Source: a virus | Direction: 5' to 3' (one strand) | Virus record (IMG/VR): IMGVR_UViG_3300047551_001346 | Span: 1 to 42,692 of that record | Length of the DNA: 42,692 bases | In this document: positions 1 through 42,692 of the stretch, piece after piece | How positions within the stretch are numbered: the first letter of the stretch is position 1 | Layout of the letters: the number at the start of each line of letters is the position of its first letter | The notes under the pieces: generated by a model | Database searches by the model: none | The model's input: the letters and a program-made list of their open reading frames with translations, nothing else | Told to the model about the DNA's origin: nothing | Program-made: the position numbers and the translations under genes

Positions 1-2433
1 GACTTAACGATTCCTACAAATTCAGCTTTCACTTATAGTACCGGAGATTTTACTATAGAGATGTGGGTCTATATTACAGTTAATCCTGCAGATTATGCAT
101 ATATTTACGGACAAGGGCCAAACTCTACAGCATCAATGAGTTTGTACATCCAAAGCGGAAAATTTAACATTTGGAATGGTTCCAATATTATAGCAGGAGC
201 AACAACTTATCTACTGAATACTTGGTATCATGTTGCAATTTCAAGATCAAGCACATCTTTAAGGTTGTTTCTAAATGGGATTCAAGACGGATCTGTAACA
301 AATAGCAGCAACATAACAACAGGGTCTACATTGGGCGCTTCAATTGGCCGGTGGGCAGAAATTGGAGATACTCGTTATTTTACTGGTTACATATCAAATG
401 TTCGTGTATTAAAAGGCACTGCACTTTATACAGCAAACTTTACTCCCCCAACTAGTCCACTAACAGCTATTGCAAACACAAGTCTATTAACATTACAATC
501 TCGTATTGGTGAAAATAATCACAGATTTGTTGATCAATCTAGTCTCAATCATTTAATTACTCGCAGTGGCAACGCCACACAGGGATCGTTCTCACCATTC
601 AGCCAAACAGGGTGGAGTAATTATTTTGATGGTACTAGTGATTCCTTACTAACCCCAGGTGATACCAGTTTAGTTTTAGATGGCAACTTTACCATTGAAT
701 TTTTCATGTACCTGAATTCTTTAAGTCTTTCTGCCCCAATATCAAGTAATCAGGGCAGTTTTACTAGTGGAGCATTTGCCGCTATCATAAGTCATGCAAC
801 GGCGTCTAATAAATTAAGTATTTGGGTAGAAAATATTAACAACGCTGCTTTTTTAATTGCATCTACTAGCACATTATCTATTGCACAATGGTATCATGTT
901 GCCATAGTAAGAAATTCCGGAGTTATAAGACTGTATCTAAATGGAGTTGATGAGGGCAATACTTCAAGTAGTGCCACAATTACATTAAATGGAGGAAGCA
1001 CACCAAGATTCAGGATCGGACAATATTGGAATGGAACTATAAATGGATATATTTCAAATCTTCGTGTTCTAAAAGGGTCGGCAGTTTATACATCAGCCTT
1101 TACCCCACCAACCAGTCCGCTAACAGCTATTGCAAATACAAGTTTATTAACATGTCAAAGTAATCAACTAATTGATAACAGTACAAATAATTTCACTATA
1201 ACTAAAAACGGTGATGTATCAGTGCAGGCCTTCTCACCATTCGCCCCTACTACAGAATACTTACCTGCCACACACGGTGGCTCGGGGTATTTTGATGGTA
1301 CTGGGGATTATTTAAGTATTCCGAATAATTCAGCTTTAAAGCTAACAAATGGAGATTGGACTATAGAATTCTGGATGTACTGTACTGGTGCACAAGCATC
1401 TTCAAACAATGCAATCTGGACTCAAGACGACACCGGTGGTTTCACTGGAATAATTATTACAGCTAATAGTTCAAGGCAAGTGCAATTCACAAGCAGCCAG
1501 GCTGGCAACGCCTGGACCTATCTCTTTCAGACCTTCGGAACTTATACAGACAACACATGGCATCATGTTGCAGTGACAAAAAGTGGTTCAACCGTTAGAG
1601 GATTTTTCAATGGAGTTTTAGGACTTACAATTAATGGTTTTCCTGCCACTGTTTTTTCAAGTGCAAATGCAAGTGTACTTGGCGTATATGCTAGCAGTGC
1701 TTATTTTAACGGTTATATTTCAAATTTTCGCATTGTTAAAGGTACTGCTGTTTACACTTCTAATTTTACTCCACCTACTGCTCCAGTAACAGCCACGGCA
1801 AACACAAGTTTGTTACTTAACTTCACCAATGCTGGAATTGTAGACGCAACAGCTAAGAATACTTTTGAAACTGTGGGTGCTGCTCGTGTGTCCACAGCAT
1901 TAAGTAAATTTGGCGGTAGTTCATTGTATTTTGATGGTAGTGGTGATTATTTGAAAACACCGGCCTCGCAGAATTTTATATTTGGATCTGGCAATTGGAC
2001 TATTGAACTTTGGGTGTATTTAAATGCAACTTCAAGACAAGGATTTGCTGCGTTTGGTGATGGTGCCGGATCAATCGTGCCTTGGGAAATTGGAGTAGGT
2101 TCCGCAGGAAAGTTTCGCTTGCTAGTTCAGCCAGTATCTGCCTCGCAAATAGTTATTGACGGCACAACAACTCCAACGACTGGAACTTGGTATCATATCG
2201 CAGGAGTTAGAAACGGAAGTACTGCAACTTTATATGTTAATGGTATTTCAGAAGCTTCAAGTTCAGCTTTAAGTACAACTGCTTTAAATACAGTAGCGGA
2301 TGCAGTTGTAATCGGAAGTTATTCATATGGATTTGAACTCAATGGTTACATCGATGACCTACGTATTACCAAAGGCTTTGCAAGATACACAGCTAACTTT
2401 ACACCGCCCACTGCCACTTTCAAATTGCGATAA
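1..2433 (+). CDS. LamG-repeat virion adhesin (5' partial)
   Basis: The reading frame is open from base 1, so the true start lies to the left; the ATG at 61 is internal because the codons before it complete the first repeat. The protein has four copies of a laminin-G/concanavalin-A-like jelly-roll unit, starting near bases 1, 612, 1281 and 1920. Each copy carries a YFDGTGDYL-type strand (truncated in copy 1), a (F/W)TIE(F/L/M)W strand, a WYHVA(I/V) strand with a downstream FLNG turn, and ends in GYISNxRVLKGTAxYTANFTPPT. LamG folds usually bind glycans or proteins, and such repeats are common in phage tail-fibre or virion-surface proteins. Position ahead of two other structural genes fits a receptor-binding or capsid-decorating role. 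Which structure carries it cannot be told from sequence. Confidence 0.82.
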   Translation, partial: DLTIPTNSAFTYSTGDFTIEMWVYITVNPADYAYIYGQGPNSTASMSLYIQSGKFNIWNGSNIIAGATTYLLNTWYHVAISRSSTSLRLFLNGIQDGSVTNSSNITTGSTLGASIGRWAEIGDTRYFTGYISNVRVLKGTALYTANFTPPTSPLTAIANTSLLTLQSRIGENNHRFVDQSSLNHLITRSGNATQGSFSPFSQTGWSNYFDGTSDSLLTPGDTSLVLDGNFTIEFFMYLNSLSLSAPISSNQGSFTSGAFAAIISHATASNKLSIWVENINNAAFLIASTSTLSIAQWYHVAIVRNSGVIRLYLNGVDEGNTSSSATITLNGGSTPRFRIGQYWNGTINGYISNLRVLKGSAVYTSAFTPPTSPLTAIANTSLLTCQSNQLIDNSTNNFTITKNGDVSVQAFSPFAPTTEYLPATHGGSGYFDGTGDYLSIPNNSALKLTNGDWTIEFWMYCTGAQASSNNAIWTQDDTGGFTGIIITANSSRQVQFTSSQAGNAWTYLFQTFGTYTDNTWHHVAVTKSGSTVRGFFNGVLGLTINGFPATVFSSANASVLGVYASSAYFNGYISNFRIVKGTAVYTSNFTPPTAPVTATANTSLLLNFTNAGIVDATAKNTFETVGAARVSTALSKFGGSSLYFDGSGDYLKTPASQNFIFGSGNWTIELWVYLNATSRQGFAAFGDGAGSIVPWEIGVGSAGKFRLLVQPVSASQIVIDGTTTPTTGTWYHIAGVRNGSTATLYVNGISEASSSALSTTALNTVADAVVIGSYSYGFELNGYIDDLRITKGFARYTANFTPPTATFKLR

Positions 2434-2452
2434 GTAATAAAAAAGGACTAGA

Positions 2453-2998
2453 ATGAGCTTTCCAACTTCCCCCGTAAATGGCGCAACCACTGTAGTAAAT
2501 GGTATTAGCTACATTTACAATGCCACAAACAATGCTTGGAAACGGCAAACTCTCACTGATATTAGTACCACAGGCAATATCACTGCAACAAATATTACCG
2601 CATCAAATGTTACCTTATCTACAGGTGTAAACTTTGCAGACGGGTCAAGAATCACTTCTGCATTAGTGTACGATCTAGATGCCATTCGCCCGGACGGTCG
2701 AACCAGCACATTTAGACTGACCTACAATCAAAGCACTGTGACTGTGGCCAGCCCATGGAATTTGTTGGTAACTATAAATGGTATTTTCCAGCCAGCCTAC
2801 ACAGAAAACACCGATACTGTATGGTTAAGCCACTCAACTTTCGCAGATGTGGGCTATACCTTATCGGCAGGTAATTTAAAGTTTTCCGAAACACCACCAG
2901 CGGGCACCATAGTGTATGCCAGAACACAGCCCGGAACCCCACAGCCCACACCAAAAATATACCCATTCCGACCAGTTGATATTGCGTTGGGTATGTAA
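2453..2998 (+). CDS. Small virion structural protein, tail-fibre type
   Basis: This 181-residue protein begins MSFPTSPVNGATTVVNGISY and continues into a W-K-R segment. That opening is typical of small structural or tail-fibre proteins of T4-like phages of aquatic bacteria, where a short beta-hairpin module precedes a beta-rich body. A Ser/Thr/Asn-rich stretch (about residues 36-60) is followed by a compact beta domain ending in YARTQPGTPQPTPKIYPFRP. An AAGGA ribosome site lies 7 bases before the ATG, and the gene follows the LamG gene by 19 bases, so the two are probably cotranscribed. Function beyond virion structure is inferred from neighbours. Confidence 0.6.
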   Translation: MSFPTSPVNGATTVVNGISYIYNATNNAWKRQTLTDISTTGNITATNITASNVTLSTGVNFADGSRITSALVYDLDAIRPDGRTSTFRLTYNQSTVTVASPWNLLVTINGIFQPAYTENTDTVWLSHSTFADVGYTLSAGNLKFSETPPAGTIVYARTQPGTPQPTPKIYPFRPVDIALGM

Positions 2999-3003
2999 AC
3001 AAC

Positions 3004-3009
3004 TAAATA
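3004..3009 (+). promoter_or_regulatory. T4-type late promoter core (TAAATA)
   Basis: TAAATA lies 22 bases before the next gene start. With T4 spacing, transcription would begin near 3015, giving a 16-base leader that contains CGGAG. Confidence 0.45.
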
Positions 3010-3030
3010 AGGTATATATTCGGAGCAGAC

Positions 3031-6000
3031 ATGGCTAGAAAAGCGATTTTAGACACCTATTACACATTTACACCTAGTACACGAACCATAGTTATTCCTA
3101 GGGCACTACCTAGAGAGCGTTTTGTACTGATTACCAATGTAACTACCAACCAAGTAATTTTCAATTTTTCAGACTCCAGTTTAACTATAAGCAGTCACAG
3201 CATTACCACTGACGCAGCAAATAACACAGTGACCACAATTGTGCTTGCTTACAATACCAGCGGAATGACCAGCACTGACAAGTTGCAAATTATCATTGAC
3301 GAATTTGAAGAAAGTTTCAAGCCTTCTGAACTGTATACTGATCCGGTTAACAAATTCAGAACCAGTCAACCACAGGCCTTGATTGACACTGACTTTGAAT
3401 ATAGTACTCAGTCTACCAAATGGGAAAGCCTGGGCTTAACCAACAATCGTCCGTTTGCATCCTGGAACACCAACAACCCAATTACGATTACAGGTATTAA
3501 TGCCACAAACAATTCTAGAACTATCACAGTATTGACATCCAGCCCGCCAGCAGCAGGCACACCCGTGTTTATTGTTGATACATTGTATGCTGGTGCAGAT
3601 GGTCTTTACATAATTGACAGCATCAGTGCAGGCACAAGTTTTACATACACAGCAAGAGCGGCCTACCCTGGCGTGACCGGATCAATTTTTGTAAGCGGTG
3701 TAACTAATGCATATTCGGGTACACTATTCAGTAATGCAGCCATCACATTCAGCAGTATTGGTTTTAGTGGTAACTTGGTCAACGTGGTCACTTCGGTTCC
3801 ACATGGTCTGGCAGTGGGCAACGAAATAGCAGTGTCTGGTACCAACCAAACCAATGCCAATGGCTCGTGGGTAGTAGCAGGAGTAGGTAACAGTTCGGCA
3901 TTCAGCTATTATTGTGTGACTGCACCTGCTGGAAACCCCACTGGTGGCAACGTGTATGTGAGACCGCAGGGTGCCTTTCAACATCGAGCATTTGATGGTG
4001 GTGTTTCTTTTAGCACTTTTACAGCCAGTCACAACGAACAAATTATAAGACAAACTCGTAGATATTTCCGTTATCAGTCAGGTAAAGGCATTCAAATGAG
4101 TACAGGCTCTACCATGAGGCCCAGTATTCAGGTTGACAGTTTGACCAGTAGTGGAACCACAGTCACTGTGACCACAAAAGCAGCACAATTTGTATCACCA
4201 GGTACTGCTATTGCAATATCTGGCTGTAACGAAACTGCCTACAATGGTAATTTCACTGTGGCACAAACACTTGATAGATATAGATTTACCTTTATTGCAG
4301 CAAGCACGCCCAGCGCAGCGGTTGCTACCGGGTTCCCACAATTGTCTGTGACCGGATGGAACGGAGCTAAAATTCAATTGGGCATGTTTGATAGTCAAAA
4401 TGGATTGTTTTATGAATATGATGGTCAACAGCTTTATGCGGTCAAACGCAGTTCCACCTACCAAATTGGTGCACTTGGTAATGTGGCTGTAGGTGGCGCA
4501 GTGGTCAGTGCAGCAACCAACAACGCTGCTACACCAACTTTTTCCAAACAATTAAATCCCAACGATTTTATCAGTATCAAAGGCATGACCTATCGTGTGG
4601 TTGATATTACGTCAGATAGCAGTTTTACAATTACACCACCCTATCGCGGACTGATAGCAGCTAACAATGCAGTCATTACCAAAACCATTGACCAAAGAAT
4701 ACCACAGAGTCAATTCAACATCGACAGACTTGACGGCACCGGCCCTAGCGGATATAGACTGGATCTAGGTCGCATGCAGATGTTTTACATTGATTATTCT
4801 TGGTACGGTGCAGGCTTTATTCGTTGGGGATTCCGTGGAACCAACGGAGACATCATTTATGCACACAAACAGGCCAACAACAATATCAATTATGAAGCCT
4901 ACATGCGCTCAGGCAACTTGCCGGGCAGATACGAAGTCAATACCTTTAGCAAATACACTATATTGTCTGCCAGTCTAGGTACAGGTGATTCCACAATGAG
5001 TGTGGCCGATCATCTAGAGTTTCCTTCGGCAGGTACACTATGGATCCACAATTCCGCTGCCAGTGAATTTGTCACATACACAGGCAAGAGTGGTGCTGCC
5101 TCGCTCAGCTTCAATCTAGCAGCTGGTAACACAGTCATAACAGGTGCTAGCACTACAGGTGTCACAACAGGACAATACGTGGTAGCCAATGGCATTCCAT
5201 CTGGAACCACTGTGCAAAGTGTGGTCACAAATACATCAGTGACACTGAGTCAACCAGCTACATTTACATCAACACAAACAGTTACGTTTGGTCCAACCTT
5301 TACTGGTTTAACCAGAGGCAGTCCAGGTGTTACACAAACTGTAGTTCAAACTGCTAATAGTGCAATTGTGACTGCAAGCAACACGTTAAATGTACAAGTA
5401 GGACAATATGTGGTAGGTACCGGTATTCCTTCGGATACATTTGTGGCCAGTGTTTCTACAAATACTTCTATTACACTTTCTGAAGCAGCAACAAGTTCTA
5501 CCACACAGGCCATGATTTTTGGTAGAATGGGCACTGGCGGGCCGCAAAGCTTTACTTACAGTAATGTGGCACCAGTGGCAGTAGAATTGCACAGTCCCAG
5601 CTTTAGTCCCACTATCAGTCATTGGGGCACAAGTGTGATCATGGACGGACGCTATGATGATGATAAAAGCTTTGTGTTTACTCAGGGCATGACATCGACC
5701 TTGGCCATTGCATCGGGTGCCACAAATGCTTTATTGAGTTTTAGAATTGCTCCCAGTGTCAGTAATGGCTTGGCAGGAGCTACACTGGGCAGCAGAGAAA
5801 TTGTGAACAGAATGCAGATGGTGTTACGTCAGCTGGACTTTACTAGTACTGGTCAGTTCTTGGTTACCTTGGTACTTAACGGGTTTGTAGGCAATGGCTC
5901 GGTGAGTTGGCAAACGGTGGGCGGATCCAGCTTGGCACAGTATGTGCCTCATCAAGGAACCACCACTATCAGCGGCGGCGAAACCATTTACGGGTTTTAC

Positions 6001-6216
6001 TTGAACACAGCCGGTGGTTCAAACTTTACCACAACACAGCAAGAACTGTCGCTGGTGCGAGACATGGGGTCAAGTATCTTAGGTGGCGGAGAAACCAGAA
6101 GTAACACAGCATTTTATCCAGATGGACCAGACATTATCACAATCATGGTTCGTAACATTGGCGCATCAACTGCTTCGTGTGCATGTAGACTTTCCTGGAC
6201 TGAAGCACAGGCATAA
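3031..6216 (+). CDS. Large beta-rich virion structural protein
   Basis: This 1061-residue protein is rich in Ser, Thr, Asn and Gly with few charged residues, as expected for a fibrous or baseplate-associated virion protein. The N-terminal third holds several diverged copies of a small beta unit of the form 'PHGLAVGNEIAVSGTN...NGSWVVAGV...FSY', near residues 155-215, 240-310 and 370-425. Two related units lie near residues 700-755 and 770-830, sharing GQYVVxxGIPSxT and NTSxTLS cores. The C-terminal half has a folded region with DGRYDDDKSF and ends in SCACRLSWTEAQA. Similar long repeat proteins of T4-like cyanophages are annotated only as structural proteins. I cannot assign a T4 gene number. 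Confidence 0.65.
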   Translation: MARKAILDTYYTFTPSTRTIVIPRALPRERFVLITNVTTNQVIFNFSDSSLTISSHSITTDAANNTVTTIVLAYNTSGMTSTDKLQIIIDEFEESFKPSELYTDPVNKFRTSQPQALIDTDFEYSTQSTKWESLGLTNNRPFASWNTNNPITITGINATNNSRTITVLTSSPPAAGTPVFIVDTLYAGADGLYIIDSISAGTSFTYTARAAYPGVTGSIFVSGVTNAYSGTLFSNAAITFSSIGFSGNLVNVVTSVPHGLAVGNEIAVSGTNQTNANGSWVVAGVGNSSAFSYYCVTAPAGNPTGGNVYVRPQGAFQHRAFDGGVSFSTFTASHNEQIIRQTRRYFRYQSGKGIQMSTGSTMRPSIQVDSLTSSGTTVTVTTKAAQFVSPGTAIAISGCNETAYNGNFTVAQTLDRYRFTFIAASTPSAAVATGFPQLSVTGWNGAKIQLGMFDSQNGLFYEYDGQQLYAVKRSSTYQIGALGNVAVGGAVVSAATNNAATPTFSKQLNPNDFISIKGMTYRVVDITSDSSFTITPPYRGLIAANNAVITKTIDQRIPQSQFNIDRLDGTGPSGYRLDLGRMQMFYIDYSWYGAGFIRWGFRGTNGDIIYAHKQANNNINYEAYMRSGNLPGRYEVNTFSKYTILSASLGTGDSTMSVADHLEFPSAGTLWIHNSAASEFVTYTGKSGAASLSFNLAAGNTVITGASTTGVTTGQYVVANGIPSGTTVQSVVTNTSVTLSQPATFTSTQTVTFGPTFTGLTRGSPGVTQTVVQTANSAIVTASNTLNVQVGQYVVGTGIPSDTFVASVSTNTSITLSEAATSSTTQAMIFGRMGTGGPQSFTYSNVAPVAVELHSPSFSPTISHWGTSVIMDGRYDDDKSFVFTQGMTSTLAIASGATNALLSFRIAPSVSNGLAGATLGSREIVNRMQMVLRQLDFTSTGQFLVTLVLNGFVGNGSVSWQTVGGSSLAQYVPHQGTTTISGGETIYGFYLNTAGGSNFTTTQQELSLVRDMGSSILGGGETRSNTAFYPDGPDIITIMVRNIGASTASCACRLSWTEAQA

Positions 6217-6229
6217 TTTGGATTGACAT

Positions 6230-6976
6230 ATGGCCATACTTAAAAAGATTTACAGAAAAGATTATACCGGTGAAGAAATTGTTACACAAGCAGTTTATGA
6301 AAATTCTGCTTGGAGTTACAATAAAGAAACAGCAGGAACAAGTTTTGCATTTACTCCAAAATCAGACACAGCCCTGGTGATAGGTAATGGATTAGGGCAA
6401 CGTATCATTGATCTCAAATTGCTCAAAAAAGATAGAGGATTTCAAGGCGATAAAACTCTAAGGTTATATGGTTGTAATGCACTTTATAGAGATTTTGATC
6501 CTGATTTTTTAATTGTCACAAGAGATGATATTGCCAATGAAATAGCAACTGCAAATTTAAAATCAGGCGATTATTGCAAAAATCATATTGTATATGCTAG
6601 TGTAAAAAATATTTTAGATTATCCAGGAAACTTTCATGTAATACCACAGAGTCCAGGATGGAATTCGGGTGCAATAGCAGCATATCTTGCCTGCTTTGAC
6701 GGCCATAAAAAAGTCTATTTACTAGGACACGATACACTTGATACCGCAGGTGCAGATTATAACGTGTACTCTGGTTCAAATGGTTATATAGGTAAAAATA
6801 CTGCTTCTGCTTTGCTATACGAAAATTCTATGTTACAGGTTTTCCAAACATATAGTGATGTAGACTTTGTGTTGGTTAACAAAACCGGTAAAGGAACTAT
6901 TCCTGAATCTTGGAAATACTGTTTAAATCTCAGACGTCTAAATCTCAGACAGTTTGTTTTAGAAGCAGACATTTAG
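6230..6976 (+). CDS. DUF115/MptE-like Rossmann enzyme (glycan-related?)
   Basis: The 248-residue protein has a nucleotide-binding-like opening (ALVIGNGLGQ, near residue 50), a central DPDFLIVTRDDI strand-turn, and the signature SGAIAAYLACFDGHKKVYLLGHD near residues 145-167. This arrangement resembles DUF115/6-hydroxymethylpterin-pyrophosphokinase-like and sialyltransferase-like Rossmann proteins, which are often found with glycan-modification genes. It directly follows the surface-protein genes, so a role in decorating the virion or host surface glycans is possible, but this is inference. No late-promoter core was seen; the start is preceded by a weak TTGGA. The gene ends 4 bases into the convergent Nudix gene. 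Confidence 0.5.
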   Translation: MAILKKIYRKDYTGEEIVTQAVYENSAWSYNKETAGTSFAFTPKSDTALVIGNGLGQRIIDLKLLKKDRGFQGDKTLRLYGCNALYRDFDPDFLIVTRDDIANEIATANLKSGDYCKNHIVYASVKNILDYPGNFHVIPQSPGWNSGAIAAYLACFDGHKKVYLLGHDTLDTAGADYNVYSGSNGYIGKNTASALLYENSMLQVFQTYSDVDFVLVNKTGKGTIPESWKYCLNLRRLNLRQFVLEADI

Positions 6977-7395
6977 AACAGTTTTTCAACTGTTTTTATT
7001 TTTTCTATTATACTAGAGAAACTAAAAGTTCTCCATACTCCAGGATGCAATGGCTTAGGATGATCAGCTATACCAGTCCATGCAAACCCTCGATGCTCGT
7101 CATTTAACTTTGGAACGAATTCATCATCTACTGCTATAAGGTACGTGTGATATTCGAAGTTTTTTGTTTCTGCTGTAAACTTTTCTAACGGTATAATTTT
7201 TTCGTAGGCGATATCGCCTATTTCTTCTTTGATTTCTCTTTGCAATGCAGCAGCCGGTGTTTCGCCTAATTCTACACCTCCGCCAACTAAACCCCACGAC
7301 CCTGCATGTTTCTTTTGATTACGTAATAAAAACAAATACCTTTGTGTATTTTTACTGTAGATTAGTGCGCCGCAACCTATATTACTATTGACCAT
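6973..7395 (-). CDS. Nudix hydrolase
   Basis: This 140-residue protein has a nearly complete Nudix box: G39-x5-E45-x7-R53-E54-I55-x-E57-E58-x-G60, the metal-binding helix that hydrolyses nucleoside diphosphates linked to another moiety. The residue after G60 is Asp where a hydrophobic residue is usual. The GSWGLVGGG strand before the box is characteristic. T4 carries a Nudix hydrolase (NudE) acting on ADP-ribose, FAD and Ap3A, but equivalence is not shown. The gene overlaps the end of the gp15 gene by 19 bases on the same strand, so it is translated from the gp14-gp15 transcript. Its last codons contain the terminator of the convergent gene. Confidence 0.88.
   Translation of the reverse strand: MVNSNIGCGALIYSKNTQRYLFLLRNQKKHAGSWGLVGGGVELGETPAAALQREIKEEIGDIAYEKIIPLEKFTAETKNFEYHTYLIAVDDEFVPKLNDEHRGFAWTGIADHPKPLHPGVWRTFSFSSIIEKIKTVEKLF
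6977..7004 (+). terminator. Intrinsic terminator after the 6230 gene
   Basis: A 7-bp stem AACAGTT/AACTGTT with loop TTTC is followed by T5-A-T6. It begins directly after the TAG of the rightward gene and lies inside the 3' coding end of the convergent Nudix gene. Confidence 0.75.
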
Positions 7396-8735
7396 TCACC
7401 GCCTCGATACACACCTTCTACGCTCTTAACCCAGGCCGAACCTGTCCATCTGTATTGAATGTTTGTGTTGTTGTTAGTTATGTATTCTAAATTGGTTTGG
7501 TTTTCGCTATCCCAAACTACAGACCAACTACCAGAATTATATTCAATTATGTCATTGGCATTGGCAACTAAATCTCCCCATGCACTATAACCGCCAATAT
7601 TCACTGGACTGCCTATGCTGTCAGTTAATAAGTACCTTGTTCCGTTTGCCGGGGTCGCCAGTATACCGTCGTAATCAACATTTTGGGGGTTGATAATAGC
7701 ATCAACAGAATCTAGTGTGTTACTTGGCATTGAATCTTCAATTGAAGTAAACAATAATATAGTTGGATCTGAGGGATGGTAGGTAACATGTCCTATTAAT
7801 TCATTTCCTGTTGGTAGTGCCAATCTAATTTCAGTTTGACCTGTACGCAAAGTTCCGTACACTTCAATTAGAGCTTGCCAATTATTAACTGGATCAGTTA
7901 CATGTAAGGTTCCGTCATCATCGGCTATCTCATGAGGCTTCAACAATTTCAATTGATTGCCTGCGTAGTAAATCCCATAGTTCATTGGTGTATATTTGAT
8001 TCTAGCAATCAAATTTGATAAAATTGTATTTTCGTCAAATGCACCTTGTTCGTCATATATGCTGGCAATAACTTTTTGTATAACACCAAGTTTTTTGACT
8101 TTAGCCGGCGAGCTTATCCAGATTGGCATTTCAAATGTCATTGTAGCTATGTCTATAGGCTCTTCGGCGCCACTGGGTACTGTGCGTGAAGTCCAATTGA
8201 CATCTGACAGTTGTACAAAAGTGAGACTGGTCCAGTCTATGTAATTGTCTGTGCTTTGGATTTCTAAACTGGGATTAAACAGCGTTGCAATTTGTTCAAT
8301 TATTTGCATTTTTTGTTCGGTGTTACTTGTCCATATATCCAACTTGATTGTTAGTTTATATGGAACTGGCATTAGTCTTTCTACAGTATATGCATCACCT
8401 TGTTGTGTATCGTACAATCCTGTTTCTGGATCAAAACGACGCTCACGTAAATGCATTTTGCTGACAAAATTTGGTTCTTGCATGCGGTTTTGTTCGTAAG
8501 TCAAAGCAGAAATGTAAGCACTCATAGCAGGTACAGCGTTCATTATATTCTCGCTGTTGTTACGTAAAATAGTTTGGGCCTGTCTACTGGCATCGCCATA
8601 GTAAACGGGAATACGTTGTAACGTTCTAGTTCCGTTACGGTCTTTACCAAATTCTACTTCAAAGTTACTTACAGCACGTATGAACTGTATTACAAATCTA
8701 CGTATCTGTCCGTCATAAAAATATTGCTGAGCCAT
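7377..8735 (-). CDS. 15: Tail sheath stabiliser/completion protein gp15
   Basis: The N-terminal half (QIRRFVIQFIRAVSNFEVEF, then RIPVYYGDASRQAQTI and MSAYISALTYEQNRMQEP) matches the pattern of T4-like gp15: an (F/I)RR opening helix, a 'RVPI/V-YGD' strand and the conserved Met/Gln/Pro strand. gp15 forms the hexameric ring closing the head-proximal end of the tail on sheath and tube. At 452 residues it is much longer than T4 gp15 (272); residues after about 250 are extra and contain an 'NGTRYLLTDSIG...W...WVKSVEGVYR' display-like module. The start codon overlaps the stop of gp14 in TAATG, showing coupling. Being on the reverse strand together with gp14 is unusual. Confidence 0.75.
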   Translation of the reverse strand: MAQQYFYDGQIRRFVIQFIRAVSNFEVEFGKDRNGTRTLQRIPVYYGDASRQAQTILRNNSENIMNAVPAMSAYISALTYEQNRMQEPNFVSKMHLRERRFDPETGLYDTQQGDAYTVERLMPVPYKLTIKLDIWTSNTEQKMQIIEQIATLFNPSLEIQSTDNYIDWTSLTFVQLSDVNWTSRTVPSGAEEPIDIATMTFEMPIWISSPAKVKKLGVIQKVIASIYDEQGAFDENTILSNLIARIKYTPMNYGIYYAGNQLKLLKPHEIADDDGTLHVTDPVNNWQALIEVYGTLRTGQTEIRLALPTGNELIGHVTYHPSDPTILLFTSIEDSMPSNTLDSVDAIINPQNVDYDGILATPANGTRYLLTDSIGSPVNIGGYSAWGDLVANANDIIEYNSGSWSVVWDSENQTNLEYITNNNTNIQYRWTGSAWVKSVEGVYRGGEWSIVI

Positions 8736-10120
8736 TAGTTATCTGCCTCGGGTCTCAAAGCCTGACTTAGACTTTGTCTAACTGTAATATTACCTCTATT
8801 GTTGGTATATGTACTTGTATCATTTACAAAGTTTGATCTTAGTGTATCATTCTCTGGGCCTGGTGTCAAATTGGTTCTCACATTATCTTCCATTTTTACC
8901 CAACGACGACCATCATATCTAAATAATCTATTTGGACTATAATCTGTTCTAAGGCATAAATCTCCAGTAACTGGACTAATAGGAAACATAATACCCACTG
9001 AGACCGGTAACCCGTTTACTGTACCGCCTGCAGAAGTAAGATAACCTTTTAATGGTTCTGCTGGGCTATCAATTCCAGAACTAGAGTTTACTGTATTTCC
9101 GTCAGCGGTTAAATTACTATCAGCAGAAACACCTAATGGTGATGTAGGATATAAGTTATCTTCAGTAGTGGGTTTTACATAAAAATAACTAGTATCATAT
9201 CCTGAATAGGGAACATTAGTTTCTGCTTCTCTGATAATTGCATCATTTATGTCTTGGTACTTTTGTATAATACTAGAAACTGACCCTAGTGTAATATTTC
9301 CTGTACCAGATCCGGGTATTGTTTCATCAACCTTGATTTGATCAAGAATATCTTTGTATTCTTGACTGTCTGTTAATGGATTTATTTTTACACGCCAAAG
9401 ATGCGGCCACCATGTTGAACTAAAACCTTCGGCGGCGTTGTTACAATCGCTGATTACAAAATACCTTTTTAGTGCTACAGGTAGTGTATCGTCTAGTGGG
9501 TTGTAATCTTTAAGATGCATTAACTCAAGCACATCACCGGCCATGAGTTTTCTGCCTAGCGTAGCTATCATGTCGTTGATATGAAAAACAATGTATAGAG
9601 TGCCTGCTTGTAAAAACAATCCAAATTGTGTTAGATCAAAAGTAGCATCCTGCACAGAATATACACCGCGCATAGAGTACACGCTGGTATCATATTTTCT
9701 ATCTCTATTTTCTAGGAAAAACAAATCCTGTATGTTCTTAGCACTTTCATTTATATAACTAGGTTCGGCTGCATCCCGATAAAATTTAACTGTGGTGTTA
9801 GAAGAAATAACACTAGTGGTATTTGAACTCAAAGTTACTGTATTTGCCGTTTTAGCAACTACTGTGGTACCAGCTGATATCGCATTTCCGGCTACATACA
9901 TGCCCAATGCGATGTCTTCAGTATTATTAATACCTAATGCAGAGGAAACGTTTGACTGTGTAGTAGTTGTTGATTTTGTTAGATTTTGTTCGTGTATACC
10001 CAGATATTTGTGTATTAAAATTCCAGTACCGCCCACAGTAAACATTTCACTCATGCGGCGATCCATAAATTTGTAATCGTTAGTATGACGTCCTTCTTTC
10101 CAAAGTGATAATCGTGGCAC
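8735..10120 (-). CDS. 14: Neck protein gp14
   Basis: The protein is 461 residues long and starts with GTG, supported by AGGAAA eight bases upstream. The region MRGVYSVQDATFDLTQFGLF...GRKLMAGDVLEL...LKRYFVISDCNNAAEGFS...WRVKINPLTD parallels T4 gp14, which has MRGVEMYYVP...KEGDLIYFP and a following W/Y-rich strand. gp14 joins gp13 in the neck that seals the DNA-filled head and receives the tail. It is longer than T4 gp14 (256), with a Ser/Thr/Val insertion near residues 50-115 and a C-terminal 'CLRTDYSPNRLFRYDGRRWVKME' display-like strand followed by a region ending NRGNITVRQSLSQAL. A late promoter core lies 20 bases upstream on this strand. Confidence 0.72.
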   Translation of the reverse strand: MPRLSLWKEGRHTNDYKFMDRRMSEMFTVGGTGILIHKYLGIHEQNLTKSTTTTQSNVSSALGINNTEDIALGMYVAGNAISAGTTVVAKTANTVTLSSNTTSVISSNTTVKFYRDAAEPSYINESAKNIQDLFFLENRDRKYDTSVYSMRGVYSVQDATFDLTQFGLFLQAGTLYIVFHINDMIATLGRKLMAGDVLELMHLKDYNPLDDTLPVALKRYFVISDCNNAAEGFSSTWWPHLWRVKINPLTDSQEYKDILDQIKVDETIPGSGTGNITLGSVSSIIQKYQDINDAIIREAETNVPYSGYDTSYFYVKPTTEDNLYPTSPLGVSADSNLTADGNTVNSSSGIDSPAEPLKGYLTSAGGTVNGLPVSVGIMFPISPVTGDLCLRTDYSPNRLFRYDGRRWVKMEDNVRTNLTPGPENDTLRSNFVNDTSTYTNNRGNITVRQSLSQALRPEADN

Positions 10121-10139
10121 AATTGTTTCCTGTTATCTA

Positions 10140-10146
10140 GTATTTA
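10140..10146 (-). promoter_or_regulatory. Late promoter core on reverse strand (TAAATAC)
   Basis: Reading the reverse strand, GCTAAATAC precedes gp14. With T4 spacing, transcription starts near 10135, giving a 15-base leader that carries AGGAAA before the GTG. Confidence 0.6.
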
Positions 10147-10159
10147 GCGGACACCAAAA

Positions 10160-10188
10160 TTGACACAAATTAGGTTAAGCTATATACT
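10160..10188 (+). promoter_or_regulatory. Sigma70-type promoter (TTGACA-17-TATACT)
   Basis: A perfect -35 TTGACA (10160-10165) and TATACT (10183-10188) are separated by 17 bases. The predicted start (about 10194-10195) coincides with the ATG at 10194. It diverges from the gp14 late promoter and is probably an early promoter read by host polymerase. Confidence 0.7.
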
Positions 10189-10193
10189 AAACT

Positions 10194-10475
10194 ATGAGTG
10201 ATTTTAATTCGCTTGACGATTGGCCGGATATAGATAAACAAATTAGGCGTAATCTTTGGGCCATGTATAACTTGACTAACAAACGTCAGCTGGAAAGAAT
10301 GTACAGAAATTTAGAGGCCAGCGTAAATGAACTTAGTCGTTTAAATGTAGATAGACGTAAGTACGGACACTCTGTGCGCTACAACGAGCAGTTAACAAAA
10401 GTGCAACAAGAGTTGCAAGAATTGCAAGGTTGGCTAATGTTTGGTGCCTTACTTGACGAAAAACCCAAAGAGTAG
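10194..10475 (+). CDS. Hypothetical coiled-coil protein
   Basis: This 93-residue, charged, almost wholly helical protein has a heptad-like C-terminal half (KVQQELQELQGWLMFGALL). It opens MSDFNSLDDWPDIDKQIRRN. I do not recognise the family. A sigma70-type promoter ends a few bases before the ATG and there is no Shine-Dalgarno sequence in the 20 bases upstream, so a leaderless early transcript is likely. Early expression and small size suggest a host-takeover or accessory role, but that is only inference. Confidence 0.6.
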   Translation: MSDFNSLDDWPDIDKQIRRNLWAMYNLTNKRQLERMYRNLEASVNELSRLNVDRRKYGHSVRYNEQLTKVQQELQELQGWLMFGALLDEKPKE

Positions 10476-10481
10476 TATAAT
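10453..10481 (+). promoter_or_regulatory. Sigma70-type promoter (TTGACG-17-TATAAT)
   Basis: TTGACG (10453-10458) and a consensus TATAAT (10476-10481) are 17 bases apart, partly inside the end of the preceding gene. The predicted start near 10488 leaves a leader with AAGGAG before the ATG at 10511. Confidence 0.65.
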
Positions 10482-10510
10482 TATATTTTATACAACTCAA
10501 GGAGTTTGTA

Positions 10511-11707
10511 ATGGCACTTGCACAATCTATCAAAGCACCTAAAAAAGCACCAAAGAAAACACGTGACCCATTGTTTACTGATGAAAAGTACACAGGTGGA
10601 GAACCAGTGTGGGATACTGAACGTGCTTTAAAAATGTCGCAGGCAGAATTTGATCACCATTTACGTCGTAGTTTTTTTTATTACAATTACTTTTACGAAC
10701 AGAAAGATTTAAAAAAGTATGCAGTAAAATGGATGCAAGATAACAAATATTCCAAAGCAGACGTAAGTGCCTTTGTTCGCAGTCCAGATCGTGCTGTTAC
10801 AATGACAGCCTATGCTCTGCTTATGTCTAATAGACAGGGCATGCCATTTAGAGAAAAAGAATTAACATATTTTCAACAACAAATAGCAAATGCTATTAGC
10901 TCCGCAGATTCTGCACCTGCTGAAACATCTACCGGACCTAAGCCCACAACAGAACAAAAAACAGTGGCACCGGTAGCGGTTAAAACAATTCAAGATCGTT
11001 TAAACGAAAAAACCAGCGAGCATCTAGCACACTTTGAAGGACTATATGACGAAGTAGTGCAAGGAGAAACTGTGGATCCACGAGCATACGATTATTTTGT
11101 TACTAACAACGTTCCACAAGGACAGCTAGGTAAGTTTGAAAATTACATTGATACACAAAGGATGTATCTTACAGCAGCAATGGACAAACTAGATGAACAA
11201 TTTGTAGAAGCCTATCGTCATTATCGTGCTGCTGATTATAAAAGACATTTTGCTTTTTTTGATAGTATGCAAACTGCTATTGATCAATATCGTAATGTCA
11301 AAAAGGCCACTAAAAAAGCTCGAGTCAAACGAGCACCCAACAAAGAAAAGGTTGTAGGCAAGCTCAAGTATATGCGTGAAGAAAAGACACTAAAGTTAGT
11401 AAGTATCAATCCAGTGGATATCATTGGCGCACAAGAGCTTTGGTGCTATAACACAAAGACTCGTAAACTGTACAAATACATTGCAGACAGTGTAACTGGT
11501 CCATTGGGCATTAAGGGCACAAGTTTAACTGGATTTAACACCACTGCATCGGTGGGTAAAACACTTAGAAAGCCCGAAGAAAAACTCAAAGAGTTTTTCA
11601 AAGCTACCAAAGTACAACTACGTAAGTTCTTGGAAGATATCAAAGCTACAGAAACCGCGGGCAATGGACGTATAAGTGCTGACATGATCCTGCTTCGAAT
11701 CAATTAA
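10511..11707 (+). CDS. Conserved hypothetical protein, Lys-rich, two-part
   Basis: The 398-residue protein has a Lys-rich N-terminus (APKKAPKKT), a helical domain with KDLKKYAVKWM and FVRSPDRAVTMTAYALLMSN (about residues 75-120), a Pro/Thr linker near 135-155, and a C-terminal domain with ELWCYNTKTRKLYKYIADS (about residues 305-323) ending DMILLRIN. Similar proteins without known function occur in T4-like phages of aquatic bacteria, as far as I can recall. A strong Shine-Dalgarno AAGGAG and its own sigma70-type promoter support early expression. Basic composition would fit nucleic-acid binding. It lies just before gp13, but a separate late promoter intervenes. Confidence 0.6.
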   Translation: MALAQSIKAPKKAPKKTRDPLFTDEKYTGGEPVWDTERALKMSQAEFDHHLRRSFFYYNYFYEQKDLKKYAVKWMQDNKYSKADVSAFVRSPDRAVTMTAYALLMSNRQGMPFREKELTYFQQQIANAISSADSAPAETSTGPKPTTEQKTVAPVAVKTIQDRLNEKTSEHLAHFEGLYDEVVQGETVDPRAYDYFVTNNVPQGQLGKFENYIDTQRMYLTAAMDKLDEQFVEAYRHYRAADYKRHFAFFDSMQTAIDQYRNVKKATKKARVKRAPNKEKVVGKLKYMREEKTLKLVSINPVDIIGAQELWCYNTKTRKLYKYIADSVTGPLGIKGTSLTGFNTTASVGKTLRKPEEKLKEFFKATKVQLRKFLEDIKATETAGNGRISADMILLRIN

Positions 11708-11723
11708 GTCCTGGGTGTTCTGG

Positions 11724-11730
11724 TAAATAC
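11724..11730 (+). promoter_or_regulatory. Late promoter core (TAAATAC) before gp13
   Basis: GGTAAATAC lies 17 bases before the gp13 start. The predicted start near 11735 gives a 13-base leader containing CAGGA. Confidence 0.6.
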
Positions 11731-11747
11731 TTTATCAGGACACCTAA

Positions 11748-12668
11748 ATGGCTACAGCAGACACAATCAACTTTGACGCCAACGGCGTATTAATTACCGA
11801 CAGTTTATTCAACGGTAATGCAGGGTCCGGAACCGGACATATTGCTTATGATCCAACAGAAACACTAGGCAATATTTCTGCGCCCGAACTAGATACAGTA
11901 AACAGCAAACGCACTGAAATTACCGATTACATTAGACTAAGATTGGCAGACGGTATTGTAGATGTAGAATTGGATAAAGAACACTACGATATGGCTATAA
12001 AGCAAGCTCTAATTAAATATCGCCAACGTGCTGCTAACAGTCAAGAAGAATCCTATGCATTCTTAAAACTAGAGCCCGAAACACAAGAATACATTTTGCC
12101 CAATGAAGTAATGGAAGTAAGAGCTGCTTACAGACGAGGCATTGGATCAGTAACTGGTACCACAGCCAGCCAATTTGAACCTTTTAGTTCTGGGTATCTT
12201 AACACTTATATGTTGGTGGCAGGCCGTGTAGGAGGCCTGTTAAGCTACGAACTATTTGTTGATTACCAAAAAATGTCCATGAAAATGTTTGGTGGTTATT
12301 TGAATTTTACATTCAACAAAACCAGTAAAAAGCTAACATTGATCAGAAAAATTCCTTTTGCCGGAGCCAATCAAAATCCAAGAGAAATGGAAGATGTGTT
12401 GTTGCATATCTATAACTACAAACCAGATTCAATGTTGTTAAACGATTATCAAGCGTTTCCGTGGATTCAAGAATATGCATACAGTTTTGCCAAACGTATT
12501 CTAGGCGAAGCTAGAGAAAAGTTTGCTACTATTGCTGGTCCACAAGGTGGTACGCAATTGAATGGGTCAAGCTTAAAATCTGAAGCGGTGGCTGAAATGA
12601 CTGAACTAGAACAGGCACTAAGAGATTATGTAGATGGATCGTATCCTTTAACTTGGGTAATAGGTTAA
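11748..12668 (+). CDS. 13: Neck protein gp13
   Basis: The 306-residue length matches T4 gp13 (309). The opening NFDANGVLITDSLFNG followed later by ITDYIRLRLADGIVDVELDKEHYDMAIKQALIKYR has the layout seen in cyanophage-type gp13: a short leader, a helix, a 'V-x-VEL-x-x-x-x-x-D-x-A-I/L-x-x-AL' segment, then a strand 'QEYILPNEVMEVRAAYRRG'. gp13 forms the neck ring with gp14 after DNA packaging. It is preceded by its own late promoter and coupled through TAATG to the next small gene. Its partner gp14 is on the other strand 1.6 kb away, an uncommon split of a usually adjacent pair. Confidence 0.7.
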   Translation: MATADTINFDANGVLITDSLFNGNAGSGTGHIAYDPTETLGNISAPELDTVNSKRTEITDYIRLRLADGIVDVELDKEHYDMAIKQALIKYRQRAANSQEESYAFLKLEPETQEYILPNEVMEVRAAYRRGIGSVTGTTASQFEPFSSGYLNTYMLVAGRVGGLLSYELFVDYQKMSMKMFGGYLNFTFNKTSKKLTLIRKIPFAGANQNPREMEDVLLHIYNYKPDSMLLNDYQAFPWIQEYAYSFAKRILGEAREKFATIAGPQGGTQLNGSSLKSEAVAEMTELEQALRDYVDGSYPLTWVIG

Positions 12669-13042
12669 TGAAAATCAAGGACATTATATCAGAAAGCCGC
12701 GGCGAACTCAAACGTCGTCAAAGATTTGCAATGCGTGGACTAAACAAGTTCACTGATGGTAAAAAGTGGAACAGTGATTATACACTTTATAGATTAGGGT
12801 TGGCTCTAGCTAGCACCGATGGTAAAACCATGCCCGAAGTTGATGAAGAATCCTGGGTAGGCAAATGGAAACTAACAGCTCCTTATAGTAAAGAAGAACA
12901 GGATATGCTGCACTTGGCCTACAAGGCAGTAGATGCTGAACATGAAGACATGAATGACGGCGATATGCGCAGTCAAGAAGGAGCGACTATTAACAGAACT
13001 AGTCCTGTAGCAGGAAGAAAAAAGAACAAATACGGCGTTTGA
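12668..13042 (+). CDS. Small protein with capsid-targeting-like leader
   Basis: I place the start at the ATG overlapping the gp13 stop (TAATG), giving 124 residues. The protein opens MKIKDIISE then SRGELKRRQ, resembling the T4 capsid-targeting leader MKTYQEFIAE that the prohead protease gp21 cuts after (L/I)-x-E. The rest is a compact charged domain with LNKFTDGKKWNSDYTLYRLG, a W-V-G-K-W motif and a helical segment 'PYSKEEQDMLHLAYKAV', ending in a basic GRKKNKYGV tail. No enzymatic motif was recognised. A role as an internal head protein is inferred from the leader and the link to gp13. Confidence 0.62.
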   Translation: MKIKDIISESRGELKRRQRFAMRGLNKFTDGKKWNSDYTLYRLGLALASTDGKTMPEVDEESWVGKWKLTAPYSKEEQDMLHLAYKAVDAEHEDMNDGDMRSQEGATINRTSPVAGRKKNKYGV

Positions 13043-13067
13043 CTTATGTTAACAAACTATGTAAAAT
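13039..13067 (+). promoter_or_regulatory. Sigma70-type promoter (TTGACT-17-TAAAAT)
   Basis: TTGACT (13039-13044) and TAAAAT (13062-13067) are 17 bases apart. The predicted start near 13074 lies in the loop of the hairpin at 13063-13086, so this transcript would lack the hairpin's left arm. Confidence 0.55.
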
Positions 13068-13086
13068 GCTCCTTAGGGGGCATTTT
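13063..13086 (+). promoter_or_regulatory. Hairpin covering the dNMP kinase ribosome site
   Basis: A 10-bp stem (AAAATGCTCC pairing with GGGGCATTTT, one G-U) and loop TTAG is followed by two more T residues and the ATG. Its right arm contains the GGGG that serves as the ribosome site. It can form only in transcripts read through from upstream and may also terminate them. Confidence 0.55.
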
Positions 13087-13088
13087 TT

Positions 13089-13781
13089 ATGATCATTGGC
13101 GTAACAGGATTTATTGGTTCAGGTAAAGACACAGTGGCTAATTATCTAGTGGCTAAACACAATTTTCGTAGAGACAGTTTTGCTGGAACTCTTAAAGATG
13201 CAGTGGCACAAGTGTTTGGATGGGATCGTGAGTTATTGGAAGGCCTAACGCCAGAAGCTAGAGAATGGCGTGAACAAGTGGACCCTTGGTGGGCTAAAAG
13301 ATTGGACATGCCTAATTTAACCCCAAGATATATGCTACAACTCTGGGGCACTGAAGTTTGTAGGAGAGGGTTTCATGACGACGTTTGGATTGCTAGTTTA
13401 GAAAATAGGTTACGTAAAACAGTTGATGATATTGTAATCAGCGATGTAAGATTTCCCAATGAAATTGCAGCTATAAGAAAACATGGTGGTATTTGTGTGT
13501 GGGTGAAACGTGGGGAACTGCCAGAATGGTACGATTGTGCGCTGAGAGAAAATACAACACACGAAGACCGTCAGTGGTTATTAGAAGATGCAGGACAACT
13601 TATGCCACAACGCTACCCTAGAGTACATCACAGCGAGTGGGCATGGATTGGGCAGACTTTTAATTATGAAATTGAAAATAATGGTACGCTAGATGAACTT
13701 TATGCTAAAATTAATAGTCTGCTATTAAGTCCGCTGGTTTCCACCCCAATTGGAAATCAGCCAGCGCAGCCTGACAGTTAA
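13089..13781 (+). CDS. 1: Deoxynucleoside monophosphate kinase (gene 1)
   Basis: This 230-residue protein begins IIGVTGFIGSGKDTVANYL, a P-loop (residues 7-15, GxxGSGKDT) with the Asp typical of dNMP kinases. It continues with RDSFAGTLKDAV (substrate-lid region), YMLQLWGTEVCRR and IVISDVRFPNEIAAIRKHGG, the layout of T4 gp1. The enzyme phosphorylates dNMPs, in T4 including modified dCMP, for the phage dNTP supply. Size is close to T4 gp1 (241). A promoter lies just upstream, and a hairpin can hide the AGGGGG ribosome site in read-through RNA. The 3' end overlaps the convergent HNH-like gene by 71 bases. Confidence 0.88.
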   Translation: MIIGVTGFIGSGKDTVANYLVAKHNFRRDSFAGTLKDAVAQVFGWDRELLEGLTPEAREWREQVDPWWAKRLDMPNLTPRYMLQLWGTEVCRRGFHDDVWIASLENRLRKTVDDIVISDVRFPNEIAAIRKHGGICVWVKRGELPEWYDCALRENTTHEDRQWLLEDAGQLMPQRYPRVHHSEWAWIGQTFNYEIENNGTLDELYAKINSLLLSPLVSTPIGNQPAQPDS

Positions 13782-14103
13782 GGCATATAGTTTTGAGATT
13801 ATTCCAATCGTTGTTTTTCAAGTTGCCATCAACATAGTATACTCTTAGCTGAGTTTTTGTGTTTTTTGCAACAAAATTACATTTATCACACCTTGTTTTT
13901 TTCTTGTAACCAGATTTAACCCATGCGGGCGGCACTGGTTTTATTTTGCTTTTCTTCCTAATACAGTGTGTACATAATTTTCTGAAATACACTACGCCTT
14001 TTCTAACGTAATTAATAGCTGACAAATTTTCATTACACGCCTGGCAATAAGGTCTATACATATCCTTATTTATTTGTGACCTTTTAAAGGTACCGCTTAT
14101 CAT
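13711..14103 (-). CDS. HNH-like zinc-ribbon endonuclease (free-standing)
   Basis: The protein has four CxxC knuckles (C20/C23, C44/C47, C72/C75, C107/C110) and the segment YYVDGNLKNNDWNNLKTIC, an HNH core in which the first His is replaced by Tyr. Related small HNH/zinc-ribbon endonucleases are scattered between structural genes of T4-like phages of aquatic bacteria, where some act as homing endonucleases. The listed start gives 130 residues. A second ATG at 14061-14059 (residue 15) has TAAATA exactly five bases upstream, so a leaderless start there is an attractive alternative that keeps all cysteines. The loss of the first His leaves catalysis uncertain. Confidence 0.68.
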   Translation of the reverse strand: MISGTFKRSQINKDMYRPYCQACNENLSAINYVRKGVVYFRKLCTHCIRKKSKIKPVPPAWVKSGYKKKTRCDKCNFVAKNTKTQLRVYYVDGNLKNNDWNNLKTICLNCQAALADFQLGWKPADLIADY

Positions 14104-14124
14104 CCAAAATATCTAAACCTTACA

Positions 14125-14131
14125 TAAATAC
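14125..14131 (+). promoter_or_regulatory. Late promoter core (TAAATAC) before tail sheath
   Basis: CATAAATAC lies 26 bases before the gp18 ATG. The predicted start near 14136 gives a 22-base leader with AAAGGA. Confidence 0.65.
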
Positions 14132-14157
14132 TTGAAAGTTTTATAAAGGACAATAAA

Positions 14158-17100
14158 ATGGCATTAGTATCTCCTGGTTTAGAAATTACCGTATCAGACG
14201 AAAGTGTTTATGTGCCCGGTGCTGTTGGAACAGTGCCTCTAGTAGTACTTGCTACAGCACAAGATAAGACAAATCCTGCAGGTTCCTCGGCAACAGACAC
14301 AACTGCTGCTAGAGCCGGTAAGCTTTTGACATTTACCAGTCAGAGAGAACTCATTAACGCAATGGGATATCCTACTTTTTATCAAAGTGCTGCTGGTACT
14401 CCTTTACATGGCGATGAAAGAAATGAGTACGGCTTGTTAGCGGCACACAGTGCCCTAGGCCAAGTGAATAGACTGTTTGCTATTCGTGCAGATATTGATT
14501 TGGCGGCACTAGAACCTACAAGTGTGCGTCCAACAGGAGCAGTAGCAAATAACACATACTGGCTAGATTTAGCTGAAACTACTTGGGGCATCCATGAGTG
14601 GGATGCTGTAACTGGATCATTTGATTTAAAGAGTCCTATTGTAATTACATCATCAGATGACGTAACCCTGTTAGGTGGTATAAACGTACCCAAGACCAGT
14701 ATTGGACAAATTGGTAATTATGCAGTAGCTTGGACTGGAGCAAAGGCACTGATTTTTTACAAAAATCGTAGCAATGCTTGGGTAAGACCTGGTACAAACG
14801 CCTGGGAAATTTCTTGGCCTACCATCCGCGGTACCACATCGACCAACTTGGGTGCAGGAACTTATTCGATTACTATTAATAACGGATCTCCGTTTACTGT
14901 TGGTAATTCCGGATCGGCATTCACAATGGCTCAAGTGGCCACTCAGATTAATGCACAAAGCATAACAGGAGTTACTGCTGCATCAGTAAATGGAAAACTA
15001 GAACTTTATGCAACAAGTTCAGCGGCCAGCAACGGTTCCACTGCTGACGGCAAAATTGCCATAGCCAATAGCACCGGTACACCATTGGCCGGATTAGGCA
15101 TCACAGCAGGCACATATGCCAATCCAAAATTAATTTATGGTTCGTTTGTAGATGTACCAAGTTGGTCAAGTTTTGACACTGTACCTCGCCCTTCTGGATC
15201 AATTTTCTTGAAAGTAGGCGCAACTGGCAACGGTGCGGATTTTGTAATTAAAAAATATAGCTCATCATCGGATTCTTGGACCACACAGGCAGCAGATTTT
15301 CATGAAAATTTAGTAACAGCTACTCTAGAAAATGACCCAGCCGGCGGCGGAAATGGTATTGCGTTGAACAGTCTTTTCATTGTGTACGATCCACTGGAAA
15401 CCGAAACAGCAGGGTATCAACCTTTTATTAGAAGAGTAGAAGGGCAAACTATCATTACAGGAAGCACTTTGGCAGCTAATCCATTCACCAATGGAGATAG
15501 ATTAGACATACTAGTTACTGAAATTGGTGCTTTAGTATCCGATGAATATCAGGTTACACTGTCTGGTACCACACCTGAGAGTTTTGTAACTGATATACTT
15601 GCTGCAAATATTCCTGAAATCAATGTTACATTTAGCAATGACAAGATTACTTTTACACATATATATGGTGGTATAATCTTATTACAAAACGGAGTTGGAA
15701 CTCCTGTTGCAGACGCAGGGTTTACTACAAACACAACCGGAGTGGTTTATTCAACGGTGTTTGATAATTTTGCTCTAACCAATTATTCTAGTTTGACATA
15801 CACTTACAGTTCCACTGAGCCTTATCAAGCACCAGACGAAGGCACGTTATGGTACTATGCAGATGCAGCCGCAGTAGATATCATGATCAAAGAATCTACA
15901 GGTTGGAAAGGATATCGGAGTTCATACTATGACGGAACCACCACAGATGCACGTGGTTATGATTTGTCTGGTACTGATCCGGCTGGTGTAATTATTAGTG
16001 CAAGTCAGCCAGAAACACAAAGCGACGGAGTTACTGCTCTAGTAGCGGGAGATATTTGGTTAGATTCTGGGGACCTTGAAAACTATCCTGTTTTGTATCG
16101 TTATGATGGGGAAGACTGGTTATTGATTGACAACACTGATCAAGTAAGCCAGAATGGTATTATATTCGCGGATGCAAGATGGGACGATAGCGGTACAACC
16201 GACATTATTACCGGTTCTTTGCCTACAATTGCAAATGCAGATGACGGAACTGGTTTGTTATACAGTGACTACATCGATCAAGATGCACCTGATCATAGAC
16301 TATATCCACGTGGCATTTTACTGTTTAACACAAGACGCAGCGGTTTTAATGTCAAACGATATGTAGGTAATAAGTTTAATGCCAACGACTATCCTAATCT
16401 ACCTACAGTACCAGGCGCTGGAGGATCATTGCCTACAGTCAAAGACACATGGCAAACTGCTAGTGGACTGAAAGACAACGGAAGTCCATATATGGGTCGT
16501 CAGGCGCAAAGACGCATGGTAACAGCAGCTATGCAAGCTGCATTAGTAGCCAACACAGAAATTAGAGAAGAACAATTTGCGTTTAATATTATTTGTGCAC
16601 CAGGATATCCAGAGTGTATAGATGAAATGGTTGCGTTGAACAATGATCGTAAGAATACCGGATTTATTATTGGTGATACGCCCATGCGTTTAGCTCCTAA
16701 TTCGGTAGATATCGCCAATTGGAGCAATAACACCAATGGTGACGGGTTGGCCACAGCAGATCCTTACTTGGCGGTCTACTATCCAAGTGGAAGATCGACT
16801 GATCTACTAGGAAATGATGTAGTGGTACCGTCTAGTCACATGGCGCTGAGAACAATTTTACGCAATGATAATGTTGCTTATCAATGGTTTGCACCAGCTG
16901 GCGCAAGAAGAGGCTTGGTTGATAATGCCAGCAGCATTGGTTATATTGATGCAGTCACTGGAGAATTTACATTCAACGGTATCAGATCTGGATTACGTGA
17001 CACATTGTATGAAAACAAAATTAACCCAATCACCAACTTACCTGGTGTTGGTTTAGTAGTTTGGGGACAAAAGACTCGCAATCCAGTTGCTAGTTCGATG

Positions 17101-17421
17101 GATCGTATTAATGTAGCAAGATTGGTAAACTATCTACGTACCATATTTGCTAGTGTTGGCGACGGTTTCTTGTTTGAACCAAACGACAAGATAACTAGAG
17201 ATCAAATTGCAAATATTATCAGTGGTGCAATAAACGATCTAGTTGCTAAGAGAGGAGTTTACGACTACTTGGTAATTTGTGATGAATCTAACAACACTCC
17301 AACACGTATTGCACGTAACGAGTTATATGTGGATATTGCAATTGAACCAGTCAAGGCAGTTGAATTCATCTACATTCCAATTAGATTAAAGAACCCAGGT
17401 GACATTGCAGCAGGAATTTAA
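14158..17421 (+). CDS. 18: Tail sheath protein gp18
   Basis: The opening ALVSPGLEITVSDESVYVPG...GTVPLVVLATAQDKTNP is the standard start of T4-like contractile tail sheaths. The C-terminal part has PGYPECIDEMVALNNDRKNTGFIIGDTP, FAPAGARRGLVDNASSIGYID, INPITNLPGVGLVVWGQKT and SSMDRINVARLVNYLRTIF, all hallmarks of the sheath polymerisation domain. At 1087 residues it is much longer than T4 gp18 (659); the extra material lies roughly between residues 200 and 730, is rich in Ser/Thr/Gly, and would form surface domains outside the conserved core. Own late promoter and AAAGGA ribosome site. The sheath contracts during infection to drive the tube through the host envelope. Confidence 0.96.
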   Translation: MALVSPGLEITVSDESVYVPGAVGTVPLVVLATAQDKTNPAGSSATDTTAARAGKLLTFTSQRELINAMGYPTFYQSAAGTPLHGDERNEYGLLAAHSALGQVNRLFAIRADIDLAALEPTSVRPTGAVANNTYWLDLAETTWGIHEWDAVTGSFDLKSPIVITSSDDVTLLGGINVPKTSIGQIGNYAVAWTGAKALIFYKNRSNAWVRPGTNAWEISWPTIRGTTSTNLGAGTYSITINNGSPFTVGNSGSAFTMAQVATQINAQSITGVTAASVNGKLELYATSSAASNGSTADGKIAIANSTGTPLAGLGITAGTYANPKLIYGSFVDVPSWSSFDTVPRPSGSIFLKVGATGNGADFVIKKYSSSSDSWTTQAADFHENLVTATLENDPAGGGNGIALNSLFIVYDPLETETAGYQPFIRRVEGQTIITGSTLAANPFTNGDRLDILVTEIGALVSDEYQVTLSGTTPESFVTDILAANIPEINVTFSNDKITFTHIYGGIILLQNGVGTPVADAGFTTNTTGVVYSTVFDNFALTNYSSLTYTYSSTEPYQAPDEGTLWYYADAAAVDIMIKESTGWKGYRSSYYDGTTTDARGYDLSGTDPAGVIISASQPETQSDGVTALVAGDIWLDSGDLENYPVLYRYDGEDWLLIDNTDQVSQNGIIFADARWDDSGTTDIITGSLPTIANADDGTGLLYSDYIDQDAPDHRLYPRGILLFNTRRSGFNVKRYVGNKFNANDYPNLPTVPGAGGSLPTVKDTWQTASGLKDNGSPYMGRQAQRRMVTAAMQAALVANTEIREEQFAFNIICAPGYPECIDEMVALNNDRKNTGFIIGDTPMRLAPNSVDIANWSNNTNGDGLATADPYLAVYYPSGRSTDLLGNDVVVPSSHMALRTILRNDNVAYQWFAPAGARRGLVDNASSIGYIDAVTGEFTFNGIRSGLRDTLYENKINPITNLPGVGLVVWGQKTRNPVASSMDRINVARLVNYLRTIFASVGDGFLFEPNDKITRDQIANIISGAINDLVAKRGVYDYLVICDESNNTPTRIARNELYVDIAIEPVKAVEFIYIPIRLKNPGDIAAGI

Positions 17422-17430
17422 TATAGGTAT

Positions 17431-17456
17431 ATATTAGGGTCACGTGACCCTAATAT
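17431..17456. repeat. 26-bp perfect palindrome between gp18 and gp19
   Basis: Thirteen bases are followed immediately by their exact reverse complement, centred on CACGTG. In RNA it gives an 11-bp stem with a 4-base loop. There is no T-run after it, so it looks more like an RNA-processing or stability hairpin, or a protein-binding site, than a standard terminator. Confidence 0.7.
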
Positions 17457-17474
17457 TGTGATTCCAAAAAAAGG

Positions 17475-17481
17475 TAAATAC
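17475..17481 (+). promoter_or_regulatory. Late promoter core (TAAATAC) before tail tube
   Basis: GGTAAATACC lies 19 bases before the gp19 ATG. The predicted start near 17486 gives a 15-base leader containing CAGGAG. Confidence 0.65.
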
Positions 17482-17500
17482 CTGTAACAGGAGAAATTAA

Positions 17501-18118
17501 ATGGCAATAGCTTCATTAACAAGATTTACAGTACCATTAGCTACTAACCAAAGTGCAAGTTCACAAGGTTTATTAATGCCTAAGATGAAGTATCGCTTCC
17601 GTGCGATATTTGAAAACTTTGGTGTTAGTACTGACCGAGTTGAAATGACAAAGCAAGTAGCTGATATAAGCCGTCCTAACGTAAACTTTAATCCTTTTAC
17701 TGTTGAAGTATATAACAGTAAAGTTAACTTGGTTGGCAAACCAAGCTGGGAACCAGTTAGTGTTAATTTACGTGATGACGCTGGCGGTAATGTTTCGAAA
17801 CTAGTAGGCGAACAAATTCAGAAGCAATTTGACTTTGCAGAACAATCATCTGCCTCTTCTGGTATCGACTATAAGTTTGTTTTAAAATTTGAAATGTTAG
17901 ATGGTGGCAATGGACAAAATGCAGCGACAGTGCTAGAAACATGGGAACTGTACGGTGCATTTTTAACCTCAGTAAACTATGGTGAAATGAATTATGGCAC
18001 TAGCGAAGCAGCCATGATTCAATTAAGTGTAACATATGACAATGCAGTTCAAACTCCGGCTGGAACTGGTGTTGGTACAGCAGTAGGAAGAACACTAGGT
18101 ACTTTGATTACTGGTTAA
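17501..18118 (+). CDS. 19: Tail tube protein gp19
   Basis: This 205-residue protein has the tail-tube fold signature: PKMKYRFRAIFENFGV near residue 28, an early RPNVNFNPFTVEVYNSKV strand pair, GKPSWEPVSVNLRDDAGG, and the late WELYGAFLTSVNYGEMNYG segment. The last corresponds to the 'W-x-L-x-G-x-F-(I/L)' motif of T4 gp19 (163 residues). It forms the inner tube through which DNA passes. It directly follows the sheath gene, as in T4, but has its own late promoter and a palindrome before it, and a strong terminator after it, so it can be made in higher amount as its own short transcript. Confidence 0.92.
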   Translation: MAIASLTRFTVPLATNQSASSQGLLMPKMKYRFRAIFENFGVSTDRVEMTKQVADISRPNVNFNPFTVEVYNSKVNLVGKPSWEPVSVNLRDDAGGNVSKLVGEQIQKQFDFAEQSSASSGIDYKFVLKFEMLDGGNGQNAATVLETWELYGAFLTSVNYGEMNYGTSEAAMIQLSVTYDNAVQTPAGTGVGTAVGRTLGTLITG

Positions 18119-18137
18119 TAACTTTGTACTTTTTAAC

Positions 18138-18164
18138 AGCCCGGTTTAAACCGGGCTTTTTTTT
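18138..18164 (+). terminator. Strong intrinsic terminator after gp19
   Basis: A perfect 20-base palindrome AGCCCGGTTTAAACCGGGCT (18138-18157) runs into eight T residues. It closes the gp19 transcript. Confidence 0.93.
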
Positions 18165-18168
18165 GGAA

Positions 18169-18174
18169 TAAATA
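18169..18174 (+). promoter_or_regulatory. Late promoter core at leaderless spacing
   Basis: TAAATA is followed by TTTAC and then the ATG at 18180. With T4 spacing, transcription would start exactly at the A of the ATG. Confidence 0.55.
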
Positions 18175-18179
18175 TTTAC

Positions 18180-19889
18180 ATGCCAAATATATTTGATGGG
18201 TTTTTAAAACAAGTGCTGCGTGGAGATCAAATCAAAGATCGTCAGCATGCTGCACGCCTATTTGTTGATAACAACTTTAGATTAGCACCCAAATCAGATT
18301 GGATATTTCATGTATTCTTTGATTTAGATCCACAGCTTTCTCGAATCAAAGATAGTATGAAATTAGTTGAACATGGCATGTTAGTTAAGGCAGTGGATTT
18401 ACCAAAATTCAGTGTTCAAGCCAAAACCTTGAACGAATATAATAGACCTAACGTAGTACAGACAAAAATAACATACAATGACATCAATATTACGTTTCAT
18501 GATGATCAGGCCAATGTTGTTAGAGGTTTATGGTACGACTATCTGACTTATTATTACAGAGATCTTGACATTGGTTATTCTAGTTCATCTGGTATCGTAA
18601 ATCCTGTTCATTACGCTCCTTCGTTATACAACGACTCCCAAAGAGGTTTGTTAAACAGATTTGGATACAGTCCGCGCTCATATGATAGTCAAAATGAACA
18701 ACAATACATAAAATCTATTAGAGTTTACAGTTTACATCAAAAAAGATTTAGTGAATATACACTTGTAAATCCTACCATTGTGGGATTTCAACACGGAACA
18801 CACAATACCGGTAGTGGCACAGGAATGGAATGTAGCATGTCTGTGAACTATGAAACTGTGCTGTATGCAAGTGGATTCGTTACCAAAAACACTGTAAAAG
18901 GTTTTGCAGACTTACACTATGATAAGTCGCCTAGTCCTCTTACACCAGCTGGCGGAGGCACTAACAGCATATTAGGACCTGGCGGTATATTAAATGCAGT
19001 AGATGACATCGTTAGAGATGGATCAGACAGAAATTTTGGTGCTGCTGCATTTACAGCATTAAGAGCCTTTAATACTAACAAAGATGTTAATCTGTCAGGC
19101 CTGGCAAAAGGCGAATTGACTACTGCGGTCACTGACATGATCAGAGGAAAAGATCCAAGGGATAGATTTTTTATTCCCACAGCTGGATCTTTAACTTCGC
19201 AAAATTTTCCAGGACTACAAAATTCTTCTGGACCACTAGCAATGGCGCCAGGAATTGCTACCAGTAATGGTGGTAGTATAAATTTGCCTGCCATTGGTAG
19301 TGGAACCTTATTGCCCAGTGTAGTAAACATGGCAGGAGTAGCAGGAGTTTCTGCAGCTACCGTAGCTGGCGTAAACACTGGTGCATTTATCAGTCCAAGT
19401 ACTGGCCAAAATTTAGCAAATAACATCAAAGGAGTTGTTACAGGAGCTGGTGAAAAAATGACCGGAGGCTCACTGAATCAAGTATATAATGTTAGTAAAC
19501 AAGGAGATGTTACCAGTTCTCAAGCTCAACCGTCATATAACTTTTTGGCAGCCGCTGTAAAACAACAACAACAAAGTTTAAGATCATCTGTAAATTCAAT
19601 TTCTGGATCAAGTGGTATCCCGTTAACAGGCATGCCGCAAGGTATGAACTCTTTAGCAGCCGGGGCAACAAATTTAGGATCTGCTTTTGTGTCTGGTACA
19701 GGAACTTTGTTACCGACGACTTCAAACAACCCGTTAAGTCGAACTCCATATGCAGCAACCTTTGTGCCTGCATCAGATTCAATTGCTTCTAGAGAAGTTA
19801 AGAATTTTATTAACGAAACCAATCTTGCTACATTATCCCCACTACCTGCCTACGCAGGCACATCAACACCACCGGCACCACAACAATGA
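18180..19889 (+). CDS. Tube-fold baseplate protein (gp48/gp54-like)
   Basis: The first 250 residues look like a tail-tube-fold domain: SDWIFHVFFDLDP, VKAVDLPKFSVQAKTLNEYNRP, ITYNDINITFHDDQANVVRGLWYDYLTYYYRD, IKSIRVYSLHQKRFSEYTLVNPTIVGF and ECSMSVNYETVLYASG. This matches the order in T4 gp54 and gp48, which start tube assembly on the baseplate ('ISFRMDSE...W', then 'FTGCIPISVS', then 'FDVTFAYRVM'). Residues after about 260 are a low-complexity Gly/Ser/Thr/Pro tail. It lies right after the tube gene. I cannot choose between gp48 and gp54. Only a weak GGA precedes the ATG, and the late promoter core is five bases away. The next gene overlaps it by ATGA. Confidence 0.6.
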   Translation: MPNIFDGFLKQVLRGDQIKDRQHAARLFVDNNFRLAPKSDWIFHVFFDLDPQLSRIKDSMKLVEHGMLVKAVDLPKFSVQAKTLNEYNRPNVVQTKITYNDINITFHDDQANVVRGLWYDYLTYYYRDLDIGYSSSSGIVNPVHYAPSLYNDSQRGLLNRFGYSPRSYDSQNEQQYIKSIRVYSLHQKRFSEYTLVNPTIVGFQHGTHNTGSGTGMECSMSVNYETVLYASGFVTKNTVKGFADLHYDKSPSPLTPAGGGTNSILGPGGILNAVDDIVRDGSDRNFGAAAFTALRAFNTNKDVNLSGLAKGELTTAVTDMIRGKDPRDRFFIPTAGSLTSQNFPGLQNSSGPLAMAPGIATSNGGSINLPAIGSGTLLPSVVNMAGVAGVSAATVAGVNTGAFISPSTGQNLANNIKGVVTGAGEKMTGGSLNQVYNVSKQGDVTSSQAQPSYNFLAAAVKQQQQSLRSSVNSISGSSGIPLTGMPQGMNSLAAGATNLGSAFVSGTGTLLPTTSNNPLSRTPYAATFVPASDSIASREVKNFINETNLATLSPLPAYAGTSTPPAPQQ

Positions 19890-20068
19890 TAGCAAACAGT
19901 TTACCCCTTACTAGTTCTTTTTTTGGTAATTCTAGTGGTATTACTAAAGAAGAAATAAATTTCATAGTGCAAAGCACTACTAATAATCTTATCGAGCAAC
20001 AAAAAATTATGAAACTTGATGTAAAGTTGCCGCGTGTGCCTAGCAATCAGAAAATCGCTAAAGAATAA
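19886..20068 (+). CDS. Small hypothetical protein
   Basis: A 60-residue protein (MIANSLPLTSSFFG...ITKEEINFIVQSTTNNLIEQQKIMKLDVKLPRVP) whose start overlaps the previous stop (ATGA) and whose stop overlaps the next start (TAATG). This double coupling is the main evidence that it is real. The centre is a short helix, the ends are extended. Probably a minor virion or assembly protein, from context only. Confidence 0.6.
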   Translation: MIANSLPLTSSFFGNSSGITKEEINFIVQSTTNNLIEQQKIMKLDVKLPRVPSNQKIAKE

Positions 20069-20463
20069 TGTCAAAACTAAATCCAATTAATCATCCAACC
20101 AATTTAGATCGCGTCAATCTAGATTATATAACCTTACGCGATTATCAAAAATATTTTAACAATTTTTTTGAAGTGCCCATTGAAGTTTCATCTAACATAG
20201 ATGCTGCGATTATAAGTTATTTTGAAACTGTAACTGACAATAAAGATAGTGCCAGGGCATTAGCTAGTGCTGTAATTTATACCAGTATCAAACAAGGTAG
20301 TAATCCAATGGACATACTTAGAGAATTTCAAAAATTATCTCCTGGTCAACTAGACGACTATATTGTTGCCTTTTTGAATCTTGAAAGAGTTGGAAGTTCT
20401 TATTTAGGAGTTAGAGTCAATCCTGTACCTAACAAATATATAGCGAGGACAATTATCTTTTAA
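20068..20463 (+). CDS. Conserved T4-like hypothetical protein
   Basis: This 131-residue protein is mostly helical: YITLRDYQKYFNNFFEVPIE, IDAAIISYFETVTDNKDSARALASAVIYTSIKQG and LNLERVGSSYLGVRVNP. I recall near-identical motif order in unnamed proteins of T4-like cyanophages, where they sit among neck, tail and packaging genes, but no function is known to me. It is translationally coupled on both sides (TAATG with the 60-residue gene before it, one-base overlap with gp4 after it), so it is made together with tail-tube-fold and head-completion proteins and is likely structural. Confidence 0.62.
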   Translation: MSKLNPINHPTNLDRVNLDYITLRDYQKYFNNFFEVPIEVSSNIDAAIISYFETVTDNKDSARALASAVIYTSIKQGSNPMDILREFQKLSPGQLDDYIVAFLNLERVGSSYLGVRVNPVPNKYIARTIIF

Positions 20464-20900
20464 TGGCCAAATACGCTAACGGGTTTTATCAAATTTTAAA
20501 TCCTGACAAATATGTAGGGAAACGTGTGCCTCATTTTAGAAGTAGTTGGGAACACTCATTTATGAGATTTTGTGATAATAATCCAGCTGTAATACAATGG
20601 GCAAGTGAAGCAATACACATTCCTTATACTAATCCTTTTACCAATCGTAATACTATTTACGTTCCTGATTTTTTAATTATATATCAGAACAAAAACGGTG
20701 AACGTATCGGCGAACTTATTGAAATCAAACCCGGCAAACAAACTACGCTAGAAGCAGCTGGAAAGAGTGTGAGAGATCAAGCCGCGGCAGTGCTTAACAT
20801 GCACAAATGGGCTGCTGCCAACGCCTGGGCCAAAGAAAATGGTTTACGTTTTAGAGTAGTCACAGAATCAGATATGTTCTATCAAGGCCGCGCTCGGTAA
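20463..20900 (+). CDS. 4: Head completion protein gp4
   Basis: The 145-residue protein matches T4 gp4 (150 residues) in layout: 'NPDKYVGKRVPHFRSSWEHSFMRFCDNNPAVIQWASE' parallels the T4 segment KYRGDPKKITYRSNWEKFFFEWLDKNPEIIAWGSE, followed by a strand with YVPDF and ELIEIKPGK, then a helix ending LRFRVVTESDMF (T4 IKFRILTEDGL). The E-x-x and D...E-I-K pattern is that of a TnsA/PD-(D/E)XK nuclease fold. In T4, gp4 acts in head completion after packaging. It is coupled to the preceding gene by one base, and its stop codon contains the start of the late promoter motif for gp16. Confidence 0.88.
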   Translation: MAKYANGFYQILNPDKYVGKRVPHFRSSWEHSFMRFCDNNPAVIQWASEAIHIPYTNPFTNRNTIYVPDFLIIYQNKNGERIGELIEIKPGKQTTLEAAGKSVRDQAAAVLNMHKWAAANAWAKENGLRFRVVTESDMFYQGRAR

Positions 20901-20908
20901 ATACGAGC
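20892..20908 (+). promoter_or_regulatory. Late promoter core in a hairpin loop before gp16
   Basis: GCTCG and CGAGC form a 5-bp stem whose loop is GTAAATA. The core TAAATAC (20898-20904) is followed by GAGC and the ATG at 20909; predicted transcription start is the A of the ATG. Confidence 0.5.
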
Positions 20909-21403
20909 ATGACAAAAAAATTATCCGAACTTTTTGATCTTCCGGATCTAGAATCCACAGCCGAAGTTGGTAGCAACGAAGCACTGCGGACCATTGCTGA
21001 AAACAAAGAAGTTATTGCAAAGGTAGATGACGCCCTTGACAAGATTGATATAGCATTACCAACTGTACGCGATCTAGAAGCCAGCGATCAGGAAATGGAT
21101 GAACTAGCCAATTTAGCCAAAGACAAATTTGAAGATCTCATGGAACTTGGGATGAATATGGATCCTAGATTTGGCGGCGTGGTATTTCAAACAGCCGGAA
21201 CGTTACTAGGTCATGCTATCACGGCTAAAACAGCAAAGATGGACAAGAAACTACGCATGGTACAGCTACAGCTACAAAAAGCCAGGCTGGATCATCAAAA
21301 AAACAAAGATATTCCTGAAGAACGACCTCTAGATGGTCAAGGCATAGTGCTTGATCGTAACGCACTGCTAGAACAGATTCTTCAAAAGAACAAAAACACA
21401 TAA
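20909..21403 (+). CDS. 16: Terminase small subunit gp16
   Basis: At 164 residues it has the same length as T4 gp16. An acidic N-terminus (ELFDLPDLESTAEV) resembles LLDISDLPGIDG of T4. A long helical central part carries 'DPRFGGVVFQTAGTLLGHAITAKTAKMDKKLRMVQLQLQ', corresponding to the T4 segment '[29 protein letters not shown]' that forms the coiled-coil ring core. The C-terminus is flexible and charged. gp16 recognises viral DNA and stimulates the gp17 motor. The gene is well separated from terL (29504), with the leader-bearing genes between, unlike T4 where 16 and 17 adjoin. The start is at leaderless distance from a late promoter core. Confidence 0.75.
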   Translation: MTKKLSELFDLPDLESTAEVGSNEALRTIAENKEVIAKVDDALDKIDIALPTVRDLEASDQEMDELANLAKDKFEDLMELGMNMDPRFGGVVFQTAGTLLGHAITAKTAKMDKKLRMVQLQLQKARLDHQKNKDIPEERPLDGQGIVLDRNALLEQILQKNKNT

Positions 21404-21407
21404 ATAC
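21401..21407 (+). promoter_or_regulatory. Late promoter core (TAAATAC) overlapping gp16 stop
   Basis: CATAAATAC includes the TAA stop of gp16. The predicted start near 21412 gives a 15-base leader with AGAGGAT before the ATG at 21427. It would drive the whole leader-bearing gene run. Confidence 0.62.
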
Positions 21408-21426
21408 TCAATAAGAGGATAAAATC

Positions 21427-22050
21427 ATGAAAAGTCTTCATGCTTATATTGCAGAAAGAAATACCACATACGATTTTCGCATAAAAGTTGCAAAACGAAA
21501 CCCCAGCGAAATCATGGAAGAAATTAAGAATGCGCTAAATGCCTACGAATTAGTTAGCATTTCTAAGCCTAAGAGTTTGCCAATTCAAGAGCACAGAGAA
21601 TTTCCAAAATGGGGTCCTTGTGAGTGCTGGCAATTTGAAGCTGAATTAGCCTATCCTGTAACTACCCCACAGATCTTACAATTACTAAAAACGCGAGCCG
21701 GTCTAATTTCCGAGTCGGTTTATGTGTATGGTAAAGACGAAGCTGATCAAAATGATTCATTTGAAGCATACGGCAAAGATCATACCGGCAGTTTGTTATT
21801 AGATTCGGAACTTAAAGATGTTCCCGGCGGTCAAGACTTGGTAGGCGACCGGCGTAAAGATAACATGCTTAAAGAATTAGAAAAGCAAAGTCCAAAAATG
21901 GTTGCATTGGAATCAAATCCTGAATTAACTTCCACTCGTGCTGGTGAAAGAACTAAGCCGGCATCAACAACCAATCAGCTACCACAAGGAACAAAAAGTC
22001 CAGTGGGTAGTCAACAAAACAAATTACCCCCCGTTAAAGGAAAACGATAA
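21427..22050 (+). CDS. Putative internal head protein with cleavable leader
   Basis: This 207-residue protein opens MKSLHAYIAE then RNTTYDF, very close to the T4 capsid-targeting leader MKTYQEFIAE, with a gp21-type (L/I)-x-E site after residue 10. The first 110 residues form a compact alpha/beta domain (FRIKVAKRNPSEIMEEIKNAL...WGPCECWQFEAELAYPVT...LLKTRAGLISESVYVYG) like a ferredoxin-type fold. The rest is charged and disordered (SPKMVALESNPE...GKRR-like end). No enzyme motif. It is the first of a coupled set of leader-bearing genes and overlaps the next by TAATG. Confidence 0.65.
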   Translation: MKSLHAYIAERNTTYDFRIKVAKRNPSEIMEEIKNALNAYELVSISKPKSLPIQEHREFPKWGPCECWQFEAELAYPVTTPQILQLLKTRAGLISESVYVYGKDEADQNDSFEAYGKDHTGSLLLDSELKDVPGGQDLVGDRRKDNMLKELEKQSPKMVALESNPELTSTRAGERTKPASTTNQLPQGTKSPVGSQQNKLPPVKGKR

Positions 22051-23144
22051 TGAGCAACAATATCTACGACATCATAAAAAAGATTAACAAGCTTGAAAAT
22101 AATGTACAGACTCTGAAAGAAAGTAAGAGTATGGATAAAAAGAAAGAAGATAAAAAAGATGAAAGCAAGAAGAAAGACAAGGCTGATAAAGGCGCGATTG
22201 CTGAAGCAGTTGCGCGAGTTGAAAAGCAATTAAATGAAAAATATAACGGCTTCAAAAAAATGCGAGAAAGTCAAGTAGAAGAAAGTGGTCTACAAGCATA
22301 CTTAGGTAAAAAGAAGTATGGCGAAACTGGAATGAAAGCATTACAGAAGGCCGGTCGTGAAGGTGCTAGCAAAGAGAAAATGGCCATGATCCGTGCCAAG
22401 CATGACAAGATGGATGAAGCTGTAGATCAAGAAGGACCAGCAGATCTATTGGCTGCGGTTGAACAAGAAATCAATAACCCAGGGCGAAGTATTGATAACC
22501 TAATAGATGTCTTGAACGCAACTTTTGGTAGCAATAGATCACCTGAGTTTAAAAAGGCCCGTGCAGTCATTGGCAAGTATATTGACTTGGTAGACAACGC
22601 TGCGATGGGCAGCGAACAAGATGGTATCGCGCCAATGAGAGGTGGCAATATTGCTCGTCATATCCAACAATATGACCTTACTGATTATCTACAACATGCT
22701 GCTGCTATGTTGGATAAAGCAGTTAAAGGTCCAATAGACGAAGGCAGTTATAACGAAGAAATGCTTTCGCACAAGCAAAAAAGTTTTGCGGCACTAGCGG
22801 AGCCCAAAGACAAAATTACCTACGCAGATAAAATTGCCGGTGCCAAGAAAAAACAAAAAGACGAAGGCAACGAATTTAGTGGAAAAAGACAGGATGCTAT
22901 TGATGCCGGTGAGACCAGCTTTGAGGTTGACGGTAAAACTTATCCTGTTAAAGAAGGTTTTCCTACCGTATCAGATGCTGAAAAGCGCATGAGAGAAAAA
23001 GAAGGCAAAACGTCACATGGTAAAAAAACCACTACCGGCACTGGAGTTAAACACGAACGTGATTATGATGCTGTAGAAAAAGGTGCAGATGTTGATACAA
23101 GACCAAAAGGTCGTGGGCGTCCTAAAAAAGATAGATTTGCATAA
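22050..23144 (+). CDS. Lys-rich coiled-coil protein with C-terminal AT-hook
   Basis: The 364-residue protein begins with a coiled coil (IYDIIKKINKLENNVQTL), then a very Lys/Glu/Asp-rich stretch (residues 28-48). Next comes a conserved-looking patch 'LQAYLGKKKYGETGMKALQKAGREGASKEKMAMIRAKHDKMDEA' (about residues 78-122) that recurs in proteins of T4-like aquatic phages. A helical domain near 130-230 follows, then a basic tail ending RPKGRGRPKKDRF, whose GRGRP core is an AT-hook. DNA binding inside the head is plausible. Several (L/I)-x-E sites could be gp21 cuts, but the N-terminus lacks the classic short leader. Coupled to both neighbours by TAATG. Confidence 0.62.
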   Translation: MSNNIYDIIKKINKLENNVQTLKESKSMDKKKEDKKDESKKKDKADKGAIAEAVARVEKQLNEKYNGFKKMRESQVEESGLQAYLGKKKYGETGMKALQKAGREGASKEKMAMIRAKHDKMDEAVDQEGPADLLAAVEQEINNPGRSIDNLIDVLNATFGSNRSPEFKKARAVIGKYIDLVDNAAMGSEQDGIAPMRGGNIARHIQQYDLTDYLQHAAAMLDKAVKGPIDEGSYNEEMLSHKQKSFAALAEPKDKITYADKIAGAKKKQKDEGNEFSGKRQDAIDAGETSFEVDGKTYPVKEGFPTVSDAEKRMREKEGKTSHGKKTTTGTGVKHERDYDAVEKGADVDTRPKGRGRPKKDRFA

Positions 23145-24952
23145 TGAAAATTAAAGAAATCATTGATGAAGGTAAATCAGGCCTTGTTGGGAAAGGCCTG
23201 TCATGGTTAGGTAGTAAACTTACTGGTGCTGCTCCTGCTGCACCTGCTGCTGTTCAACAAGCTGCACCTGCAGTTGTACGTCCTAGCAATATTACAAAAC
23301 AACAGTGGAAGCAGATGACTCCGCAACAAAGGCAAGCAGTGACTGGACAACCTGCACCTACAGCACCTACAGCACCTACAGCACCTACGCCGGCACCTGC
23401 ATCTAGTTCAAAAGCAGACGAAATACAAGCGGCCAAAGATAAATTAGAATTAAGAAAACTTAAAGCGGAACTTGATACTATTAAAGGGCCCGGTATAGCA
23501 ACACAGGCCGCAGGTGCAGCACTAAAAAATCCTTTAACAACTGCTGCTACTGGAACCATGGCATATCATCTTGCTGGCGAGGAAGATCCTTTGTCAGCAC
23601 AAGGTGTAGGTAGTGCAGCTAGAAAAACAGTGGGCACTGCTGCAAATGTAGTCAAAGGATTTGTAGGATCAGGTGGCACCAGTGAACCATCTTCAGCGGC
23701 TGCTGACACCCCTGCCAATGATGTAGACTCACCACAAGCGGCCAAACCATCAGATTCCGCCGGAGAACCTTCATCGCAGGACCAAGACGATACTGATGAC
23801 AGCACTGATACACCAACCCCTAGCAACTACATTGATCAAATCAGACAAGGACGAGACGAACGTTTTGGTCAATGGGGTAAAGAAGCCAACGAAAGCGTAA
23901 AAAAAAAGATCAAATTAGACGAAGTTGATGCAACGCAGCAGGCCTTTATGGATGCTATGAAAAGTGCCGAGAGTGGCGGCCGTAACATAAAAAACGTAGC
24001 TGGTAGTTCGGCATATGGCCACTATCAATTTTTAAAATCTACAGCCGAGCGTATGGCTCGTGATCCAAAAAATCGTAATACTCCAATCTATGGTAAGTCA
24101 TGGGAAGAATACAAACGTGATCCTAAGCTACAGCAGGAGTTCATGAATGTGGCCACAAAAGACTATACTGATATATTCCAGAAAAATCAAGTGCCTGTAA
24201 CAGGAGGAACATTATACATGGCACATCACTTTGGTCCAGATATGGCAGTTAAAATGCACAATGCCGGACCAAAGGCTAAAATGTCCGACTTTTATCCTGA
24301 GTATGTCACAAAGAAAAATCCAAAAACTGGTCAACCTGAAAAAGTATTGAATCCAGTGTATGTTCAAAATCCAGCACTGAAGCCCAATCAAAGTGTTCAA
24401 TACACACATGATCGATTGGATACTATGCTAGCCAAGAGGGACAAAACAAATACACTAGCTTCTCTAGATAAAAAAAATCTCTGGACTGGTACAGGAACTG
24501 CTACTGTAGCAACAGCTGGCACCACTGCTACGCAAGGAGCCAAACCTGCCGATGATGAAAAGCCACAAACACTAGCACAAAAACTAGACAAAATAGTACA
24601 ACCAGAGCCTAGGTTTTACAAGCGTGGTGAATTGAGCATTGATCAATACATGAAGAAGTCACAGGCAGAATTAGATAGACTCAGAGCAGCATCACAACGC
24701 TTGCCTGGCTCACAACTAACTGCTGTGTCACCTGCTGCTTCGGCTGGTACTGTCACAACACCAGACTCCTCTGATACAACAACTACACCAGCTTCGGCAG
24801 GTACAGTTAAAAATGAGCCACAAGCACCGGAAGATTCTGATAATGATAAATCTCAAAATCAAAAATCGTCGGTAGCTGAGAACAGAACACAACCTAATCT
24901 AAAATCGGTAAATAAAGAAATACAAGACATAATCAGATTGGCCAGATTTTAA
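23144..24952 (+). CDS. Leader-bearing protein with lysozyme-fold domain
   Basis: The 602-residue protein opens MKIKEIIDE then GKSG, a T4-like capsid-targeting leader. An Ala/Pro/Thr-rich, low-complexity region (residues 25-250; TAPTAPTAPT repeats, GAALKNPLTTAATG) follows. Residues about 262-400 look like a lytic transglycosylase/lysozyme domain: MKSAESGG with candidate catalytic E276, then SSAYGHYQFLKSTAERMA, corresponding to the 'ESGG...S-x-A-x-G-x-x-Q' signature, and LYMAHHFGPDMAVKMHNAGP. The C-terminal 200 residues are again low complexity, ending KEIQDIIRLARF. A peptidoglycan hydrolase carried inside the head would recall T7 gp16 or N4-type injected enzymes. Activity is inferred. Confidence 0.66.
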   Translation: MKIKEIIDEGKSGLVGKGLSWLGSKLTGAAPAAPAAVQQAAPAVVRPSNITKQQWKQMTPQQRQAVTGQPAPTAPTAPTAPTPAPASSSKADEIQAAKDKLELRKLKAELDTIKGPGIATQAAGAALKNPLTTAATGTMAYHLAGEEDPLSAQGVGSAARKTVGTAANVVKGFVGSGGTSEPSSAAADTPANDVDSPQAAKPSDSAGEPSSQDQDDTDDSTDTPTPSNYIDQIRQGRDERFGQWGKEANESVKKKIKLDEVDATQQAFMDAMKSAESGGRNIKNVAGSSAYGHYQFLKSTAERMARDPKNRNTPIYGKSWEEYKRDPKLQQEFMNVATKDYTDIFQKNQVPVTGGTLYMAHHFGPDMAVKMHNAGPKAKMSDFYPEYVTKKNPKTGQPEKVLNPVYVQNPALKPNQSVQYTHDRLDTMLAKRDKTNTLASLDKKNLWTGTGTATVATAGTTATQGAKPADDEKPQTLAQKLDKIVQPEPRFYKRGELSIDQYMKKSQAELDRLRAASQRLPGSQLTAVSPAASAGTVTTPDSSDTTTTPASAGTVKNEPQAPEDSDNDKSQNQKSSVAENRTQPNLKSVNKEIQDIIRLARF

Positions 24953-24953
24953 A

Positions 24954-25367
24954 ATGAAAATTAGCGAGGTTATTACAGAAAATTCTAATCAGACCGTTCA
25001 AGACAAAACTCTTGACAAATTGCAAACGGCAGATGATTTTGTCAGAAGCGTCGCTAATGCCGCAACTTTTGGATTAGCCGATAAACTAGCAGCTAAGATG
25101 AGTGGCAAAGATTATAAACAAGAATTAGAAAAACAAACGCAACAGACTCAGGCAGCAGCACAAAGAAGCCCCACAGCTACCACCGTTGGTGATGTTGTAG
25201 GCACAGTAGGTAGTGTACCATTTTTAGGTGGAGCAGCAGTAGGAGCTAAAGCATTAGCCCGCACAGCTCCGCGATTGGCACAAAAAACTATGCCAAAAAT
25301 TGCAGCAACCACAGCAGGCGGCATGGCAGCAGATGTTGCAGCCGGTGAATTAACCAAGGAAAAATAA
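24954..25367 (+). CDS. Small leader-bearing protein with Gly/Ala-rich end
   Basis: The 137-residue protein opens MKISEVITE then NSNQ, again a capsid-targeting-like leader with an (L/I)-x-E site. It continues with DDFVRSVANAATFGLADKLAAKMSG and a helix QELEKQTQQTQAAAQRSPTATTVGDVVGTVGSV, a motif order found in phage and prophage internal proteins (TFGLAD...RSP-A-T-x-x-G-E/D). The final 60 residues are a hydrophobic Gly/Ala stretch (FLGGAAVGAKALA, AATTAGGMAADVAAGE) that could insert into or cross a membrane, as seen for some ejected proteins. Starts one base after the previous stop. Confidence 0.6.
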   Translation: MKISEVITENSNQTVQDKTLDKLQTADDFVRSVANAATFGLADKLAAKMSGKDYKQELEKQTQQTQAAAQRSPTATTVGDVVGTVGSVPFLGGAAVGAKALARTAPRLAQKTMPKIAATTAGGMAADVAAGELTKEK

Positions 25368-25396
25368 ACTGATTACATCAGTGTTAAGGAAATAAA

Positions 25397-27259
25397 ATGA
25401 ATCCAAATTTAATTAGAAAATACAGCGATATATTAGGTGAACAAGCAGCCACACCACAAACACCTAGTCAATCTCAAATTGCTACCGGAATGGCAAAACA
25501 AGGGCAATTAGTTCAAGCACGAACTCCTAAACCTGCTGCACCTAAACCTGCTTCGACATCAAAAAATATTCAAGCAGCCGGAGCAGCGTTTCAGTCACAA
25601 CAACCTGCTCAAACAACACCAGGTGGCGGCCCTAGTAATGCGGCACAACTAGCTGCAAAGTTAGGACAAACTCCTACTGCTACTGCGGCTGCTCCCGCAG
25701 CGCCAGCTGCGCCAAGTTTAGATCAACAAAAAGCAGCAGCAATTGGTGGAGGTATGGCTGCTGGTACAGCAGCTGGTTTTGCTGGACAAGATCAAACTCG
25801 AGATCAATATGACCCTGCCACCGATCCAACATTAGCAGCAGGTAAAGCAGAATTAGCCAGACCTGAACCTGTTAATGTAGCAGCGGCACCAAAAATGGGT
25901 GGATATGCGCAATCGGCTACCGGAGCCGAAGGACAAGGCGGTACACAAGCAGCTATGCCTTCACCGCAAAATACAGTCACTTCCACTTCAGGTAGCGACG
26001 TTGTAAGTAGCAGTGGAAAAGCAATTACCAGTGGTGCAGGGATAAAAAAAGATGCCTTCGGAACTCCACAATTTGAAGAAGAGTTAGAAGAAGAAACAGA
26101 CGAATCCTTGGAAGAACAACTAGAGGAAGCATTTAATGAAATGCTGAGATTAAGCGGTATTCAACTAAATGAAAAAGCAGTAAGTAAGCAACAACAAAAA
26201 TTTATGGGCATGGTACATGCCATGCAAAAAGGTGAAAAGGTCAAAGGCGCTAGTCCAGAGCTTAAAAAAGCGGCTAAAGGGATGGGTAAAAAAGACGCAA
26301 AAGATTTTGCTAGTACAAAACACAAAGGTTTACCACAAAAGGTATCTGAAAGCGTTATGTTAGAAGCAGGAAGTAACTTGGAGCACATTGTTACTCGTTT
26401 TAAACACGAAACAAAGAGATTTTTAGCTGGTGACGATCTTGATAGTGATTTATACGAAGCACTATATGATTATTATGCTGATGCGGGCGAAATGCCGTAC
26501 GGCGTAGCAAAAGCACGCGAAGGTGATCCATACCAGTGGGTAAGTGACCATTTTGCTGATGAACTAGCACTCATGGGCTATGACCGTCAATTTCAAGAAA
26601 CTGTTATGCCTGTTGTAGACAATCAACTCAGTGAACTAGCTAGATTAGCCGGACTCAGTGAAAGCCGTGTAGATGAGTGCGGTGACATGGGCATGGATCA
26701 ACGTGATTCCATGAACGTTAGCACAAATATGAGCAGCGATGGTACCAAGAGTGTGACCATTAGTGCGCAAGGTGATCAAGCAGAAGCTCTAATTCAAATG
26801 CTAAAATTAGCTGGCATGGGCCATATGGGACACAGTCACGATGACAAGCCAGTAATGGTTGTTAGTAAAGACGATGATGAAATGATGGACGAGGAATACA
26901 AGAATAGTCCAAACAACAAAGAATATCATTCCGTTGCCAGTATTCTTAGCCAAGGCAATGATCTAAACAAGCCTAAAAACCAAGATCCAGGCACAGCCAA
27001 TCGTGCTGCAAATCCAATGGCAGAAGAAATTGTTGATGAAGAATTACAAGGGTTATTAGACAGTGTGTTAATAAAAGCAGACGAAGGTTCTATTAAAGGA
27101 GGCGATCGTCCAGGAGATTTAACTGGGACATGGTCAGCTGATCCATCAGAAAAAGGAAAGCCAAACGTACCACCTCCAATTCCAATGGATCCTGTAAGTC
27201 CAGCGGCTCCTAAGGCACCATCATCTCCTGCTATTCCTAAACCTGGAATTAAAAAATGA
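25397..27259 (+). CDS. Leader-bearing protein with DUF3008-like segment
   Basis: The protein opens MNPNLIRKYSDILGE then QAAT, an extended leader with an L-G-E site shared with the 27798 gene. Residues 20-215 are Ala/Pro/Gln/Thr-rich. An acidic stretch (FEEELEEETDESLEEQLEEAF) leads to residues about 260-318, KQQQKFMGMVHAMQKGE...ASPELKKAAKGM...DFASTKHKGLP, which fits DUF3008. Then comes 'GEMPYGVAKAREGDPYQWVSDHF' (about residues 370-395), a motif common in T4-like aquatic phages. Short repeats of the type LxxLAG-x-x-E (MLRLSGIQLNE, ELARLAGLSES, MLKLAGMG) are spread through it. Likely an internal or scaffold-associated head protein; function unknown. ATGA overlap with the next gene. Confidence 0.62.
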   Translation: MNPNLIRKYSDILGEQAATPQTPSQSQIATGMAKQGQLVQARTPKPAAPKPASTSKNIQAAGAAFQSQQPAQTTPGGGPSNAAQLAAKLGQTPTATAAAPAAPAAPSLDQQKAAAIGGGMAAGTAAGFAGQDQTRDQYDPATDPTLAAGKAELARPEPVNVAAAPKMGGYAQSATGAEGQGGTQAAMPSPQNTVTSTSGSDVVSSSGKAITSGAGIKKDAFGTPQFEEELEEETDESLEEQLEEAFNEMLRLSGIQLNEKAVSKQQQKFMGMVHAMQKGEKVKGASPELKKAAKGMGKKDAKDFASTKHKGLPQKVSESVMLEAGSNLEHIVTRFKHETKRFLAGDDLDSDLYEALYDYYADAGEMPYGVAKAREGDPYQWVSDHFADELALMGYDRQFQETVMPVVDNQLSELARLAGLSESRVDECGDMGMDQRDSMNVSTNMSSDGTKSVTISAQGDQAEALIQMLKLAGMGHMGHSHDDKPVMVVSKDDDEMMDEEYKNSPNNKEYHSVASILSQGNDLNKPKNQDPGTANRAANPMAEEIVDEELQGLLDSVLIKADEGSIKGGDRPGDLTGTWSADPSEKGKPNVPPPIPMDPVSPAAPKAPSSPAIPKPGIKK

Positions 27260-27798
27260 AATCACTAAGAGAATATATTGAACAAGTAGAAGATTCATAT
27301 GAGCATCCTACCATTGGCGATGTATTTGAAATGGAAATTGCTCGTGATGAAACATTAATTGAAAGTTATGTTGTTGATGTGTTAGAGGATGGTATTGTAA
27401 TCGAAGCAGATGACACAATGATGAGAATTTTAACGCATGTGGGATATCTCAATGAGAATTCTAACATGCCCCTTGCAGAAGATTCTACCAGCCCGATCAA
27501 TGGCAAAAAAGATGCTCGTAGCCACAATTTTGAAACATCTACTGATAACGATTTAGAAGAAGCCAAGTATCGTGGGCGTACGGTTCCTTTAGGTAAGAAA
27601 ATGGCTGGTGATGTAAAGAAATCAAAAGTGTATGTAAGAAAACCAAACGGCAATATCGTAAAAGTAGAATTTGGCGATCCTAATATGCGTATCAAAAAGT
27701 CAAATCCCAAGCGTCGTAAGAGTTTTAGAGCTAGACACAATTGCGATAATCCAGGGCCAAGATGGAAGGCGCGATATTGGTCATGTAGGTCTTGGTAA
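27256..27798 (+). CDS. Conserved T4-like protein with C-terminal basic domain
   Basis: The 180-residue protein opens MKSLREYIEQVED, resembling the other leaders though without a strict (L/I)-x-E at that point; LIE at residues 35-37 would be the first clear site. A small beta domain near residues 20-70 (GDVFEMEIAR...VDVLEDGIVIEADD) follows. The C-terminal 75 residues, from KYRGRTVPLGKKMAGDVKKS through KVEFGDPNMRIKKSNPKRRK to RARHNCDNPGPRWKARYWSC, form a basic, Cys-containing module that I recall as strongly conserved in unnamed proteins of T4-like aquatic phages. A nucleic-acid or prohead role is possible. Coupled on both sides (ATGA, TAATG). Confidence 0.66.
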   Translation: MKSLREYIEQVEDSYEHPTIGDVFEMEIARDETLIESYVVDVLEDGIVIEADDTMMRILTHVGYLNENSNMPLAEDSTSPINGKKDARSHNFETSTDNDLEEAKYRGRTVPLGKKMAGDVKKSKVYVRKPNGNIVKVEFGDPNMRIKKSNPKRRKSFRARHNCDNPGPRWKARYWSCRSW

Positions 27799-28094
27799 TG
27801 ACCGACCCAAGATTCTTTAGGCGATATTTAGATATTCTTGGTGAACAAATTGTTACCGCACCGCCCGCTAGTTCTATCAAACACATTGTAGGAGCTAACC
27901 CAGATAAAGATGACTACGGTGAATATAACGAGCCGCCTCCAGAAGGCACACCGTTTACTAAACCAGATGTAAATCCTTTTGATAATGTAGCAAACACAGA
28001 TCCAAGACTTAAAATTACCAAAGGACCGGCTGCATTACAGGGTACACAAAAACCACAGGATGTTGCCAAAATATCAGCATTCAAACTACACTAA
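27798..28094 (+). CDS. Small leader-bearing protein
   Basis: I start this 98-residue protein at the ATG overlapping the previous stop (TAATG). It opens MTDPRFFRRYLDILGE then QIVT, nearly the same leader as the 25397 gene (IRKYSDILGE). The remainder is Pro-rich and probably disordered (YNEPPPEGTPFTKPDVNPFDN). It is the last gene of the leader-bearing run. Its simple body suggests a small packaged or scaffold peptide precursor. Confidence 0.55.
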   Translation: MTDPRFFRRYLDILGEQIVTAPPASSIKHIVGANPDKDDYGEYNEPPPEGTPFTKPDVNPFDNVANTDPRLKITKGPAALQGTQKPQDVAKISAFKLH

Positions 28095-28105
28095 AAGGAA
28101 AATCA

Positions 28106-28540
28106 ATGAAAAAATTATTCGCAGTTTTATTATTAGTACCAGGTTTAGCATTTGCACAAAAAACACCACAAGGTGCCACATATGATGCACAAGTTGTAAG
28201 AGTAAACGATGGTGACACAGTTGTTATTGCAGCACCATTTTTACCAGCACCACTTAAGCCAGAATTGGCAGTTCGTGTGTTTGGTGTTGATACTCCAGAA
28301 AAAGGTCATCGTGCTCAATGTGCATCAGAAGATCAGCGGGGACAAGCGGCCACAGCGTTTACTAAAAATGCGGTTGCTAAATCCGTAAAGCGCCAAGTAA
28401 TTTTATATGGGTGGGACAAGTTTGGTGGTCGTGTTCTAGGTGATATGATCCTAGATGGACAAAGCCTACGTACAATGTTAATTCAAAATGGATTCGCGAG
28501 AGAATACTACGGCGAAGCTAAACAATCGTGGTGCAACTAG
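28106..28540 (+). CDS. Secreted staphylococcal-nuclease-like thermonuclease
   Basis: A clear Sec signal peptide (MKKLFAVLLLVPGLAFA then QKTPQ, cut after the AFA motif) precedes an SNase domain. Catalytic and calcium residues equivalent to the staphylococcal enzyme are present: D37 in DGDT, R57, D62 and E65 in RVFGVDTPE, and R109 in KFGGR. The end REYYGEAKQSWCN is typical of the family. The mature enzyme of about 127 residues would act in the periplasm or outside the cell, cutting DNA or RNA. An AAAAGGA ribosome site is present. It follows the leader-bearing genes but has a different targeting signal. Possible roles are nucleotide scavenging or destroying incoming DNA. Confidence 0.9.
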   Translation: MKKLFAVLLLVPGLAFAQKTPQGATYDAQVVRVNDGDTVVIAAPFLPAPLKPELAVRVFGVDTPEKGHRAQCASEDQRGQAATAFTKNAVAKSVKRQVILYGWDKFGGRVLGDMILDGQSLRTMLIQNGFAREYYGEAKQSWCN

Positions 28541-28593
28541 GACCAGATACACATGAAGATGATCGCCCGGTCATTCCATATGGCGATCATTAA
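28530..28593 (+). CDS. Possible 20-residue ORF (GTG start)
   Basis: A GTG inside the thermonuclease 3' end opens a 20-codon frame (VQLGPDTHEDDRPVIPYGDH), whose TAA overlaps the ATG of the next small gene. It is in the -1 frame relative to the nuclease, so it could also be a frameshift extension. Evidence is only the TAATG overlap; it may be a coupling leader. Confidence 0.2.
28559..28590 (+). repeat. Inverted repeat (9-bp stem) before small ORF
   Basis: ATGATCGCC and GGCGATCAT form a perfect 9-bp stem with a 14-base loop, ending two bases before the ATG at 28593. No T-run follows, so a translational control hairpin is more likely than a terminator. Confidence 0.5.
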
Positions 28594-28760
28594 TGAAGTA
28601 TATTTTTATTCTCATGGTTTTTGTAGTGGATGACGGCGTCTGGCGTGAATGGAACAGTTACCCTACTCTCAGTGCATGTGAAGAAATAGTACAAGTAATA
28701 ACGTACTATAGAGAAGATAAAATAAAAGCCTATTGTTTAGCAAGAGAAACCAATGAATGA
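28593..28760 (+). CDS. Small exported or membrane protein
   Basis: This 55-residue frame begins MKYIFILMVFVVDDGVW and ends YCLARETNE. The hydrophobic N-terminus and the pattern 'W-x-E...YPTLSACEEIV...YCL' with two cysteines resemble small periplasmic or membrane proteins encoded in phage operons. Its end overlaps the next start by eight bases, and its start overlaps a preceding stop (TAATG). The length, coupling and coherent composition argue for a real gene, though no homologue can be named. Confidence 0.5.
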   Translation: MKYIFILMVFVVDDGVWREWNSYPTLSACEEIVQVITYYREDKIKAYCLARETNE

Positions 28761-28965
28761 TCCTATTGCAGAATTACGAGTATTAGCTGGTATTAACAAT
28801 CGTGCCGTGATGCAAGAATATAAAGGTTTTGCTGGCAGTAATATTTCAGTGACTGGAAATGAAAAAGGCGAACTCATGCGAAAGCATGATATTCGTCCTG
28901 GCACTGAGGAATGGTTCAAACTTTGGTTTTCAAAACCCTGGCTCACAGGAGAACGGCCAATTTAA
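28753..28965 (+). CDS. Small conserved phage protein
   Basis: The 70-residue protein starts MNDPIAELRVLAGINNRAVM and ends with RPGTEEWFKLWFSKPWLTG. The LxxLAG motif recalls the repeats in the 25397 protein, and the 'G-S-N-I-S...K-G-E-L-M-R...I-x-P-G-T-x-x-W-F-K-L-W-F' layout is one I recall from short proteins of T4-like aquatic phages. Function unknown. It overlaps the previous small gene by eight bases and the convergent HNH gene by four. Confidence 0.6.
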   Translation: MNDPIAELRVLAGINNRAVMQEYKGFAGSNISVTGNEKGELMRKHDIRPGTEEWFKLWFSKPWLTGERPI

Positions 28966-29492
28966 GCGGCATCAGCATCTCTCCCTAGATACTTGTTCCA
29001 TTTTAAATCTTTAACTCTAAATGGACTGTGTTTCCAGGCCGCTGCCAAAGCATAGTAATCAGGTCTATATGGTTTTCTTATTGGTTTAACATTGCTTTTA
29101 TCAGCTTTGTGCCAGTTACACGATTTACAACTTGTAACGCAATTAGTCCATTCTGTACGACCACCTTTACTTATTGGTACCACGTGATCAATTGTTAATT
29201 GATCAAAATCAAATGTATCAAGACAGTATTGACATTGGTAAAGATCACGTAAATACATATTGTAACGTGTAAAATTAACTTTTCTTTTAAAGTTAAAATA
29301 CTCTAGTGTGATAGCAACACTAGGAACATTCAGTGCAAGTTTTTCACTATGCACTATCCAATCCGGGTATGTTTCAATAACTTGAATTCTGCCCAGATAC
29401 ATAAGTTTGATAGCATGTTGCCAGTGAATTACACTCAGCGGTAATACGCTAATTGGCGTGTAATCTTTATTCAAAAGTAAAGTATGACTCAT
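28962..29492 (-). CDS. HNH endonuclease
   Basis: I choose the ATG at 29492 (MSHTLLLNKDYTPISVLPLS), the typical start of this HNH family, giving 176 residues. The HNH core is CQYC...LTIDHVVPISKGGRTEW-TN...SCKSCNWHKADK, with CxxC pairs binding zinc and the IDHV-x-P-x-S-x-G-G-x-x-x-x-x-N motif holding the catalytic His. Such enzymes occur in bacteria and in phages near terminase genes, where HNH nucleases can assist packaging or spread as homing enzymes. It is divergent from terL with only 11 bases between the start codons, and a sigma70-like promoter for it lies inside terL. Confidence 0.87.
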   Translation of the reverse strand: MSHTLLLNKDYTPISVLPLSVIHWQHAIKLMYLGRIQVIETYPDWIVHSEKLALNVPSVAITLEYFNFKRKVNFTRYNMYLRDLYQCQYCLDTFDFDQLTIDHVVPISKGGRTEWTNCVTSCKSCNWHKADKSNVKPIRKPYRPDYYALAAAWKHSPFRVKDLKWNKYLGRDADAA

Positions 29493-29503
29493 AAGTAATT
29501 TGT

Positions 29504-31069
29504 ATGAAAAACAATGATACAACAAGTATTGTAAAAAGTCCTTATCAAAAGGTCAATTTTTCTGAAGATCAAATAGTAGAATTTATGAAGTGTGCGGACC
29601 CGGATACTGGTCCGGAGTATTTCATGAGTAACTATTTCTACATTCAACACCCGGTAAAAGGAAAAATGTTGTATCAACCTTTTGAGTATCAACAAAGACT
29701 CATTGGTACTTATCATCAAAATAGATTCAGTATAAGTCTTATGCCTAGACAAACCGGTAAGACTACCAGTGCAGCAGGATATCTGCTATGGTTTGCAATG
29801 TTTAGACCAGATAGCACCATTTTAATTGCAGCTCACAAATATTCTGGCGCTCAGGAGATCATGCAGCGGGTAAGGTATGCATATGAACTATGTCCAGACT
29901 GGATTAGAGCAGGGGTTACTAGTTATAACAAAGGTTCAATTGATTTTGAAAATGGATCACGTATTGTTAGCCAAACAACTACCGAAACAACTGGCCGAGG
30001 TATGAGTATTACACTATTATACTGTGACGAATTCGCTTTTGTGCGACCCACAATAGCCAAAGAATTCTGGACAAGTATTTCGCCTACTTTAAGCACAGGT
30101 GGTAAAGCCATTATAACTTCAACTCCAAACTCAGACGAAGATCAGTTTGCGTTTATTTGGAAACAAGCTAACAAATGCATAGATGAGTATGGTAATCCAA
30201 CGGTACTAGGAATTAATGGTTTTCGAGCGTATCAAGCCAATTGGTGGGAACATCCAGATCGTGACGATAAATGGAAATCTGAAGAAATTGGTCGTATAGG
30301 CGAAGAACGTTTTAGACGTGAACACGGCTGCGAATTTTTGATTTATGATGAAACTTTAGTGAACAGCATAACACTAGCAGAATTACAAAGTCGCGAACCA
30401 ATTGAATTACAAGGACAAGTGCGTTGGTTTCAAAAACCACAACGTAATAAAACTTATGTAATTGGGCTAGATCCCAGCCTTGGTACAGGAGGTGACTATG
30501 CTGCTATTCAAGTTTATGAATTGCCAACCATGCTTCAAGTTGCAGAGTGGCAACATAATAAAACTCCTATTCAACGCCAAGTGTCTATTTTAAAAGAGAT
30601 ATGTGAATATATCTATGATGTCATTGGAACACAAAATGATATCTACTACTCGGTGGAAAATAACACATTAGGTGAAGCAGCATTAGTTGTTATTGCAGAA
30701 TTTGGCGAAGAAAATATCAGGGGAACTTTCCTAAGTCAGCCAATAAAAACTGGACAAGCAAGAATACACAGAAAAGGGTTTACTACCACAAACAAGACAA
30801 AGTTGGCGGTGTGTGCCAAATTGAAAAATCTTGTAGAAAATCGTAAAATGACCATTTGTAGTAAAAACTTGATAAGCGAATTGAAAACTTTTGTAGCATT
30901 TGGCGTTAGTTTTGCTGCCAAAACAGGCGAAACTGATGATTTAGTGTCTGCAACTTTGCTTACACTAAGAATGGTGCAAGCTTTACAAAGTTATGATGCA
31001 GAATTAGACGAAAAGTTACGAGATAATGTGGACGACTACTTGGCTCCTATGCCATTCATTGTCATTTAA
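29504..31069 (+). CDS. 17: Terminase large subunit gp17
   Basis: The 521-residue protein has the packaging ATPase motifs: Walker A PRQTGKTT (residues 81-88), Walker B LLYCDEFAF (D175, E176), and a C-motif-like IITSTPN. The C-terminal RNase-H-fold nuclease has GLDPSLGTGGDYAA (D323) and a final GETDDLVSATLL with acidic residues. This is the T4 gp17 motor that cuts concatemeric DNA and pumps it into the prohead. The length is slightly below T4 gp17 (610), mainly because the N- and C-terminal extensions are shorter. No good ribosome site precedes the ATG. Confidence 0.96.
   Translation: MKNNDTTSIVKSPYQKVNFSEDQIVEFMKCADPDTGPEYFMSNYFYIQHPVKGKMLYQPFEYQQRLIGTYHQNRFSISLMPRQTGKTTSAAGYLLWFAMFRPDSTILIAAHKYSGAQEIMQRVRYAYELCPDWIRAGVTSYNKGSIDFENGSRIVSQTTTETTGRGMSITLLYCDEFAFVRPTIAKEFWTSISPTLSTGGKAIITSTPNSDEDQFAFIWKQANKCIDEYGNPTVLGINGFRAYQANWWEHPDRDDKWKSEEIGRIGEERFRREHGCEFLIYDETLVNSITLAELQSREPIELQGQVRWFQKPQRNKTYVIGLDPSLGTGGDYAAIQVYELPTMLQVAEWQHNKTPIQRQVSILKEICEYIYDVIGTQNDIYYSVENNTLGEAALVVIAEFGEENIRGTFLSQPIKTGQARIHRKGFTTTNKTKLAVCAKLKNLVENRKMTICSKNLISELKTFVAFGVSFAAKTGETDDLVSATLLTLRMVQALQSYDAELDEKLRDNVDDYLAPMPFIVI
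29528..29556 (-). promoter_or_regulatory. Reverse sigma70-like promoter for the HNH gene
   Basis: On the reverse strand TTGACC (29556-29551) and TACAAT (29533-29528) are 17 bases apart. The predicted start near 29521 lies 29 bases before the HNH ATG, so this promoter sits within the first codons of terL. Confidence 0.45.
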
Positions 31070-31078
31070 GTAAGTTGA

Positions 31079-31084
31079 TAAATA
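31079..31084 (+). promoter_or_regulatory. Late promoter core near leaderless spacing
   Basis: GATAAATA is followed by TAAATT and the ATG at 31091. The predicted start is 31090, a one-base leader. No Shine-Dalgarno sequence is seen. Confidence 0.5.
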
Positions 31085-31090
31085 TAAATT

Positions 31091-32539
31091 ATGCGTGAAC
31101 TAGATAAAATTTCTGAAGAATTATTTGACAAGATTAGAGCTCGGTTTGATCATGTTAGTATTGGCAATAACAAAGCTGAACGTGTAACTGATGCTAGCCA
31201 GGCTAGATTTTTTAATTTTGATTATGTAAGCCAAGATGGCGAAAATTTTGGTAATATTACAATAAGTTTAATCGATGAAAATTCATTGAAAATTTATTTC
31301 AGTTCTAATATTACCGAAAATTTAAATGATGAACAACTTGTTGAATGGTATTCATTTTTGAAAAATATCAAAAATTTCGCTAAACGTAATATGTTAACTT
31401 TTGATGTAAGAGATATTAACCGTAGCAATCTTGATTTAAAAGATTTAAAGCAGCAAAGCGGAACTGATAGCACGTTCGATAAAGAAGATCTGGATCTTAC
31501 TGAGAGTCGTTTATACGGATTAGGCAATAATAAACGCATGAGTTTTGGTGATGTAGGCACACACAAAATTATTATAAAACACAGAGATCAAATTGATCCT
31601 GAACGCCATGGTTCCAGAGGTAGACAAATTGAGCATGTTTTTATCGAAACTCCAATTGGCGAAAGATTTTTATTAGATCATACAAACTTACACGGTGCAA
31701 GAGCAACTGCCAATCACTTGCGTAATGGTGGCAGTATTGGCGACGAGGGCAGTCAATTGATAAACGAAATGGTCAAAGAAATGGCAAGCATGCGTCATTT
31801 TGTCCGTAGCATGAAAAATCGCACGTTTGAAGATGCCGAAACAGTGGGTATGGTTGACGCTGCAATTTATAGATATAACGAAGTTAAAGATAATTTAAAA
31901 AAATTACAAGGTAGGAATGGTAAAGAAATGCTAGAAGCCATGCTTGGCCCAAATAGTATTGACGAAGAATCAATTGATATTGATGCTCTACGTGAAAGAT
32001 TCGTTAAAAAAATCTATGATGATAGATTCAACGAAGCCTTACCATACGTATACAACGCATACAAAAAACAAAAAGAAATGGAAACAAGCGAGGCAAAAGA
32101 ATTTGTGTCATGGGCTGATAACATTGCCGAAACGAATTGGGATGATGACACTGATGACAGAAACGAAAATGATCTATTAAGAGTAATGCAAAGACCAATT
32201 TCAGTAGGTGTTGATGCTGTTGATGCCAGAGCATTACTATCTAATATGGGGTTTGAAGGAGCAGAAGATTTGTTTGCTGACCTAGCAGAAGTAGCACGAG
32301 TTCAAGGTCCGGACATGGATATTCGTGGAGAAGTGGCTCAATGGTTATCTTCAAATGGCGAACAAGCGTTATCTAATCAAATAATGCAAATTTTACAGCA
32401 ACAAAACACAAACACACAACCTGTACCACAACAACCCAATGTACCACAGCAACCAATGGGCGATAATACTATGGACGAACCGGTTGTAAACGAAGAAATA
32501 TCCATTTTGCGTTGGTTATCTGGTTTAGGTAAAAAATAA
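31091..32539 (+). CDS. Large hypothetical protein, probable virion protein
   Basis: The 482-residue protein begins MRELDKISEELFDKIRARFD and has an alpha/beta domain (ARFFNFDYVSQDG...ITISLIDENSLKIYFSSNI) followed by DVRDINRSNLDLKDLKQQ. A second part (HKIIIKHRDQIDPERHGSRGRQIEHVFIETPIGERFLL) leads to long helices and an acidic region. The end is Gln/Asn/Pro-rich (QQQNTNTQPVPQQPN) and finishes EEISILRWLSGLGKK. I recall a similar unnamed protein in T4-like aquatic phages. No catalytic motif found. A late-type promoter suggests a structural or assembly role. Confidence 0.6.
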   Translation: MRELDKISEELFDKIRARFDHVSIGNNKAERVTDASQARFFNFDYVSQDGENFGNITISLIDENSLKIYFSSNITENLNDEQLVEWYSFLKNIKNFAKRNMLTFDVRDINRSNLDLKDLKQQSGTDSTFDKEDLDLTESRLYGLGNNKRMSFGDVGTHKIIIKHRDQIDPERHGSRGRQIEHVFIETPIGERFLLDHTNLHGARATANHLRNGGSIGDEGSQLINEMVKEMASMRHFVRSMKNRTFEDAETVGMVDAAIYRYNEVKDNLKKLQGRNGKEMLEAMLGPNSIDEESIDIDALRERFVKKIYDDRFNEALPYVYNAYKKQKEMETSEAKEFVSWADNIAETNWDDDTDDRNENDLLRVMQRPISVGVDAVDARALLSNMGFEGAEDLFADLAEVARVQGPDMDIRGEVAQWLSSNGEQALSNQIMQILQQQNTNTQPVPQQPNVPQQPMGDNTMDEPVVNEEISILRWLSGLGKK

Positions 32540-32550
32540 TTTAATTTGTT

Positions 32551-32578
32551 TTGACAGTATAAATACAATTGTTATACA
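32551..32578 (+). promoter_or_regulatory. Sigma70-like promoter upstream of gp32
   Basis: TTGACA (32551-32556) is followed after 16 bases by TATACA (32573-32578). The start near 32585 would give a leader of about 60 bases with AAGGAG before the gp32 ATG. Confidence 0.5.
32558..32566 (+). promoter_or_regulatory. Perfect late promoter TATAAATA inside the gp32 early promoter
   Basis: TATAAATAC matches the T4 late consensus exactly and lies between the -35 and -10 of the sigma70-like promoter. Its start would be near 32571. Tandem control would let gp32 be made early and late. Confidence 0.6.
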
Positions 32579-32643
32579 CTAGTAAACATGCTTGTGTATA
32601 TCTTGGCACAAACTATTATGGCATTTATTAAGGAGAATATATT

Positions 32644-33648
32644 ATGGCCACTTCATTAGCAGAAATTCGCGCAAAGCTACAAGCGCAAGAAAACCGTCAA
32701 TCAGGCGGACAATCACAAGGCGACAACGCCATCTATGCACATTGGAATATTCCAGAAGGCTCAAGTGCAAAAATTAGATTTCTACCAGACGCTAACACAC
32801 AAAACTCATTCTTCTGGGTTGAGCGACTGATGATTCGTTTGCCATTTGCAGGCATCAAAGGCCAAGCAGATTCAAAGCCAGTTGTAGTACAAGTACCATG
32901 CGTAGAAATGTATGGTGACGCTTGCCCTATCCTAGCAGAAGTGCGTACTTGGTTCAAAGATCCAGGCCTGGAAGAAATGGGTCGCAAGTACTGGAAGAAA
33001 AAATCATACTTGTTTCAAGGTTTTGTAAGAGAGAATCCACTAGCGGACGACAAAACACCTGAGAATCCTATTCGTAGATTCGTTATTAGTCCCCAGATCT
33101 TTAATTTAATCAAGGCTGCACTAATGGATCCAGAACTAGAAAGCATGCCTACTGATTACACCGCTGGATTGGATTTCACGGTTACAAAAACAAGCAAAGG
33201 TGGTTATGCAGACTATTCAACATCGAAGTGGAGTCGTAAAGAAACTGCACTAACAGCGCAAGAACAAGGTGCGATTGATAGTTTTGGTCTTTACAACTTA
33301 AGTGACTTCTTGCCTAAGCGTCCGGGCGAAGTTGAACTAAAGGTTCTCAAAGAGATGTTCGAAGCTTCAGTAGATGGACAAGCATATGATCCAGATCGTT
33401 GGAGTCAATACTACAAGCCCAGCGGTTTTCAAGGTCGCAGCAGTGATGATGCTGCTGAGTTCACTGCTGTTCCGGTAACAAAAGTAGCTGCGACTCCTGT
33501 GCCAGTCCAGTCTTCCGCACCTTTTGATATAGATGAGGAAGATGATGCACCAGTAGCCACTGCCCCTGTACAGGCCGCTGCTGCTAAACCATCAAGTCAG
33601 CGAGCCGAGGATATCTTGGCCATGATTCGGAATCGTAGTAAACAATAA
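32644..33648 (+). CDS. 32: Single-stranded DNA-binding protein gp32
   Basis: The 334-residue protein shows the gp32 layout: basic N-terminus with EIRAKLQAQENR (T4 LAST-like cooperativity region), an OB-fold core (HWNIPEGSSAKIRFLPDAN, FWVERLMIRLPFAGI, YWKKKSYLFQGFV, PIRRFVISPQIFNLI, TAGLDFTVTKTSKGGYADYSTSKWSRKE), and an acidic C-terminal region (FDIDEEDDAP). It ends in the helix SQRAEDILAMIRNRS, common in cyanophage-type gp32. Of the T4 zinc ligands (one His and three Cys), only two Cys are obvious here (VPC and DAC near residues 85-93), so zinc binding may be reduced or lost. gp32 coats ssDNA in replication, recombination and repair; UvsX and UvsY lie downstream. Confidence 0.93.
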   Translation: MATSLAEIRAKLQAQENRQSGGQSQGDNAIYAHWNIPEGSSAKIRFLPDANTQNSFFWVERLMIRLPFAGIKGQADSKPVVVQVPCVEMYGDACPILAEVRTWFKDPGLEEMGRKYWKKKSYLFQGFVRENPLADDKTPENPIRRFVISPQIFNLIKAALMDPELESMPTDYTAGLDFTVTKTSKGGYADYSTSKWSRKETALTAQEQGAIDSFGLYNLSDFLPKRPGEVELKVLKEMFEASVDGQAYDPDRWSQYYKPSGFQGRSSDDAAEFTAVPVTKVAATPVPVQSSAPFDIDEEDDAPVATAPVQAAAAKPSSQRAEDILAMIRNRSKQ

Positions 33649-33657
33649 GGTAGTCTG

Positions 33658-34266
33658 ATGTTATCGCAACTAGATAACATCATTTTTCCAGATCGTTGTG
33701 ATGTACTAGAAATAGTTCCATCACAACGATATGTCTATCCCATATACAAAAATGGTAGTAGCAGTTTGTATAATTCGGGATTTAGATTACTGGAGCATGA
33801 TGAAATAAAAAACATTCCTGTTATTGACATTTATGTTCGCGATCCTTACGACAGATTTGTATCTGGTGTTAACACTTTTCTAAAACAAAATGCAAATTTA
33901 AATAGAGAGACAGCGATACATTTTATCACAAACTATCTATTCTTGAACAGGCACTTTTGCCCACAATTTTTTTGGCTGGTAAATTTACGAAGATTTACTG
34001 ATGCAAAAGTTCGTATCAATTCAATCGATTCACTGTCAGAAGTTACTGATTTAAAATTTAACAAAAATCAAAGCTTGCTTTCAGATGAAACTTTTGCAAA
34101 TGAAAAAATACATTTTTACTTGTCAATTGATAAAGCTTTAACTCAAGATTTACTAGGAAAAACTGTACCATTTAAGTTAATTGTACAAACAATTCGCTAT
34201 CGTTATTCTGACGTTTACAAAGAAGTAATACAAAGGAGTTTGAATTTATGCAGTGTCCTAGATTAA
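33658..34266 (+). CDS. Sulfotransferase-like protein
   Basis: This 202-residue protein has both PAPS-binding elements of carbohydrate sulfotransferases: a 5'-phosphosulfate loop YKNGSSSLY (residues 30-38), with K31 and Ser residues as in 'P-K-x-G-(S/T)-(S/T)-S/L', and a 3'-phosphate loop VRDPYDRFVSGV (residues 60-71), with R61 and S69 as in 'RDP-x-x-R-x-x-S'. The rest is helical and short, close to the minimum for the fold. These enzymes move sulfate from PAPS to sugar hydroxyls. It follows gp32 by nine bases and overlaps the first radical SAM gene by 19 bases, so it belongs to the modification cluster. Substrate unknown. Confidence 0.62.
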   Translation: MLSQLDNIIFPDRCDVLEIVPSQRYVYPIYKNGSSSLYNSGFRLLEHDEIKNIPVIDIYVRDPYDRFVSGVNTFLKQNANLNRETAIHFITNYLFLNRHFCPQFFWLVNLRRFTDAKVRINSIDSLSEVTDLKFNKNQSLLSDETFANEKIHFYLSIDKALTQDLLGKTVPFKLIVQTIRYRYSDVYKEVIQRSLNLCSVLD

Positions 34267-35195
34267 CTCACTTTGTAAGATTAAACTTCAACGGTACATA
34301 CAGTAGATGCGGTCATATGGTAGATCCGCCGCAATTTGCCTCATTGAGAGACATGGAAGAAAGTGCATGGCTCGATGACGTAAAAACAAAAATGGAACAC
34401 AATATCTGGCCAGACGAATGCGTGAGATGTCGTGACACTGAAAGTGTTGACAAATCCAGTATAAGAATAAATTCAATTGAATTTGATAAAAAACAAAAAA
34501 GATCAGACTATCTCATAATTGGAGGAGTATTAGATAATATTTGTAATAGTGGATGCATCACTTGCAATGAATACTTAAGTACTAAAATTGGTAGTATTAA
34601 ATCAAAAGTATACCCAATTTTTGACAATTATGATAAATTCTGGCAATTGCCTACTGAAAGGGTAGTGCATATAGATATTAACGGAGGCGAACCAAGTGCT
34701 AGTAAAAATTACAAACAAATTTTAAAAAATTTACCTTCCAACGTGCAATCAGTAAGAGTAAATACCAACTGTGCAATGATAATCGATGAATTGCAAGACT
34801 TGATTAATCAAGGCATTAAAGTAACAGTAACAGTCAGTTTAGATGGAATTAATGAAGTTCATGACCAAGTGAGATGGCCCATTAAATGGGATGTGTTTTA
34901 CAAAAATTTATTGCATTATAAGAACATTAAAAATTTAGATTTGAATACATGGACCACAGTAAGTGCCTTAAATATTCACAATTTGGAAACAATATTACAG
35001 TTTGTTGCTGATCATAAATTGGCACATTCTTATGCTTTTTTAAACAGTCCCGATCCCTTAAACGTAAAGTATAAAAACAGTTACACTTTACCATGGGCAC
35101 ATCTATTTCCGAATATTGTTGCCACTGATAAAAATAATCAAGTTGAAGTGGATAAATTTATTCAAAACGAAAACAGTTTACGAGGTATTATATGA
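34248..35195 (+). CDS. Radical SAM protein 1, N-terminal Cys module (twitch type)
   Basis: The 315-residue protein has the radical SAM cluster site C99-x3-C103-x2-C106 (NICNSGCITCN) and the SAM-binding glycine-rich strand INGGEPS. The first 65 residues carry four cysteines, C3, C21, C58 and C61, within the layout 'C...F.G.YSRCGH...F.SL..M..S.WL..VK..M....WP-x-E-C-x-R-C', which matches radical SAM proteins with an N-terminal twitch-type auxiliary cluster domain. Such proteins occur in cyanophages and other marine phages with no known substrate. AAGGAG stands nine bases before the ATG, inside the sulfotransferase gene. The stop overlaps the SDR start (ATGA). Confidence 0.85.
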   Translation: MQCPRLTHFVRLNFNGTYSRCGHMVDPPQFASLRDMEESAWLDDVKTKMEHNIWPDECVRCRDTESVDKSSIRINSIEFDKKQKRSDYLIIGGVLDNICNSGCITCNEYLSTKIGSIKSKVYPIFDNYDKFWQLPTERVVHIDINGGEPSASKNYKQILKNLPSNVQSVRVNTNCAMIIDELQDLINQGIKVTVTVSLDGINEVHDQVRWPIKWDVFYKNLLHYKNIKNLDLNTWTTVSALNIHNLETILQFVADHKLAHSYAFLNSPDPLNVKYKNSYTLPWAHLFPNIVATDKNNQVEVDKFIQNENSLRGII

Positions 35196-35737
35196 AAATA
35201 GCAATTACTGGGCATAGCGCAGGTATAGGTCAAGCACTATATGAGATATTTCAATCCAATGGACATGAAGTGATTGGTCTTAGTAGAAGAAATGGTTACA
35301 ATATTCGTAGTCTTCCAAAGGTTTTAGAAATAATTAAAAGTTGTGATGTCTTTATAAACAATGCACAGGTTGGATTTGCACAGACAGAGTTGCTGTTTGC
35401 ACTTTATAAAGAATGGCAAGGAATTGAAAATAAAAAAATTATCAACATTAGCACCTTTATGACGTCCGAGCCTGTAAGTGCATTACCTGGTATAGAAATG
35501 ACTGAATATTATGTGCAAAAAACTGCTTTAGAAGAAGCCATAAAGCAGTTGAGATATTTGCGCAATTGGCCAAAATTGTGTTTGGTTAAACCAGGTGCAG
35601 TGGCAACTCAACCAAATCAAACAAGTCCTAAGCCATATGCAGATGTACATACGTGGGCACAGAAAATTGTAGACATGCTTGATCTAGGAGCCGACCTTGA
35701 AATACAAGAAATTGCATTGACAGTGAATTATCCATGA
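35192..35737 (+). CDS. Short-chain dehydrogenase/reductase
   Basis: This 181-residue protein has a classic SDR layout: nucleotide-binding TGHSAGIG (residues 6-13), NNAQ (56-59), the catalytic Ser in INISTF (S87) and Y106-x3-K110. The NAD(P) loop has SRRNGY after the second strand (R32, R33), favouring NADPH. It is shorter than typical SDRs (about 250), lacking part of the C-terminal substrate loop, and more like the compact NAD(P)-binding reductases seen in sugar pathways. It is coupled by ATGA overlaps to a radical SAM gene on each side, so the three are probably made together and act on one pathway. Confidence 0.86.
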   Translation: MKIAITGHSAGIGQALYEIFQSNGHEVIGLSRRNGYNIRSLPKVLEIIKSCDVFINNAQVGFAQTELLFALYKEWQGIENKKIINISTFMTSEPVSALPGIEMTEYYVQKTALEEAIKQLRYLRNWPKLCLVKPGAVATQPNQTSPKPYADVHTWAQKIVDMLDLGADLEIQEIALTVNYP

Positions 35738-36885
35738 GTCCAAAAGATTATTTAAAAAATAAAAATTTTTGTCCAATTCCATGGACTGGACTAATGTATA
35801 ATTTTGATGGTAGCGTAAAAAATTGCATCCGCAGTGCGGAACCAATTGGCAATATACAAAAAAATTCAATACAAGATATACTCAATGGCAAAGAAAACGT
35901 TTCCACTAAACGTGATATGCTAGACAACAAGCCCGGGTCTAGATGTTATCCGTGTTATGATTTAGAACAAAATAAAAATAGTTTTGATATTATTAGTGAT
36001 AGAGTTTTTTATTTACGCGAACTCAAATCTGTTCCGTTAATTACATATCAAAGTGCTGAAAATTTTGATCTTCAAACTATAGACATACGATGGTCAAATT
36101 TATGCAATTTTGCCTGTGTTTACTGTTATCCAGAGTTTAGTAGTAAATGGGAAAACGAGTTAGGAGTAAAACTTAAGACGCCCGTGGATCAAAATAAAGA
36201 GAAATTTGCGGAATACATTTATGACAATTTAAAAAAACTCAAACATGTTTATTTGGCAGGAGGTGAGCCTCTTTTAATCAAAGAAAATTACAATTTACTT
36301 CGGGCTTTAAAAAAAGAAAATCCCGATGTTAAATTGAGAATAAACACAAATTTAAGTAAAGTAGATACACGTATTTTTGAACTGGTTTGTTCTTTCACAA
36401 ATGTACATTGGACAGTGAGCTTAGAAACAATAGAGCAAGAGTACGAGTACATAAGATACGGTGGAAAATGGCATGAATTTTTAGAAAATTTAAACACGAT
36501 TAAAAAATTAAATCATTTAATTTCATTCAACATGCTGCATTTACTATTAAATCATTTGTCAATTTTTGAATGTGTAGATTTTTTAAAAGCTCAAGGTTTT
36601 CATAACAACAGTTTTATTATAGGTTCTTTATTAAAACCTGAATTTCTAAATATTAGACATTTGCCAGACAATGTGTTAACATTAGTGAAAGATGAATTAA
36701 AAGCTAGAATAAATGAAAAACCTGGTTTTCTACTTGAAAACGGATATAATAATATATTAAAATATATTGATGAACCAATGCAAAAAAATTTAGCTGAATC
36801 GTTTAATCAATTGAAAGTAATAGATCAACGACGCGGCCTAGATAGTAAAAAAATTTTTAAGGAACTTTATAATTATGGCAACTAA
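35734..36885 (+). CDS. Radical SAM protein 2, N-terminal Cys module (twitch type)
   Basis: The 383-residue protein has C124-x3-C128-x2-C131 (LCNFACVYCY), AGGEPLL as the SAM strand, and WTVSLETI later. The N-terminus NFCPIPWTGLMYNFDGSVKNC (C13, C31), 'IGNIQ...IQDILNGKE...RDMLDNKPG' and RCYPC (C71, C74) form a four-Cys module of the SPASM/twitch sort placed before the barrel. This layout is shared with protein 1 and protein 3, so all three are one family. The sequence is much richer in A/T runs than the neighbouring uvsX. The start overlaps the SDR stop, and the uvsX start lies 11 bases inside its end. Confidence 0.87.
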   Translation: MSPKDYLKNKNFCPIPWTGLMYNFDGSVKNCIRSAEPIGNIQKNSIQDILNGKENVSTKRDMLDNKPGSRCYPCYDLEQNKNSFDIISDRVFYLRELKSVPLITYQSAENFDLQTIDIRWSNLCNFACVYCYPEFSSKWENELGVKLKTPVDQNKEKFAEYIYDNLKKLKHVYLAGGEPLLIKENYNLLRALKKENPDVKLRINTNLSKVDTRIFELVCSFTNVHWTVSLETIEQEYEYIRYGGKWHEFLENLNTIKKLNHLISFNMLHLLLNHLSIFECVDFLKAQGFHNNSFIIGSLLKPEFLNIRHLPDNVLTLVKDELKARINEKPGFLLENGYNNILKYIDEPMQKNLAESFNQLKVIDQRRGLDSKKIFKELYNYGN

Positions 36886-37945
36886 ACCATTTGATGTATC
36901 AAAATTTCGTAAAAGTATTACAAAAAGTATTGACGGTATCAGCGTTGGATTCAACGACCCAACAGATTGGATCAGCACAAACAACTACGCTCTTAACTAC
37001 CTTATTAGTGGGGATTTCAATAAGGGCATACCGATGGGTAAGGTTACAGTCTTTGCTGGTGAATCTGGTGCGGGTAAATCCTTTATCTGCTCGGGAAATC
37101 TCGTCAAGAATGCACAAGAACAAGGTATTTACGTTATCCTTATCGATACTGAAAACGCACTTGATGAAGCGTGGCTACACGCACTCGGTGTGGACACTAG
37201 TGAGAACAAACTTCTCAAACTCAATATGGCCATGATCGACGACGTTGCCAAAATGATCACCGAGTTCGTAAAGGAATATAAAACACTACCCGAAGATCAA
37301 CGTCCTAAGGTACTAATAGTATTAGACAGTCTAGGCATGTTGCTGACTCCTACAGATGTCAATCAGTTTGAAGCCGGCGACCTGAAAGGTGACATGGGTC
37401 GTAAACCCAAGGCACTAACAGCACTAGTTCGTAACTGTGTTAACATGTTTGGTAGCTTGAACATTGGATTGGTGGCAACCAACCACACATACGCATCACA
37501 GGATATGTTTGATCCAGATGACAAGATCTCAGGCGGCCAAGGTTTTATCTATGCTAGTTCAATTGTGGTTGCTATGCGTAAACTCAAACTCAAAGAAGAT
37601 GAAGATGGCAACAAGATTTCAGAAGTCAAGGGTATCAGAGCAGCATGTAAGATCATGAAAACACGCTACGCCAAACCGTTTGAAAGTGTACAGGTCAAGA
37701 TTCCATACGAGCAAGGAATGAATCCTTATTCAGGGTTAGTTGACTTGTTTGAGGGTAAAGGTTTGTTACAGAAAGAAGGTAACAGTCTTAAATACACGCT
37801 AGCAGATGGTACTGTAATCAAGCAGTTCCGCAAGGCCTGGGAACGCAATGAGGATGGCAGCTTGGATAAAGTTATGAGCGACTTTGCTGCCAATCCACAC
37901 AAGGATACTGCTGCTGTCCAACTAGAAGAGGAAATTGTTGAATGA
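36875..37945 (+). CDS. uvsX: UvsX RecA-like recombinase
   Basis: The 356-residue protein has Walker A GESGAGKS (residues 62-69), Walker B VLIVLDSLGML, the RecA-type ATN-H loop (GLVATNHTYA), the DNA-binding region SGGQGFIYASSIVVAM, and the acidic tail LEEEIVE. It is close in size to T4 UvsX (391). UvsX drives strand exchange and recombination-dependent replication with UvsY and gp32. It begins 11 bases inside the radical SAM 2 gene with AAGGA upstream, and its stop overlaps the next small gene (ATGA). Its codons are less AT-biased than those of the radical SAM genes around it. Confidence 0.95.
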   Translation: MATKPFDVSKFRKSITKSIDGISVGFNDPTDWISTNNYALNYLISGDFNKGIPMGKVTVFAGESGAGKSFICSGNLVKNAQEQGIYVILIDTENALDEAWLHALGVDTSENKLLKLNMAMIDDVAKMITEFVKEYKTLPEDQRPKVLIVLDSLGMLLTPTDVNQFEAGDLKGDMGRKPKALTALVRNCVNMFGSLNIGLVATNHTYASQDMFDPDDKISGGQGFIYASSIVVAMRKLKLKEDEDGNKISEVKGIRAACKIMKTRYAKPFESVQVKIPYEQGMNPYSGLVDLFEGKGLLQKEGNSLKYTLADGTVIKQFRKAWERNEDGSLDKVMSDFAANPHKDTAAVQLEEEIVE

Positions 37946-38160
37946 GTATTGATATTGAAGTGTTAATTGAATCTTACATTACGCTTAAAGAATATATTCC
38001 AGCTAAAGAGCGACAGGCCGCTGCTGATAATCTTGTCAGCATGCTAGTCGACAATCTTAGCGACAAAGAGCTTAAAGAATTCAGTGGTGCAGATAGTTTT
38101 GTAAAAAGAGCCATGGATGAATATTTGGATGATGACGATTTTGAACTTGATGAAGAATGA
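37942..38160 (+). CDS. Small acidic protein downstream of UvsX
   Basis: A 72-residue acidic helical protein (VLIESYITLKEYIPAKERQAAADNLVSMLVDNL...ELKEF) with a poly-acidic end (YLDDDDFELDEE). Similar short genes follow uvsX in T4-like aquatic phages, as far as I recall, with no function assigned. The start overlaps the uvsX stop, and the stop TGA directly abuts the next ATG. Its conservation next to uvsX argues against it being a substrate peptide of the radical SAM enzymes. Confidence 0.68.
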   Translation: MSIDIEVLIESYITLKEYIPAKERQAAADNLVSMLVDNLSDKELKEFSGADSFVKRAMDEYLDDDDFELDEE

Positions 38161-39417
38161 ATGTCAAACAAAGAAAAATATTTTCCCATTCATACAGACA
38201 CAGCATGTAAACTAAAGTGGACTTGGTCCGCTCTTTACTTGGATAGAGCTAAATCTGCCACTTGTCATAGAACAGCTTATTATCCATTGACTGTTGAAAA
38301 TTTTTCTGATTTTCATAACAATCCGTTGGTTATAAGTGACAGACAAAATATGTTAAAAGGCCAGTGGCCCAACGAAAGTTGTAGATATTGTAAAAATATT
38401 GAGGACAGTGGCGGAGTAAGTGATAGATTACATATGCTGAGTCAACCTGGTTTGATTCCTCCTGAACTTGATTCTAATCCAAATGAAATTTATGTTACTC
38501 CTAGAGTACTAGAAATCTTTATAAACAACGTGTGTAATCTTTCGTGTTTGTATTGTCGAGGAGATTTAAGCAGCAGAATTAATCAAGAAAATAAAAAGTT
38601 TGGAAAATTTGATAAAGACGGAGTAATACTTGAAGAAATAGCAATTGATCGAGAAAATAATTTGATATCATCTTCTTTGGATTGGTTGTCTAAAAACTAC
38701 CACCATTTAGAAAGATTGCATTTTTTAGGTGGTGAACCACTGGTACAGAAAGAATTGGATTTATTTTTAAAATTTTTACAGGAAAATAAAAATTCAAAAT
38801 TAGAAGTTAACATTGTAACAAATTTAATGGTAAGTGAAAAAAAATTAAAAAATTACATTCAAATTTTTAAACAATTAATTGTAGAAAAACGTATCCGACG
38901 TTTGGATATTACTTGCAGCATTGACAGTTGGGGAGCCGAACAAGAATTTGTTCGATATGGATTGAATTTGACGACGTGGGAAAGAAATTTTAATTTTCTA
39001 CTAGAAATACCATGGTTAGTGCTACACATCAATCAAACAATTACAAATTTAACTATTAAACAAATGCCAACGCTAATTGAAAAGTTAGTGGAATGGAGAC
39101 GTAAAAAAAATGTAGGACACTATTTTTCAACTGTTAATCCTGGTCCCAGCTACATGATTCCGTCAATTTTAGGATCAGAAGAATTTGCAGAAGACTTTGA
39201 AAAAATATTAAAATTAATGCCGCGGCAAACTAGCGAAGACCAAATAAAATTTGAATACATGCAAGGTATAGCTAATGAATACTTGCAAAATGCTCTGATT
39301 GATCACGCAGAAATTAAGAAACTTTATACTTTTTTAAATGAAATTGATAGAAGAAGAAGCACTGACTGGCAATTAACTTTTCCATGGTTATTAAAATACA
39401 AAGAATATGTGGTATAA
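38161..39417 (+). CDS. Radical SAM protein 3, N-terminal Cys module (twitch type)
   Basis: The 418-residue protein has C125-x3-C129-x2-C132 (VCNLSCLYCRG) and LGGEPLV, with ITCSIDSWG later in the barrel. N-terminal cysteines C16, C35, C74 and C77 lie in 'ACKLKWTWSALYLDRAKSATC...NFSDFHNNP...M-L-K-G-Q-W-P-N-E-S-C-R-Y-C', the same four-Cys order as proteins 1 and 2. It lies between the uvsX accessory gene and uvsY, overlapping uvsY by 11 bases. The DNA is strongly AT-biased. Divergence from proteins 1 and 2 outside the motifs suggests different substrates or successive steps, not a recent duplication. Confidence 0.86.
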   Translation: MSNKEKYFPIHTDTACKLKWTWSALYLDRAKSATCHRTAYYPLTVENFSDFHNNPLVISDRQNMLKGQWPNESCRYCKNIEDSGGVSDRLHMLSQPGLIPPELDSNPNEIYVTPRVLEIFINNVCNLSCLYCRGDLSSRINQENKKFGKFDKDGVILEEIAIDRENNLISSSLDWLSKNYHHLERLHFLGGEPLVQKELDLFLKFLQENKNSKLEVNIVTNLMVSEKKLKNYIQIFKQLIVEKRIRRLDITCSIDSWGAEQEFVRYGLNLTTWERNFNFLLEIPWLVLHINQTITNLTIKQMPTLIEKLVEWRRKKNVGHYFSTVNPGPSYMIPSILGSEEFAEDFEKILKLMPRQTSEDQIKFEYMQGIANEYLQNALIDHAEIKKLYTFLNEIDRRRSTDWQLTFPWLLKYKEYVV

Positions 39418-39859
39418 TAAAATTGTTGCAGATCTTGGAAATATTCCGGCCTTCATTGACTTCTATGAAGGTGAACTTGTGCAGGCAAAAACAGAAACAT
39501 ACATACGAGGTAATGTTGAAAAATCCGCTGCAAATTTACCGGGAATTACAGAGCACAGATTTAACCAACTCCAAGAGATTGAGGCTGTACTTAACTATCT
39601 TAACATACAACTTCGTAAAATTAGACGAAAACATTTTCAGAAGTACCTGGAAGCTTATGCCCGAGCTCTTACAAGTCGCGACGCAGAGAAATATACAGAT
39701 GGAGAAGACGAAGTCATTGACTTTGAAACTATCATTAACGAAGTTGCTTTGCTTAGAAACAAATGGCTTGGAGTTATGAAAGGCCTAGAAAGTAAAAACT
39801 TTATGTTAGGTCATGTTGTTCGTCTAAGAACAGCTGGAATGGAAGATATTGTGATTTAA
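39407..39859 (+). CDS. uvsY: UvsY-like recombination mediator
   Basis: This 150-residue protein is almost all helical with the UvsY pattern: a helix QLQEIEAVLNYLNIQLRKIR, a basic-aromatic KHFQKYLEAYARALTSRDAEKY, and a final helix INEVALLRNKWLGVMKGLESKNFMLGHVVRLR. T4 UvsY (137 residues) has the same order: coiled region, 'ARLDYYSGRG', then 'ILLDFCSGALDAIKSRGFAIKHI'. UvsY loads UvsX on gp32-coated ssDNA. It starts 11 bases inside the radical SAM 3 gene, separated from uvsX by that gene. Assignment rests on layout, size and neighbourhood. Confidence 0.72.
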   Translation: MWYNKIVADLGNIPAFIDFYEGELVQAKTETYIRGNVEKSAANLPGITEHRFNQLQEIEAVLNYLNIQLRKIRRKHFQKYLEAYARALTSRDAEKYTDGEDEVIDFETIINEVALLRNKWLGVMKGLESKNFMLGHVVRLRTAGMEDIVI

Positions 39860-40110
39860 TGAACTACAAAGAACACGCAGAACAAATATTAAAAGAATGG
39901 GCTTTATGCTCAAATGCTCGTCCAAAAAATAATGCAGTAGATATACAAATTGAAAAGGATGTATGCGGTAGATACGCTACAAATTTAATTCACAATCTTA
40001 ACTGGGGTTCAGAAATTGAATTGGCCGAAGCATGCCACCGATTGGAAACCAGATTAAAACCGTTGAAAGAAAAAATTATAATAGAGGTAATGCAAAATGG
40101 CACAGTTTAA
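39859..40110 (+). CDS. Small hypothetical protein after UvsY
   Basis: An 83-residue helical protein (YKEHAEQILKEWALC...RYATNLIHNLNWGSEIELAEACHRLETRLKPLKEKI) with three cysteines. The start overlaps the uvsY stop (TAATG), and the stop overlaps the methyltransferase start by 14 bases. I do not recognise the family. Coupling to both neighbours shows that it is expressed with the recombination genes. Confidence 0.58.
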   Translation: MNYKEHAEQILKEWALCSNARPKNNAVDIQIEKDVCGRYATNLIHNLNWGSEIELAEACHRLETRLKPLKEKIIIEVMQNGTV

Positions 40111-40858
40111 AAATGGAACTGATAGTCACATACACAGCTTAGAAACTTTACAAGTCTTATACGGCTATGACAGTTTTTTAGACAGTTTAGAATTTATAGC
40201 AGATTTTGGATGTGGACAGGGTTTTGATAGTCAATGGTGGGCAACTTTAGAAACTAGAGATGACCCCCCGGAGCCCCGCGAGTACAAGGTGTATGCAGTA
40301 GATAAAAACATACAGCAATTTGATAAAACAGTACAAACATTACCAAACATATTCACATTTGATTATGATTTAGATGATCCATATTTTTTGTTACCTAAAC
40401 CGGTTGATTTTGTATGGTGTCATGACACATTTCAATATCTTATCAATCCAATTAATGCGTTAAAAACATGGAATAAATCAATGAACGTAAATGCGATGTT
40501 AGTGATTGTGTTGCCACAAAATCAACATTACTATTACAATAGATTGCAGACTCATAGTGTTAATCATGTTTATTTTAATTACAACATTGTTAATTTGATG
40601 TACATGTTGGCCGTCAATGGTTTTGACTGCAGGGACGCCTACTTTCTCAAGGAAGAAAATAGTCCATGGTTACATGCCGCAGTATACAAATCAGAGGTAG
40701 AGCCAATGGATCCTACAAAAACTAATTGGTATCAATTGGCCGAATTAAACTTATTAAATGATAATGTTATACAGTGTTTAAAAAGATATGGACACGTAAG
40801 ACAGGAAGAAATAGTAACTGCATGGCTAGATAAGGATTTCCACTTTTCAAAAGAATGA
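40097..40858 (+). CDS. SAM-dependent methyltransferase
   Basis: The 253-residue class I methyltransferase-like protein has motif I ADFGCGQG (residues 35-42), an acidic post-strand YAVDKN binding the ribose of SAM, and VDFVWCHDTFQYLINPINAL as motif IV/V region, as in small-molecule or sugar methyltransferases of the type 11 sort. The D/N-P-P-Y motif of DNA adenine/cytosine-N4 methyltransferases is absent, and so is the PC motif of C5 methyltransferases, so DNA methylation is not supported. The long C-terminal part has many Tyr and Asn. It is coupled to the 83-residue gene and sits in the modification cluster. Confidence 0.8.
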   Translation: MAQFKNGTDSHIHSLETLQVLYGYDSFLDSLEFIADFGCGQGFDSQWWATLETRDDPPEPREYKVYAVDKNIQQFDKTVQTLPNIFTFDYDLDDPYFLLPKPVDFVWCHDTFQYLINPINALKTWNKSMNVNAMLVIVLPQNQHYYYNRLQTHSVNHVYFNYNIVNLMYMLAVNGFDCRDAYFLKEENSPWLHAAVYKSEVEPMDPTKTNWYQLAELNLLNDNVIQCLKRYGHVRQEEIVTAWLDKDFHFSKE

Positions 40859-40874
40859 AGATATTTTAAAACCA

Positions 40875-40880
40875 TAAATA
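40875..40880 (+). promoter_or_regulatory. Late promoter core near leaderless spacing
   Basis: CCATAAATA is followed by TTACATT and the ATG at 40888. The predicted start near 40886 gives a two-base leader. No Shine-Dalgarno sequence is present. Confidence 0.5.
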
Positions 40881-40887
40881 TTACATT

Positions 40888-42075
40888 ATGCGTAATTTAA
40901 TCAATATTCTAGCAGAGGCTGATGCACCTATTAAAAAAGAAATAGTTGCTCAAGTAAAGCAAACCCACGATATTAACGTTCTTAATAGAGTTTTGAATGT
41001 GTTACGTGCTGGAAATTTAGACGAAAAAATCAGCGCAGTTTTGTCACAAGATGCTGATGCAGCAAACTTTTTAGAAACTGTGGCAGATGTTATATTAAAA
41101 ATTAACGCTCCAATTGAGGAAAAAGATGCCTTCTTAAATCGTTTTCCAAAAGGTATTATTAATACTTCTTTGCTGTTAGATGGCGGTTTACACTCTTATT
41201 TGGATATAGTTAACGGTGACAATTTTGCCCGTACTGTTCTAGCCACGCTAGCTGCACACAGAACATTGATACCTCAGGGCGTTGGTCCTGGGGAAATAGC
41301 TCTTGCGATATTAAGTCCACAAATCAAATGGAGTGGTCGTATAAAAGGAGGCGGCGATATCATTGTTGGAAAAACAGCAATTGAAGTAAAAACAACATTA
41401 GAAAGTGGCGGCCGTTGGGTTAATGCTCGTAAAGCTGATCAGGACATGGCCTCAATTAAAAATGCTATTTTGGATGCTTTTAGACAAATTAATACTAATC
41501 CCCCGGCTATACCTCCAAGATTAAATCCAAACATATGGGTAGATCAAATTAGACCGCGATTGGCACTGGCTGGTAAACCAAATGTTTTAAAACGATGCGT
41601 AGGTATTATGGCAAAGGGATTATTTGCCCATGCCAACACTAGCGATTATGAATCAGCATTATTAAACGGAACTGCGGCTGACATATCGGCAAGTATATTA
41701 AAAACAGGATTTGAAAATTATAAAAACTATTCAAATTTTGACGGTATACTAATGATGAATAACAATTCTGAATCTGTGCAATATTTTACTTCGTATGAAA
41801 GTATGCAAGGTTTAATTAAATCTGATGTTGCCTATATAATGGCTCCGGACTCAGAAGGTATGCCCAAGGTAGATTTAATCGCTGTTGCATCAACCGGGGT
41901 TGATGTAAAAGCATTAAGAAAAGCAGAACGTGCCGCAGCGAAAGCTTCGTCTCAACCTGCAGCAGCACAATCTGTATTAGATCCTGACAACACTAGACTA
42001 CAAGTTACCAGAAAAGGTCGCCAAGCAGAACCACGCGATAAAGATACTACACCTAGACAACGACGCGATAAGTAA
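40888..42075 (+). CDS. Leader-bearing PD-(D/E)XK nuclease-like protein
   Basis: The 395-residue protein opens MRNLINILAE then ADAPIKKE, a T4-like capsid-targeting leader with an L-A-E site after residue 10. The centre carries a PD-(D/E)XK core: E136 in GPGEIALAIL, D157 in GGGDIIVGKT, and E166-V-K168 in AIEVKTT, the spacing seen in restriction-type endonucleases. The N-terminal 120 residues are helical, and the C-terminus is basic and disordered (KALRKAERAAAKASS...RKGRQAEPRDKD...RQRRDK). A nuclease with this leader could be packaged and enter the host with the DNA. Its late promoter core fits virion production. Nuclease activity and packaging are both inferred. Confidence 0.68.
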   Translation: MRNLINILAEADAPIKKEIVAQVKQTHDINVLNRVLNVLRAGNLDEKISAVLSQDADAANFLETVADVILKINAPIEEKDAFLNRFPKGIINTSLLLDGGLHSYLDIVNGDNFARTVLATLAAHRTLIPQGVGPGEIALAILSPQIKWSGRIKGGGDIIVGKTAIEVKTTLESGGRWVNARKADQDMASIKNAILDAFRQINTNPPAIPPRLNPNIWVDQIRPRLALAGKPNVLKRCVGIMAKGLFAHANTSDYESALLNGTAADISASILKTGFENYKNYSNFDGILMMNNNSESVQYFTSYESMQGLIKSDVAYIMAPDSEGMPKVDLIAVASTGVDVKALRKAERAAAKASSQPAAAQSVLDPDNTRLQVTRKGRQAEPRDKDTTPRQRRDK

Positions 42076-42079
42076 TCAA

Positions 42080-42692
42080 ATGCAAAGACCTACTTTAGAA
42101 ATCACAACCATGATTGGTTGTCCGCTAATGTGTAATTTTTGTCCTCAGGATAATCTCAGAGATGCCTATGGCACTGAAGATGTAAAATACATGTCATTAG
42201 ATACATTCAAAACTGCACTTAGTAAAATTCCACCAAATACTAGAATAGATTTTTCAGGAATGAGTGAAGCATGGGTAAATCCTGCTTGTACAGACATGCT
42301 CGAACATGCACTTTCTAACAAACACAACGTAGCTGTATACAGTACTCTTTACAATTGGACAGTAGATACCGCACGTCGTGTAGAAAACTTGTTTTACCAA
42401 TATCGTAATCAAATTGAAGTATTCAGTGTACATTTTCCCGATGAATATGGAAACATGAAAGGCTGGAAATACAGTGATGAATGGGTAGAAGTATTTAAAA
42501 TTATCACTGCCGCAGTACAAAAAGCAGGTATAAAATTAGAAGCGATGACCATGAGTGATCATGGTAAAATACATAAAGATTTGCAACATTTGGGCATTCA
42601 ATTATATAATTGGTTTGGACATGATCGTGCCGGTAGTTTAAATCGAGAACAAGTTCAAGAACAGCCGGTAAACTTTATAGAAAAGCACGAAC
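42080..42692 (+). CDS. Radical SAM protein 4 (3' partial)
   Basis: The frame from ATG 42080 stays open to the window end (204 codons). It begins MQRPTLEITTMIGCPLMCNF, with C14-x3-C18-x2-C21 placed at the extreme N-terminus, unlike the three twitch-type proteins, and continues DFSGMSEAWVNP (the 'G-x-x-E-P' equivalent) and VEVFSVHFPDEYG. This resembles single-cluster-start radical SAM proteins that often end in a SPASM domain, which would lie beyond the window. It starts four bases after the nuclease stop. Substrate unknown. Confidence 0.82.
   Translation, partial: MQRPTLEITTMIGCPLMCNFCPQDNLRDAYGTEDVKYMSLDTFKTALSKIPPNTRIDFSGMSEAWVNPACTDMLEHALSNKHNVAVYSTLYNWTVDTARRVENLFYQYRNQIEVFSVHFPDEYGNMKGWKYSDEWVEVFKIITAAVQKAGIKLEAMTMSDHGKIHKDLQHLGIQLYNWFGHDRAGSLNREQVQEQPVNFIEKHE

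Follow-up and report, generated by a model that had tools for sequence, protein, structure and literature searches.

Short leaders of the T4 capsid-targeting type on conserved and exchangeable proteins of a giant phage related to PA5oct

What is a row of late genes doing in a giant phage when gene after gene opens with much the same short leader and continues into a different protein? Most of what is established about the capsid targeting sequence comes from T4 and its near relatives, and to our knowledge the head cargo of giant phages is mostly unknown. The window analysed here, 42,692 bases long, spans an entire IMG/VR record and covers part of the genome of a T4-superfamily phage. In it, leaders reminiscent of T4 MKTYQEFIAE cluster between the head closure and large terminase genes (Table 1; genes are called by their start positions). 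The original prediction held that these proteins are coupled in one late operon, packed into the head, cut by gp21 and perhaps injected. Our analysis makes it probable that a giant PA5oct-related phage uses these leaders as capsid targeting sequences of the T4 type, serving packing and cutting and carried in part by standing head proteins and in part by exchangeable cargo.

Table 1. Coordinates of leader genes, promoter boxes and landmark genes in the window
Feature	Position	Strand	Details
Leader gene outside run	12668..13042	+	124 aa; leader MKIKDIISE at 12668-12694
CATAAATA	14123		before sheath gene
Sheath gene	14158
Tube gene	17501
Head closure gene	20463
CATAAATA, T4-type late promoter box	21399..21406	+	20 bp before 21427 start
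Leader gene 1	21427..22050	+	207 aa; leader MKSLHAYIAE at 21427-21456; ferredoxin-like body
Gene in run without canonical leader (MSNNIYDIIKKINKLE...)	22050..23144	+	mosaic, low complexity
Leader gene 2	23144..24952	+	602 aa; leader MKIKEIIDE at 23144-23170
Leader gene 3	24954..25367	+	137 aa; leader MKISEVITE at 24954-24980
Leader gene 4	25397..27259	+	620 aa; leader MNPNLIRKYSDILGE at 25397-25441
Leader-like gene	27256..27798	+	180 aa; MKSLREYIEQ at 27256-27285
Leader gene 5	27798..28094	+	98 aa from ATG; leader MTDPRFFRRYLDILGE at 27798-27845
Large terminase gene	29504
TATAAATA, T4-type late promoter box	32558
RecA-like gene	36875
CATAAATA	40873..40880	+	before 40888 start
Leader gene outside run	40888..42075	+	395 aa; leader MRNLINILAE at 40888-40917
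Basic C-terminal tail of 40888, DPDNTRLQVTRKGRQAEPRDKDTTPRQRRDK	41977..42072	+	common to at least three unrelated bodies with the same leader

The leader register and its genomic setting

The carrier of these leaders is a freshwater-type giant phage of the T4 superfamily, related to Pseudomonas phage PA5oct. Among named phages, the terminases closest to that of the window belong to the Pseudomonas phages PA5oct, Paride and MIJ3 (54%) and to Sinorhizobium phage Phosso (51%), and IMG/VR relatives reach 89%; a DNA-level search of annotated phages with the window found nothing. The 137-kb relative G021 keeps the synteny of the window (terminase 86% and 21427 homologue 76% identical; neighbour genes 20463, 20909, 28106 and 28753 80-90% identical), and the 354-kb genome G018 is more distant. 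A reading of 20909 as the T4 gp16 small terminase was dropped (hhalign probability 0.2%).

All of the leaders quoted in the original prediction, in the run and at 12668 and 40888, were found at their genes. Aligned on the glutamate, seven window genes (12668, 21427, 23144, 24954, 25397, 27798 and 40888) share one register, with hydrophobic residues at -6, -3 and -2, then any residue, and Glu at 0; T4 MKTYQEFIAE has this register (Tyr4, Phe7, Ile8, Glu10), and the proposed likeness to the T4 sequence holds position by position in these seven. The leader-like 27256 does have the opening ascribed to it and retains the targeting positions, but Glu-10 is replaced by Gln, leaving no canonical (L/I)xE site; homologues with the full leader open MKNLRDYIVE, MKTFAQYLTE and, in a close relative, MKSFRDYLTE. 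The last gene of the run, given earlier as starting at 27792 (TTG), more likely begins at ATG 27798, the start used by relatives.

The register was searched for as [LIVFYMW]xx[LIVFYMW][LIVF]xE with Glu at residue 8-17, a pattern whose residue classes were chosen after the leaders and the T4 genetics had been seen; about 0.5-0.8 matches are expected in the window versus 7 observed. The individual expectations were 0.8 from internal density, 0.53 from shuffled N-termini (7 being reached in 0/5000 shuffles) and 0.64 when peptides at internal Met serve as the background (binomial P 3e-6). Of the 12 genes running from 20463 up to the terminase, 5 carry the register (P 1e-6). This concentration recurs across 80 relatives, where 50/142 genes lying between 21427 and the terminase fit the pattern versus 20/885 outside, or in 6/25 versus 5/186 when counted by protein family (P 5e-4); the G002 genome has no excess of leaders. 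T4, taken as a control, gave 14-15 matches versus about 4-6 expected and returned the internal proteins with MKTYQEFIAE (two genes), gp24 and Alt. Separately, a 54-aa reading frame on the minus strand of the T4 record (18966-19130) opens MKTFKEFIKE, a near-perfect capsid targeting sequence.

The placement in a late operon is supported, the run beginning behind a T4-type late promoter box. Five of the six plus-strand copies of ATAAATA in the window are followed by a gene start within about 30 bp, and this motif precedes 29/37 homologues of 21427 versus 103/1157 genes overall.

Conserved carriers and the head protease

In T4, the internal proteins IPI, IPII and IPIII and Alt carry the capsid targeting sequence (Mullaney and Black 1996, reviewed in PMC9026906), in which residues 4 and 7 are needed for targeting and residues 8 and 10 for processing; with Asp at position 10 processing is blocked, but targeting is not (PMC9026906). 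Among 37 homologues of 21427, the leader is conserved at F4 (34/37), Y7 (32/37), L8 (33/37) and E10 (34/37), with residues 5, 6 and 9 free, so that the conserved positions are exactly those used for targeting and processing in T4. The PA5oct and Phosso homologues have lost Glu-10 and retained F4 and Y7, and the PA5oct orthologue, gp282, is a virion protein by mass spectrometry; its presence in the virion without Glu-10 fits a targeting function that is separable from cutting. In the AlphaFold model of 21427, the leader forms a helix (pLDDT 84-93) beside the fold and may remain as part of the body. The ferredoxin-like fold was uninformative as a functional clue, having many unrelated matches (HPPK, ribosomal S6).

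Of about 20 homologues of 12668, most begin with MKIxEIIxE or MRAREFxTE. Both families are widely conserved; 21427 is probably a core head protein rather than accessory cargo, and 12668 looks like one. In the relative L021 (8076-8870), a 27256-type and a 12668-type protein form a single fused reading frame that retains the second leader, MKIRDIISE, internally, as though the two proteins were to be parted by the head protease.

Together with gp282, PA5oct gp333 and gp246 are annotated as virion proteins by ESI-MS/MS; gp333, encoded next to the portal, opens MKINDIITEG and gp246 opens MKIKDILVE. Over PA5oct as a whole, leaders are only weakly associated with detection in the virion: the strict pattern gives 8/93 versus 12/372 (P 0.04), the broad (L/I)xE pattern is not significant (P 0.49), and some motif-bearing virion proteins are not obviously head proteins.

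The search for gp21 succeeded in close relatives, not in the window itself, where no protease, capsid or portal gene lies within the 42.7 kb. A gp21-family (S77) protease is encoded in PA5oct, Phosso, G002, G018 and G021, and in G021 and G018 the protease, 21427 homologues and leader cargo are all present in one genome. Neither the window nor most of the shorter relatives gave a PF03420 match, because these records are fragments. When the capsid-protein cut site is placed by position relative to T4 gp23 (FLTE↓A), an LxE site is present in PA5oct, G002, G018 and G021; the sites seen in related capsid proteins are FLVE↓N, YLKE↓N, MLAE↓N and HLME↓T.

Exchangeable bodies behind fixed leaders

The 23144 protein comprises a Gly/Ala-rich region followed by a transglycosylase-like domain at residues 247-481. 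In the L131 version the leader and flanks are retained and a GH19 domain replaces the transglycosylase-like one; at the same position G021 encodes a protein with lysozyme (endolysin-like) and SGNH-type (GDSL-type) domains, and G018 has a separate 273-aa GH19 protein that opens MFLHDILNE. The predicted function of 23144 is that of a wall hydrolase whose catalytic domain is exchanged between relatives. The L132 relative of 24954 has LysM domains and the leader MKELKDFNNYLNSIIRE, and the 25397 protein is a low-complexity mosaic that includes a DUF3008-like module. Across 22050-27798 and relatives, DUF3008-like, KKKYGETGMKALQKAGREGASKEKM, KYRGRTVPLGKKM...RARHNCDNPGPRWKARYWSC and LxLAG modules are reshuffled among long low-complexity proteins. 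The leader of 27798 recurs in G021 (gene 90323; 17 residues, 88% identical) on an unrelated 143-aa protein, with no further match. A Pfam search gave no family for most leader genes, and weak matches to Ntox14, DUF58 and FMN oxidoreductase fell short of the cut-off and were dismissed as noise; for none of the window leader genes was there a Pfam or PHROG match to the T4 internal-protein families (IPI, IPII, IPIII).

At the 40888 locus, relatives have conserved flanking DNA and a leader of the form MR(N/D)LINI(I)L(T/N)E, which together with the same basic C-terminal tail encloses at least four unrelated bodies. Leader swaps relative to 40888 are present in L127, L128 and L130, and BLASTP of 40888 against L127 or L130 matches the leader and tail with no credible body match. 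Profile comparison at this locus aligns the tail alone for A1-A2, A1-A7 and A6-A7; for A2-A6 a match of low identity was obtained, clear in the tail. In the DNA, 15-24 of the 30 leader nucleotides are identical versus 5-11 of the following 30, which is about chance. Searching 2.9 million viral contigs with the leader alone returned 29 contigs, in which nearly all matches open a reading frame and the bodies include at least four large unrelated ones plus further small ones. The expectation that related phages would carry the same leaders on unrelated bodies is thereby confirmed at this locus and for 27798 in G021.

The 40888 body contains GD-x8-EVK, a nuclease-like signature that is invariant in 8 homologues; a candidate assignment to the PD-(D/E)XK nucleases received no significant fold match, and the motif is our basis for calling this body nuclease-like. 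Bodies B, C and D at the locus have D...(S/E)xK-like strings, which are not established as a motif. In L144 (1664-1864), the leader MRNFINILNE stands on a 67-aa protein with weak similarity, below the Pfam cut-off, to high-potential iron-sulfur proteins.

Directly behind the leader genes, 28106-28540 encodes a protein that is thermonuclease-like by eye and has a Sec-type signal peptide, MKKLFAVLLLVPGLAFA; it is 90% identical in G021 and is possibly a secreted nuclease in the late operon. An HNH-type gene (by eye; 28962-29525, minus strand) lies between the leader run and the terminase. Two CxxxCxxC-type proteins (34248-35195 and 35734-36885) are encoded around the RecA-like gene, and a radical SAM protein by PHROG (38161-39417) near it.

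Packing, cutting and possible delivery

The occurrence of the same tags on quite different proteins in related phages suggests a changeable protein set inside the head. The original prediction of an unusually large internal-protein set with varied bodies is retained in so far as the leaders stay as bodies change, but 21427 and 12668 look like core head proteins. Judged by their sequences, the carriers appear to be a mixed set in which 21427 and 12668 are conserved head proteins, 25397 and 27256 are mosaics, and 23144, 24954, 27798 and 40888 are exchangeable cargo. For the window phage, comparison with T4 and with relatives makes packing of the leader proteins into the head well supported and cutting of the leaders likely; injection and cargo function are speculative.

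Could the leaders be accidental, (L/I)xE being common near the N-terminus of acidic phage proteins and the matches selected by the reader? The broad (L/I)xE pattern alone is indeed frequent (212/824 outside genes), but the four-position register, with a frequency of 1.7% at internal Met, is rare and yet occurs in seven window genes, and the leaders are conserved while the bodies differ; because of this conservation and the leader swaps, we regard chance as refuted and give it next to no weight. It is also improbable that the shared N-termini are an amphipathic helix that stays uncut and serves in tail, portal or membrane binding or in translation and mRNA stability. The PA5oct and Phosso members without Glu-10 and the good confidence with which the 21427 leader helix is predicted would suit such a role, but Glu-10 is among the best conserved residues (34/37) next to a free residue 9, the capsid protein of related genomes also retains an LxE site, and the L021 fusion retains MKIRDIISE inside its chain.

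A further explanation, which we consider unlikely though deserving of more weight than the uncut helix, is that the leaders are prohead-assembly tags only, borne by proteins of the core, scaffold or inner shell that remain inside the head, with nothing injected and with body changes due to drift and mosaicism. This is consistent with the presence of 21427 throughout the group with a conserved body, with 25397 and 22050 being low-complexity mosaics without enzyme domains, and with the finding that the 31091 family, adjoining the terminase, is a virion protein; it is opposed by leaders on GH19, transglycosylase-like and lysozyme/endolysin-like domains and on completely exchanged bodies.

We therefore favour capsid targeting of both standing head proteins and cargo. 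During head assembly, the amphipathic N-terminal helix (hydrophobic at -6 and -3) would bind the prohead core, and whatever body follows the leader would be built into the head. The gp21-family protease would cleave after the Glu of (L/I/F)xE and leave the mature body inside. In this scheme 21427 and 12668 would be standing head components, and the cargo genes 23144, 24954, 27798 and 40888 would exchange their bodies by recombining at the conserved leader on one side and at conserved sequence following the body on the other. The wall hydrolase cargo would probably open peptidoglycan while DNA enters, and nuclease-like cargo would probably act in the new host.

The principle of these leaders is that of the T4 internal proteins, themselves diverse (PMC3012670, PMC12373910). 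As in T4, leaders of 9-16 residues with hydrophobic -6, -3 and -2 and Glu at 0 are conserved before variable bodies, with a gp21-family protease in related genomes and a T4-type late box. Unlike T4, the window phage has more carriers (seven in a 42.7-kb fragment) with mostly larger bodies, for which no similarity to those of T4 internal proteins was found; wall hydrolases that can be exchanged and possible nucleases are among the cargo of its group, one cargo slot has a conserved basic C-terminal tail, and some carriers are conserved head components. The subtype MKIKEIIDE/MKIKDIISE comes closest to the T4 gp24 propeptide MAKINELLRE, as does MKINDIITE of PA5oct gp333, but gp24 differs from the window cargo in being a shell vertex protein. 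The phiKZ-like phage SPN3US has ejection proteins with cleaved propeptides, several of more than 100 residues (PMC5694885). Common to both are a giant phage, head cargo and N-terminal propeptides for protease cutting (here predicted from sequence), but the window leaders span only 9-16 residues. T7 gp16 is an internal virion protein with a transglycosylase domain. The window hydrolase resembles it in predicted function, since it too may travel in the head and act on the wall as DNA enters, but stands behind a T4-type leader in a contractile-tailed phage and has alternative catalytic domains. The novelty lies in the phage group, in how many carriers there are, in the placing behind a leader of wall hydrolases whose catalytic parts are exchanged, and in the leader-plus-tail cassette slot; we found no report of such leaders in this phage group in the open-licence literature.

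A broader reading, offered tentatively, is that a wide group of giant uncultivated T4-like phages may load their heads through a short address tag that works as a general docking point, with rotating bodies recombined behind fixed leaders, packed, trimmed and delivered to the next host as first-strike proteins. The arsenal would then consist of wall hydrolases whose catalytic domains are interchangeable, several unrelated nuclease-like proteins that share a basic tail, and small proteins. The swap boundaries mark sites for attaching reporter proteins in a laboratory phage. The leader register, being searchable in sequence, offers a direct way to list the head-packed and possibly injected proteins of uncultivated giant phages, which are a likely hiding place of defence and counter-defence proteins.

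Follow-up and report, generated by a model that had tools for sequence, protein, structure and literature searches.

What is the role of a phage gene whose two ends and position stay constant while its middle part is exchanged? The question is raised by a gene at positions 40888-42075 (plus strand) of a 42,692-nucleotide stretch of DNA, the IMG/VR record IMGVR_UViG_3300047551_001346, which we refer to as the window and which comes from a T4-like water phage. This slot gene codes for 395 amino acids starting with MRNLINILAE, and its exchangeable core (core A; residues 11-345, 40918..41922, plus strand) resembles a PD-(D/E)XK nuclease. The answer that we favor, with a probability of about one half, is that it represents one of the alleles at a cassette-exchange locus of capsid-addressed restriction-type endonucleases in T4-like phages, which would be delivered against unprotected DNA.

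The locus was found by scans with the tail of the protein, with uvsY and with the radical-SAM gene at the flank. They were preceded by the first scan for relatives of the slot gene, in which four loci matched near the C terminus alone, with the same leader and tail and a different core. The gene order is uvsX, W37942, uvsY, W39859, W40097, an optional gene with the motif TGGFDPxH, the slot gene and often a radical-SAM gene (W numbers are start coordinates in the window). In the window, all on the plus strand, the left anchors are the recombinase gene uvsX (36875..37945, phrog_97) and uvsY (39407..39859, phrog_231), the upstream flank is a class-I methyltransferase-like gene (W40097, 40097..40858) and the downstream flank is a radical-SAM gene (W42080, 42080..42691) that is cut by the window end. 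Four radical-SAM genes (starting at 34248, 35734, 38161 and 42080) are found among uvsX and uvsY, and related phages differ in how many of them they have and where. An HNH-endonuclease-like gene (13711-14103, minus strand, phrog_14736) is located amid the structural genes. At three loci (L150, L151 and L173) the slot gene is missing and both flanks are kept, indicating that this lineage can do without the cassette. Within the limited literature searched, we found no paper describing this locus.

We compared the window phage (L001, identical over the slot gene) with the sister phage L013, which carries core C. The DNA homology stops at nucleotide 17 of the gene, comes back about 98 nucleotides before the stop codon and goes on for 3 kb at 82%, the replaced stretch being 40904..41977 (plus strand). 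Comparable breaks appear against phages with cores B, C and D. Altogether 113 slot occupants were extracted, 76 of them distinct, and after dropping three that were not slot genes or were too short, 73 were kept. They form five core families, A to E, that can be separated by sequence and among which only C and E are linked. BLAST clustering had joined A and C by their common tail, and they were split by hand on the aligned regions. Profile comparisons covered cores A, B, C and E. Only the tail was common to the pairs A-B, A-C and B-C, the probability was low for A-E and B-E, and the catalytic region was matched between C and E at 88% probability. Cores C and E are probably related; when the others are called unrelated, it is by sequence and at the depth compared. 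The idea of one core per lineage was rejected, the core labels being dispersed over the upstream-gene tree. On this protein tree of W40097 (IQ-TREE, 67 rows) the five labels need about 27 changes, with a minimum of 4 and a shuffled mean of 36, a count made on the tree of one gene to which recombination of the marker itself may contribute a part. The leader, the tail and the locus are constant while unrelated nuclease cores are swapped, and the tail is nearly constant in close relatives.

The N terminus (residues 1-10, 40888..40917, plus strand) resembles the 10-residue capsid targeting sequence (CTS) of T4 with its L-x-E protease motif. In T4 the first 10 residues are enough for targeting, which depends on positions 4 and 7, processing depends on 8 and 10, and gp21 cleaves after L/I-X-E (PMC9026906). 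Judged by its residues, the slot leader fits a CTS of this type, that is, an N-terminal leader of about 10 residues ending in L/I-x-E. The motif [LIV]xE was found within the first 16 residues in 70 of the 73 distinct slot proteins against 28 of 163 background ORFs, and R or K at position 2 in 73/73 against 28/163, counts that are not independent given the relatedness of slot proteins inside each core family. Some of the leaders have D in place of the E at position 10, or have the E shifted. A related phage of 137 kb has 15 leader-like starts, compared with 4.8 +/- 2.1 and a maximum of 14 in 1000 shuffles. A gp21-type protease (PF03420) is present in two related long records, of 137 kb and 121 kb, and a gp23-type capsid protein is likewise encoded in two related long records. 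The window has other CTS-like starts, at 12668 (MKIKDIISE), 21427 (MKSLHAYIAE), 23144 (MKIKEIIDE), 24954 (MKISEVITE) and 27256 (MKSLREYIE); the one at 23144 goes together with a transglycosylase domain (phrog_4067) and is a candidate internal enzyme.

Located 15 nucleotides 5' of the start codon is the late promoter element CATAAATA (40873..40880, plus strand). The motif TAAATA occurs at 40 nucleotides or less upstream of 62/62 distinct slot genes; upstream of uvsX, uvsY, W37942, W39859 and W40097 it was found 0-1 times per gene type (57-107 upstreams each) and upstream of W42080 in 6 of 60. In the related phage of 137 kb, 32 of 164 genes have it upstream, including those for capsid, sheath and tube, when about 3 would be expected. 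The pattern points to late expression of the slot genes. Both the capsid-targeting leader and the late promoter core had been proposed in the first-pass annotation, and these counts agree with it. The distance from TAAATA to the ATG is 10-13 nucleotides in most slots against about 22-29 for several structural genes, and a very short 5' leader would result from the short gap.

The sequence of events that we propose starts with late transcription of the slot gene. The leader would draw the protein into the prohead core, a gp21-type protease would cut the leader after E10, and the mature nuclease would ride in the head and reach a new cell together with the phage DNA. In that cell it would cut DNA without the phage's own protection, most likely that of competing phages or other mobile elements or, as the main alternative, that of the host. 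The short leader probably loads the enzyme into the virus head. Chlorovirus virions package restriction enzymes and not the partner methyltransferases (PMC7019647), and from this precedent and the T4 rules we infer packaging, injection and DNA cutting by analogy; processing, delivery, target and the self-protection of core A phages are proposed in the same conditional sense. In related phages the enzyme is repeatedly replaced by unrelated ones behind the same tag and promoter and at the same position, which suggests a set of interchangeable DNA-cutting weapons carried into the cell.

The same delivered nuclease might have the job of rapidly degrading the host chromosome at entry, as has been proposed for the virion restriction enzymes of chloroviruses. 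Expressed late and equipped with a leader, the enzyme would be on hand at time zero. The frequent core swaps would not be explained by this job alone unless host methylation varied in step, and we consider it unlikely.

The nuclease character of core A is indicated by its active site. The identity of the relatives found in the IMG/VR scans falls from 100% to about 20%. Among 17 aligned homologues (20-93% identity) the invariant columns include G133, E136, G156, D157 and G175, and E166 and K168 are found in 17/17 after the VEVKT of L070 and L081 was shifted by hand. On the plus strand, E136 (motif I, 41293..41295) falls in helix 134-142 of the model, D157 (motif II, 41356..41358) at the start of strand 158-160 and E166-x-K168 (motif III, 41383..41391) in strand 163-170. 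The predicted elements follow the order helix 134-142, strands 146-148, 158-160 and 163-170, and helix 187-200. Core A thus appears, in alignment and model, to have the layout of a PD-(D/E)XK active site, with the acid on helix 1, the D on strand 2 and (D/E)-x-K on strand 3.

The model of core A (pLDDT 76) ranked HinP1I first at Z 4.3, followed by PvuII (3.2), 3ndh (3.2), NaeI (2.6) and Hjc (2.6), and that of core B (pLDDT 69) gave MspI at Z 6.6 (210 residues) and HinP1I at Z 6.1 (200 residues), with the next row at 4.1; values below 7 are modest and the tool warns that they may be due to chance. These matches carry weight because two cores without detectable sequence relation agree, together with the active-site residues. 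The fold of core B is predicted from its model to be nearest to MspI and HinP1I. A Foldseek search with the core A model gave no significant match. The first-pass annotation had read the core as PD-(D/E)XK with E136...D157...E166-x-K168. The residues are as it gave them and are kept to about 20% identity (two rows shifted by hand), and the invariant residues, the fitting order of helices and strands and the top rank of HinP1I, though weak, speak for the family. It had also described a basic disordered tail, and residues 346-395 (41923..42072, plus strand) do have a pI of 10.8, with a pLDDT below 50 over residues 353-395 of the model; residues 367-395 are common to unrelated cores.

Database searches gave little for these proteins. 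No family in Pfam, PHROGs, NCBIfam or PADLOC claimed the core A slot protein, there was no PHROG match for core A, and the best Pfam hint was DUF4420, a putative PD-(D/E)XK family (E 0.26, residues 147-185). The sole PADLOC match was a weak AbiEi (E 0.036) for L111. Sequence searches with proteins and profiles gave no relevant PDB match, and relatives of cores A, C and E were absent from the collection of isolated phages. No GIY-YIG, LAGLIDADG or HNH match was found for the slot protein in Pfam, PHROGs or NCBIfam, motifs outside which homing nucleases of PD-(D/E)XK type fall. Close pairs of core A had dN/dS values of 0.065-0.078, and the range for slot genes was 0.04-0.17. The core A copy at 5001-6172 of L007, on a contig shared with L014, is frameshifted within the catalytic region, either really or by an assembly error; its close relative L032 reads intact up to the contig end.

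Putative active sites of the same kind were found in the other cores. They are E117, D246 and S266-x-K268 in core B, E198, D248 and S262-x-K264 in core C, and E244, D269 and S279-x-K281 in core E, each set invariant in the alignment of its core. Slot members of core D have N-E, a D and P-I-S-x-K, motifs also present in leaderless relatives from a vibriophage, a Stenotrophomonas phage and a cyanophage. The free relatives of core B also start without a leader, and a scan of bacterial genomes gave no relatives of core B. In cyanophages, a locus after gp41/MazG (L209, L289) has a leaderless core B followed by a PF02086 Dam-type methyltransferase (ACG-2014f) or a core D (S-8S55), and is perhaps a second variable slot.

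The first-pass annotation had suggested that the neighboring modification cluster protects the phage DNA. The neighbors of the slot gene in the window are radical-SAM and class-I methyltransferase-like genes, and searches for DNA methyltransferases of PF01555, PF02086 and PF00145, whose controls were positive, gave none for the window and none for seven related records, including long ones with cores A, B and C. For this phage the suggestion is not supported, and we do not file core A as a member of a type II restriction-modification system, since a cognate DNA methyltransferase was not found adjacent to it. QueC was absent from five records, and the thymidylate synthase family was present in one of five. 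For the sister core E the suggestion was right in kind. Among 40 loci from the core E scan, a methyltransferase gene lies directly downstream of core E in 17, several of them nearly identical, and the four that were scanned matched PF01555 (E 1e-36 to 1e-42). The pair occupies the slot in L270/L072, L271 and L283 and is found beside uvsY in L266, and those methyltransferases shown are without a leader. Homologues of them were absent from the slot-gene loci of cores A, B, C and D (tblastn, four queries). The earlier inference of a DNA-targeting enzyme delivered with the genome stands in part. The active site, the CTS-like leader, the late-type promoter and the restriction theme of the sister cores favor it, and protection of the phage DNA by the modification cluster is not supported for this phage.

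Avoidance of palindromes was considered as a guide to specificity and was dropped, since several genomes are without particular palindromes and this was not linked to the core type. As strong cases of avoidance, 40 kb of one phage (L223-L224, with the core A variant L111) contain AGCT 2 times where 134.6 are expected, and another (L045-L051) has TGCGCA 0 times against 22.3 expected and AGCGCT 0 times against 13.0.

A different role, rather more doubtful than host degradation, would be that of a nuclease working late inside the cell in recombination or packaging (Holliday resolution or debranching), with the swaps as replacements doing the same job and the leader merely placing it at the prohead. 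The slot adjoins uvsX and uvsY, PD-(D/E)XK folds act as resolvases and Hjc is among the weak matches of core A; the search for the Endonuclease VII family was without a match, but so was its control. Against this role, the slot can be empty with both flanks kept, core E is paired with a DNA methyltransferase, restriction enzymes rank first for the models of both A and B, and for a housekeeping step the cores are swapped at a high rate. The slot proteins might instead be internal proteins that bind DNA, catalytically silent or acting as decoys, and protect the injected DNA from host restriction. They would have a model in the Ip1-3 of T4, which bear a CTS, are polymorphic and are anti-restriction proteins that inhibit GmrSD (PMC12373910), yet catalytic residues that in several cores stay invariant at an identity of about 20%, and a methyltransferase adjoining core E, make this improbable. 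Selfish nucleases of the homing type that invaded the slot, with leader and tail as mere homology arms, would account for a hypervariable slot that holds nucleases between conserved ends and for the frameshifted copy of L007/L014, but most relatives have a single gene in this slot, its leader and late promoter conserved, and this, together with low dN/dS and free homologues without the leader, makes them very improbable.

Extended from this gene to phages at large, the reading of delivered, exchangeable restriction-type endonucleases becomes more tentative. Phages may carry such polymorphic enzymes in their heads, by means of CTS-like leaders and as cassettes of one locus, so that the virion would restrict DNA without its own mark or site pattern and exclude competitors. 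If true, the capsid-delivered internal proteins of T4 and restriction enzymes would be linked in an offensive that phages bring in their virions. With leader, tail and locus fixed and the core often exchanged, DNA warfare between phages would become directly testable, and these constant parts would provide a sequence handle by which many new restriction-type enzymes could be found in environmental phages.

Several known systems resemble this one. The type II restriction enzymes MspI and HinP1I are the top structural matches of the core B model, HinP1I being also the top for core A; in this comparison motif III is S-x-K in core B and E-x-K in core A. Unlike them, the slot cores have a leader and a late phage context, and no sequence similarity was found between the two. 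PHROG 3560 and 33928 match core B and PHROG 12709 matches core D, all families of unassigned function, but relatives of these cores outside the slot are without leader and tail. The gp4-like head-completion nuclease of T4 is associated with the virion, occurs in T4-like phages and has a restriction-enzyme fold (PMC7824862); it is small, conserved and without leader, unlike the slot gene, and its homologue in the window (20463-20900, phrog_218) is separate from it. Chloroviruses infect eukaryotes, and neither a capsid leader nor cassette exchange is described for them in PMC7019647. No methyltransferase partner was found for core A, unlike in the chlorovirus system, but core E, with a leader on the nuclease and a leaderless methyltransferase beside it, fits the chlorovirus pattern. 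The internal proteins IPI, IPII and IPIII of T4 differ in being GmrSD inhibitors (PMC12373910), when the slot cores carry residues of PD-(D/E)XK type; the slot gene also lies beside uvsX/uvsY, and its close relatives share a constant C-terminal tail as well. Like the slot proteins, they have a 10-residue N-terminal leader with hydrophobic residues at 4, 7 and 8 and an L/I-x-E end (PMC9026906), and in both a polymorphic content is found behind a constant leader (PMC9026906, PMC12373910).
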